Assembly: GCA_026874595.1 (NCBI GenBank)
Contig: CM049322.1
Location: 59,958,886-60,022,885 of the forward strand
Direction: 5' to 3'
Source of the DNA: Sipunculus nudus
Taxonomy: Eukaryota > Annelida > Sipuncula > Golfingiida > Sipunculidae
DNA: 64,000 bases
The position numbers were made by a program, and so were the translations under genes. Shown piece by piece: positions 1 to 64,000 of this stretch; positions within the stretch are counted from its first letter, which is position 1, and each line of letters begins with the position of its first letter. The notes below the pieces were generated by a model. The model made no database searches, was not told the origin of the DNA, and worked only from the letters and a program-made list of their open reading frames with translations.

Positions 1-1
1 T

Positions 2-524
2 GAATGACCTACAGTCACCAAAGTGGACTGCTTGATAATGTAAGGGAATACAACAAGAGCCTAAAAAAATCAATAACTAGCCTAATTTTGCAGCTTTAAT
101 TTCAGATTTAACAGATTAAATCCCTATAAAAGATTTTGATCTAATTTTGGTATACAATTTAATTTCAATAAATCAAAGTTATATTACTGGAAAAAAGTCC
201 TTTGCTTTAACATGTTTTGTGTCAAGCGATCAAATATCTTTCCTGATTTTTTACAAAATGCATTATGTTTGAGCCCATAACTTTTTTAAATTATACAATA
301 CAGACCTTATTCCTAGCATGTACATAGGAACTATATAGAGGAATATTTATGGTAAATATGAGGAAAACAGATGAGTGGTTTTGATATTAGGCAGTCTGAA
401 GTGTGAAAATATGTTTTTAATAAAAAAATTAAGGTTTTTCCTTAATTTCTCAAAGGAACAAAGTCGCAAAGACCCAGTTTTCAGCTTGGTAGGAGATCTT
501 AGGGACATCTAACATTATGCCAAC
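2..524 (+). repeat. Dispersed repeat family, copy A (3' end missing)
   Basis: This stretch matches 552-1108 from its first bases (gaatgacctacagtcaccaa) through the segment with 'ttttgatattaggcag' and 'ggtttttccttaat'. Related copies occur at 27874-28552 and 32910-33570. This copy stops before the 'ggaccacgactatag' terminus seen in the others. No open frame of note is present. I infer a non-autonomous mobile element or an old decayed one; the family has not been named. Confidence 0.7.
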
Positions 525-551
525 AGCCTGGGGAGCATAGAGATGTGCACC

Positions 552-1108
552 GAATGACCTACAGTCACCAAAGTAGACTGCTTGACAATGTAAGGGAATA
601 CAACAAGAGCCTCCAAAAAAATTCAATAACTAGCCTAATTTTGCAGCTTTTATTTTCAAATTTCAGATTTTAACAGATTAAATCCTTATGTATACATGCT
701 GTGAAAATTAAATCCACAGTACTTACAGGAAAAAAACTTGCTGTGGCCAAAGTTGGGCAAAATTTAAGGTACCAATTTTATATTTTTGCCAATATTTAAA
801 AAAATTTACCAGATTTTGATCTACTTTTTGGTATACAACTGTGAAAATAGATTTCTAATAAAAAATTGAGGTTTTTCCTTAATATCTTGAAGGAACAAAG
901 TCCTATTGACCCAATTTCGTCATGGAAGGAGATTTTGGGGACATCTAACTGTATGCCAAATTTCAGATTCGTAGGTCCAATGGTGTCGAAACATGCCAGT
1001 CTTACCGACTGACATCCAGACAGACGGAAGGACAGTCAGACGGACGACAGACAATGGACCACGACTATAGCTCAGATGACTTAAAGTCAGCTGAGCTAAA
1101 AACTATTA
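552..1108 (+). repeat. Dispersed repeat family, copy B (with 3' hairpin end)
   Basis: A second copy lies directly after copy A, with the same start. It runs to a gacggacgacagac-rich stretch, then 'ggaccacgactatagctcag', and ends in an imperfect hairpin built from agctcag and ctgagct. The right end is shared with copies D and E. Short open frames across it are not convincing genes. The adjacent A and B copies suggest a local tandem duplication or insertion of one copy beside another. Confidence 0.7.
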
Positions 1109-3054
1109 TGAAGAATCAGACATTGTTACACATCAGTGGGGAATCTGATTGGCTGAGTTTGTGGCTTATCACCATAATATATATTCTTATGCAGGGGACT
1201 ACTTCCTGTGGCAAATTTCAAACTGTTTTGTTATTATTAAATATAGGGACCCTCCATACATATGTCAAGAGTATTTCTAAATTCTGATACAGCCAAGTAC
1301 TTTAGGCCAGACTTTTTTAATTTTTCGGTTTCCAAAACCACTGACCTTTGCTTTCCTCATTTCAGAAAAAAAAATAAAATTGGCATTTTGATTTTTTTTA
1401 CCTTTTATATTGCGTCGCCGAATGCAACACGGTTGTTGACAAATGAAATGTTTAGTGACTGTGTTTATTAGATCACTTCAAACGTTAGAACTCTTATGAT
1501 TGGCTAATAAGGTCACTTTCATAATGACAGATGGAGGGTTTAAGCCAATCACAATAGGGTATCCGTGGGCCATAAATGCAATTGATTGGCCATCAAGTAG
1601 TCAAAAGATTCAGCAGGGAAATTGAGAATTCTTGGAGAGTTTTCAAAGTTCGTTTTCTGCACTACAGTACATTTTCAAACCAGCGTTTAGGTCATATTTA
1701 CCTCGTAAAACATATTTGTTATAGATAGATGTGAATTAGAAAAGAAAATTAGTTTGGTTGCATGGCGGCTTTACCAGCTTGCCACTGTTAATAACTTGCT
1801 AGATATTCAAACAAATTTACTTTTTTAAGACTAATTATTGCACTCAAAGTCAGACGCTATTTATTACTGCAAATTGGCTAAGTTTCACAAGTTTACTCTT
1901 AAAAAATATTATAACTTGTCAAAACTTAAAAACATAGTCTTGTAACGCTTAAAAGAAAATTACTGAACAGATGAAATTATATACTGCATGAGGTCGTCAT
2001 GTACTCTTAGAAAACTCCAGGAATTCACCGGGTTTCTGCAGTATTTTCGACTATCTGTAGTCTTAGTTTCGCGGGTTTATGTAAAGCATTGGCTTTGCGG
2101 GTATTTTTATAGTAAAAACAAACTAATATGAAAGTCATTTAAAATGCAGAAACTTTGAAAGGATTCATTTAATTGTTCCAAACGGATGTGATGGAAGCTT
2201 TGTTGTGTATGGATGCCGAAAAATTATACTGGACTGACAGTGACCAAGTGACGGCATATTAAACTGCGTACGGTACGTACTGCCACGGCCGTGGTAAGAA
2301 ATGCAGTTCTCTATTAATAAATAAAGATTATTAATACTTTTTTAAATTTTAAAATAGTTGAATAATTCAATGTTTTCTCCAATGGAAACCTCATTTTATT
2401 AGTAGTTGTTGTATATTAAAAGGACTATCAAACATGCGCAACACCGAAAAGGAAATGGTCATGAATAAAACAACTCGCGTTCCATGTTGTTGACATTTGA
2501 TAAACAATAGGCGAATAGCTGAAAGTCGCATATTGTCGTTGTTATTGTCATTCACGACTGAAAATTAAAAACTGCATTCTATCATGCTAGCAGTGAATAT
2601 TTAGTATTCTCCTTGCATATCTGACAAAAATATATTATTTTGTATTTGTATAAGTATTTGACTGGTCTTTAATTTGTAAAACTTTATAAAATAGGCAGTT
2701 CACTTGGCAGTGACAGTGACTGAAGTTTTATTTCAGGTGTGTATGAAATCATATTTAAGTTTTACTGTTTAAACTTTTATTTGTCATTATTTTACCTTCA
2801 ATGACATTTGAATGGCTTGAAATAACATGGCACACGCATGATTCATGTTGAAAACTCAAGAGGATGATGATAATATTTTAATTTTTATATATTATTTATA
2901 TATTTTATACAGGTTTATATAGTGCCATTTAAATATGAATTTTATAACCCAACTGTACAATACAGGATTCACGAGCACAAGTATCCAGGTTGTTCCAATT
3001 TTTTTTTTTTCCTACCTCCTACCTATCACTTTTGTCAATCATGTTCGTAAACCA
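1109..3054. other. AT-rich non-coding stretch
   Basis: No coding exon, RNA gene or recognisable element is visible. The region is AT-rich with many stops in all frames. The short frames at 1054-1287 and 1262-1471 on the plus strand have no protein-like composition. Several CCAAT/ATTGG pentamers cluster at about 1500-1600, but without a nearby coding start this is not evidence for a promoter. Confidence 0.5.
2267..2294. repeat. Cluster of short perfect palindromes
   Basis: Within 28 bases are the palindromes cgtacg (2267-2272), gtacgtac (2273-2280) and the 12-base ccacggccgtgg (2283-2294). The GC-rich 12-mer stands out in an AT-rich neighbourhood. It could be a protein-binding site or chance; nothing beside it decides this. 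Confidence 0.5.
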
Positions 3055-3300
3055 AAGAATTAAAAACGTCTGGCCTTAGAAACATATTATTTACAAAAAG
3101 CATGCCAGAACAAGAATAATTTTAAAATAAGTAAGGGTCAGAGGTTTTCTGAGTTTAGTAGGAAGTAAATTCAAGAATTCGGGGGATATGGATCTATAGG
3201 AACATTCACTGACTGTCATCCTGCACACAGGTACTTTAAGGTCGTGTTCACCAGCTAAAGTTGATAAGTATCTCAATTTGTGACAGATATGGTGGCAGAG
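3055..3300 (-). mobile_element. Decayed LINE fragment (reverse transcriptase C-terminus)
   Basis: On the minus strand an open stretch ending at 3091 reads in part LKVPVCRMTVSECSYRS followed by FLNLLPTKLRKPLTL. The spacing 'basic/aromatic block, then LWNxLPxxLR' is the usual C-terminal signature of LINE reverse transcriptases of the CR1/L2/Jockey type, here with the tryptophan lost. It is short and lacks the catalytic domain, so it is a 5'-truncated, dead copy. The assignment rests on motif similarity only. Confidence 0.45.
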
Positions 3301-3596
3301 ATCACCTGATTATTTTATTTTTTCATATCACTTATCAATGTATCAATGACTATCATTTAACCAACACTGATGTATGATCATGCTATCATGGTTTTTGGGT
3401 CAAACAGAAAGATTATATCGGGGACTGTAATCACATGATATACAGGACAGTTGGTCATCACCCACATGATGTACAGAACACCGATATAACTGATAATATG
3501 AAGCAATCAGTTGCTAATGTTAACATTATAAGGCTTCATGACACAGGCAACTTTACAAAACCTGATGCAAATGATAATATGCAACATCTATAATTC
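3301..3596. other. Non-coding stretch
   Basis: No gene or element is recognised. Short imperfect repeats such as 'catgatatacaggacagtt' and 'catgatgtacagaacacc' lie around 3435-3483. Confidence 0.4.
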
Positions 3597-3617
3597 ACAC
3601 ACACACATACACACAAA
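3597..3617. repeat. CA microsatellite
   Basis: A short run of CA dinucleotides interrupted once (acacacacacatacacacaa). Confidence 0.85.
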
Positions 3618-3689
3618 TAGACCAATTTATTCCTGACGCTGCAGACCTGTTGACTCTTTCCCTGACATGGCATGCTCAGCATTTTGGTT

Positions 3690-3850
3690 ACCATGGAACC
3701 TGTCCCAAAGACCACCTGTCTATTAAGACCACCACTGAGTGAACCGAAAGCATTTACAATGGTTACAACTGACCTGTCTAATAAGACCACCTCTGAATTA
3801 AGACCACTTTGAGCCAGTCCCACTGGTGGTCTCCTAACACAGGTTTCACT
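3690..3850. repeat. Dispersed 'gaccacctgtctaataagacc' type repeat
   Basis: Two diverged copies of a 'gaccacctgtctaataag' module occur about 70 bases apart (3702-3732 and 3771-3816), followed by 'ggtggtctcctaacacagg' on the same strand. This kind of 'one row of traffic-like' transcript-spanning module is familiar to me from marine invertebrate intergenic DNA. It is called from internal duplication and recollection only. Confidence 0.4.
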
Positions 3851-4258
3851 GTATTTACAAAGTCTCTTCATGGTCTCTACATGCTTAGAAGGTCGCAGAG
3901 ACGCCATCATTGGACAGTCCCTGTAGCTTGTATATGTGAAAGAAACCATGCGCTTTCATTGGTCAATGTGCATGTGAAATCCATTGGTAAAAGTTCCAAC
4001 ACACTGAAGTGGCAAATGACAATATAGCAGCGTACTTTGATTTTTGGCAATTAAACCACAAACATGGCTTTGGGATTAATTTCAGACTACTTTTTGCCCA
4101 GCAGAGCTGCCCTAAAATGAGGTATGCTGCTCAATATAAGGCTTACACAAATGTATGTAAATATGACATACCTGCATTGAATCTGACTTGCTTCATTCTG
4201 TTTAACACGTTTATAAAATCATAAGTTAACATGCAAGATTTAGATGATTAGGCTACCA
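3851..4258. other. Non-coding stretch before the 33-bp array
   Basis: Only short open frames are present, with no splice-bordered coding signal. Nothing recognised. Confidence 0.4.
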
Positions 4259-5523
4259 AGGAAGATCCAGGATGCTTCATGTGAACGCTTCTCAACTCTC
4301 CAGGATGCTTCTTGTGCCCTCTTCTCAAAAATCCAGGATGCTTCTTGTGCCCTCTTCTCAAATGTCCAGGATGCTTCTTGTGAACCCTTGACAACTGTCC
4401 AGGATGCTTCTTGTGCACTCTTCTCAAATGTCCAGGATGCTTCTTGTGCACTCTTTTCAACTCTCCAGGATGCTTCTTGTGCACTCTTCTCAAATGTCCA
4501 GGATGCTTCTTGTGCACTCTTCTCAACTGTCCAGGATGCTTCTTGTGCACTCTTCCCAACTGTCCAGGATGCTTCTTGTGCACTCTTCTCAAATGTCCAG
4601 GATGCTTCTTGTGCACTCTTCTCAATTGTCCAGGATACTTCTTGTGCCCTCTTCTCAACTGTCCAGGATGATTCTTGTGCACTCTTCTCAACTGTCCATG
4701 ATGGTTCTTGTGCACTCTTCTTAAATGTCCAGGATGGTTCTTGTACACGCTTGTCAACTCTCCAGGATGCTTCTTGTGCATACTTCTCAACTGTCCAGGA
4801 TGCTTCTTGTGCACTCTTCTCAACTGTCCAGGATGCTTCTTTTGCACTCTTCTCAGCTGTCCATGATGGTTCTTGTGTACTCTTCTTAAATGTCCAGGAT
4901 GATTCTTGTGCACTCTTCTCAAATGTCCAGGATGCTTTTTGTGCACGCTTTTCAACTTTCCGTGTTGCTTCTTGTGCACTCTTCTCAACTGTCCAGGATG
5001 CTTCTTTAGCACACTTCTCAACTGTCAAGGATGCTTCTTGTGCACACTTTTCAAATGTCCAGGATGCTTCTTGTGCACACTTCTCAAATGTCCAGGATTG
5101 TTCTTGTACACGCTTTTCAACTCTCCAGGATGCTTCTTGTGCACTCTTCTCAAATGTCCAGGATGCTTCTTGTGCACTCTTCTCAACTGTCCAGGATGCT
5201 TCTTGTGCACTCTTCCCAACTGTCCAGGATGCTTCTTGTGCACTCTTCTCAAATGTCCAGGATGCTTCTTGCGCACTCTTCTCAACTGTCCAGGATGCTT
5301 CTTGTGCACTCTTCTCAACTGTCCATGATGGTTCTTGTGCACTCTTCTCAAATGTCCAGGATGGTTCTTGTACACGCTTTCAACTCTCCAGGATGCTTCT
5401 TGTGCATACTTCTCAACTGTCCAGGATGCTTCTTGTGCACTCTTCTCAACTGTCCAGGATGCTTCTTTTGCACTCTTCTCAGCTGTCCATGATGGTTCTT
5501 GTGCACTCTTCTTAAATGTCCAA
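4259..5523. repeat. 33-bp tandem array, about 38 copies
   Basis: The unit contains 'ccaggatgcttcttgtgcac' followed by 'tcttctcaa' and recurs every 33 bases from 4267. The start of the last complete unit is at 5487, one base short of 37 full periods. The missing base is a T at about 5380 (cgctttcaactc instead of cgcttttcaactc). Copies differ at a few positions (ctctcc, ctgtcc or atgtcc; gatgctt or gatggtt). Since 33 is a multiple of three and the unit lacks stops in several frames, it gives a 423-codon plus frame and 257- and 262-codon minus frames. None has a splice or domain context, so this is a minisatellite and not a gene. Confidence 0.93.
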
Positions 5524-5678
5524 ATGGACTACACCTGTATTTACCTGACACATGGCTTCCTACAAGGCATGGACTACACCTGTATTTACCTGAAACATGG
5601 CTTCCTGCCAGGCATGGACTACACCTGTATTTACCTGACACATGCAGGCCACTGTGATGTTAATGTAACCATACTGCA
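5524..5678. repeat. 155-bp block copied from the end of the 45-bp array
   Basis: These 155 bases are identical to 7814-7968, including the private variant 'cctgaaacatgg' and the unique tail 'gcaggccactgtgatgttaa'. The block lies between 33-bp units: a partial unit precedes it and 'cttgtgcactcttctcaaat' follows. A segment of one array has therefore been placed inside the other. Confidence 0.92.
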
Positions 5679-6100
5679 CTTGTGCACTCTTCTCAAATGT
5701 CCAGGCCAAGGAAGAATCATTCAGCTTTTAGTGTAGATCTGGCACATACAAGATTCAGTAACATCTTAAATGAATATTCACAAATATACAGTCACTTAAG
5801 CTTGAATTGATCTGTAAATATGGGCCAAATACGTGAATGCCCACATGGCAGAGGCCTGTATTCCTTAAAATGCAGATTTCTAGTTTATTTTGATACCCTC
5901 ACCGATGAGCAGATTTTTCAAATGACAGATCCATGTTTTGTAATTTTATGGTCAGTCAATGATGATGAAAGTAATCTTATGGCGTAAACTGAACAGATAA
6001 AACTTTTTTTTTTAAATTTTATATTGTACATCTGTGTCATGAATATTCAACAGTCAGTTTCTTTCTGAATTCTTATTGGTGGGCACATTTCTTCCTTCCA
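5679..6100. other. Spacer between the 33-bp and 45-bp arrays
   Basis: The first ~27 bases are a residual 33-bp unit (cttgtgcactcttctcaaat...). The rest is AT-rich and non-coding with no recognisable element. Confidence 0.6.
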
Positions 6101-7934
6101 GGCATGGACTACACCTGTATTTACCAGGCTTATTGCTTCCTGCCAGGCATGGACTACACCTGTATTCACCTGACATATGGCTTCCTACCAGGCATGGACT
6201 ACACCTGTGTTTACCTGACACATGGCTTCCTACAAGGCATGGACTACACCTGTATTTACCTGACACATGGCTTCCTGTCAGGCATGGACTACACCTGTAT
6301 TTACCTGACACCTGGCTTCCTGCCAGGCATGGACTACACCTGTATTTACCTGACACATGGCTTCCTGTCAGGCATGGACTACACCTGTATTTACCTGACA
6401 CATGGCTTCCTGCCAGGCATGGACTACACCTGTATTTACCTGACACATGGCTTCCTGCCAGGCATGGATTACACCTGTATTTACCTGACACATGGCTTCC
6501 TGCCAGGCATGGACTACACCTTTATTTACCTTACACCTGGCTTCCTACAAGGCATGGACTACACCTGTATTTACCTGACACCTGGCTTCCTGCCAGGCAT
6601 GGACTACACCTGTATTTACCTGACACATGGCTTCCTGCCAGGCATGGACTACACCTGTATTTACCTGACACATGGCTTCCTGCCATGCATGGACTACACC
6701 TGTATTTACCTGACACATAGCTTCCTACCAGGCATGGACTACACCTGTATTTACCTGACACCTGGCTTCCTGCCAGGCATGGACTACACCTGTATTCACC
6801 TGACACCGGGCTTCCTGCCAGGCATGGACTACACCTGTATTTACCTGACACCTGGCTCCCTGCCAGGCATGGACTACACCTGTATTTACCTGACACCTGG
6901 CTTCCTGCCAGGCATGGACTACACCTGTATTTACCTGACACATGGCTTCCTGCCAGGAACGGACTACACCTGTATTCACCTGACCCCTGGCTTCCTGCCA
7001 GGCATGGACTACACCTGTATTCACCTGACACCTGGCTTCCTGCCAGGCATGGACTACACCTGTATTTACCTGACACCTGGCTTCCTGCCAGGCATGGACT
7101 ACACCTGTATTTACCTGACACATGGCTTCCTACAAGGCATGGACTACACCTGTATTTACCTGACACCTGGCTTCCTACCAGGCATGGACTACACCTGTAT
7201 TTACCTGACACCTGGCTTCCTGCCATGCATAGACTACACCTGTATTTACCTGACACCTGGCTTCCTGCCAGGCATGGACTACACCTGTATTTACCTGACA
7301 CCTGGCTTCCTGCCAGGCATGGACTACACCTGTATTTACCTGACACATGGCTTCCTACAAGGCATGGACAACACCTGTATTTACCTGACACCTGGCTTCC
7401 TGCCAGGCATGGACTACACCTGTATTTACCTGACACCTGGCTTCCTGCCAGGCATGGACTACACCTGTATTTACCTGACACCTGGCTTCCTGCCAGGCAC
7501 GGACTACACCTGTATTCACCTGACCCCTGGCTTCCTGCCAGGCATGGACTACACCTGTATTTACCTGACACCTGGCTTCCTGCCAGGCATGGACTAAACC
7601 TGTATTTACCTGACACCTGGCTTCCTGCCAGGCATGGACTACACCTGTATTTACCTGACACATGGCTCCCTACAAGGCATGGACTACACCTGTATTTACC
7701 TGACACCTGGCTTCCTGCCAGGCATGGACTACACCTGTATTTACCTGACACCTGGCTTCCTGCCAGGCATGGACTACACCTGTATTTACCTGACACCTGG
7801 CTTCCTGCCAGGCATGGACTACACCTGTATTTACCTGACACATGGCTTCCTACAAGGCATGGACTACACCTGTATTTACCTGAAACATGGCTTCCTGCCA
7901 GGCATGGACTACACCTGTATTTACCTGACACATG
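6101..7934. repeat. 45-bp tandem array, about 41 copies
   Basis: The unit begins 'ggcatggactacacctgtat' and ends 'ggcttcctgcca'. Unit starts at 6101 and 7901 are exactly 1,800 bases apart, 40 periods with no net indel. Variants are catgg or cctgg, ctgcca or ctacca or ctacaa, and ttacc or tcacc. Each unit junction forms the palindrome tgccaggca. Frames of 497, 240 and 214 codons on the plus strand and 466 codons on the minus strand stay open because 45 is divisible by three. Frames open on both strands and the absence of splice context argue against coding. Confidence 0.95.
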
Positions 7935-8181
7935 CAGGCCACTGTGATGTTAATGTAACCATACTGCATTAGTCTCATGTGGTTAAAAAGTCATGTAGTG
8001 CACAATGAGACTGATTGATATCAATAAGTGACTTGAGACCTGTATATTTTAGTAGTATTTCATTCAAATGACTTGTTTATTTCAGTAGTATATCATTCAT
8101 GTATTCAGAATCTCATTTTATCTCTCTCTTTACTGCCATCAGTCGTTGTCGATTATTATTTTGAGAGTCCAGGTTACTCAC
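7935..8181. other. Unique flank of the 45-bp array, and intron after the 8.2-kb exon
   Basis: The first 34 bases (to 7968) are the tail also found at 5645-5678. The rest lies in the SLC37-like gene immediately downstream, in the gene's sense, of the exon at 8182-8260. No further exon was found below 8182. Confidence 0.5.
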
Positions 8182-8260
8182 CTGATAAACATGCCAACAG
8201 CATACGCAAAAAGGAAGGCATAATCCAAACTCCCCAGCAACTCATCAGAATTAGACTGAT
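8182..8260 (-). CDS. SLC37A2: SLC37-like exon encoding helix 2
   Basis: The exon is 79 bases. The acceptor reads tctcttccag before 8260 and the donor gtgagtaacc starts at 8181. Its first two bases complete an aspartate codon begun in the exon at 25292-25376. It then reads QSNSDELLGSLDYAFLFAYA and VGMFIS, and ends in the first two bases of a codon. The LLGxLDxAFLxAYAxGMxxS pattern matches the second transmembrane segment of SLC37A1 and A2 closely. Confidence 0.93.
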
Positions 8261-11200
8261 CTGGAAGAGAAATGATTGCAGGTATCAACTGGTTGTATAC
8301 ATTTACAGTAAATACTGTTACAATGTTTTATATGCTCCGTCTAAAGGCTGCCCATACAAAATGTGCAACAAGACGAGTAGATATTTGTTACTGTGTAAAT
8401 CATAAAATACTAGCAGTGTGTCAATCAACTGATCACATCCATGACTGGTCGTTTTCTTTCATAATCAATTAAATTAATTGCATTTTTGCATAAACAAATA
8501 ATAATTATTATGTATATATTAAATTCTAAAGAAGTAAAATTATCTCCATAAAATATTCTTATTCTGTAAAAAATAAAAGAAAGATGTAGTACAAACAATG
8601 AAAACAATTTAAACTTAACCTCCTGCAATGAGTAAGTGTCAAAAAACCCAGCCATTACCACGAGCTTTCAGTGTGATGTACAGGTAAGACTGAATTAACC
8701 CAATGAATACTTTAGGTATAATACTATAACAATATTTAGAGGTAATATAAATGGTACATAAACAATCAATTGATAATTGATCATTGGCCATCTTTAATCT
8801 GTCAATCACAAAATATGATTTTTAATAAACAATTCCTATGTATATTAAATACTGAGGAATAAGAAAATTTCTTGGCATGTTCTGTCTTTACAGCAAGAGC
8901 AATCAACAGGAAAGTATAATTTTGAAAGGTCTCCGGGTGAGCTGTAACCCTCCAATACTCCCCATTCTGTAATCAGCAGGAGAGAACCACTTAGGTCCAG
9001 CCAAGTCCAGACTGCATGATACTGGCTGCAGGAAGCACTGTGCCCCTTAGTTATCATGTAATTTAGCTCCTCATGATACTGGCCACAGCAAGCACTGCGC
9101 CCCTTAGTTATCATGTAACTTAGCTCCTCATGATACTGGCCGCAGCAAGCACTGTGCCCCTTAGTTATCATGTAACTCAGCTCTTCATGATACTGGCCGC
9201 AGCAAGCACTGTGCCCCTTAGTTATCATGTAACTTAGCTCCTCATGATACTGGCTGCAGCAAGCACTGTGCCCCTTAGTTATCATGTAACTCAGCTCTTC
9301 ATGATACTGGCCGCAGCAAGCACTGTGCCCCTTAGTTATCATGTAACTCAGCTCCTCATGATACTAGCTGCAGCAAGCACTGTGCCCCTTAGTTATCATG
9401 TAACTCAGCTCTTCATGATACTGGCTGCAGCAAGCACTGTGCCCCTTAGTTATCATGTAACTCAGCTCTTCATGATACTGTCTGCAGCAAGCACTGTGCC
9501 CCTTAGTTATCATGTAACTCAGCTCCTCATGATACTGGCTGCAGCAAGCACTGTGCCCCTTAGTTATCATGTAACTCAGCTCCTCATGATACTGGTCGCA
9601 GCAAGCACTGTGCCCCTTAGTTATCATGTAACTCAGCTCTTCATGATACTGGCTGCAGCAAGCACTGTGCCCCTTAGTTATCATGTAACTAAGCTCTTCA
9701 TGATACTGGCCGCAGCAAGCACTGTGCCCCTTAGTTATCATGTAACTCAGCTCCTCATGATACTGGCTGCAGCAAGCACTGTGCCCCTTAGTTATCATGT
9801 AACTCAGCTCCTCATGATACTGGCCGCAGCAAGCACTGTGCCCCTTAGTTATCATGTAACTCAGCTCCTCATGATACTGGCCGCAGCAAGCACTGTGCGC
9901 CTTAGTTATCATGTAACTCAGCTCCTCATGATACTGGCTGCAGCAAGCACTGTGCCCCTTAGTTATCATGTAACTCAGCTCTTCATGATACTGGCTGCAG
10001 CAAGCACTGTGCCCCTTAGTTATCATGTAACTCAGCTCCTCATGATACTGGCTGCAGCAAGCACTGTGCCCCTTAGTTATCATGTAACTCAGCTCCTCAT
10101 GATACTGGCTGCAGCAAGCACTGTGCCCCTTAGTTATCATGTAACTCAGCTCCTCATGATACTGGCCGCAGCAAGCACTGTGCCCCTTAGTTATCATGTA
10201 ACTCAGCTCCTCATGATACTGGCCGCAGCAAGCACTGTGCGCCTTAGTTATCATGTAACTCAGCTCCTCATGATACTGGCTGCAGCAAGCACTGTGCCCC
10301 TTAGTTATCATGTAACTCAGCTCCTCATGATACTGGCTGCAGCAAGCACTGTGCCCCTTAGTTATCATGTAACTCAGCTCCTCATGATACTGGCTGCAGC
10401 AAGCACTGTGCCCCTTAGTTATCATGTAACTTAGCTCCTCATGATACTGGCTGCAGCAAGCACTGTGCCCCTTAGTTATCATGTAACTCAGCTCCTCATG
10501 ATACTGGCCGCAGCAAGCACTGTGCGCCTTAGTTATCATGTAACTCAGCTCCTCATGATACTGGCTGCAGCAAGCACTGTGCCCCTTAGTTATCATGTAA
10601 CTCAGCTCCTCATGATACTGGCTGCAGCAAGCACTGTGCCCCTTAGTTATCATGTAACTCAGCTCCTCATGATACTGGCTGCAGCAAGCACTGTGCCCCT
10701 TAGTTATCATGTAACTCAGCTCCTCATGATACTGGCTGCAGCAAGCACTGTGCCCCTTAGTTATCATGTAACTCAGCTCCTCATGATACTGGCTGCAGCA
10801 AGCACTGTGCCCCTTAGTTATCATGTAACTTAGCTCCTCATGATACTGGCTGCAGCAAGCACTGTGCCCCTTAGTTATCATGTAACTCAGCTCCTCATGA
10901 TACTGGCCGCAGCAAGCACTGTGCGCCTTAGTTATCATGTAACTCAGCTCCTCATGATACTGGCTGCAGCAAGCACTGTGCCCCTTAGTTATCATGTAAC
11001 TCAGCTCCTCATGATACTGGCTGCAGCAAGCACTGTGCCCCTTAGTTATCATGTAACTCAGCTCCTCATGATACTGGTCGCAGCAAGCACTGTGCCCCTT
11101 AGTTATCATGTAACTCAGCTCCTCATGATACTGGCCGCAGCAAGCACTGTGCGCCTTAGTTATCATGTAACTCAGCTCCTCATGATACTGGCTGCAGCAA

Positions 11201-14200
11201 GCACTGTGCCCCTTAGTTATCATGTAACTCAGCTCCTCATGATACTGGCTGCAGCAAGCACTGTGCCCCTTAGTTATCATGTAACTCAGCTCCTCAAGAT
11301 ACTGGCTGCAGCAAGCACTGTGCCCCTTAGTTATCATGTAACTTAGCTCCTCATGATACTGGCTGCAGCAAGCACTGTGCCCCTTAGTTATCATGTAACT
11401 CAGCTCCTCATGATACTGGCTGCAGCAAGCACTGTGCCCCTTAGTTATCATGTAACTCAGCTCCTCATGATACTGGCCGCAGCAAGCACTGTGCGCCTTA
11501 GTTATCATGTAACTCAGCTCCTCATGATACTGGCTGCAGCAAGCACTGTGCCCCTTAGTTATCATGTAACTCAGCTCCTCATGATACTGGCTGCAGCAAG
11601 CACTGCGCCCCTTAGTTATCATGTAACTCAGCTCCTCATGATACTGGCTGCAGCAAGCACTGTGCCCCTTAGTTATCATGTAACTCAGCTCCTCATGATA
11701 CTGGCCGCAGCAAGCACTGCGCCCCTTAGTTATCATGTAACTTAGCTCCTCATGATACTGGCTGCAGCAAGCACTGTGCCCCTTAGTTATCATGTAACTC
11801 AGCTCCTCATGATACTGGCCGCAGCAAGCACTGTGCGCCTTAGTTATCATGTAACTCAGCTCCTAATGATACTGGCTGCAGCAAGCACTGTGCCCCTTAG
11901 TTATCATGTAACTCAGCTCCTCATGATACTGGCTGCAGCAAGCACTGCGCCCCTTAGTTATCATGTAACTCAGCTCCTCATGATACTGGCTGCAGCAAGC
12001 ACTGTGCCCCTTAGTTATCATGTAACTCAGCTCCTCATGATACTGGCCGCAGCAAGCACTGCGCCCCTTAGTTATCATGTAACTTAGCTCCTCATGATAC
12101 TGGCTGCAGCAAGCACTGTGCCCCTTAGTTATCATGTAACTCAGCTCTTCATGATACTGGCTGCAGCAAGCACTGTGCCCCTTAGTTATCATGTAACTCA
12201 GCTCCTCATGATACTGGCTGCAGCAAGCACTGTGCCCCTTAGTTATCATGTAACTCAGCTCCTCATGATACTGGCCGCAGCAAGCACTGTGCGCCTTAGT
12301 TATCATGTAACTCAGCTCCTAATGATACTGGCTGCAGCAAGCACTGTGCCCCTTAGTTATCATGTAACTCAGCTCCTCATGATACTGGCTGCAGCAAGCA
12401 CTGTGCCCCTTAGTTATCATGTAACTCAGCTCCTCATGATACTGGCTGCAGCAAGCACTGTGCGCCTCAGATATCATGTAACTCAGCTCCTCATGATACT
12501 GGCCGCAGCAAGCACTGCGCCCCTTAGTTATCATGTAACTCAGCTCCTCATGATACTGGCCGCAGCAAGCACTGCGCCCCTTAGTTATCATGTAACTCAG
12601 CTCCTCATGATACTGGTCGCAGCAAGCACTGTGCCCCTTAGTTATCATGTAACTCAGCTCTTCATGATACTGGCTGCAGCAAGCACTGTGCCCCTTAGTT
12701 ATCATGTAACTCAGCTCTTCATGATACTGGCTGCAGCAAGCACTGCGCCCCTTAGTTATCATGTAACTCAGCTCCTCATGATACTGGTCGCAGCAAGCAC
12801 TGTGCCCCTTAGTTATCATGTAACTCAGCTCTTCATGATACTGGCTGCAGCAAGCACTGTGCCCCTTAGTTATCATGTAACTCAGCTCCTCATGATACTG
12901 GCTGCAGCAAGCACTGTGCCCCTTAGTTATCATGTAACTCAGCTCCTCATGATACTGGTCGCAGCAAGCACTGTGCCCCTTAGTTATCATGTAACTCAGC
13001 TCCTCATGATACTGGCTGCAGCAAGCACTGTGCCCCTTAGTTATCATGTAACTCAGCTCCTCAAGATACTGGCTGCAGCAAGCACTGTGCCCCTTAGTTA
13101 TCATGTAACTCAGCTCTTCATGATACTGGCTGCAGCAAGCACTGTGCCCCTTAGTTATCATGTAACTCAGCTCCTCATGATACTGGTCGCAGCAAGCACT
13201 GTGCCCCTTAGTTATCATGTAACTCAGCTCCTCATGATACTGGCTGCAGCAAGCACTGTGCCCCTTAGTTATCATGTAACTCAGCTCCTCATGATACTGG
13301 CTGCAGCAAGCACTGTGCCCCTTAGTTATCATGTAACTCAGCTCCTCATGATACTGGCCGCAGCAAGCACTGTGCCCCTTAGTTATCATGTAACTCAGCT
13401 CCTCAAGATACTGGCTGCAGCAAGCACTGTGCCCCTTAGTTATCATGTAACTCAGCTCTTCATGATACTGGCTGCAGCAAGCACTGTGCCCCTTAGTTAT
13501 CATGTAACTCAGCTCCTCATGATACTGGTCGCAGCAAGCACTGTGCCCCTTAGTTATCATGTAACTCAGCTCCTCATGATACTGGCTGCAGCAAGCACTG
13601 TGCCCCTTAGTTATCATGTAACTCAGCTCCTCATGATACTGGCTGCAGCAAGCACTGTGCCCCTTAGTTATCATGTAACTCAGCTCCTCATGATACTGGC
13701 TGCAGCAAGCACTGTGCCCCTTAGTTATCATGTAACTCAGCTCCTCATGATACTGGCTGCAGCAAGCACTGTGCCCCTTAGTTATCATGTAACTCAGCTC
13801 CTCATGATACTGGCTGCAGCAAGCACTGTGCCCCTTAGTTATCATGTAACTCAGCTCCTCAAGATACTGGCTGCAGCAAGCACTGTGCCCCTTAGTTATC
13901 ATGTAACTCAGCTCTTCATGATACTGGCTGCAGCAAGCACTGTGCCCCTTAGTTATCATGTAACTCAGCTCCTCATGATACTGGTCGCAGCAAGCACTGT
14001 GCCCCTTAGTTATCATGTAACTCAGCTCCTCATGATACTGGCTGCAGCAAGCACTGTGCCCCTTAGTTATCATGTAACTCAGCTCCTCATGATACTGGCT
14101 GCAGCAAGCACTGTGCCCCTTAGTTATCATGTAACTCAGCTCCTCATGATACTGGCTGCAGCAAGCACTGTGCCCCTTAGTTATCATGTAACTCAGCTCC

Positions 14201-17200
14201 TCATGATACTGGCTGCAGCAAGCACTGTGCCCCTTAGTTATCATGTAACTCAGCTCCTCAAGATACTGGCTGCAGCAAGCACTGTGCCCCTTAGTTATCA
14301 TGTAACTCAGCTCTTCATGATACTGGCTGCAGCAAGCACTGTGCCCCTTAGTTATCATGTAACTCAGCTCCTCATGATACTGGTCGCAGCAAGCACTGTG
14401 CCCCTTAGTTATCATGTAACTCAGCTCCTCATGATACTGGCTGCAGCAAGCACTGTGCCCCTTAGTTATCATGTAACTCAGCTCCTCATGATACTGGCTG
14501 CAGCAAGCACTGTGCCCCTTAGTTATCATGTAACTCAGCTCCTCATGATACTGGTCGCAGCAAGCACTGTGCCCCTTAGTTATCATGTAACTCAGCTCCT
14601 CATGATACTGGCTGCAGCAAGCACTGTGCCCCTTAGTTATCATGTAACTCAGCTCCTCATGATACTGGCTGCAGCAAGCACTGTGCCCCTTAGTTATCAT
14701 GTAACTCAGCTCCTCATGATACTGGCTGCAGCAAGCACTGTGCCCCTTAGTTATCATGTAACTCAGCTCCTCATGATACTGGCTGCAGCAAGCACTGTGC
14801 CCCTTAGTTATCATGTAACTCAGCTCCTCAAGATACTGGCTGCAGCAAGCACTGTGCCCCTTAGTTATCATGTAACTCAGCTCTTCATGATACTGGCTGC
14901 AGCAAGCACTGTGCCCCTTAGTTATCATGTAACTCAGCTCCTCATGATACTGGTCGCAGCAAGCACTGTGCCCCTTAGTTATCATGTAACTCAGCTCCTC
15001 ATGATACTGGCTGCAGCAAGCACTGTGCCCCTTAGTTATCATGTAACTCAGCTCCTCATGATACTGGCTGCAGCAAGCACTGTGCCCCTTAGTTATCATG
15101 TAACTCAGCTCCTCATGATACTGGCTGCAGCAAGCACTGTGCCCCTTAGTTATCATGTAACTCAGCTCCTCATGATACTGGCTGCAGCAAGCACTGTGCC
15201 CCTTAGTTATCATGTAACTCAGCTCCTCAAGATACTGGCTGCAGCAAGCACTGTGCCCCTTAGTTATCATGTAACTCAGCTCTTCATGATACTGGCTGCA
15301 GCAAGCACTGTGCCCCTTAGTTATCATGTAACTCAGCTCCTCATGATACTGGCTGCAGCAAGCACTGTGCCCCTTAGTTATCATGTAACTCAGCTCCTCA
15401 TGATACTGGCTGCAGCAAGCACTGTGCCCCTTAGTTATCATGTAACTCAGCTCTTCATGATACTGGCTGCAGCAAGCACTGTGCCCCTTAGTTATCATGT
15501 AACTCAGCTCCTCATGATACTGGCTGCAGCAAGCACTGTGCCCCTTAGTTATCATGTAACTCAGCTCCTCATGATACTGGCTGCAGCAAGCACTGTGCCC
15601 CTTAGTTATCATGTAACTCAGCTCTTCATGATACTGGCTGCAGCAAGCACTGTGCCCCTTAGTTATCATGTAACTCAGCTCTTCATGATACTGGCTGCAG
15701 CAAGCACTGTGCCCCTTAGTTATCATGTAACTCAGCTCCTCAAGATACTGGCTGCAGCAAGCACTGTGCCCCTTAGTTATCATGTAACTCAGCTCTTCAT
15801 GATACTGGCTGCAGCAAGCACTGTGCCCCTTAGTTATCATGTAACTCAGCTCCTCATGATACTGGTCGCAGCAAGCACTGTGCCCCTTAGTTATCATGTA
15901 ACTCAGCTCCTCATGATACTGGCTGCAGCAAGCACTGTGCCCCTTAGTTATCATGTAACTCAGCTCCTCATGATACTGGCTGCAGCAAGCACTGTGCCCC
16001 TTAGTTATCATGTAACTCAGCTCCTCATGATACTGGCTGCAGCAAGCACTGTGCCCCTTAGTTATCATGTAACTCAGCTCCTCATGATACTGGCTGCAGC
16101 AAGCACTGTGCCCCTTAGTTATCATGTAACTCAGCTCCTCATGATACTGGCTGCAGCAAGCACTGTGCCCCTTAGTTATCATGTAACTCAGCTCTTCATG
16201 ATACTGGCTGCAGCAAGCACTGTGCCCCTTAGTTATCATGTAACTCAGCTCCTCATGATACTGGCTGCAGCAAGCACTGTGCCCCTTAGTTATCATGTAA
16301 CTCAGCTCTTCATGATACTGGCTGCAGCAAGCACTGTGCCCCTTAGTTATCATGTAACTCAGCTCCTCATGATACTGGCTGCAGCAAGCACTGTGCCCCT
16401 TAGTTATCATGTAACTCAGCTCCTCATGATACTGGCTGCAGCAAGCACTGTGCCCCTTAGTTATCATGTAACTCAGCTCCTCATGATACTGGCTGCAGCA
16501 AGCACTGTGCCCCTTAGTTATCATGTAACTCAGCTCCTCATGATACTGGCTGCAGCAAGCACTGTGCCCCTTAGTTATCATGTAACTCAGCTCCTCATGA
16601 TACTGGCTGCAGCAAGCACTGTGCCCCTTAGTTATCATGTAACTCAGCTCCTCATGATACTGGCTGCAGCAAGCACTGTGCGCCTTAGTTATCATGTAAC
16701 TCAGCTCTTCATGATACTGGCTGCAGCAAGCACTGTGCCCCTTAGTTATCATGTAACTCAGCTCCTCATGATACTGGCCGCAGCAAGCACTGTGCCCCTT
16801 AGTTATCATGTAACTCAGCTCCTCATGATACTGGCTGCAGCAAGCACTGTGCCCCTTAGTTATCATGTAACTCAGCTCCTCATGATACTGGCCGCAGCAA
16901 GCACTGTGCCCCTTAGTTATCATGTAACTCAGCTCCTCATGATACTGGCTGCAGCAAGCACTGTGCCCCTTAGTTATCATGTAACTCAGCTCCTCAAGAT
17001 ACTGGCTGCAGCAAGCACTGTGCCCCTTAGTTATCATGTAACTCAGCTCCTCATGATACTGGCCGCAGCAAGCACTGTGCCCCTTAGTTATCATGTAACT
17101 CAGCTCCTCATGATACTGGCTGCAGCAAGCACTGTGTCCCTTAGTTATCATGTAACTCAGCTCCTCATGATACTGGTCGCAGCAAGCACTGTGCCCCTTA

Positions 17201-20200
17201 GTTATCATGTAACTCAGCTCCTCATGATACTGGTCGCAGCAAGCACTGTGCCCCTTAGTTATCATGTAACTCAGCTCCTCATGATACTGGTCGCAGCAAG
17301 CACTGTGCCCCTTAGTTATCATGTAACTCAGCTCCTCATGATACTGGCTGCAGCAAGCACTGTGCCCCTTAGTTATCATGTAACTCAGCTCCTCATGATA
17401 CTGGCCGCAGCAAGCACTGTGCCCCTTAGTTATCATGTAACTCAGCTCCTCATGATACTGGTCGCAGCAAGCACTGTGCCCCTTAGTTATCATGTAACTC
17501 AGCTCCTCATGATACTGGCTGCAGCAAGCACTGTGCCCCTTAGTTATCATGTAACTCAGCTCCTCATGATACTGGCTGCAGCAAGCACTGTGCCCCTTAG
17601 TTATCATGTAACTCAGCTCCTCATGATACTGGTCGCAGCAAGCACTGTGCCCCTTAGTTATCATGTAACTTAGCTCCTCATGATACTGGTCGCAGCAAGC
17701 ACTGTGCCCCTTAGTTATCATGTAACTTAGCTCCTCATGATACTGGTCGCAGCAAGCACTGCGCCCCTTAGTTATCATGTAACTCAGCTCCTCATGATAC
17801 TGGCTGCAGCAAGCACTGCGCCCCTTAGTTATCATGTAACTCAGCTCCTCATGATACTGGCTGCAGCAAGCACTGCCCCCCTTAGTTATCATGTAACTCA
17901 GCTCCTCATGATACTGGCTGCAGCAAGCACTGTGCCCCTTAGTTATCATGTAACTCAGCTCCTAATGATACTGGCTGCAGCAAGCACTGTGCACCTTAGT
18001 TATCATGTAACTCAGCTCCTCATGATACTGGCTGCAGCAAGCACTGCCCCCCTTAGTTATCATGTAACTCAGCTCCTCATGATACTGGCTGCAGCAAGCA
18101 CTGTGCCCCTTAGTTATCATGTAACTCAGCTCCTAATGATACTGGCTGCAGCAAGCACTGTGCACCTTAGTTATCATGTAACTCAGCTCCTCATGATACT
18201 GGCTGCAGCAAGCACTGTGCGCCTTAGTTATCATGTAACTCAGCTCCTCATGATACTGGCCGCAGCAAGCACTGTGCGCCTTAGTTATCATGTAACTCAG
18301 CTCCTCATGATACTGGTCGCAGCAAGCACTGTGCCCCTTAGTTATCATGTAACTTAGCTCCTCATGATACTGGCCGCAGCAAGCACTGTGCGCCTTAGTT
18401 ATCATGTAACTCAGCTCCTCATGATACTGGCTGCAGCAAGCACTGTGCGCCTTAGTTATCATGTAACTCAGCTCCTCATGATACTGGCCGCAGCAAGCAC
18501 TGTGCGCCTTAGTTATCATGTAACTCAGCTCCTCGTGATACTGGCCGCAGCAAGCACTGTGCGCCTTAGTTATCATGTAACTCAGCTCCTCGTGATACTG
18601 GCCGCAGCAAGCACTGTGCCCCTTAGTTATCATGTAACTCAGCTCCTCCTGATACTGGCCGCAGCAAGCACTGTGCCCCTTAGTTATCATGTAACTCAGC
18701 TCTTCATGATACTGGCCGCAGCAAGCACTGTGCCCCTTAGTTATCATGTAACTCAGCTCCTCATGATACTGGCTGCAGCAAGCACTGTGCCCCTTAGTTA
18801 TCATGTAACTCAGCTCCTCATGATACTGGCTGCAGCAAGCACTGTGCCCCTTAGTTATCATGTAACTCAGCTCTTCATGATACTGGCTGCAGCAAGCACT
18901 GCGCCCCTTAGTTATCATGTAACTCAGCTCCTCATGATACTGGCTGCAGCAAGCACTGTGCCCCTTAGTTATCATGTAACTCAGCTCCTCATGATACTGG
19001 CTGCAGCAAGCACTGTGCCCCTTAGTTATCATGTAACTTAGCTCCTCATGATACTGGCTGCAGCAAGCACTGCGCGCCTCAGATATCATGTAACTCAGCT
19101 CCTCATAATACTGGCTGCAGGAAGCACTGTGCGCCTTAGTTATCATGTAACTCAGCTCCTCATGATACTGGCTGCAGCAAGCACTGCGCCCCTTAGTTAT
19201 CATGTAACTCAGCTCCTCATGATACTGGCTGCAGCAAGCACTGTGCCCCTTAGTTATCATGTAACTCAGCTCCTCATGATACTGGCTGCAGCAAGCACTG
19301 TGCCCCTTAGTTATCATGTAACTCAGCTCCTCATGATACTGGCTGCAGCAAGCACTGTGCCCCTTAGTTATCATGTAACTCAGCTCTTCATGATACTGGC
19401 TGCAGCAAGCACTGTGCCCCTTAGTTTTCATGTTACTCAGCTCCTCATGATACTGGCTGCAGCAAGCACTGTGCCCCTTAGTTATCATGTAACTCAGCTC
19501 CTCATGATACTGGCTGCAGCAAGCACTGTGCCCCTTAGTTATCATGTAACTCAGCTCCTCATGATACTGGCTGCAGCAAGCACTGTGCCCCTTAGTTATC
19601 ATGTAACTCAGCTCTTCATGATACTGGCTGCAGCAAGCACTGTGCCCCTTAGTTTTCATGTTACTCAGCTCCTCATGATACTGGCTGCAGCAAGCACTGT
19701 GCCCCTTAGTTATCATGTAACTCAGCTCCTCATGATACTGGCTGCAGCAAGCACTGTGCGCCTTAGTTATCATGTAACTCAGCTCCTCATGATACTGGCT
19801 GCAGGAAGCACTCTGCGCCTTAGTTATCATGTAACTTAGCTCCTCATGCAACAGTTATAAACTGCTATCGTCAGAGATCTTTCTTGTTAAAACTGCTGTC
19901 TGTGTAGCGACATTCCCTGTGTCTCAAAACCAGGTCTTGCACAGAGCGATGAGCTGTAATTAGACCAATGGAGGCGTGGTATCACATCCAGCCCCAAATT
20001 TTAACATGATACACCTGTTCTCATTGGTCTGATTACAGTACTCTGATCTGTGCAATCCCTGGTGGTGAGACCAACAGAATCTTGCGATATAAGGCAGCGG
20101 TTACAGCGAGGGAGATCTCTGAGAACAGCAGTGTATATCCGGTGTGAGGAGTGTACAACCAGAACAACATTGTAGCAAATACCTCAGTACAGCAAAAGTG

Positions 20201-23200
20201 AATTTCAAATATAAAATATGTTGAAAACTGAATGAAATGCAAGCCTTCAGAAGGCCTATTTTGGACGCCTGCATCCTTCAGAAAACAAGGGACCCATGGG
20301 TCATTGCACTCAGCTGTCTACCAGGGTTAAATAATCCTTGCACATATTTCTAATAAACATCTTTATGAAATATAAGCTTTTGTATTAATTCTAAATGATT
20401 TTAAACATTCTCCCCTGGTTTGTACATCACCTACTTTTCCTTGTAATTGTGTCTGAAATTAAATCAACCTCACTAATAGTATACAGTGCTTCATGCAGAC
20501 AGTCCTGAGGCAACTACTTAAACACAGGATTTAATACTTCACATATTTTTTATGTATCTGCTTAGTATTACACAACTAGATCATAATATAACTTATAAAG
20601 TGAGAGAGCTATGATCATAGTTGTTTAAGTAGTTACAGAATGCATCAAAGTATATATGGGGCGATGGCTATACTGTAGTATCAGACCTATACCGTACACT
20701 TTGGATATTTTTTAATGGCTAAAAGTCAGCTTGTCCAGAGTGATGGGAGAGTTCTATATTTAAATACTCATATTTCACACATACACCATATCATGATCAT
20801 TATTCAATATTATACTTTAGTAAAGGTGTCCTGCCAAATAATGCTTTGTGTACAATATCAATACTAGAAATTCACATTCAGGGAGCGCTGACCTCCGCCA
20901 AGGCAGCTCGTTACCAGAAGGTGATCCAGATCATCCCCTTTATTTAATCAAATGTTCCTCGTATCATGGGCCAAACTATCCTGATAATTTCATCAAAACC
21001 TGTTAAAATATTCTTCAGGAATATTTCTAAGAGTCAAACCAATGCCGACATAAACATAACCCCCACCTCTTGATAGGGGTAATAACAATATCAGTATTGA
21101 TCAGTAAGTATTCAATTCAATTCCACTAAACCTGTGTCAGCTGCCTGTAACCCTCTTGATATCATGATCATATATTTAGCTGATTGTACAGGTTCCAGTT
21201 GGTCCTTCAGTTTATTTTTACTGGCTAAGTGATATTTTTTAAATCATACAATGTATAGAGCTGTAGGGCAACACACCTGCTAAAACTAGCACACTGCCCT
21301 CTGATATTACACAACACCCTGAGTTATTTGTGTAAGCAGATTGAAGTGGATCAATAATTAAACTCAGTATGAGAAAACCAAATATTTCTACTGTAACCCA
21401 TTTTTTCTAAAACATATTTGGCCAACTTCATTAGAGTTAATTCATCTTCAGGGGGAGGGGGAATGACCTACAGTCATAGGAGGGTAATCAAAGTAGGGAC
21501 AACTTTTCTATAATTTCAAATATATTACATTTAAGTATAAGGTGTAAAAAAAGGTATTATGTTTCAAGTATAAGATAATTCTAAACCAGGTTTAGACATA
21601 TAATATTTCATAGTAAACAAAGAAATGGAACCAAAGTCTATAATTCTAATTACCAGTATCAATAGATTTCATTTCCAATATGTAAATATTATTCTCTGAC
21701 TAGCTTGGGGGATGAATACATTGACCAACCCCTTGCTAGAAAGTTGGAGATATATACCCCCTCCCCCCTCCACTGATGCCCCTGGCTAACTTTCCTTTTT
21801 GAAAACATATTTGGCTAAAATCTCTCAATAAACATTGTTCTCAGCAAAAAGATGCAAGTATGAGACGTAATAATTTTATACCGGTTTTAGGTCTGAGTAT
21901 AACACTGATAACAGGAACTTTGCTAGTTTTCCTGTCCCACAACTTTCCCCTGTCAATGCAAGCAAAGATTTAAAGTGTTTCAATGGGACCACAGCTGTGC
22001 TAATTAAATCCTTTTTATATAGCCATGCCCACGTCCAGAAAGAAATCCTAGCTTGAGGAGTTATATGAAGCAGAACCAACAATTAGCTAAAATGGCTTTG
22101 CTGCAAAAACAGATATATGTCTCCCCCTATGGGCCATCCCAAAACATAAAGGGTAAAATATGCACTATTTCAAAACAATGATTCAAGATTTCAGCAGATT
22201 TGACCTTGAAGATCCTGGTCAAGGTCAACAGGTTTCAAACGTGTCTAAGAACTTGTTAGGAACAACTGGTGTACCAAATTTGAGGACAAAATGTGAAAAT
22301 TTCAAAAGTTATGGGGTCCACAAAAATTTTACATTTTGACAGATTTGACCTTGAAGATGAAGGTCAAAGTCTTACGGTTACAAACTTGTCCAAGATTTTG
22401 GTAGGAACAATAAGTGTTTAAAATTTTGGAGGAAAATATGCTGCCCTTCAAAAGTTAACGCTTTCATAAGACAATAACTATGATTCGGCCGATTTCACCT
22501 TTAAGATCCTAGTCAAGGTCACTGGGTTTCGAACTCCACCAAGAACTTAGTAGGAATAATTGGTGTACCAAATTTGAGGACAAAATGATAAATCTTCAAA
22601 ATATATGAGGTTCACAATAATTTCAAATTTCAGCAAATTTGACCTTGAAGATGATGGTCAAGGTAATCAGGTTTAAAATCATCCAAGATTTTCGGATGAA
22701 CTATGAATGTTTAAAATTTTGGAGGAAAATATGCAGCCCTTCAAAACATATCAGACAACTGACGACAACAGATGGTGGTACTGCAAACAAAATGTCTTCC
22801 CTGGGGGGGGGGGGGGGGGGGGAGGGAGACATAATTACTTGTTAGCTAAAAGTAATGTATGAGAGGGATATATATATATATTCTTACACACCACTTGAAT
22901 TATTATCAATCATCATACAATAATGAACATAATTGTGATAATTAACATACAATTACTACAGGCCAATTATATACTTAGCTTATTATATTTGGTATGTGGT
23001 TACACCACTTAATTAACCTGATCTTCATTAGATAATTATAATATCACATGAATGTTTTCATTCAACAGATAAACTTTCATCTAATCAATTAGGTTTCCAG
23101 CTTGTATGGCAATTTAATCCTGAACTAAATGGTTCCTGTTTAATCAGTTAATGTGTGTGTATACTGAATTTATATATATAAAGGACTACTGAAAAAAATA

Positions 23201-26200
23201 TTTATAGTACTACATAGTTGTGCAATAAATGTGGGCCTCATCCAGACATTACAGTATAAACCTGTAGTATATAAACGTTTAGTGTATTAACTTGTGTAAG
23301 AACATGTGGTGTCTAGACCTGTGGTATATAAACCTGTGGTGTCTAAACCTGTATTGTATAAACCTGTGGTGTCTAAACCTGTATTGTATAAACCTGTGGT
23401 GTCTAAACCTGTAGTGTATAAACCTGTGGCGTCTTAACCTGTGGTGTCTAAACCTGTAGTGTATAAACCTGTGGTGTCTAAACCTGTGGTGTCTAAACCT
23501 GTATTGTATAAACCTGTGGTGTCTAAACCTGTAGTGTATAAACCTTTGGTGTCAAAACCTGTAGTGTCTAAACCTGTAGTGTCTAAACCTGTGGTGTCTA
23601 AACATGTAGTGTCTTAACCTGTAGTGTCTTAACCTGTAATGTATACACCTGTGGTGTCTAAACCTGTGGTGTCTAAACCTGTGGTGTCTAAACCTGTGGT
23701 GTCTTAACCTGTAGTGTCTAAACCTGTAGTGTCTAAACCTGTATTGTATAAACCTGTGGTGTCTAAACCTGTATTGTATAAACCTGTATTGTATAAACCT
23801 GTAGTGTCTAAACCCGTAGTGTCTAAACCTGTGGTGTCTAAACCTGTGGTGTCTAAACATGTAGTGTCTTAACCTGTAGTGTCTAAACCTGTAATGTATA
23901 CACCTGTGGTGTCTAAACCTGTGGTGTCTAAACCTGTGGTGTCTAAACCTGTAGTGTCTAAATCTGTAGTGTCTAAACCTGTATTGTATAAACCTGTGGT
24001 GTCTAAACCTGTATTGTATAAACCTGTATTGTATAAACCTGTAGTGTCTAAACCCGTAGTGTCTAAACCTGTGGTGTCTAAACCTGTGGTGTCTAAACCT
24101 GTATTGTATAAACCTGTGGTGTCTAAACCTGTATTGTATAAACCTGTGGTGTCTAAACCTGTGGTGTCTAAACCTGTGGTGTCTAAACCTGTAGTGTCTA
24201 AATCTGTAGTGTCTAAACCTGTATTGTATAAACCTGTGGTGTCTAAACCTGTATTGTATAAACCTGTATTGTATAAACCTGTAGTGTCTAAACACGTAGT
24301 GTCTAAACCTGTGGTGTCTAAACCTGTGGTGTCTAAACCTGTATTGTATAAACCTGTGGTGTCTAAACCTGTATTGTATAAACCTGTGGTGTCTAAACCT
24401 GTAGTGTCTAAACCGGTGGTGTATAAACCTGTGGTGTATAAACCTGTGGTGTATAAACCTGAAGTGTAACTGTTGAAATTTAAGCAAATATTTAAAGAAT
24501 AACAGAGAAATTAAACCCCTGCAATTCTTCTATCTGAATCAAAATTCAGTTCTGGCAATGAATTAACAAAATATACGCACCTAAATATATCGCTTGGTAA
24601 TTATAATATGTGCAGTGTATGTAAATGTATTATCATTAGGGTTGGGTCATCGTACCTGTACTTAAACTTGTACCTCTGCATTCAATTTAGATTACCTGTA
24701 CCTGTATATTGGATTATTACGGAATATTTCACACACATGGTAGGTGTCGTTGGAGAAATAAGAAACTTATTAAAAGGTCTAGCGGGTTTATTTTAAGTGA
24801 CATGATTCTTGTAAGCTATGAGGCGTTGTAAAAAATGACGAAAATATTTGCATCCTCATGGGGCCTTATAATGCGTATCTCAGAGTGAGATGTCCAGGCA
24901 CTCTGGCAGGCCAGTGATCTGGCCATAATGTCAGAGGGCCAATCTGGGGCTACTTCCTGAAGCAACTGGAACTGTACCTAGGTATTTAATGTACCTGATC
25001 CTGACTTTCCTTCCAGTACCTGTAACTGGGTAGCAATCTTTGTGCCTGGCTCCATCCCTGATTATTATGTATATTTATGATACATAAACAACTGTCCATC
25101 CTTCCAGCCAGCTCTGTGGTTAATTTCAAGATTAATCAGACTTATACATAAGAATGAAAACTTTGGTAGAGAGAATTTATAATCAAATGCGGAAAATAAA
25201 ATTGCATCTTATTTGGGATTAGAGTAGTCCAAAAGTATGTAAAACCAGTGTAATTATGTAAATTTATGCAAGGTGAAAGATTAGTACTTACCAAAAGGAG
25301 GCCATGAGCACCAGTTGGAGGAAGCATTGAACGGTGGAGTTAGGTTGAGAGAAGTGCAGTTTGGATGTAGCACGCTCTGAAATAACAAGTGACCCACAGG
25401 TTGTGATGCTCAGCACTATGGCCAATAAACAACAAAGTTGAAATTTAAATCAATTTCAACAAAAGTAGTGACTTTTCAGTTTGAGTTGCCCAAATTTTGT
25501 TCATACTTCCACAAATGACTAACAAGGGACCGATGGGTCACGGCGCTCAGCTGATCATGATTGGACTATAAATGTATTGTTATACTATATTGAGTAGAAA
25601 AAGCTTATGAATATCATGGTCATGTTGGGCTTTTATAAAGGAATATAATGTAATATGTGAGTAAATGATATATGAAATAATCTGACTGATGGATTAATAT
25701 GGAGTAAAATATAGTGGTTTATTTTTTATTTATTTGGGAAGGGTAAAAAAAAACAATTTATTTGAGCAAATATGAATGCAATGACAGTATACTAAGCAGT
25801 GGTATAATCATGATAAGGCTATTTGTTGAAGGATCTATAGTGTATGGAAAACTGCAAGCTTTCAATTTGACAGATACAAGGTTATGATTAACTATGCTGA
25901 TGAGGGGATTTATGAATTTGTGACTGTATGACATGATATCTTGACTAGATCGGTCTTGACAAGGTACATTATTTTGATGACCCTCACGTCTACATATTAC
26001 ACAATATTGACATAATTTCTGGCATGTACATAGGTACCTATGGAAAAATGGTCAACATTACTGAACCATCTAGAAGGTTAAAATATTAAAAATATGATGA
26101 AATGTAGATAAAGTTTGAGAGGAAGAGGTAATTTGGGCCATGGTTGGTTTATATGATTTAAGAAAATGTTGCAAATAATATTTGAGATCTGACCATGCCT

Positions 26201-26869
26201 TTCCATTGGTTACATTTTTGATAAGCTGTTGACAGTTCAACAGTTTACACATTTGTCCAATGAGATCCAATTTATTTAGTAAACAATTTTATGATATGTA
26301 TACAGTTGCCATAACGTCCCCACTCCACATGTGCAATGACTAGATGTAGGGGGGGGGGGGGGGTTGTGTTATGATCAGAGTAACAACACCTCTGTCTCTC
26401 TGCAGATATTTTCTTTAATTATTAAATTTTATGCTATAGCCATAGAAATATTGTTGACAGTGCCAAGGACCAAAGCCTCAGTGGGATGAAGAAGGGGATG
26501 GTGAGAGTTACAACACCCTTGCATATACATACAGGATATGAAATTTAATTCAACAGTGCTTATAAAAAAAAGTTTAGTCATGAACATTAAACATTTAATA
26601 CAGAAAGATGGAGAAACAAAGCAAATAATTTTTTCCCCATTTTACTGAGCCAAGAAAAAATTTACAATATTTGCATTTATTCCTTTTTTTCATTACATAA
26701 TTTTAATCCAAGTTTCCGAATGTTACTATAAATTTACAGTATAACATACATGTGATTGTGAATATTTCAGTTGATTCACATTTCTAAATTGCATCAACAT
26801 TTATAACTAATGTATCTAGTTTATAGTACCTCTCAACAGAATGGGATGGAGGGAGGAAGGGAGGCAAAT

Positions 26870-26904
<35 letters not shown>

Positions 26905-29900
26905 AAGATGGAGAAAGAAAGAGAAAAAGCAGAGGAGAGAGAGAGAGAGAGAGAAAGAGAGACCTAGACTGCCAGAGAGAGAGAAAGAGAGAGAGAGAGG
27001 CTCTCTGGTAATTACTGCCTGACCCAGCCTGACCTAGACACTCATAGTGGCAGTAGGTCAGACCTGAAGGTGTCATGTAACTGCCCAGAACACTGCATTT
27101 ATACTGATCTGATGTAAACAATGAAGACATGGTACCTGGAAACTTGAATGAAATCTAGTTTTTGATCAATTGGTTTCAAATTTCAGATTTTAAAGATGAA
27201 ATGTTAATGTGTAAATGCTGTGAAAAAATTAAATCCACAGCACTAACAGGAAAATTTGAATATTTGTATTTTTTAAATGCTATCAGGAAAAAAAGAAAAG
27301 TATTCTCAGCTATAAAACTAATACATGTGTTAAAATTAATCCAAGGATCAAAACACCCAATATATTATACCAGGAGCAAACTGGAGTTGGGAATGTTTAA
27401 TTTTATGAACTGAAAAAAGGACCAGCAATGTAAATTTTGATTATTTAGCCTGTATCATGTAACAACTGATACAACCATGAGTTATAAGTCAAACAAATTA
27501 AAATCTTTAATGAGCAGTCTGATGAACATCCACACTTTCATAGCAATACATCACTTTGTGGACACAATTAAATGTGCACTTTAATCATTGTAACCCTGGT
27601 GGTACAATACAAAATCTAAAATGTAGCATAGCCAAAAATAAAATAAAATACAGAAAATTATAACATTCATCTAGTTTATGCACCAGCTGGGGGGTGGAAG
27701 TGCAGGGCAGATGGGAAGCCTGCTAGTAGTGGCCAAGCTAGGCCAAGGCAAGCTGCATGGGGTGGGTTACATAATGCAAGTGAAGACTGTATTACTAGGT
27801 GGGCCAGATGTAAACAACACTTGACATGGTGTATGAAAACTTTAATAAAAGCTACTCTTTTCAAACAATTCCTTTAAAATTTCAGATTTAAAAAGATTAA
27901 ATCCTTATGTATATATGCTGTGAAAATTAAATCAACAGTGCTTACAGGGAAAAAACGTGCCATTGCCAAAGTTGGACAAAATTTAAGGTACTGATTTTTA
28001 ATTTATGCTAATAACTTGAAAAATTTGCAAAATTCAGATCTAATTTTGGGTAAACAATTGAATCTTGATTAAATAAAGTTATATTCCTGAAAAAAAGTCT
28101 CCAGCTGCAGCAATTCTCATGTTAAGTGAGCAAATATATTTCCTGATTTTTAAGAAACTGCATTATATTTGGGCCCATAACTTCAAAATAATACCCAATA
28201 CTAACCTAATTTTTGGTATGTGCACAGAAAATGTATGGAAAAATACGAATAATAAATATGATCAAAAACAGATCAGTGATTTTGATATTAGGCAGCTTTG
28301 AAGTGTAACAATGGCTTTTTTATGGAAAACAGAGGTTTTTCCTTAATATCTCAAAGAAATGAAGTCCTAATGACCCAATTTTTGGTATGGTAGGAGATTT
28401 TGGGGACATCTATTGGTATGCAGAATTTAGGATTCGTAGGTCGAACGGTTTTAAAACGTGCCCTGTTAAAGGACGGACGGACGGCCGGACGGACGACAGA
28501 CAAAGGACCACGACTATAGCTCAGTTGACTTATAGTCAGCTGAGCTAAAAACTGTAGCATATCAACACATTTTTTCTGATTCTTTACAAAATATATGATT
28601 TCTAAGCTAATACCATGACAAAACTACTGGTTGTTTGTTAAACTTGCCAAAAACTGAGGGAAAACAGATTGTGCAACCAGTTAAGGCAACAAACGAAATT
28701 CTCCAACATCAATATACATATCAAAGTTCAAGTCAATCCCTGTCCTGATACTGAGCTGAGCTGAAAGTCTTATAGTAAAAAATCTAGTGTCTACTCACTC
28801 TGCTGACAGAAGGTGAAGACAATAATAGGAATATGGTTCTGTTATGCCTCCTGTCTATTAGAATATCTAAGCACATGATTACAATAAATTCAATGGACAT
28901 CCTGTTTTTTAATTATGACCCACTCCATCCATAACTGAAAGTAACATTTACAAGGAATTGGTAAGTTTCTTTACTTGGGACTAATACAGGTCAGTAGTGA
29001 CTACTGACTATAGCTACCTTGGATTAACACTGGTCAGTAATGAATATAGCTAACTTGGACCAACACAGTTCAGTACTGACTAATGTGAGATAGACCTAGT
29101 TAATCTTCGTTTAATATCGGTGGGGTTGGGACCAGTATCTGTAGCTCTTTGACTGTATGACGTATCTATAGGTAATTTGGGTGCCACCTGGAGGATCCCG
29201 GAGTCATTGTGGTGGCGTACCGCGCTTTGTTAGCTCACTTTGTCTTGCGGCGGCGGAGCATGCAGCTGCATTTTTAAAACCCTCCCACCAACCTCCTGTT
29301 AATGCACACGCTGCAATACATAGTTTAGTTTTAGTGTAGTTATGTAGTTTTAGTGTATTTTTTTAGTATTAAGTGTGACATTGAGGACCGTTTCGGCTTT
29401 GTATGTTTGTAATTTTTGTATGGGGGGAGTTACACATAACTGTTGGATGTTAGCTGCACGTGTCATCGTAATATATGCGGCTTGGCGGTCACATATTTTA
29501 TTATTACTTTGGATCATATATTTTAGTTTTTAATGATACGATTACCAGTAATGCAAATAATTGCGTATTGTATTATGTGCATTATATATTCTTACTGCAA
29601 TAAAGTCCTCTACACCCAAACCCAGACTTTCTACTGCTATTATAGCTAACTTGGACTAACACAGGTCAGTACTGACTACAGCTAAAACTACTTCAGACAC
29701 AAAGAGAGGGAGGGAAACTAACTAGAAGAAAATTAAAGCCAGCTATTCACCTAAGTTTCATATAGGATTTATGTTAATTATGACTTACTATGTGTCCCTT
29801 TTAATGAATTTCAGGTAATTCCTGTTCAGAAAAGTCATGATGGATGTACAAGTTTGTTTATCTACAAGCTGTTTGTAAACAAACTGTGAAACCATGTCAC

Positions 29901-30289
29901 CTAAAGCAATTGTACAGAAGCTGAAAGATCACAAGCTGAAAAACGTCCCTGGAAAAAACTCTGGTTCATCTGAATTGCCACCAGATGTCCTTATTGAATG
30001 TGTTTGGATTATTGGTACCCAACATTATAAACACGTGGATATAAACCAAACAATCACCTTTCTGGGCTTTCTCTTTCATACCCTTATCCTCAGCCCATTT
30101 AAACCTGGACCCCCCCCCCCCCCCCGAGTCACTGATTAAAGCTCTGCACAGTAGTGATCTGTGTTAGTCCACGTAATGAAACAACAAGTCTGTTAAATTA
30201 TGGTTACCTTGACAACACTGATGGGTTTCCGTGACAGATGATATGTCGTGTAGATGAAGAAGGTGAAGATCAGGATGAAGATGCGGTAC
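8182..30289 (-). CDS. SLC37A2: SLC37A1/A2-like sugar-phosphate exchanger, three internal exons (partial gene)
   Basis: Join of 30208-30289, 25292-25376 and 8182-8260 on the minus strand, 82 codons in all. Family knowledge: SLC37A1 and A2 are endoplasmic-reticulum membrane antiporters exchanging glucose-6-phosphate for inorganic phosphate, in the major facilitator superfamily. The joined product gives helix 1, the SRKPIS motif (the equivalent Arg-Lys pair is essential in SLC37A4), a lumenal loop with three N-X-S/T sequons ending WCSWPPFD, and helix 2 (AFLFAYAVGMFIS). Borders are all AG/GT; phases 2, 0, 1 and 2 fit without adjustment. Introns are 4,831 and 17,031 bases, and the larger holds the 57-bp and 15-bp arrays. 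The first coding exon and everything after helix 2 are outside or unrecognised. Resemblance to A2 is slightly greater than to A1, but the paralogue is not settled. Confidence 0.9.
8261..9014. other. Intron sequence between the helix-2 exon and the 57-bp array
   Basis: AT-rich, non-coding, no recognised element. Short open frames at 8073-8405 and 8272-8472 (plus) and 8425-8661 (minus) overlap the real exon or intron and are not genes. Confidence 0.6.
9015..19849. repeat. 57-bp tandem array, 190 copies, intronic
   Basis: The unit begins 'catgatactggctgcagcaa', continues 'gcactgtgccccttagttat', and ends 'catgtaactcagctcct'. The first unit starts at 9015 and the terminal catg is at 19845: 10,830 bases, exactly 190 periods, so there is no net indel. 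Most changes are single substitutions (ggctgc, ggccgc or ggtcgc; gtgcccc, gtgcgcc or gcgcccc; ctcctc or ctcttc). Units at both edges are more diverged. Stops are so rare that frames of 1,859 codons (plus, 12094-17673) and 1,876 codons (minus, 12319-17949) coexist. Plus stops mostly arise from one variant, actcag to acttag. It lies within an SLC37-like intron and is not coding. Confidence 0.96.
19850..20145. mobile_element. Imperfect foldback (MITE-like) element
   Basis: The two halves are reverse complements with about 125-base arms. Left features 'actgct...cagagatct', 'gtctcaaaaccaggtcttgc' and 'attagaccaatg' reappear reversed as 'agatctctgagaacagcagt', 'tgcaatccctggtggtgaga' and 'cattggtctgatt'. 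The centre is near 20000. The hairpin starts directly where the 57-bp array ends. The minus frame at 20033-20242 falls in the right arm and is not a gene. The element is probably non-autonomous; no target-site duplication is certain. Confidence 0.6.
20146..20871. other. AT-rich intron sequence with a dispersed tag
   Basis: Positions 20287-20325 hold the 'acaagggacccatgggtca' tag, which recurs at 25526 and 32310. The remainder is non-coding with nothing recognised. Confidence 0.5.
20872..21075 (+). mobile_element. Dispersed SINE/RTE-like repeat
   Basis: The stretch starts 'agggagcgctgacctccgcc', includes 'ggtgatccagatcatcccc', and ends 'gccgacataaacataacccc' plus 'cacctcttgataggggtaat'. This arrangement, where an opening ctccgccaagg answers a terminal 'aacataacc...ggnggaggtaat', is a familiar metazoan repeat end. 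Identification is from recollection of the pattern, so moderate. Confidence 0.5.
21076..22189. other. Intron sequence, nothing recognised
   Basis: AT-rich non-coding sequence. A fragment 'gaatgacctacagtca' at about 21460 resembles the first bases of the dispersed family at 2 and 552. A C-rich run lies at about 21760. No exon border with a coding frame was seen. Confidence 0.45.
22190..22760. repeat. Diverged tandem 'gaccttgaagat' repeat
   Basis: The module gaccttgaagat(cc/ga)...ggtcaaggtca appears at about 22201, 22350, 22496 and 22640. Alternate copies match better, which gives a compound period of about 290 bases seen twice ('taccaaatttgaggacaaaa' at about 22270 and 22567; 'aaaattttggaggaaaatat' at about 22420 and 22713). 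Modules of this kind are common in molluscan non-coding DNA. Confidence 0.7.
22803..22822. repeat. Poly-G tract, 20 bases
   Basis: Uninterrupted G run on the plus strand. Similar G or C runs are at 26349-26363, 30110-30125 and 36033-36046. Run lengths may be unreliable in sequencing. Confidence 0.9.
22823..23258. other. AT-rich intron sequence
   Basis: Non-coding, with small (ta)n and (tg)n runs at about 22870 and 23153. Nothing else seen. Confidence 0.5.
23259..24468. repeat. 15-bp tandem array, about 80 copies, intronic
   Basis: Two subtypes alternate irregularly: 'gtgtctaaacctgtg' and 'ttgtataaacctgta'. Blocks also recur at 240 bases (16 units): the private variant 'aacccgtagt' is at 23812 and 24052, and its relative 'aacacgtagt' at 24292. 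Open frames of 196 codons (plus; VVSKP repeats) and 311 codons (minus; histidine-rich) reflect the period of five codons. They lie in an SLC37-like intron and are not genes. Confidence 0.93.
24469..25291. other. Intron sequence with a gtacctgta-rich repeat
   Basis: Between about 24640 and 25030 there are several copies of 'gtacctgta' and 'tacctg' (for example 'ggttgggtcatcgtacctgt'). This is the sort of start seen in dispersed invertebrate repeats. The remainder is non-coding. Confidence 0.4.
25292..25376 (-). CDS. SLC37A2: SLC37-like exon encoding the first lumenal loop
   Basis: The exon is 85 bases, with acceptor ttatttcag before 25376 and donor gtaagtac from 25291. It begins on a full codon and ends with one base. 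It reads SVLHPNCTSLNLTPPFNASS then NWCSWPPF. In SLC37A1 and A2 the segment after RKPISIVK is a lumenal loop with a conserved LHxNC start and a (W)CxWAPFD end, both matched here. Three glycosylation sequons (NCT, NLT, NAS) fit a lumenal position. Confidence 0.93.
25377..26049. other. Intron sequence with a dispersed tag
   Basis: Positions 25526-25562 carry 'acaagggaccgatgggtcac', related to 20287 and 32310. A weaker relative lies at about 25387. The rest is AT-rich with no coding signal. Confidence 0.5.
26050..26285 (-). mobile_element. LINE endonuclease-domain fragment, copy 1
   Basis: The minus frame ending at 26070 begins MDLIGQMCKLLNCQQLIKNV. It is homologous at DNA level to 32360-32600 (shared 'gataagctgttgaca' and 'ttgcaaataatatt'), but lacks an internal ~65-base piece present there. 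The LxNCxQLIxxPT pattern is typical of the apurinic-type endonuclease of CR1/L2-like LINEs. A short dead fragment. Confidence 0.55.
26286..26872. other. Intron sequence
   Basis: Non-coding. It includes a 15-base G run at 26349-26363. No element recognised. Confidence 0.45.
26873..27002. repeat. GA-rich microsatellite
   Basis: Long purine tract of (ga)n with 'aaag' interruptions. It causes arginine/glutamate-rich and serine/leucine-rich open frames on the two strands (26810-27022 and 26816-27130), which are not genes. Confidence 0.9.
27173..27250 (+). repeat. Dispersed repeat family, fragment C
   Basis: About 78 bases match the internal part of copies B, D and E ('tttcaaatttcagatttta', 'gctgtgaaaa', 'aatccacag', 'aacagg'). 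Confidence 0.6.
27251..27873. other. Intron sequence
   Basis: Non-coding, no splice-bordered frame. A less AT-rich patch at about 27680-27780 gives a short minus frame with no recognisable similarity. 'gatgtaaacaa' plus 'gacatggt' occurs both at about 27111 and 27808, before two copies of the dispersed family, so it may be part of that family's 5' side. Confidence 0.45.
27874..28552 (+). repeat. Dispersed repeat family, copy D (with hairpin end)
   Basis: The most complete right-hand half of the family. It runs from 'tttcagatttaaaaagatta' through 'gatattaggcag' and 'ggtttttccttaatatctca' to a gacggacggacggc-rich stretch, then 'ggaccacgactatagctcag'. It closes with a hairpin at 28518-28546 (agctcagttgact, loop tat, agtcagctgagct; 12 of 13 pairs). 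Confidence 0.75.
28553..28974. other. Intron sequence
   Basis: Non-coding. A weak exon-like match at 28799-28838 is discussed among rejected items. Confidence 0.45.
28975..29690. repeat. 36-bp tandem repeat split by an insertion
   Basis: Units of the type 'tatagctaacttggactaac' plus 'acaggtcagtactgac' occur before 29083 and resume at 29639, with the intervening sequence unrelated. About three to four units in total. Confidence 0.65.
29084..29637 (+). mobile_element. Candidate solo LTR
   Basis: About 554 bases interrupt the 36-bp repeat cleanly. The insert starts 'tgtgagatagacctag', contains a GC-rich core ('cttgcggcggcggagcatgc') and the run 'tttttaaaac', and near its end has 'aataaagtcctctacaccca', which could be a polyadenylation signal with the following cleavage region. 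A TG start and this layout suit an LTR. A clear CA end and target duplication are not evident, so another element type is possible. Confidence 0.4.
29691..30207. other. Intron sequence just after the helix-1 exon in gene order
   Basis: Non-coding. It contains a 16-base C run at 30110-30125. The plus frame at 29894-30139 runs into that C run and has no recognised similarity. Confidence 0.5.
30208..30289 (-). CDS. SLC37A2: SLC37-like exon encoding helix 1 and the RKPIS motif
   Basis: The exon is 82 bases, with acceptor ttctcgtttccag before 30289 and donor gtaacc from 30207. One leading base completes a codon. It then reads YRIFILIFTFFIYTTYHLSR and KPISVVK, ending on a full codon. In SLC37A1 and A2 the residue before YR or FR is tryptophan, which fits a TG ending of the missing upstream exon (TG+G). 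The YHxSRKPIS(I/V)VK block is the most distinctive signature of this subfamily. Confidence 0.95.
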
Positions 30290-31070
30290 CTGGAAACGAG
30301 AAGGAAATTGAAAGCACCAAGATCTAAATTTAAGTCTCACATCTCTATTTTATAATTTTTTTTAGTTTCTCATTTTCTAAACAACATCTTGTTTATAATG
30401 GCATTTTAGAGCATATTGTTGTGGATATTATACTTTACTAAATAAAACATTATATTGTTATTATTACATGAATCATGTCCACATTGAACTTCAGGTAGAA
30501 TATTCTTTTATATAAAAGGTCAGACAGCAGGTAAGTACTGATTTAATATTGAGTAGTTATGTTTATTTTTTATTGAGACCACAAAACACATACAATTTAT
30601 TGGTGAATAAAATTATGTAATCTTTCGTTACAAGGTACTTGTAAGTTTTCAAATTATGTGCATTGGATCTGTTGCTTCATATAGAAGTAGGTTTAATTGA
30701 GCAAATATATACCCAGGTAGTGCCTCTGACAATGATAGAACTATACATCGCTTTGTGACCAAGTTCATCATCATAAATATATATAAATACATGGTAACAA
30801 AGTAATTATTTTAATTTTCATTACTTTATGTACAAAATGTATTTGAGGACTGAATTTTTTATAAGTTTATATATTTTACTTTAATAAAGTTTAAGATCTG
30901 AATTACTGATTTTCCAAATTTAACTTGGATCTCTCATTCCCATTGCATATATAACTTTTATTGAAAATAAGAGGACACCAGTGAAGAGACAGATTATATT
31001 TAATGTGATAATTATAATGGGTACCTCAAAATACATCTTCATTATTAATTATGGTAAAACACTAAAATAT
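30290..31070. other. AT-rich sequence upstream of the helix-1 exon
   Basis: No coding exon seen. I looked here and up to 37.6 kb for a first exon on the minus strand ending in TG before a GT donor and found none that is convincing. Confidence 0.5.
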
Positions 31071-31206
31071 AGCGCCATCTTGTGTTCATTTAGTGAAAAT
31101 ATAACATACCTGTAAGGCGCCATCTTGTGTTCATATAGTGAAAATATAACATACTTGTAAGGCGCCACCTTGTGTTTATTTAGTAAATTATAACATACGT
31201 GAAAGG
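31071..31206. repeat. 45-bp tandem repeat, three copies
   Basis: The unit 'gcgccatcttgtgttcattt' plus 'agtgaaaatataacatacc' recurs three times with increasing divergence (the third has 'gcgccaccttgtgtttattt'). It is unrelated in sequence to the 45-bp array at 6.1 kb. Confidence 0.85.
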
Positions 31207-31269
31207 CATTAAAACTGGATAATTTCTTCATATATTCTTGTACATCTGAGTGGACTGAGAATACCTAAC

Positions 31270-31800
31270 ATTAAACTTTGCTTAGCCGAAATATGATCAA
31301 TATGTATTTATTGGTAGAAAATCAACATGTACATGCACATAACAAAATACACATATGACAGTCACCAAGAATAAAATAAAATACATACATAAGCACATTA
31401 TTTCCAATGTGGTCCTCAGACACGAAAAAATGATTTTGGTGCAATCGTGGACTGATTTGTGTAAAAAAAGTACATAAATTTGACTAGAACGAAAGTATTT
31501 ATATATGATATTCTTAAAAGGTAAGAAACAAAAAATATATATATTAAAATTTAAATATTGTCACAGTCATCTGATTTCTCATTTTTTAATTTAGATCATA
31601 AGTGTGATTTAACAGATTTTTTAAAACAGTTTTTAGTAAGGCATTGTTTAGTTGATAGTGTTAGATCATTCCAGTGACAAATACCAGAATAACAGAATGT
31701 CTTAAAACTATAGCTACCAACCCTAGGAACCGCACATGTATGACCTACTGTGAGACCTTGTGACCTGTCTGTGACCAATTTGAACTAGACTGATATAACA
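31270..31800 (-). mobile_element. LINE 3' fragment (reverse transcriptase C-terminus plus 3' UTR)
   Basis: The minus frame ending at 31596 closes with KTFCYSGICHWNDLTLSTKQ and then CLTKNCFKKSVKSHL. The WNxLP-like block followed by a lysine-rich KNxFKKxVKxxL tail is the usual C-terminus of CR1/L2-type LINE polyproteins. Downstream in that sense, the 'gaggaccacattggaaataa' stretch at about 31400 resembles a LINE 3' untranslated region. The catalytic part is missing. Confidence 0.65.
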
Positions 31801-32304
31801 CATATATTTAGAAGTATAACCATTAATTATATAATACATGTGACCAAGTTTCAATTGTTCCACTCTTTAATGAACTGGTTATTACTTCACATGATCAAAT
31901 TCATCAAAACAAATATGTTTCCTGCATGATACATTTATTTTGTTATTTTGTGACACCAGCAACCTATCCATTTTCTAAGACAAACCACTGTACCAGGCTG
32001 CACATGTATACATAGTCGTAATGCATTGTATTTTGGCAGATAATAGATTTTCTAGTGTTACAGTAAACTTTTAAGTTTTTTAAGAGCTTTTAGCCAAAAT
32101 ATTATTTGCAATCACATCCCCAGAAAGTGACTGTTCTAAAGTTACACCTTAATATGTAACAGTGTATTAAGATTCAATTGTATTATCATTACAAGAAGTG
32201 TTCAAAGCTAAAGTTTAAAGCTAACACTTAATTGAAAAGATGGATATCTTTATCATTCAATGTTTGAATACTAGATGGCACTTGAAAGCAAAAGTGGTAG
32301 TGAC
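31801..32304. other. Non-coding stretch
   Basis: AT-rich; nothing recognised. Confidence 0.45.
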
Positions 32305-32345
32305 CTTATAACAAGGGACCCACAGGTCACTGTGCTCAGCTGAAG
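32305..32345. repeat. Dispersed 'acaagggaccca' tag
   Basis: 'acaagggacccacaggtcac' and 'tgtgctcagctga', the same tag as at 20287 and 25526. It seems to interrupt or abut the LINE fragment beside it. Confidence 0.6.
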
Positions 32346-32359
32346 TTGACCTTGAACAA

Positions 32360-32600
32360 GTTGAACGTAAAAATCTAGGATGGAGATAAGGTCTAAGAGG
32401 AACAGGTAATATAGGCCATGGATGGTTGATAAGATTGAAGATATTGTTGCAAATAATATTTTGTGATCTAACCATGTTTCCTAATGTTGAGACTGAAGCA
32501 TGTAGGCAGTTTGTGAATATAAGTTCTATACTATTACCATGCTCATTGGTTGGCTTTTTGATAAGCTGTTGACAATTCAGCAGTTTACACATTTGACATA
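32360..32600 (-). mobile_element. LINE endonuclease-domain fragment, copy 2
   Basis: The minus frame starting at 32592 reads MCKLLNCQQLIKKPTNEHGN then SIELIFTNC, the 'QLIxxPTR..SxxDLIFTN' segment near the C-terminal end of LINE endonuclease domains. It is homologous to 26050-26285. It lies about 550 bases upstream, in minus sense, of the LINE 3' fragment. The two could be remnants of one internally deleted insertion. Confidence 0.65.
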
Positions 32601-32909
32601 ATTATTAATTATTAAAAAACACGCAGATAGATGGAAAAACTATGCAAATTCCAGTGCCACTGAGGCAGGAGAATAATGAACAAATGATTGCATTAAATCC
32701 TCATTTTTTATTACATCATTTTTTAAGTTTATTATTAACAAATACATTTACAGTTTAATAAATATATCTGAATATTTAAGTTGGACCAGTCTAATAAGGT
32801 TACCCAGGCAGGTCTGTAGTAACCAGAAATGGGTGGCCTTGAGATGCAAATGAATACAATAGAGCTTCAGAAAGAAACTTCAATACCTTGCCTGATGTTT
32901 TAGTTTTTA
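32601..32909. other. Non-coding stretch
   Basis: AT-rich. The last ~100 bases may already belong to the dispersed-repeat copy that follows ('gaatacaatagagcttcaga' resembles 'gaatacaacaagagcct'). Confidence 0.4.
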
Positions 32910-33570
32910 TTTTCAAATTTCAGATTTTAGAAGAATAATTACTTATGTGTACCTGCTGTGAAAATTAAATCAAATGTACTTACGGGAAAAAAATGTGCCA
33001 TGGTCAAAGCTGGACAAAATTTAAGGTACTGATTTAATATTAATTCTAATAACTTCAAAAATTTAGAGCTAAGATTCAGAGCTAAATTTGGGTATATAAG
33101 AATACAATTGAATCTTGATTAAATAAATTTATATACCTGAAAAAAAGTCTCTTAGCTTCGACACTTACCAAGTTAAGTGGGTAAATATCTTCCCTGATAT
33201 TTTTACAAAGTGCATAATATTTGGGCCTATAACTTTTATAAATTGAGAAATACTGACTTAAATTTTGACATGTACATAAATATATATAGGGGATTATTTA
33301 TGGTAAAAATAAAGAAAAAAAAGATGAGTGGTTTTGATATCAGGCAGTCCTGAGGTGTAATGATAGGTGTTAAATTGAAAATTGAAAGTTTTTCCTTAAT
33401 TTCTCAAAGAAACAAAGTCGCAGTGACCCAGTTTTTGGTTTGGAAGGAGATCTTGGGGACCAACTTTTGGATTTGTGGGTCTAACGTTTTCAAAACTTAC
33501 CAGTCTAAGGACTGCCGGACAACAGACATTGGACCACGACTATACCTCAGATGACTTATAGAAGTTATAG
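32910..33570 (+). repeat. Dispersed repeat family, copy E
   Basis: Matches copies B and D from 'tttcagattttagaagaata' to 'ggaccacgactatacctcag'. The gacggacgg-rich part is reduced to 'ggactgccggacaacagaca' and the terminal hairpin is degraded. Confidence 0.7.
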
Positions 33571-33600
33571 TCAAAACAAAAAAAATCTTGTTCAAAGATA

Positions 33601-33672
33601 CCCCATTGTTAGTCCGCCACTTACGGACTCCGTTTATGTGATACGGAGTCCGACCGTCTGGCGGTGAGAGTT
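33601..33672 (+). repeat. Hairpin-headed repeat, left copy
   Basis: Begins 'ccccattgttagtccg' and contains a perfect 9-base inverted repeat, cggactccg (33624-33632) and cggagtccg (33644-33652), followed by 'gtgagagtt'. The same plan recurs 746 bases downstream at 34347. Possible LTR or element ends, beginning tgttag. Confidence 0.5.
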
Positions 33673-33967
33673 CACCCTGCCGTTCATGGAAGGACCTGTA
33701 ACATGAATTACCACTGCTTGTTGTGCGATAGAGAAACAATCTTGTATTTATATATAGAAATAAACTTTTTATGTATCAAATTTTATCGATATATCACCTT
33801 TATTTGCGCCTGTAAATGTTTTTTTATCTTTTGAACTGCCGGGGTTCAGATGTTGCATGCCAACTGGACACCACCGGAAAAGGAATCCTATGCAAATTAG
33901 GTGGGCAATCTATGCAAAAGATGAATTCAGGGGGGCTTTTCCAAGGAATGCCAGTGCCGTGCACTAG

Positions 33968-34177
33968 GATAGACCATATTTTCATAAGCATCCTTCCCAT
34001 CATACATCGCTTGTTGTCAATGATGCTAAATTCCTATTGGTTGTTCCAACCGGAAAGCGCCATCGGCCAGACGGAGACGATGTAATATCTGACTTCATCC
34101 AGAGTAAGTGCCCATACTTTATTAATGCTGGTCATCCAGCAAAAGTTTTGGTCCCAACGGAGTCTAAGCATCTGTAA
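33968..34177 (+). pseudogene. Orphan C-terminal-like reading frame (69 codons)
   Basis: An open stretch with no start codon reads in part FLLVVPTGKRHRPDGDD and CPYFINAGHPAKVLVPTESK before TAA. Its composition is more protein-like than that of other short frames here, and upstream frames are broken by stops. It sits between the two hairpin-headed repeats, so it may be the tail of a decayed mobile-element protein. I do not recognise the family. Confidence 0.3.
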
Positions 34178-34346
34178 CAATTATAATATGTGGGGTTTGT
34201 TTGGTGTCCTCACGCTTCACAAGGCATACACGTGTCTGTGGGTCTGTACGGATCCGTACAAACTTAGATAGTATAGACTCTCCCCGCCAGAGGCTGCAGC
34301 GCTTGTATTGTTTACTATATATGTCAGTGCTGCAAGACTGCAGCAA

Positions 34347-34430
34347 CCCCATTGTTAGCCCGATTTAATCGGGCTCATTATTATTAGGCCCTGCCATATA
34401 TTGAGTCCGATAGCCATACAGTGAGAGTTT
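34347..34430 (+). repeat. Hairpin-headed repeat, right copy
   Basis: Begins 'ccccattgttagcccg'. A perfect inverted repeat with one central base, agcccgatt-t-aatcgggct, occupies 34357-34375. 'gagtccga' at 34403 and 'gtgagagtt' at 34421 match the left copy in order. Confidence 0.5.
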
Positions 34431-35726
34431 CTACAATATCAGTCTTACTCTTAGACTACACGGTGAGAATCTGCCCAAATCCATCCGACTCCAACATCTC
34501 TACCAACATCGAGGAGTCCTCAAACTGGCTGTCACACTAGAACTTTTCAATATATTTTACACAAGAAACACGCCCGTACCTACGATAAAGCATACCTACC
34601 CTAAATTTCTGTTGACTTTGCAGTGAGAACATGATCTGACAGCGGTAATACCTATCGGCGTCCCGGCCATTGTCGGTATTGTGAGGACGACCAGATCACA
34701 AGACCGTGAATCCCAAATCCTACCCACCAGAGCTGGTCGTGGTTGTTGACGAGAGATGACCTAGGGTTAAGGTCAAGGTCGCAAGCTCTGTAGGCCGTGT
34801 TCACTTTGGTTCACGAGATATACTTGACAAAGTCGCCAGGTCAGGTCAAAGGTCGATCGTGGTAGAATGAACACGTACTGTTCAATTCGGCCCGAGTAAA
34901 ACTCGCCCACACTTGCATGCATGTGCAGTTCGCCTTTTGCGCTGAGAGATTGGACGATTAAAATTTGGCTCTGAAAATATTGTTTCATATACTCTATAAT
35001 TCAGTTAATTTTACAAACATTTCGTTATCTTAGAAAGAAATTAACATTTTTTAAAAGAAAAGTGTTGCATAATTTCATATGATCTACAATTTGCTGTGGT
35101 TTTTTGCCCAATAGATACATGACTATTACTTTGTTTTACGTGATAATCAAAACAGTTTGATGAATCTAATTATATAAATACGTACGGTCAAAATAAATTT
35201 GAAATCTGTTTTCTATTTATTTAGAGACCATTCGATCTGCAATAGACCCCCAGTCCATTCGCTGAAGTTGAACTTTAAAAGGCCAAAAAGTGGGACAGAA
35301 AGTGACCCATCCAGAAGGGATCGGCCGCTCAACCTTTCAAAAGGGTTTCAGACCAATTTGTGCTGCATGACTCACCTTGTTCTGGAATTAGGATCCCTTG
35401 TTAGGTTTTAATTGTCATTAATCTGGCTGGGTTACTTGGACCCTTCTTTTTCCTAAAACTTTCATAATCCCCTTAGTTTTCTTCCTGGAGGCTTCCTTTG
35501 CTCATTTCCAGGCTTTTGCCAAATATATTTAAGTGAAAAATCGCCTATTTTTACAAACCGCGAAATCAATTATAACATTTTTCTAGGAGGACTTTGCACA
35601 GGTTTATGGACATTAACATCCTGATGATACATCATAATTACATAACAGTGCATTGCAGTGAAAACCTTTGGTTACACTTCAAGATGGTCCAATATCAAAA
35701 CAACTGGTTCGATAACCTTCATAGTT
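34431..35726. other. Non-coding stretch
   Basis: Somewhat less AT-rich to about 34980. No exon or element recognised. Short open frames at 34773-34988 (minus) and 35199-35411 (plus) have no recognisable motif. The 'gtgagtca' donor-like site on the minus strand at about 35375 has no coding frame before it. Confidence 0.4.
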
Positions 35727-35909
35727 GGCTCTTCAGTTTGTGTTCTGTGTATATACGTATCAAGGCTCTTCAGTTTGTTTTCTGTGTATATACGTATAAA
35801 GGCTCTTCAGTTTGTGTTCTTTGTATATACGTATAAAGGCTCTCTAGTTTGTTTTCTGTGTATATACGTATAAAGGCTCTTCAGTTTGTTTTCTGTGTAT
35901 ATACGTAGG
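35727..35909. repeat. 37-bp tandem repeat, five copies
   Basis: The unit 'ggctcttcagtttgtgttct' plus 'gtgtatatacgtataaa' starts at 35727, 35764, 35801, 35838 and 35875. Copies differ by one to four substitutions. Confidence 0.93.
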
Positions 35910-36550
35910 GAACTGAGTCAATACTGTAGAAGTCATTTGTAGTTGTTATAGGATGAGCCGGAATATGCGCAGTCAAAACAGCAGGAAAGACATTTAGTCT
36001 CCCAAAGTTTTAACTGATGGTGTTGGAGAGAGCCCCCCCCCCCCCCATACACAAGTATACATACATATACCTACATTTAATTTATATTTCTGTTTACATG
36101 AGAAATTAGATCAGGATTTGTAAAATTTATGTATTTAAGTTAAATGTAAAAACATTACAATAAAGTTAGGGTTAGGCTTTTATTACAAAAAAGTTTGCCT
36201 TACTTCGACCTTGACACATTATTTTGGTTGAATGTAATCTTCAGATCATGCATATAGAAGTGTGTGGAACAATACGATTTCAGGTACTGACATTTGATAA
36301 CAACCAATAAAAACTGTGACTTTTGTTCAAGTTTTGAGAGGAAGAAGTCAAAATATACTGTGTCGAGGTGGACAGTGAGGTTGTATAAGTGATTGCTTTA
36401 ACCGTTTAACAGTTCATTTAGAGGATATATCTTAATTCATTTTATAATAAAGTTTACATTGGAGATCAGGTAAAAATATTGTAAATTATAGAAATTATTA
36501 GCTTCAGTTTAAAAGTCATCACAAAATTACCTTCAATTTAAAACATTGAA
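35910..36550. other. AT-rich non-coding stretch
   Basis: Contains a 14-base C run at 36033-36046. Nothing else recognised. Confidence 0.45.
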
Positions 36551-36912
36551 CAAGCCTCTCCAACAATTAATTTTAAATGATTTTCATATGATTAAATGAT
36601 TTTGAATTAAGCTAACATATTCCGAAATTTAGCAATTGCATAAAAACTGGATAAAGTTTAGGAAATGTTCAAAAACGCCTTACCTTATTTAACTTTATCA
36701 CCTGTTGGTGAGTGCGTCATACCTTAAGGACAAATGTTAGGAAATGTTCAAAGACGCCATACCTTATTTAACCTTATCACCTGTACAAGCCTTTCCAAAA
36801 ATTCATTTTAAATGATTTTCATATGATTTAATGATTTTGATTCAAGCTTACATATTCCGAAATTTAGCATATCTTATTTAATTTTATCACCTGTTTGTGA
36901 GTGTGTCATACC
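36551..36912. repeat. Local 235-bp duplication with an internal smaller duplication
   Basis: 'caagcctctccaacaatta' at 36551 and 'caagcctttccaaaaattca' at 36786 head two copies offset by 235 bases. Inside, 'aggaaatgttcaaaaacgcc' (36660) and 'aggaaatgttcaaagacgcc' (about 36738) form a second, ~78-base duplication with 'ttatttaac(t/c)ttatcacctg'. Confidence 0.75.
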
Positions 36913-37626
36913 AGCCCGACCCCCCCGTCCCCACCCCGAGATGGCAGCACATGGTTTATAAACCAAAGGGACGTAATAGTTTTATACATTTAATTCATAC
37001 ATTTTAACACTGTTGAGTAATTTTAATGTTTGAATTTACTAGTGGTTGACCTTATCCACTTTTTATCTTTTACTACTAAATGATGTATTGCTTGAGTCGT
37101 GTTCGTCCCATTTTCAATTTTTTTTTCTCCAAAAATAAGCTTTTGTGGCGCCACCTACGCTGATTTACTCTCTGCGAGCTGAAATGATATTTCCGTATAT
37201 AAGAAAATAACTTCGCTTTAGCATTCAGATTATGGTAAACTTTTTTAAGAGAAAGAGGAATTTAATAAATATGATTTTTTTTAAATGACTTTGACAATTT
37301 TATGTTATAACGTATAAGATGTAATGTCTATAACAAAATATCTTTGGAGTGGCTGTATAAGCACGATATGTACAAGAATATATTGAGCCGCAGGTAAAGT
37401 CACCGATTTTGGGTCACTTTCTTCGATATGCCATATTTTCTACAAAATTGTTCATAGTTAAGTGAAATATGTTTATCACACAATCTTTCATATCACATAT
37501 CACAACGAAAGTAAAGTTAATCGAGTATTAAATCAATCAAATTATTTTTAAACCATTTGGACATACATACGTATCGGTTGATCGCAAAATTTTTAAAATT
37601 TGATATTTTTGTATACATGATGTTAT
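36913..37626. other. Non-coding stretch before the satellite
   Basis: AT-rich, no coding signal. A C-rich run at 36917-36945 is present. Confidence 0.45.
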
Positions 37627-37878
37627 GTTTGCTATAAATATCTCAAGAATGACCATAGCTATAAACACTAAATTTCACCAGTAGTACACAAGCAAAACGC
37701 AGTACAAAATGAAATGAAAATAGTACACCATGCAGCAAAACAGTACGACATGGTTTGCTACAAATATCTCAAGAATGACCACAGCTTTCAGCACTTAATT
37801 TCACCAGTAGTACACCAGCAAAACGCAGTACAACATGGAACGAAAGTAGTACACCATGCAGCAAAACAGTACGACATG
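37627..37878. repeat. 126-bp direct duplication at the satellite edge
   Basis: Two copies, 37627-37752 and 37753-37878, each start 'gtttgctanaaatatctcaa' (unique sequence) and end 'catgcagcaaaacagtacga' plus catg (satellite sequence). The unit is half unique flank and half satellite-like, so the junction between unique DNA and array has itself been duplicated. Confidence 0.9.
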
Positions 37879-39534
37879 AAACGACAAGTAGTACACCAGC
37901 AAAGGGCAGAACGACATGAAACGACAAGTAGTACACCTGCAAAATGCAGTACGACATGAAACGACCAGTAGTACACCGGCAAAATGCAGGACGACATGAA
38001 ACGACCAGTGTAGTACACCGCGAAAATGCAGTACGACATGAAACGACAAGTAATACACCGGCAAAATGCAGTACAACATAAAACGACAAGTAGAACACCA
38101 TCAAAATGCAGTACAACATGAAACGACAAGTAGAACACCAGCAAAATGCAGTACGACATGAAACGACAAGTAATACACCGGCAAAATGCAGTACAACATA
38201 AAAAGACAAGTAGAACACCAGCAAAATGCAGTACAACATGAAACGACAAGTAGAACACCAGCAAAAAGCAGTACGACATGAAACGACAAGTAATACACCG
38301 GCAAAATGCAGTACAACATAAAACGACAAGTAAAACACCAGCAAAAAGCAGTACAACATAAAACGACAAGTAGAACACCAGCAAAACGCAGTACGACATG
38401 AAACGACAAGTAATACACCGGCAAAATGCAGTACAACATAAAACGACAAGTAGAACACCAGCAAAATGCAGTACAACATGAAACGACAAGTAGAACACCA
38501 GCAAAATGCAGTACGACATGAAACGACAAGTAATACACCGGCAAAATGCAGTACAACATAAAACGACAAGTAGAACACCAGCAAAATGCAGTACAACATG
38601 AAACGACAAGTAGAACACCAGCAAAATGCAGTACGACATGAAACGACAAGTAATACACCGGCAAAATGCAGTACAACATAAAACGACAAGTAGAACACCA
38701 GCAAAATGCAGTACAACATAAAACGACAAGTAGAACACCAGCAAAATGCAGTACGACATGAAACGACAAGTAATACACCGGCAAAATGCAGTACAACATA
38801 AAACGACAAGTAGAACACCAGCAAAATGCAGTACAACATGAAACGACAAGTAGAACATCAGCAAAATGCAGTACGACATGAAACGACAAGCAATACACCG
38901 GCAAAATGCAGTACGACATGAAACGACAAGTAATACACCGGCAAAATGCAGTACAACATAAAACGACAAGTAGAACACCAGCAAAATGCAGTACAACATG
39001 AAACGACAAGTAGAACACCAGCAAAATGCAGTACGACATGAAACGACAAGTAATACACCGGCAAAATGCAGTACAACATAAAACGACAAGTAGAACACCA
39101 GCAAAATGCAGTACAACATAAAACGACAAGTAGAACACCAGCAAAATGCAGTACGACATGAAACGACAAGTAATACACCGGCAAAATGCAGTACGACCAT
39201 GAAACGACAAGTAGAACGCCAGCAAAATGCAGTACAACATGAAACGACAAGTAAAACACCAGCAAAATGCAGTACGACATGAAACGACAAGTAAAACACC
39301 ACCAAATGCAGTACAACATGAAACGACAAGTAGAACACCAGCAAAATGCAGTACAACATGAAACGACAAGTAGTACACCAGCAAAATGCAGTACAACATG
39401 GAACGAAAGTAGTACACCATGCAGCAAAACAGTACGACATGAAACGACAAGTAGTACACCAGCAAAATGCAGTACGACATGAAACGACCAGTAGTACACC
39501 GGCAAAATGTAGGACGGCATGAAACGACCAGTAT

Positions 39535-42500
39535 ACTACACCGGCAAAATGCAGTACGACATGAAACAACAAGTAATACACTGGAAAAATGCAGTACAAC
39601 ATAAACGACAAGTAATACACCGGCAAAATGCAGTACAGCATAAAATGACAAATAGAACACTAGAAAAATGCAGTACAACATGAAACGACAAGTAGAACAA
39701 CAGCAAAATGCAGTACGACATGAAACGACAAGTAGAACACCAGCAAAATGCAGTACAACATGAAACGACAAGTAGAGCACCAGCAAAATGCAGTACGACA
39801 TGAAAGGACAAGTAGAACACCAGCAGAATGCAGGACGACATGAAACGACAAGTAGAACAGCAGCAAAATGCAGTACAACATAAAACGACAAGTAGAACAC
39901 CAGCAAAATGCAGTACGACATGAAACGACAAGTTGAACACCAGCAAAATGCAGGACGACATGAAACGACAAGTAGAACACCAGCAAAATGCAGTACGACA
40001 TGAAACGACAAGTAAAACACCACCAAATGCAGTACAACATGAAACGACAAGTAGAACACCAGCAAAATGCAGTACAACATGAAACGACAAGTAGTACACC
40101 AGCAAAATGCAGTACAACATGGAACGAAAGTAGTACATCATGCAGCAAAACAGTACGACATGAAACGACAAGTAGTACACCAGCAAAATGCAGTACGACA
40201 TGAAACGACCAGTAGTACACCGGCAAAATGTAGGACGGCATGAAACGACCAGTATACTACACCGGCAAAATGCAGTACGACATGAAACAACAAGTAATAC
40301 ACTGGAAAAATGCAGTACAACATAAACGACAAGTAATACACCGGCAAAATGCAGTACAGCATAAAATGACAAATAGAACACTAGAAAAATGCAGTACAAC
40401 ATGAAACGACAAGTAGAACAACAGCAAAATGCAGTACGACATGAAACGACAAGTAGAACACCAGCAAAATGCAGTACAACATGAAACGACAAGTAGAGCA
40501 CCAGCAAAATGCAGTACGACATGAAAGGACAAGTAGAACACCAGCAGAATGCAGGACGACATGAAACGACAAGTAGAACAGCAGCAAAATGCAGTACAAC
40601 ATAAAACGACAAGTAGAACACCAGCAAAATGCAGTACGACATGAAACGACAAGTTGAACACCAGCAAAATGCAGGACGACATGAAACGACAAGTAGAACA
40701 CCAGCAAAATGCAGTACGACATGAAACGACAAGTAAAACACCAGCAAAATGCAGTACAACATGAAACGACAAGTAGTACACCAGCAAAATGCAGTACGAC
40801 ATGAAACGACAGAAGTACACCGGCAAAATGCAGTACGACATGAAACGACCAGTAGTACACCGGCAAAATGTAGGACGACATGAAACGACCAGTATAGTAC
40901 ACCGGCAAAATGCAGTACGACATGAAACAACAAGTATTACACCGGCAAAATGCAGTACAACATAAAACGACAAGTAGAACACCAGCAAAATGCAGTACAA
41001 CATGAAACGACAAGTAGAACACCAGCAAAATGCAGTACGACATGAAACGACAAGTAATACACCGGCAAAATGCAGTACAACATAAAACGACAAGTAGAAC
41101 ACCAGCAAAATGCAGTACAACATAAAACGACAAGTAGAACACCAGCAAAATGCAATACGACATGAAACGACAAGTAATACACCGGCAAAATGCAGTACAA
41201 CATAAAACGTCAAGTAGAACACCAGCAAAATGTAGTACAACATGAAACGACAAGTAGAACACCAGCAAAATGCAGTACGACATGAAACGACAAGTAATAC
41301 ACCGGCAAAATGCAGTACAACATAAAACGACAAGTAGAACACCAGCAAAATGCAGTACAACATGAAACGACAAGTAGAACACCAGCAAAATGCAGTACAA
41401 CATGAAACGACAAGTAGTACACCAGCAAAATGCAGTACAACATGGAACGAAAGTAGTACACCATGCAGCAAAACAGTACGACATGAAACGACAAGTAGTA
41501 CACCAGCAAAATGCAGTACGACATGAAACGACCAGTAGTACACCGGCAAAATGTAGGACGGCATGAAACGACCAGTATACTACACCGGCAAAATGCAGTA
41601 CGACATGAAACAACAAGTAATACACTGGAAAAATGCAGTACAACATAAACGACAAGTAATACACCGGCAAAATGCAGTACAGCATAAAATGACAAATAGA
41701 ACACTAGAAAAATGCAGTACAACATGAAACGACAAGTAGAACAACAGCAAAATGCAGTACGACATGAAACGACAAGTAGAACACCAGCAAAATGCAGTAC
41801 AACATGAAACGACAAGTAGAGCACCAGCAAAATGCAGTACGACATGAAAGGACAAGTAGAACACCAGCAGAATGCAGGACGACATGAAACGACAAGTAGA
41901 ACAGCAGCAAAATGCAGTACAACATAAAACGACAAGTAGAACACCAGCAAAATGCAGTACGACATGAAACGACAAGTTGAACACCAGCAAAATGCAGGAC
42001 GACATGAAACGACAAGTAGAACACCAGCAAAATGCAGTACGACATGAAACGACAAGTAAAACACCAGCAAAATGCAGTACAACATGAAACGACAAGTAGT
42101 ACACCAGCAAAATGCAGTACGACATGAAACGACAGAAGTACACCGGCAAAATGCAGTACGACATGAAACGACCAGTAGTACACCGGCAAAATGTAGGACG
42201 ACATGAAACGACCAGTATAGTACACCGGCAAAATGCAGTACGACATGAAACAACAAGTAATACACCGGCAAAATGCAGTACAACATAAAACGACAAGTAG
42301 AACACCAGCAAAATGCAGTACAACATGAAACGACAAGTAGAACACCAGCAAAATGCAGTACGACATGAAACGACAAGTAATACACCGGCAAAATGCAGTA
42401 CAACATAAAACGACAAGTAGAACACCAGCAAAATGCAGTACAACATAAAACGACAAGTAGAACACCAGCAAAATGCAATACGACATGAAACGACCAGTAG

Positions 42501-45500
42501 TACACCGGCAAAATGTAGGACGGCATGAAACGACCAGTATACTACACCGGCAAAATGCAGTACGACATGAAACAACAAGTAATACACTGGAAAAATGCAG
42601 TACAACATAAACGACAAGTAATACACCGGCAAAATGCAGTACAGCATAAAATGACAAATAGAACACTAGAAAAATGCAGTACAACATGAAACGACAAGTA
42701 GAACAACAGCAAAATGCAGTACGACATGAAACGACAAGTAGAACACCAGCAAAATGCAGTACAACATGAAACGACAAGTAGAGCACCAGCAAAATGCAGT
42801 ACGACATGAAACGACAAGTAGAACACCAGCAGAATGCAGGACGACATGAAACGACAAGTAGAACACCAGCAAAATGCAGTACAACATAAAACGACAAGTA
42901 GAACACCAGCAAAATGCAGTACGACATGAAACGACAAGTTGAACACCAGCAAAATGCAGGACGACATGAAACGACAAGTAGAACACCAGCAAAATGCAGT
43001 ACGACATGAAACGACAAGTAAAACACCACCAAATGCAGTACAACATGAAACGACAAGTAGAACACCAGCAAAATGCAGTACAACATGAAACGACAAGTAG
43101 TACACCAGCAAAATGCAGTACAACATGGAACGAAAGTAGTACATCATGCAGCAAAACAGTACGACATGAAACGACAAGTAGTACACCAGCAAAATGCAGT
43201 ACGACATGAAACGACCAGTAGTACACCGGCAAAATGTAGGACGGCATGAAACGACCAGTATACTACACCGGCAAAATGCAGTACGACATGAAACAACAAG
43301 TAATACACTGGAAAAATGCAGTACAACATAAACGACAAGTAATACACCGGCAAAATGCAGTACAGCATAAAATGACAAATAGAACACTAGAAAAATGCAG
43401 TACAACATGAAACGACAAGTAGAACAACAGCAAAATGCAGTACGACATGAAACGACAAGTAGAACACCAGCAAAATGCAGTACAACATGAAACGACAAGT
43501 AGAGCACCAGCAAAATGCAGTACGACATGAAAGGACAAGTAGAACACCAGCAGAATGCAGGACGACATGAAACGACAAGTAGAACAGCAGCAAAATGCAG
43601 TACAACATAAAACGACAAGTAGAACACCAGCAAAATGCAGTACGACATGAAACGACAAGTTGAACACCAGCAAAATGCAGGACGACATGAAACGACAAGT
43701 AGAACACCAGCAAAATGCAGTACGACATGAAACGACAAGTAAAACACCAGCAAAATGCAGTACAACATGAAACGACAAGTAGTACACCAGCAAAATGCAG
43801 TACGACATGAAACGACAGAAGTACACCGGCAAAATGCAGTACGACATGAAACGACCAGTAGTACACCGGCAAAATGTAGGACGACATGAAACGACCAGTA
43901 TAGTACACCGGCAAAATGCAGTACGACATGAAACAACAAGTAATACACCGGCAAAATGCAGTACAACATAAAACGACAAGTAGAACACCAGCAAAATGCA
44001 GTACAACATGAAACGACAAGTAGAACACCAGCAAAATGCAGTACGACATGAAACGACAAGTAATACACCGGCAAAATGCAGTACAACATAAAACGACAAG
44101 TAGAACACCAGCAAAATGCAGTACAACATAAAACGACAAGTAGAACACCAGCAAAATGCAATACGACATGAAACGACAAGTAATACACCGGCAAAATGCA
44201 GTACAACATAAAACGTCAAGTAGAACACCAGCAAAATGTAGTACAACATGAAACGACAAGTAGAACACCAGCAAAATGCAGTACGACATGAAACGACAAG
44301 TAATACACCGGCAAAATGCAGTACGACATAAAACGACAAGTAGAACACCAGCAAAATGCAGTACAACATGAAACGACAAGTAGAACACCAGCAAAATGCA
44401 GTACAACATGAAACGACAAGTAGTACACCAGCAAAATGCAGTACAACATGGAACGAAAGTAGTACACCATGCAGCAAAACAGTACGACATGAAACGACAA
44501 GTAGTACACCAGCAAAATGCAGTACGACATGAAACGACCAGTAGTACACCGGCAAAATGTAGGACGGCATGAAACGACCAGTATACTACACCGGCAAAAT
44601 GCAGTACGACATGAAACAACAAGTAATACACTGGAAAAATGCAGTACAACATAAACGACAAGTAATACACCGGCAAAATGCAGTACAGCATAAAATGACA
44701 AATAGAACACTAGAAAAATGCAGTACAACATGAAACGACAAGTAGAACAACAGCAAAATGCAGTACGACATGAAACGACAAGTAGAACACCAGCAAAATG
44801 CAGTACAACATGAAACGACAAGTAGAGCACCAGCAAAATGCAGTACGACATGAAAGGACAAGTAGAACACCAGCAGAATGCAGGACGACATGAAACGACA
44901 AGTAGAACAGCAGCAAAATGCAGTACAACATAAAACGACAAGTAGAACACCAGCAAAATGCAGTACGACATGAAACGACAAGTTGAACACCAGCAAAATG
45001 CAGGACGACATGAAACGACAAGTAGAACACCAGCAAAATGCAGTACGACATGAAACGACAAGTAAAACACCAGCAAAATGCAGTACAACATGAAACGACA
45101 AGTAGTACACCAGCAAAATGCAGTACGACATGAAACGACAGAAGTACACCGGCAAAATGCAGTACGACATGAAACGACCAGTAGTACACCGGCAAAATGT
45201 AGGACGACATGAAACGACCAGTATAGTACACCGGCAAAATGCAGTACGACATGAAACAACAAGTAATACACCGGCAAAATGCAGTACAACATAAAACGAC
45301 AAGTAGAACACCAGCAAAATGCAGTACAACATGAAACGACAAGTAGAACACCAGCAAAATGCAGTACGACATGAAACGACAAGTAATACACCGGCAAAAT
45401 GCAGTACAACATAAAACGACAAGTAGAACACCAGCAAAATGCAGTACAACATAAAACGACAAGTAGAACACCAGCAAAATGCAATACGACATGAAACGAC

Positions 45501-45546
45501 AAGTAATACACCGGCAAAATGCAGTACAACATAAAACGTCAAGTAG
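39535..45546. repeat. 3,006-bp tandem segmental duplication inside the satellite
   Basis: The segment from about 39.54 to 42.54 kb is repeated at 42.54-45.55 kb with offset 3,006. The same private variants recur, for example 'aaaacgtcaagtag' at about 41207 and 44213, and 'tgcaatacgacatg' at about 41152 and 44158. Each copy contains sub-blocks of about 721, 1,323 and 961 bases. Copies differ at a few positions only, so the event is recent or the copies are being homogenised. Confidence 0.85.
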
Positions 45547-48500
45547 AACACCAGCAAAATGTAGTACAACATGAAACGACAAGTAGAACACCAGCAAAAT
45601 GCAGTACGACATGAAACGACAAGTAATACACCGGCAAAATGCAGTACAACATAAAACGACAAGTAGAACACCAGCAAAATGCAGTACAACATGAAACGAC
45701 AAGTAGAACACCAGCAAAATGCAGTACGACATGAAACGACAAGTAATACACCGGCAAAATGCAGTACAACATAAAACGACAAGTAGAACACCAGCAAAAT
45801 GCAGTACCACATGAAGCGACAAGTAGAACACCAGCAAAATGCAGTACGACATGAAACGACAAGTAATACACCGGCAAAATGCAGTACAACATAAAACGAC
45901 AAGTAGAACGCCAGCAAAATGCAGTACAACATAAAACGACAAGTAGAACACCAGCAAAATGCAGTACGACATGAAACGACCAGTAATACACCGGAAAAAT
46001 GCAGTACAACATAAAACGACAAGTAGAACACCAGCAAAATGCAGTACAACACAAAACGACAAGTAGAACACCAGCAAAATGCAGTACGACATGAAACGAC
46101 AAGTAATACACCGGCAAAATGCAGTAGGACATGAAACGACAAGTAATACACCGGCAAAATGCAGTACAACATAAAACGACAAGTAGAACACCAGCAAAAT
46201 GCAGTACAACATGAAACGACAAGTAAAACACCAGCAAAATGCAGTACGACATGAAACGACAAGTAATACACCGGCAAAATGCAGTACAACATAAAACGAC
46301 AAGTAGAACACCAGCAAAATGCAGTACGACATGAAACGACAAGTAATACACCGGCAAAATGCAGTACGACCATGAAACGACAAGTAGAACACCAGCAAAA
46401 TGCAGTACAACATGAAACGACAAGTAAAACACCACCAAATGCAGTACAACATGAAACGACAAGTAGAACACCAGCAAAATGCAGTACAACATGAATCGAC
46501 AAGTAGAACACCAGCAAAATGCAGTACGACATGAAACGACAAGTAATACACCGGCAAAATGCAGTACAACATAAAACGACAAGTAGAACACCAGCAAAAT
46601 GCAGTACAACATGAAACGACAAGTAGAACACCAGCAAAATGCAGTACGACATGAAACGACAAGTAATACACCGGCAAAATGCAGTACAACATAAAACAAC
46701 AAGTAGAACACCAGCAAAATGCAGTACAACATAAAACGACAAGTAGAACACCAGCAAAATGCAGTACGACATGAAACGACAAGTAATACACCGGCAAAAT
46801 GCAGTACGTCATGAAACGACAAGTAATACACCGGCAAAATGCAGTAAAACATAAAACGACAAGTAGAACACCAGCAAAATGCAGTAAAACATGAAACGAC
46901 AAGTAGAACACCAGCAAAATGCAGTACGACATGAAACGACAAGTAATACACCGGCAAAATGCAGTACAACATAAAACGACAAGTAGAACACCAGCAAAAT
47001 GCAGTACGACATGAAACGAAAAGTTATACACCGGCAAAATGCAGTACGACCATGAAACGACAAGTAGAACACCAGCAAAATGCAGTACAACATGAAACGA
47101 CAAGTAAAACACCACCAAATGCAGTACAACATGAAACGACAAGTAGAACACCAGCAAAATGCAGTACAACATGAAACGACAAGTAGTACACCAGCAAAAT
47201 GCAGTACAACATGGAACGAAAGTAGTACACCATGCAGCAAAACAGTACGAAATGAAACGACAAGTAGTACACCAGCAAAATGCAGTACGGCATGAAACGA
47301 CCAGTAGTACACCGGCAAAATGTAGGACGGCATGAAACGACCAGTATACTACACCGGCAAAATGCAGTACGACATGAACCAACAAGTAATACACCGGCAA
47401 AATGCAGTACGACATGAAACGACAAGTAATACACCGGCAAAATGCAGTACAACATAAAACGACAAGTAGAACACCAGCAAAATGCAGTACAACATGAAAC
47501 GACAAGTAGAACACCAGCAAAACAGTACGACATGAAACGACAAGTAATACACCGGCAAAATGCAGTACAACATAAAACGACAAGTAGAACACCAGCAAAA
47601 TGCAGTACAACATAAAACGACAAGTAGAACACCAGCAAAATGCAGTACGACATGAAATGACAAGTAATACACCGGCAAAATGCAGTACGACCATGAAACG
47701 ACAAGTAGAACACCAGCAAAATGCAGTACGACATGAAACGACAAGTAAAACACCAGCAAATGCAGTACAACATGAAACGACAAGTAGAACACCAGCAAAA
47801 TGCAATACAACATGAAACGACAAGTAGAACACCAGCAAAATGCAGTTCAACATAAAACGACAAGTAGAACACCAGCAAAATGCAGTACGACATGAAACGA
47901 CCAGTAGTACACCGGCAAAATGTAGGACGGCGTGAAACTACCAGTATACTACACCGGCAAAATGCAGTACGACATGAAACAACAAGTAATACACTGGAAA
48001 AATGCAGTACGACATGAAACGACAAGTAATACACCGGCAAAATGCAGTACAGCATAAAATGACAAGTAGAACACCAGCAAAATGCAGTACAACATGAAAC
48101 GACAAGTAGAACACCAGCAAAATGCAGTACGACATGAAACGACAAGTAATACACCGGCAAAATGCAGTACAACATAAAACGACAAGCAGAACACCAGCAA
48201 AATGCAGTACAACATGAAACTACAAGTAGAACACCAGCAAAATGCAGTACAACATGGAAAGAAAGTAGTACACCATGCAGCAAAACAGTACGACATGAAA
48301 CGACAAGTAGTACACCAGCAAAATGCAGTACGACATGAAACGACCAGTAGTACACCGGCAAAATGTAGGACGGCATGAAACGACCAGTATACTACACCGG
48401 CAAAATGCAGTACGACATGAAACAACAAGTAATACACTGGAAAAATGCAGTACGACATGAAACGACAAGTAATACACCGGCAAAATGCAGTACAGCATAA

Positions 48501-50878
48501 AATGACAAGTAGAACACCAGCAAAATGCAGTACAACATGAAACGACAAGTAGAACACCATCAAAATGCAGTACGACATGAAACGACAAGTAGAACACCAG
48601 CAAAATGCAATACAACATGAAACGACAAGTAGAACACCAGCAAAATGCAGTACAACATAAAACGACAAGTAGAACACCAGCAAAATGCAGTACGACATGA
48701 AACGACCAGTAATACACCGGCAAAATGTAGGACGGCATGAAACGACCAGTATACTACACCGGCAAAATGCAGTACGACATGAAACAACAAGTAATACACT
48801 GGAAAAATGCAGTACGACATGAAACGACAAGTAATACACCGGCAAAATGCAGTACAGCATAAAATGACAAGTAGAACACCAGCAAAATGCAGTACAACAT
48901 GAAACGACAAGTAGAACACCAGCAAAATGCAGTACGACATGAAACGACAAGTAATACACCGGCAAAATGCAGTACAACATAAAACGACAAGCAGAACACC
49001 AGCAAAATGCAGTACAACATGAAACTACAAGTAGAACACCAGCAAAATGCAGTACAACATGGAACGAAAGTAGTACACCATGCAGCAAAACAGTACGACA
49101 TGAAACGACAAGTAGTACACCAGCAAAATGCAGTACGACATGAAACGACCAGAAGTACACCGGCAAAATGTAGGACGGCATGAAACGACCAGTATACTAC
49201 ACCGGCAAAATGCAGTACGACATGAAACAACAAGTAATACACTGGAAAAATGCAGTACGACATGAAACGACAAGTAATACACCGGCAAAATGCAGTACAG
49301 CATAAAATGACAAGTAGAACACCAGCAAAATGCAGTACAACATGAAACGACAAGTAGAACACCAGCAAAATGCAGTACGACATGAAACGACAAGTAGAAC
49401 ACCAGCAAAATGCAATACAAAATGAAACGACAAGTAGAACACCAGCAAAATGCAGTACAACATAAAACGACAAGTAGAACACCAGCAAAATGCAGTACGA
49501 CATGAAACGACCAGTAGTACACCGGCAAAATGTAGGACGGCATGAAACGACCAGTATACTACACCGGCAAAATGCAGTACGACATGTAACAACAAGTAAT
49601 ACACTGGAAAAATGCAGTACGACATGAATCGACAAGTAATACACCGGCAAAATGCAGTACAGCATAAAATGACAAGTAGAACACCAGCAAAATGCAGTAC
49701 AACATGAAACGACAAGTAGAACACCAGCAAAATGCAGTACGACATGAAACGACAAGTAATACACCGGCAAAATGCAGTACAACATGAAACGACAAGTAGA
49801 ACACCAGCAAAATGCAGTACAACATAAAACGACAAGTAAAACACCAGCAAAATGCAGTACGACATGAAACGACCAGTAGTACACCGGCAAAATGTAGGAC
49901 GGCATGAAACGACCAGTATACTACACCGGCAAAATGCAGTACGACATGAAACAACAAGTAATACACTGGAAAAATGCAGTACGACATGAAACGACAAGTA
50001 ATACACCGGCAAAATGCAGTACAGCATAAAATGACAAGTAGAACACCAGCAAAATGCAGTACAACATGAAACGACAAGTAGAACACCAGAAAAATGCAGT
50101 ACGACATGAAACGACAAGTAATACACCGGCAAAATGCAGTACAACATAAAACGACAAGCAGAACACCAGCAAAATGCAGTACAACATGAAACTACAAGTA
50201 GAACACCAGCAAAATGCAGTACAACATGGAACGAAAGTAGTACACCATGCAGCAAAACAGTACGACATGAAACGACAAGTAGTACACCAGCAAAATGCAG
50301 TACAGCATAAAATGACAAGTAGAACACCAGCAAAATGCAGTACGACATGAAACGACAAGTAATACACCGGCAAAATGCAGTACAACATAAAACGACAAGC
50401 AGAACACCAGCAAAATGCAGTACAACATGAAACGACAAGTAGAACACCAGCAAAATGCAGTACGACATGAAACGACAAGTAATACACCGGCAAAATGCAG
50501 TACAACATAAAACGACAAGTAGAACACCAGCAAAATGCAGTACAACATAAAACGACAAGTAGAACACCAGCAAAATGCAGTACGACATGAAACGACAAGT
50601 AATACACCGGCAAAATGCAGTACAACATAAAACGACAAGAAGAACACCAGCAAAATGCAGTACAACATGAAACGACAAGTAGAACACCAGCAAAACAGTA
50701 CGACATGAAACGACAAGTAATACACCGGCAAAATGCAGTACAACATAAAACGACAAGTAGAACACCAGCAAAATGCAGTACAACATAAAACGACAAGTAG
50801 AACACCAGCAAAATGCAGTACGACATGAAACGACCAGTAGTACACCGGCAAAATGTAGGACGGCATGAAACGACCAGT

Positions 50879-53800
50879 ATACTACACCGGCAAAATGCAG
50901 TACGACATGAAACAACAAGTAATACACTGGAAAAATGCAGTACGACATGAAACGACAAGTAATACACCGGCAAAATGCAGTACAGCATAAAATGACAAGT
51001 AGAACACCAGCAAAATGCAGTACAACATGAAACGACAAGTAGAACACCAGCAAAATGCAGTACGACATGAAACGACAAGTAATACACCGGCAAAATGCAG
51101 TACAACATGAAACGACAAGTAGAACACCAGCAAAATGCAGTACAACATAAAACGACAAGTAAAACACCAGCAAAATGCAGTACGACATGAAACGACCAGT
51201 AGTACACCGGCAAAATGTAGGACGGCATGAAACGACCAGTATACTACACCGGCAAAATGCAGTACGACATGAAACAACAAGTAATACACTGGAAAAATGC
51301 AGTACGACATGAAACGACAAGTAATACACCGGCAAAATGCAGTACAGCATAAAATGACAAGTAGAACACCAGCAAAATGCAGTACAACATGAAACGACAA
51401 GTAGAACACCAGAAAAATGCAGTACGACATGAAACGACAAGTAATACACCGGCAAAATGCAGTACAACATAAAACGACAAGCAGAACACCAGCAAAATGC
51501 AGTACAACATGAAACTACAAGTAGAACACCAGCAAAATGCAGTACAACATGGAACGAAAGTAGTACACCATGCAGCAAAACAGTACGACATGAAACGACA
51601 AGTAGTACACCAGCAAAATGCAGTACAGCATAAAATGACAAGTAGAACACCAGCAAAATGCAGTACGACATGAAACGACAAGTAATACACCGGCAAAATG
51701 CAGTACAACATAAAACGACAAGCAGAACACCAGCAAAATGCAGTACAACATGAAACGACAAGTAGAACACCAGCAAAATGCAGTACGACATGAAACGACA
51801 AGTAATACACCGGCAAAATGCAGTACAACATAAAACGACAAGTAGAACACCAGCAAAATGCAGTACAACATAAAACGACAAGTAGAACACCAGCAAAATG
51901 CAGTACGACATGAAACGACAAGTAATACACCGGCAAAATGCAGTACAACATAAAACGACAAGAAGAACACCAGCAAAATACAGTACAACATGAAACGACA
52001 AGTAGAACACCAGCAAAACAGTACGACATGAAACGACAAGTAATACACCGGCAAAATGCAGTACAACATAAAACGACAAGTAGAACACCAGCAAAATGCA
52101 GTACAACATAAAACGACAAGTAGAACACCAGCAAAATGCAGTACGACATGAAATGACAAGTAATACACCGGCAAAATGCAGTACGACCATGAAACGACAA
52201 GTAGAACACCAGCAAAATGCAGTACGACATGAAACGACAAGTAAAACGCCACCAAATGCAGTACAACATGAAACGACAAGTAGAACACCAGCAAAATGCA
52301 GTACAACATGAAACGACAAGTAGTACACCAGCAAAATGCAGTACAACATGGAACGAAAGTAGTACACCATGCAGCAAAACAGTACGACATGAAACGACAA
52401 GTAGTACACCAGCAAAATGCAGTACGACATGAAACGACCAGTAGTACACCGGTAAAATGTAGGACGGCATGAAACGACCAGTTTACTACACCGGCAAAAT
52501 GCAGTACGACATGAAACGACAAGTAGAACACCAGCTAAATGCAGTACGACATGAAACGACAAGTAGAACACCAGCAAAATGCAGTACAACATGAAACGAC
52601 AAGTAGAACACCAGCAAAATGCAGTACAACATAAAACGACAAGTAGAACACCAGCAAAATGCAGTACGACATGAAACGACCAGTAGTACACCGGCAAAAT
52701 GTAGGACGGCATGAAACGACCAGTATACTACACCGGCAAAATGCAGTACGACATGAAACAACAAGTAATACACTGGAAAAATGCAGTACGACATGAAACG
52801 ACAAGTAATACACCGGCAAAATGCAGTACAGCATAAAATGACAAGTAGAACACCAGCAAAATGCAGTACAACATGAAACGACAAGTAGAACACCAGCAAA
52901 ATGCAGTACGACATGAAACGACAAGTAATACACCGGCAAAATGCAGTACAACATGAAACGACAAGTAGAACACCAGCAAAATGCAGTACAACATAAAACG
53001 ACAAGTAAAACACCAGCAAAATGCAGTACGACATGAAACGACCAGTAGTACACCGGCAAAATGTAGGACGGCATGAAACGACCAGTATACTACACCGGCA
53101 AAATGCAGTACGACATGAAACAACAAGTAATACACTGGAAAAATGCAGTACGACATGAAACGACAAGTAATACACCGGCAAAATGCAGTACAGCATAAAA
53201 TGACAAGTAGAACACCAGCAAAATGCAGTACAACATGAAACGACAAGTAGAACACCAGAAAAATGCAGTACGACATGAAACGACAAGTAATACACCGGCA
53301 AAATGCAGTACAACATAAAACGACAAGCAGAACACCAGCAAAATGCAGTACAACATGAAACTACAAGTAGAACACCAGCAAAATGCAGTACAACATGGAA
53401 CGAAAGTAGTACACCATGCAGCAAAACAGTACGACATGAAACGACAAGTAGTACACCAGCAAAATGCAGTACAGCATAAAATGACAAGTAGAACACCAGC
53501 AAAATGCAGTACGACATGAAACGACAAGTAATACACCGGCAAAATGCAGTACAACATAAAACGACAAGCAGAACACCAGCAAAATGCAGTACAACATGAA
53601 ACGACAAGTAGAACACCAGCAAAATGCAGTACGACATGAAACGACAAGTAATACACCGGCAAAATGCAGTACAACATAAAACGACAAGTAGAACACCAGC
53701 AAAATGCAGTACAACATAAAACGACAAGTAGAACACCAGCAAAATGCAGTACGACATGAAACGACAAGTAATACACCGGCAAAATGCAGTACAACATAAA

Positions 53801-54570
53801 ACGACAAGAAGAACACCAGCAAAATGCAGTACAACATGAAACGACAAGTAGAACACCAGCAAAACAGTACGACATGAAACGACAAGTAATACACCGGCAA
53901 AATGCAGTACAACATAAAACGACAAGTAGAACACCAGCAAAATGCAGTACAACATAAAACGACAAGTAGAACACCAGCAAAATGCAGTACGACATGAAAT
54001 GACAAGTAATACACCGGCAAAATGCAGTACGACCATGAAACGACAAGTAGAACACCAGCAAAATGCAGTACGACATGAAACGACAAGTAAAACGCCACCA
54101 AATGCAGTACAACATGAAACGACAAGTAGAACACCAGCAAAATGCAGTACAACATGAAACGACAAGTAGTACACCAGCAAAATGCAGTACAACATGGAAC
54201 GAAAGTAGTACACCATGCAGCAAAACAGTACGACATGAAACGACAAGTAGTACACCAGCAAAATGCAGTACGACATGAAACGACCAGTAGTACACCGGTA
54301 AAATGTAGGACGGCATGAAACGACCAGTTTACTACACCGGCAAAATGCAGTACGACATGAAACGACAAGTAGAACACCAGCTAAATGCAGTACGACATGA
54401 AACGACAAGTAGAACACCAGCAAAATGCAGTACAACATGAAACGACAGGTAGAACACCAGCAAAATGCAGTACAACATAAAACGACAAGTAGAACACCAG
54501 CAAAATGCAGTACAACATGAAACGACAAGTAGTACACCAGCAAAATGCAGTTCGACATGAAACGACAAGT
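50879..54570. repeat. 1,846-bp tandem segmental duplication inside the satellite
   Basis: Marker units at 51569 and 52368 recur at 53415 and 54214, offset 1,846 in both cases. Variants such as 'acaagaagaacacc' (51959 and 53805) and the short unit 'cagcaaaacagtacgacatg' (about 52013 and 53859) are shared. Very few differences were seen. Confidence 0.85.
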
Positions 54571-56296
54571 AGAACACCAGCAAAATGCAGTACAACATGA
54601 AACGACAAGTAGAACACCAGCAAAATGCAGTACAACATGAAACGACAAATAGAACACCAGCAAAATGCAGTACGACATGAAACGACAAGTAGAACACCAG
54701 CAAAATGCAGGACGACATGAAACGACAAGTAGAACACCAGCAAAATGCAGTACGACATGAAACGACAAGTAAAACACCAGCAAAATGCAGTACAACATGA
54801 AACGACAAGTAGTACACCAGCAAAATGCAGTACGACATGAAACGACAGTAGTACACCGGCAAAATGCAGTACGACATGAAACGACCAGAAGTACACCGGC
54901 AAAATGTAGGACGACATGAAACGACCAGTATAGTACACCGGCAAAGTGCAGTACGACATGAAACAACAAGTAATACACTGGAAAAATGCAGTACGACATG
55001 AAACGACAAGTAATACACCAGCAAAATGCTGTACAGCATAAAACGACAAGTAGAACACCAGCAAAATGCAGTACAGCATGAAACGACAAGTAGAACACCA
55101 GCAAAATGCAGTACAACATGAAACGACAAGTAGTACACCAGCAAAATGCAGTACAACATGGAACGAAAGTAGTACACCATGCAGCAAAACAGTACGACAT
55201 GAAACGACAAGTAGTACACCAGCAAAATGCAGTACGACATGAAACGACAAGTAATACACCGGCAAAATGCAGTACAACATAAAACGACCAGTATAGAACA
55301 CCAGCAAAATGCAGTACGACATGAAACGACAAGTAGAACACCAGCAAAATGCAGTACGACATGAAACGACAAGTAGAACACCGGCAAAATGCAGTACAAC
55401 ATAAAACGACAAGTAGAACACCAGCAAAATGCAGTACAACATGAAACGACAAGTAGAACACCAGGAAAATGCAGGACGACATGAAACGACAAGTAGAACA
55501 CCAGCAAAATGCAGTACGACATGAAACGACAAGTAGTACACCGGCAAAATGCAGTACGACATGAAACGACCAGTAGTACACCGGCAAAATGCAGTACGAC
55601 ATGAAACGACAAGTAGTACACCAGCAAAATGCAGTACGACATGAAACGACCAGTAGTACACCGGCAAAATGCAGTACGACATGAAACGACCAGTAGTACA
55701 CCGGCAAAATGCAGTACGACATGAAACGACAAGTAATACACCGGCAAAATGCAGTACAACATAAAACGACAAGTAGAACACCAGCAAAATGCAGTACAAC
55801 ATGAAACGACAAGTAGAACACCAGCAAAACAGTACGACATGAAACGACAAGTAATACACCGGCAAAATGCAGTACAACATAAAACGACAAGTAGAACACC
55901 AGCAAAATGCAGTACAACATAAAACGACAAGTAGAACACAAGCAAAATGCAGTACGACATGAAATGACAAGTAATACACCGGCAAAATGCAGTACGACCA
56001 TGAAACGACAAGTAGAACACCAGCAAAATGCAGTACGACATGAAACGACAAGTAAAACGCCACCAAATGCAGTACAACATGAAACGACAAGTAGAACACT
56101 AGCAAAATGCAGTACAACATGAAACGACAAGTAGTACACCAGCAAAATGCAGTACAACATGGAACGAAAGTAGTACACCATGCAGCAAAACAGTACGACA
56201 TGAAACGACAAGTAGTACACCAGCAAAATGCAGTACGACATGAAACGACCAGTAGTACACCGGCAAAATGTAGGACGGCATGAAACGACCAGTATA

Positions 56297-59200
56297 CTAC
56301 ACCGGCAAAATGCAGTACGACATGAAACGACAAGTAGAACACCAGCTAAATGCAGTACGACATGAAACGACAAGTAGAACACCAGCAAAATGCAGTACAA
56401 CATGAAACGACAGGTAGAACACCAGCAAAATGCAGTACAACATAAAACGACAAGTAGAACACCAGCAAAATGCAGTACAACATGAAACGACAAGTAGTAC
56501 ACCAGCAAAATGCAGTACGACATGAAACGACAAGTAGAACACCAGCAAAATGCAGTACAACATGAAACGACAAGTAGAACACCAGCAAAATGCAGTACAA
56601 CATAAAACGACAAGTAGAACACCAGCAAAATGCAGTACGACATGAAACGACAAGTAGAACACCAGCAAAATGCAGGACGACATGAAACGACAAGTAGAAC
56701 ACCAGCAAAATGCAGTACGACATGAAACGACAAGTAAAACACCAGCAAAATGCAGTACAACATGAAACGACAAGTAGTACACCAGCAAAATGCAGTACGA
56801 CATGAAACGACAGTAGTACACCGGCAAAATGCAGTACGACATGAAACGACCAGTAGTACACCGGCAAAATGCAGTACGACATGAAACGACAAGTAATACA
56901 CCGGCAAAATGCAGTACAACATAAAACGACAAGTAGAACACCAGCAAAATGCAGTACAACATGAAACGACAAGTAGTACACCAGCAAAATGCAGTACGAC
57001 ATGAAACGACAAGTAATACACCGGCAAAATGCAGTACAACATAAAACGACAAGTAGAACACCAGCAAAATGCAGTACAACATGAAACGACAAGTAGAACA
57101 CCAGCAAAATGCAGTACGACATGAAACGACAAGTAATACACCGGCAAAATGCAGTACAACATAAAACGACAAGTAGAACACCAGCAAAATGCAGTACAAC
57201 ATAAAACGACAAGTAGAACACCAGCAAAATGCAGTACGACATGAAACGACAAGTAATACACCGGCAAAATGCAGTACAACATAAAACGACAAGTAGAACA
57301 CCAGCAAAATGCAGTACAACATGAAACGACAAGTAGAACATCAGCAAAATGCAGTACGACATGAAACGACAAGCAATACACCGGCAAAATGCAGTACGAC
57401 ATGAAACGACAAGTAATACACCGGCAAAGTGCAGTACAACATAAAACGACAAGTAGAACACCAGCAAAATGCAGTACAACATGAAACGACAAGTAGAACA
57501 CCAGCAAAATGCAGTACGACATGAAACGACAAGTAATACACCGGCAAAATGCAGTACAACATAATACGACAAGTAGAACACCAGCAAAATGCAGTACAAC
57601 ATAAAACGACAAGTATAACACCAGCAAAATGCAGTACGATATGAAACGACAAGTAATACACCGGCAAAATGCAGTACGACCATGAAACGACAAGTAGAAC
57701 GCCAGCAAAATGCAGTACAACATGAAACGACAAGTAAAACACCAGCAAAATGCAGTACGACATGAAACGACAAGTAAAACACCACCAAATGCAGTACAAC
57801 ATGAAACGACAAGTAGAACACCAGCAAAATGCAGTACAACATGAAACGACAAGTAGAACACCAGCAAAATGCAGTACGACATGAAACGACAAGTAAAACG
57901 CCACCAAATGCAGTACAACATGAAACGACAAGTAGAACACTAGCAAAATGCAGTACAACATGAAACGACAAGTAGTACACCAGCAAAATGCAGTACAACA
58001 TGGAACGAAAGTAGTACACCATGCAGCAAAACAGTACGACATGAAACGACAAGTAGTACACCAGCAAAATGCAGTACGACATGAAACGACCAGTAGTACA
58101 CCGGCAAAATGTAGGACGGCATGAAACGACCAGTATACTACACCGGCAAAATGCAGTACGACATGAAACGACAAGTAGAACACCAGCTAAATGCAGTACG
58201 ACATGAAACGACAAGTAGAACACCAGCAAAATGCAGTACAACATGAAACGACAGGTAGAACACCAGCAAAATGCAGTACAACATAAAACGACAAGTAGAA
58301 CACCAGCAAAATGCAGTACAACATGAAACGACAAGTAGTACACCAGCAAAATGCAGTACGACATGAAACGACAAGTAGAACACCAGCAAAATGCAGTACA
58401 ACATGAAACGACAAGTAGAACACCAGCAAAATGCAGTACAACATAAAACGACAAGTAGAACACCAGCAAAATGCAGTACGACATGAAACGACAAGTAGAA
58501 CACCAGCAAAATGCAGGACGACATGAAACGACAAGTAGAACACCAGCAAAATGCAGTACGACATGAAACGACAAGTAAAACACCAGCAAAATGCAGTACA
58601 ACATGAAACGACAAGTAGTACACCAGCAAAATGCAGTACGACATGAAACGACAGTAGTACACCGGCAAAATGCAGTACGACATGAAACGACCAGTAGTAC
58701 ACCGGCAAAATGCAGTACGACATGAAACGACAAGTAATACACCGGCAAAATGCAGTACAACATAAAACGACAAGTAGAACACCAGCAAAATGCAGTACAA
58801 CATGAAACGACAAGTAGTACACCAGCAAAATGCAGTACGACATGAAACGACAAGTAATACACCGGCAAAATGCAGTACAACATAAAACGACAAGTAGAAC
58901 ACCAGCAAAATGCAGTACAACATGAAACGACAAGTAGAACACCAGCAAAATGCAGTACGACATGAAACGACAAGTAATACACCGGCAAAATGCAGTACAA
59001 CATAAAACGACAAGTAGAACACCAGCAAAATGCAGTACAACATAAAACGACAAGTAGAACACCAGCAAAATGCAGTACGACATGAAACGACAAGTAATAC
59101 ACCGGCAAAATGCAGTACAACATAAAACGACAAGTAGAACACCAGCAAAATGCAGTACAACATGAAACGACAAGTAGAACATCAGCAAAATGCAGTACGA

Positions 59201-59978
59201 CATGAAACGACAAGCAATACACCGGCAAAATGCAGTACGACATGAAACGACAAGTAATACACCGGCAAAGTGCAGTACAACATAAAACGACAAGTAGAAC
59301 ACCAGCAAAATGCAGTACAACATGAAACGACAAGTAGAACACCAGCAAAATGCAGTACGACATGAAACGACAAGTAATACACCGGCAAAATGCAGTACAA
59401 CATAATACGACAAGTAGAACACCAGCAAAATGCAGTACAACATAAAACGACAAGTATAACACCAGCAAAATGCAGTACGATATGAAACGACAAGTAATAC
59501 ACCGGCAAAATGCAGTACGACCATGAAACGACAAGTAGAACGCCAGCAAAATGCAGTACAACATGAAACGACAAGTAAAACACCAGCAAAATGCAGTACG
59601 ACATGAAACGACAAGTAAAACACCACCAAATGCAGTACAACATGAAACGACAAGTAGAACACCAGCAAAATGCAGTACAACATGAAACGACAAGTAGAAC
59701 GCCAGAAAAATGCAGTACAACATGAAACGACAAGTAAAACACCGGCAAAATGCAGTACGACATGAAACGACAAGTAAAACACCACCAAATGCAGTACAAC
59801 ATGAAACGACAAGTAGAACACCAGCAAAATGCAGTACAACATGAAACAACAAGTAGTACACCAGCAAAATGCAGTACAACATGGAACGAAAGTTGTACAC
59901 CATGCAGCAAAACAGTACGACATGAAACGACAAGTAGTACACCAGCAAAATGCAGTACGACATGAAACGACCAGTAGT
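56297..59978. repeat. 1,841-bp tandem segmental duplication inside the satellite
   Basis: Marker units at 56179 and 58020 are 1,841 bases apart and the following sequence matches. Shared private variants include 'accagctaaatgcag' (56344 and 58185) and 'gacaggtagaacac' (56408 and 58249). Confidence 0.85.
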
Positions 59979-62900
59979 ACACCGGCAAAATGTAGGACGG
60001 CATGAAACGACCAGTATACTACACCGGCAAAATGCAGTACGACATGAAACAACAAGTAATACACTGGAAAAATGCAGTACAACATAAACGACAAGTAATA
60101 CACCGGCAAAATGCAGTACAGCATAAAATGACAAAAAGAACACTAGAAAAATGCAGTACAACATGAAACGACAAGTAGAACAACAGCAAAATGCAGTACG
60201 ACATGAAACGACAAGTAGAACACCAGCAAAATGCAGTACAACATGAAACGACAAGTAGAGCACCAGCAAAATGCAGTACGACATGAAAGGACAAGTAGAA
60301 CACCAGCAGAATGCAGGACGACATGAAACGACAAGTAGAACACCAGCAAAATGCAGTACAACATAAAACGACAAGTAGAACACCAGCAAAATGCAGTACG
60401 ACATGAAACGACAAGTTGAACACCAGCAAAATGCAGGACGACATGAAACGACAAGTAGAACACCAGCAAAATGCAGTACGACATGAAACGACAAGTAAAA
60501 CACCACCAAATGCAGTACAATATGAAACGACAACTAGAACACCAGCAAAATGCAGTACAACATGAAACGACAAGTAGTACACCAGCAAAATGCAGTACAA
60601 CATGGAACGAAAGTAGTACACCATGCAGCAAAACAGTACGACATGAAACGACAAGTAGTACACCAGCAAAATGCAGTACGACATGAAACGACCAGTAGTA
60701 CACCGGCAAAATGTAGGACGGCATGAAACGACCAGTATACTACACCGGCAAAATGCAGTACGACATGAAACAACAAGTAATACACTGGAAAAATGCAGTA
60801 CAACATAAACGACAAGTAATACACCGGCAAAATGCAGTACAGCATAAAATGACAAATAGAACACTAGAAAAATGCAGTACAACATGAAACGACAAGTAGA
60901 ACAACAGCAAAATGCAGTACGACATGAAACGACAAGTAGAACACCAGCAAAATGCAGTACAACATGAAACGACAAGTAGAGCACCAGCAAAATGCAGTAC
61001 GACATGAAAGGACAAGTAGAACACCAGCAGAATGCAGGACGACATGAAACGACAAGTAGAACACCAGCAAAATGCAGTACAACATAAAACGACAAGTAGA
61101 ACACCAGCAAAATGCAGTACGACATGAAACGACAAGTTGAACACCAGCAAAATGCAGGACGACATGAAACGACAAGTAGAACACCAGCAAAATGCAGTAC
61201 GACATGAAACGACAAGTAAAACACCAGCAAAATGCAGTACAACATGAAACGACAAGTAGTACACCAGCAAAATGCAGTACGACATGAAACGACAGAAGTA
61301 CACCGGCAACATGCAGTACGACATGAAACGACCAGTAGTACACCGGCAAAATGTAGGACGACATGAAACGACCAGTATAGTACACCGGCAAAATGCAGTA
61401 CGACATGAAACAACAAGTAATACACCGGCAAAATGCAGTACAACATAAAACGACAAGTGGAACACCAGCAAAATGCAGTACAACATGAAACGACAAGTAG
61501 AACAACAGCAAAATGCAGTACGACATGAAACGACAAGTAATACACCGGCAAAATGCAGTACAACATAAAACGACAAGTAGAACACCAGCAAAATGCAGTA
61601 CAACATAAAACGACAAGTAGAACACCAGCAAAATGCAATACGACATGAAACGACAAGTAATACACCGGCAAAATGCAGTACAACATAAAACGTCAAGTAG
61701 AACACCAGCAAAATGTAGTACAACATGAAACGACAAGTAGAACACCAGCAAAATGCAGTACGACATGAAACGACAAGTAATACACCGGCAAAATGCAGTA
61801 CAACATAAAACGACAAGTAGAACACCAGCAAAATGCAGTACAACATGAAACGACAAGTAGAACACCAGCAAAATGCAGTACGACATGAAACGACAAGTAA
61901 TACACCGGCAAAATGCAGTACAACATAAAACGACAAGTAGAACACCAGCAAAATGCAGTACCACATGAAGCGACAAGTAGAACACCAGCAAAATGCAGTA
62001 CGACATGAAACGACAAGTAATACACCGGCAAAATGCAGTACAACATAAAACGACAAGTAGAACACCAGCAAAATGCAGTACAACATAAAACGACAAGTAG
62101 AACACCAGCAAAATGCAGTACGACATGAAACGACCAGTAATACACCGGAAAAATGCAGTACAACATAAAACGACAAGTAGAACACCAGCAAAATGCAGTA
62201 CAACACAAAACGACAAGTAGAACACCAGCAAAATGCAGTACGACATGAAACGACAAGTAATACACCGGCAAAATGCAGTAGGACATGAAACGACAAGTAA
62301 TACACCGGCAAAATGCAGTACAACATAAAACGACAAGTAGAACACCAGCAAAATGCAGTACAACATGAAACGACAAGTAAAACACCAGCAAAATGCAGTA
62401 CGACATGAAACGACAAGTAATACACCGGCAAAATGCAGTACAACATAAAACGACAAGTAGAACACCAGCAAAATGCAGTACGACATGAAACGACAAGTAA
62501 TACACCAGCAAAATGCAGTACGACATGAAACGACAAGTAATACACCGGCAAAATGCAGTACAACATAAAACGACAAGTAGAACACCAGCAAAATGCAGTA
62601 CAACATGAAACGACAAGTAGTACACCAGCAAAATGCAGTACGACATGAAACGACAAGTAATACACCGGCAAAATGCAGTACAACATAAAACGACAAGTAG
62701 AACACCAGCAAAATGCAGTACAACATGAAACGACAAGTAGAACACCAGCAAAATGCAGTACGACATGAAACGACAAGTAATACACCGGCAAAATGCAGTA
62801 CAACATAAAACGACAAGTAGAACACCAGCAAAATGCAGTACAACATAAAACGACAAGTAGAACACCAGCAAAATGCAGTACGACATGAAACGACAAGTAA

Positions 62901-64000
62901 TACACCGGCAAAATGCAGTACAACATAAAACGACAAGTAGAACACCAGCAAAATGCAGTACAACATGAAACGACAAGTAGAACATCAGCAAAATGCAGTA
63001 CGACATGAAACGACAAGCAATACACCGGCAAAATGCAGTACGACATGAAACGACAAGTAATACACCGGCAAAGTGCAGTACAACATAAAACGACAAGTAG
63101 AACACCAGCAAAATGCAGTACAACATGAAACGACAAGTAGAACACCAGCAAAATGCAGTACGACATGAAACGACAAGTAATACACCGGCAAAATGCAGTA
63201 CAACATAATACGACAAGTAGAACACCAGCAAAATGCAGTACAACATAAAACGACAAGTATAACACCAGCAAAATGCAGTACGATATGAAACGACAAGTAA
63301 TACACCGGCAAAATGCAGTACGACCATGAAACGACAAGTAGAACGCCAGCAAAATGCAGTACAACATGAAACGACAAGTAAAACACCAGCAAAATGCAGT
63401 ACGACATGAAACGACAAGTAAAACACCACCAAATGCAGTACAACATGAAACGACAAGTAGAACACCAGCAAAATGCAGTACAACATGAAACGACAAGTAG
63501 AACGCCAGAAAAATGCAGTACAACATGAAACGACAAGTAAAACACCGGCAAAATGCAGTACGACATGAAACGACAAGTAAAACACCACCAAATGCAGTAC
63601 AACATGAAACGACAAGTAGAACACCAGCAAAATGCAGTACAACATGAAACAACAAGTAGTACACCAGCAAAATGCAGTACAACATGGAACGAAAGTTGTA
63701 CACCATGCAGCAAAACAGTACGACATGAAACGACAAGTAGTACACCAGCAAAATGCAGTACGACATGAAACGACCAGTAGTACACCGGCAAAATGTAGGA
63801 CGGCATGAAACGACCAGTATACTACACCGGCAAAATGCAGTACGACATGAAACAACAAGTAATACACTGGAAAAATGCAGTACAACATAAACGACAAGTA
63901 ATACACCGGCAAAATGCAGTACAGCATAAAATGACAAAAAGAACACTAGAAAAATGCAGTACAACATGAAACGACAAGTAGAACAACAGCAAAATGCAGT
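58700..64000. repeat. 3,803-bp offset duplication at the right edge of the window
   Basis: Sequence from about 58.70 to 60.19 kb is found again at about 62.51-64.00 kb with offset 3,803. It includes 'aagttgtacaccatgcagc' (59890 and 63693) and 'gacaaaaagaacactag' (60129 and 63932). The intervening part belongs to a different block type related to 42.5-46.3 kb. Confidence 0.8.

Follow-up and report, generated by a model that had tools for sequence, protein, structure and literature searches.

A 40-bp satellite in the genome of Sipunculus nudus raises the question of how repeats that appear nested at several scales are built, and of whether they should be compared with centromeric satellites. 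The stretch analyzed here, referred to as the window, is 64,000 nucleotides long and covers positions 59,958,886 to 60,022,885 of contig CM049322.1 (C17). As represented in one assembly, the array is very probably a large minisatellite (VNTR/satellite) specific to this locus, with no coding or centromeric role detected, that has grown by tandem duplication of blocks of many sizes. This looks like an ordinary mode of growth of a large tandem repeat rather than like a centromere.

Extent and Units of the Array

In the window, TRF reports the 40-bp array at 37806-64000, with 653.6 copies and 89% matches between monomers. A previous sequence-only reading had begun the array at 37879; satellite is indeed present there, and the first position by TRF lies slightly to the left, inside a short duplication.

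37627..37878, + strand: left edge, a 126-bp direct duplication in two copies that bridges the non-satellite flank and the first satellite units (TRF period 126, 2.0 copies, 91%)
37806..64000, + strand: part of the 40-bp array within the window, 654 segments

The same reading expected the array to extend past the window, and it does so without a single N. The full array measures ~136.8 kb (C17:59,996,691-60,133,522, the right end being approximate) and holds 3,413 complete units, all on one strand and head to tail, of which 2,705 are exactly 40 bp long. Only 224 distinct unit sequences occur among them. The two halves of the unit align no better than shuffled sequence (861 of 5,000 shuffles reach the score), which gives no sign of an ancestral 20-bp half-unit; TRF also lists periods of 18-22 bp in the array. 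CTCF-like motifs and G-quadruplex motifs number zero on both strands of the array.

Minus-strand reading frames stay open over as many as 2,057 codons, and one minus-strand ORF of 1,817 aa lies in the array, as would be expected of a coding or otherwise selected repeat encoding a long repetitive protein. However, all three minus frames are equally open (over 137 kb each has 102-109 stops, compared with 2,278-2,305 in each plus frame) because the unit is almost without stop triplets on the minus strand. The 40-bp units and their indels also keep shifting the frame (unit length modulo 3 is 1 in 2,705 units, 0 in 568, and 2 in 140), and no frame is conserved. A selected protein-coding repeat is thus almost certainly not what the array represents. 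Judged from its sequence, the array probably has no function.

Marker Units, Trimers, and Nested Blocks

Recurrent marker units make the internal order of the array visible. The marker 18-mer has exactly 21 sites in the window and 110 in the whole array including the left edge. The list of 21 window positions drawn up earlier is reproduced, except that the first two fall at 37729 and 37855 (listed as 37728 and 37854), and all of the spacings given with it are correct, with 1,323 seen three times. A unit ending in ATGGAACGAA immediately precedes 107 of 109 marker units. Over the whole array, the 109 marker spacings take 47 different values, and the autocorrelation of the unit string peaks at 0.12 (lags of 1-1,500 units). 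At the smallest scale, the 40-bp units had been described as forming a 120-bp trimer. The trimer exists, confined to local stretches: phase-exact runs of at least six units hold 21.2% of the 3,413 units (mean 0.2%, maximum 0.8% in 100 shuffles), a statistic that rests on a coarse classification of the units.

39408..39449, + strand: example of a marker unit, 42 bp, from the unit list and the marker 18-mer search
38049..38888, + strand: 120-bp trimer in a clear form, seven rounds of three unit types that keep their order, with scattered substitutions

At larger scales, nesting is far beyond chance. Repeated words of 20 units span 75% of the array and none is found in the shuffle. Of 190 long repeated segments, eight have a run at least 0.85 times as long as the lag; the lags are 1,841, 1,846, 1,886, 3,006, 3,207, 3,803, 4,734, and 10,462 bp. 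These eight adjacent copies (1.8-10.5 kb, 46 to 261 units) bear out the multi-kilobase duplications proposed from the window, and the paired blocks are 96.9-100% identical by unit. The following four lie wholly or partly in the window.

39891..45461, + strand: block duplicated in tandem at a lag of 3,006 bp, with identity in 96.9% of units
50756..54447, + strand: block duplicated in tandem at a lag of 1,846 bp, with identity in 97.8% of units
56011..59692, + strand: block duplicated in tandem at a lag of 1,841 bp, copies identical with 0 mismatches
58733..64000, + strand: in-window part of a block duplicated in tandem at a lag of 3,803 bp, 12 mismatches in 3,803 bp, the duplication ending at 66298 in extended coordinates

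Six of the eight pairs were compared base by base, giving mismatches of 0 (lag 1,841), 283 (3,006), 1 (3,207), 12 (3,803), 0 (4,734), and 6 (10,462). The 283 mismatches in 3,006 bp come from an ungapped comparison and probably reflect an internal indel that shifts the register. The array is a mosaic of many-sized block duplications on one strand at one locus. Of the three or more scales of repetition read from the window, the nesting stands and the discrete levels do not, since block sizes are many and no period dominates.

Assemblers fail at long near-identical blocks, and the unit and block structure is as given by one assembly, so that blocks might have been mis-joined, duplicated, or collapsed. 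Such an artefact is improbable. There is no N across the 184-kb stretch that contains the array, four of the six compared block pairs carry base differences, and the longest exact repeat inside the array is 5,630 bp, which common long reads exceed. A second large array of similar build is also present in the same genome. This 52-bp array runs from C3:19,992,889 to beyond 20,013,998 and was found by blind sampling; the 21.1 kb read contain 408 units with 57 distinct sequences and one block of 61 units that is duplicated exactly in tandem. Both arrays have few distinct units, unit words recurring at several lags, and exact block duplication, whereas their units are dissimilar (the score is reached by 63 of 500 shuffles).

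Unit sequences that occur only once are scarce in the core and commoner outside it, as a most recent expansion in the core would predict. Four 341-unit core bins from coordinate 106133 hold 0, 0, 2, and 2 of them; the bins to the left hold 21, 6, 17, 9, and 14, and to the right there are 16, followed by 2 in a final stretch of 3 units.

A Single Locus Without a Fixed Period

Whether the array is unique or dispersed had been left as a question, and searches with the unit and with marker 24-mers find this locus only. With a 33-nt unit pattern and up to three mismatches, all 2,791 matches in the 1.43-Gb assembly minus its N stretches fall in the array, with none in reverse orientation, and all 100 marker 24-mers lie inside it. 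One weak 68% match to the unit occurs elsewhere, on C16. The array thus has head-to-tail units in the range of ~10-100 bp (40 bp) and presence at one locus, as a VNTR does. Seen as a possible subtelomeric repeat, it is ~1.0 Mb away from the right-hand end of C17 and is absent from the ends of the other contigs. Neither TTAGGG nor CCCTAA occurs in the first or last kb of C17, so the true ends of this contig may be missing.

That the array is a centromeric or pericentromeric satellite confined to one chromosome, with alpha-like higher-order repeats (HORs), is very unlikely. Such a satellite would agree with 137 kb of repeats in one orientation, with nested near-identical blocks, with a younger-looking core between older edges, and with a position ~1.0 Mb inside the end of a contig of chromosome scale. 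Several chromosomes usually share a centromeric satellite, though chromosome-specific ones are known; here the 2,791 forward matches and 100 marker 24-mers place the repeat at one locus outside the N stretches, and the usual though not universal sharing by several chromosomes is not seen. No CENP-B box is present in the array, which is a weak point because many centromeres lack the box. Nor is there a fixed HOR period.

In human alpha satellite, as mostly known from general descriptions and partly from PMC3218096, monomers are likewise arranged head to tail in larger units, which are themselves amplified. Unlike the distinct periodicity of those HORs, no lag here exceeds 0.12, and the array occupies a single locus. 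One multimeric unit at a fixed period is not found (0.12; 47 spacing values among 109), although block copies are far more alike than monomers are (96.9-100% by unit vs. 89% by TRF). The likeness to alpha satellite drawn earlier is therefore a loose one: it holds for nested duplication and fails for a fixed HOR period, for which simulated arrays give 0.86-0.98. The array does not qualify as a higher-order repeat of the alpha-satellite kind.

A closer comparison is an 18-kb human VNTR with a 61-bp unit in pseudoautosomal Xp22.33, for which PMC2588610 describes irregular HORs of 1.6 and 2.5 kb. By that account, irregular HORs outside a centromere are already known. Both arrays are non-centromeric and locus-specific, with a unit of minisatellite size and irregular, complex higher-order blocks. 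They differ in length (137 kb vs. 18 kb), in unit, and in the greater number of block sizes here, up to 10.5 kb.

Simulated Growth of the Array

A neutral tandem-duplication model with a broad range of sizes can reproduce most of the statistics compared. In its best set (block sizes following 1/L with an upper limit of 400 units, a seed of 40 variants, and mutation of 0.001), 10 of 12 observed statistics fall inside the range of 10 runs. Two are missed: the simulated lag-3 signal is too low (0.001-0.041 vs. 0.073 observed), and the simulated longest exact run is too long (148-379 vs. 139 units observed). The fit is partly chosen, as the 40-variant seed was introduced after a three-type seed had failed. 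All 11 sets with the three-type seed (events of 1-3 units, geometric with mean 20 or 80, 1/L up to 400, or fixed at 33; two runs each) fail on autocorrelation, the lowest value being 0.18 vs. 0.12 observed. For instance, with a fixed 33-unit block the autocorrelation of four simulated arrays peaks at 0.86-0.98. With the 40-variant seed, three other 1/L-to-400 sets cover 6, 8, and 6 of the 12 statistics, and blocks of up to 100, 30, or 3 units, at a single mutation rate each, cover 4, 2, and 0.

Adjacent exact copies number 2-11 under the tandem-only model, and 3 are observed by this stricter count. The run comes near the lag in only 8 of the 190 long repeated segments, and the median ratio of run to lag is 0.07; thus there is room for copying to non-adjacent places (conversion).

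In the growth proposed here, a 40-bp unit, whose seed was perhaps the 126-bp duplication at the left edge, would have been amplified in place. Recurrent tandem duplication of blocks, as small as a few units in the trimer runs and as large as 261 units (10.5 kb), would then have enlarged the array, presumably with block loss alongside. The nested look would arise because the duplicated blocks already contained duplications. Unequal sister-chromatid exchange or out-of-register repair synthesis are the likely agents. As for hairpin formation as a cause of instability, four 120-nt folds show no tendency beyond that of shuffles (z -0.41 to 0.89).

Flanks and Neighboring Repeats

The array had been said to lie beside an ordinary gene, a description that the flanks do not confirm. 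Among 127 flanking ORFs of at least 55 aa, the 50 compared with Pfam, including 41 of the 53 in 24468-37600, have no match above the cut-off, in a test blind to short exons and to families without a Pfam model. Four sub-cut-off matches (E 0.05-0.09) occur in two of the 50. Rfam gives no match in the window at the gathering threshold.

Expansion of tandem repeats internal to mobile elements is known in several animal lineages, and a dispersed ~330-bp repeat lies ~1.2 kb past the right edge. An origin of the array inside such an element is nevertheless highly improbable. The dispersed repeat is not accompanied by close satellite copies elsewhere, since unit matches with up to three mismatches fall only in the array. 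Among the matches listed (of 490, with 40 of 365 candidates scored), an own-genome search with the left edge returns only this array, the flank itself, and one 70-bp match just left, all of them in the array or immediately left of it.

The surroundings are rich in tandem repeats. At least nine arrays of differing unit length (33, 45, 57, 15, 37, 40, 25/75, 143, and 46 bp) occur in 184 kb. To the left of the 40-bp array, tandem repeats occupy 41.6% of 37.8 kb, vs. 3.7%, 7.4%, and 12.7% in three sets of 4-kb samples (4.8% for the last set minus the one piece inside an array), a comparison biased because the window was picked for its repeats. The 57-bp array of the window gives a weak indication of block duplication (longest repeated run of 13 units, at most 10 in 100 shuffles). 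The stretch of chromosome might itself be a tandem-repeat factory. Array birth and block duplication would then be driven by a local property, such as fork stalling or frequent breaks with out-of-register repair, and not by the 40-bp sequence; this reading is rather unlikely. The 40-bp unit is not detectably related to the 33-, 45-, 57-, 15-, 37-, and 52-bp units (63 to 484 of 500 shuffles match the score) or to the right-flank units, for which five of six TRF rows score no better than shuffles. For the 143-bp unit, 9 of 200 shuffles reach the score, and no relation is counted given the number of tests.

Significance

The comparison with centromeric HORs is not to be pressed, and as a biological object the array looks ordinary. 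Its word statistics favor tandem duplication with a broad range of block sizes over few-unit slippage or a fixed higher-order unit. With 224 unit types in a gap-free 137 kb, it is a readable record of how a tandem array grows and useful material for models of satellite turnover.

Extent and surroundings of the 40-bp array

The 40-bp satellite that starts at window position 37806 (the 40-bp array) is longer than the window, as the sequence-only reading had proposed. When the adjoining 120 kb was taken in to follow it, the right end was placed at ~C17:60,133,522 (C17 is contig CM049322.1 of GCA_026874595.1; C2, C3 and C16 are other contigs of that assembly), for a total of ~136.8 kb without N bases. 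The assembly comprises 1,426,538,692 bases in 153 contigs, and C17 (61,128,531 bp) and the other sampled contigs (63.5–110.9 Mb) are, by their lengths, chromosome-scale. The right end of C17 lies ~1.0 Mb from the array; since neither TTAGGG nor CCCTAA occurs in the terminal kb at either end of C17, the array cannot be claimed as subtelomeric. Among the matches listed, a TTAGGG run was seen on the minus strand 0.4 Mb inside C2 (404083–404774, perhaps longer), which is either an interstitial telomere repeat or a misplaced contig end. Strand asymmetry is extreme over the whole 137 kb of the array (A 47.3%, T 11.5%; AT skew ~0.6).

All 100 genome-wide occurrences of the marker 24-mers, which belong to the unit type that spaces the blocks, fall inside the array and on one strand. 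Across the genome, a 33-nt unit pattern (up to three mismatches) matched 2,791 times on the forward strand and never on the reverse, and its reversed control never matched; the joined stretch of window and extension alone also holds 2,791, and thus no match lies outside the array. Five of six genome matches of a 2-kb probe are within the array, and the sixth is weak (C16:3179292, 68% identity).

The left flank (37.8 kb) is 41.6% tandem repeat of other units, and the right flank (9.4 kb covered) is 21.0%; comparison with the 40-bp unit showed no clear relation for the flanking units. Arrays and other features include:

Window 4266–5522, 33-bp array
Window 6091–7931, 45-bp array
Window 9015–19848, 57-bp array, 190 copies, 97% matches
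Window 23257–24467, 15-bp array
Window 35727–35907, 37-bp array
Window 37806–64000, part of the 40-bp array in the window, 653.6 copies, 89% matches (TRF)
Window 923–1102, 28354–28623 and 33500–33775, minus strand, three short ORFs sharing a YSRGPLSVVR-like stretch, probably a dispersed repeat
C17:60134751–60135101, dispersed ~330-bp repeat, ~1.2 kb right of the 40-bp array

None of the 33-, 45-, 57-, 15- and 37-bp units is similar to the 40-bp unit. Four of these five arrays have periods in multiples of 3, and those four carry long open frames on both strands. The ~330-bp repeat recurs at 73–79% identity in at least 39 places on many contigs (best 40 of 2,860 candidates scored) and looks like a short mobile element. 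The array had been described as lying beside an ordinary gene, a description that was not confirmed: among 50 of 127 ORFs (at least 55 aa) searched against Pfam, none scored above cut-off, four weak matches in two ORFs fell below it, and no gene could be named. Long minus-strand ORFs in the array itself arise because the unit is stop-poor, and they keep no conserved frame.

Block architecture

Among the array's 3,413 whole units there are 224 distinct sequences, of which 89 are seen a single time. The marker 18-mer occurs in the window at exactly the 21 positions previously reported (two off by one), and all reported spacings match the sequence. Over 109 spacings there are 47 different values, the most frequent being 799 bp (10 of 109). 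The 120-bp trimer is real, yet local rather than array-wide: on a coarse unit classification, phase-exact trimer runs of at least six units hold 21.2% of units, against an average of 0.2% in 100 shuffles. Recurrent 20-unit words account for 75% of the array and are absent from the shuffled array. No dominant period exists over lags of 1–1,500 units, where autocorrelation peaks at 0.12 (lag 261 units); shuffles reach at most 0.052 (50 shuffles, lags 1–300).

Long repeated segments number 190 (lags 2–1,399 units); exact repeats extend to at most 5,630 bp. Eight of the segments are adjacent block duplications (run/lag ratio of 0.85 or more), with 96.9–100% unit identity between copies. Two have lags of 1,846 and 1,886 bp; the other six were compared base by base.

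Base mismatches between adjacent block copies (ungapped comparison)
Lag 1,841 bp: 0
Lag 3,006 bp: 283 (units 96.9% alike)
Lag 3,207 bp: 1
Lag 3,803 bp: 12
Lag 4,734 bp: 0
Lag 10,462 bp: 6

Because 96.9% of units agree at lag 3,006 bp, an internal indel probably lies behind its 283 mismatches. The remaining 182 segments are non-adjacent copies, for which long-distance copying may therefore be a source. Single-occurrence units are rare at coordinates 106133–160827, counted rightward from the window start (0, 0, 2 and 2 per 341 units), and commoner to the left (21, 6, 17, 9 and 14); to the right there are 16 per 341 units, then 2 in the last 3 units. This scarcity fits a young core.

Comparison within the genome

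Tandem repeat share (TRF, periods of at least 7 bp) was determined in 30 comparator pieces of 4 kb: 3.7% in the C17 interior (8 pieces), 7.4% over the final 2 Mb of C17 (10 pieces, one mostly N) and 12.7% on other contigs (12 pieces; 4.8% without a piece wholly within a 52-bp array). That array, met through blind sampling, runs from C3:19,992,889 to beyond 20,013,998; the 21.1 kb examined, a minimum for its length, holds 408 units of 57 distinct types, and a 61-unit block there is tandemly duplicated without change. Since a like build was found by chance at an unrelated locus, nested block architecture may, going by this one case, be ordinary for large arrays in this genome. In the window's 57-bp array, block duplication is weak.

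Simulated growth

Array growth was simulated as a series of random tandem duplications and deletions, with mutation alongside. From a three-type seed, none of 11 settings (two runs each) reached the low autocorrelation observed here (lowest 0.18); with blocks fixed at 33 units it rose to 0.86–0.98. A richer seed was brought in after this result, with settings partly chosen with the answer in view. The best setting drew block sizes as 1/L with a limit of 400 units, started from 40 seed variants and mutated each unit at 0.001 per event. Its 10 runs spanned 10 of the 12 observed statistics, missing the lag-3 signal (0.073) and the longest run (139 units). Three further settings with the same limit covered 6, 8 and 6 of 12, the 8 being reached with 60 seed variants and half of events at 1–3 units. 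With the limit set at 100, 30 or 3 units and a single mutation rate for each, coverage was 4, 2 and 0. By the 10 of 12 statistics covered, and with a setting chosen in view of the answer, nested layers would need only many-sized block duplication from a diverse seed.

The array would thus have grown by repeated tandem duplication of blocks of widely varied size. The recombination pathway behind it we can only infer, and hairpin tendency is no better than in shuffles. Overall, a large locus-specific minisatellite grown by many-sized block duplication is very probably the best explanation, held slightly less firmly because simulation settings were partly picked after the first-round outcome.

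Relation to known arrays

The layering had been likened to centromeric alpha satellite; the array is no evidence for a centromere, nor for function. HOR structure is described in several human VNTR arrays by Warburton and colleagues, whose account includes the irregular HORs, 1.6 and 2.5 kb long, of an 18-kb Xp22.33 array built from a 61-bp unit (PMC2588610). Going by that account, the human VNTR is of the same kind on a smaller scale, and the 40-bp array of S. nudus is a real, large case of this known kind, gap-free in this assembly.
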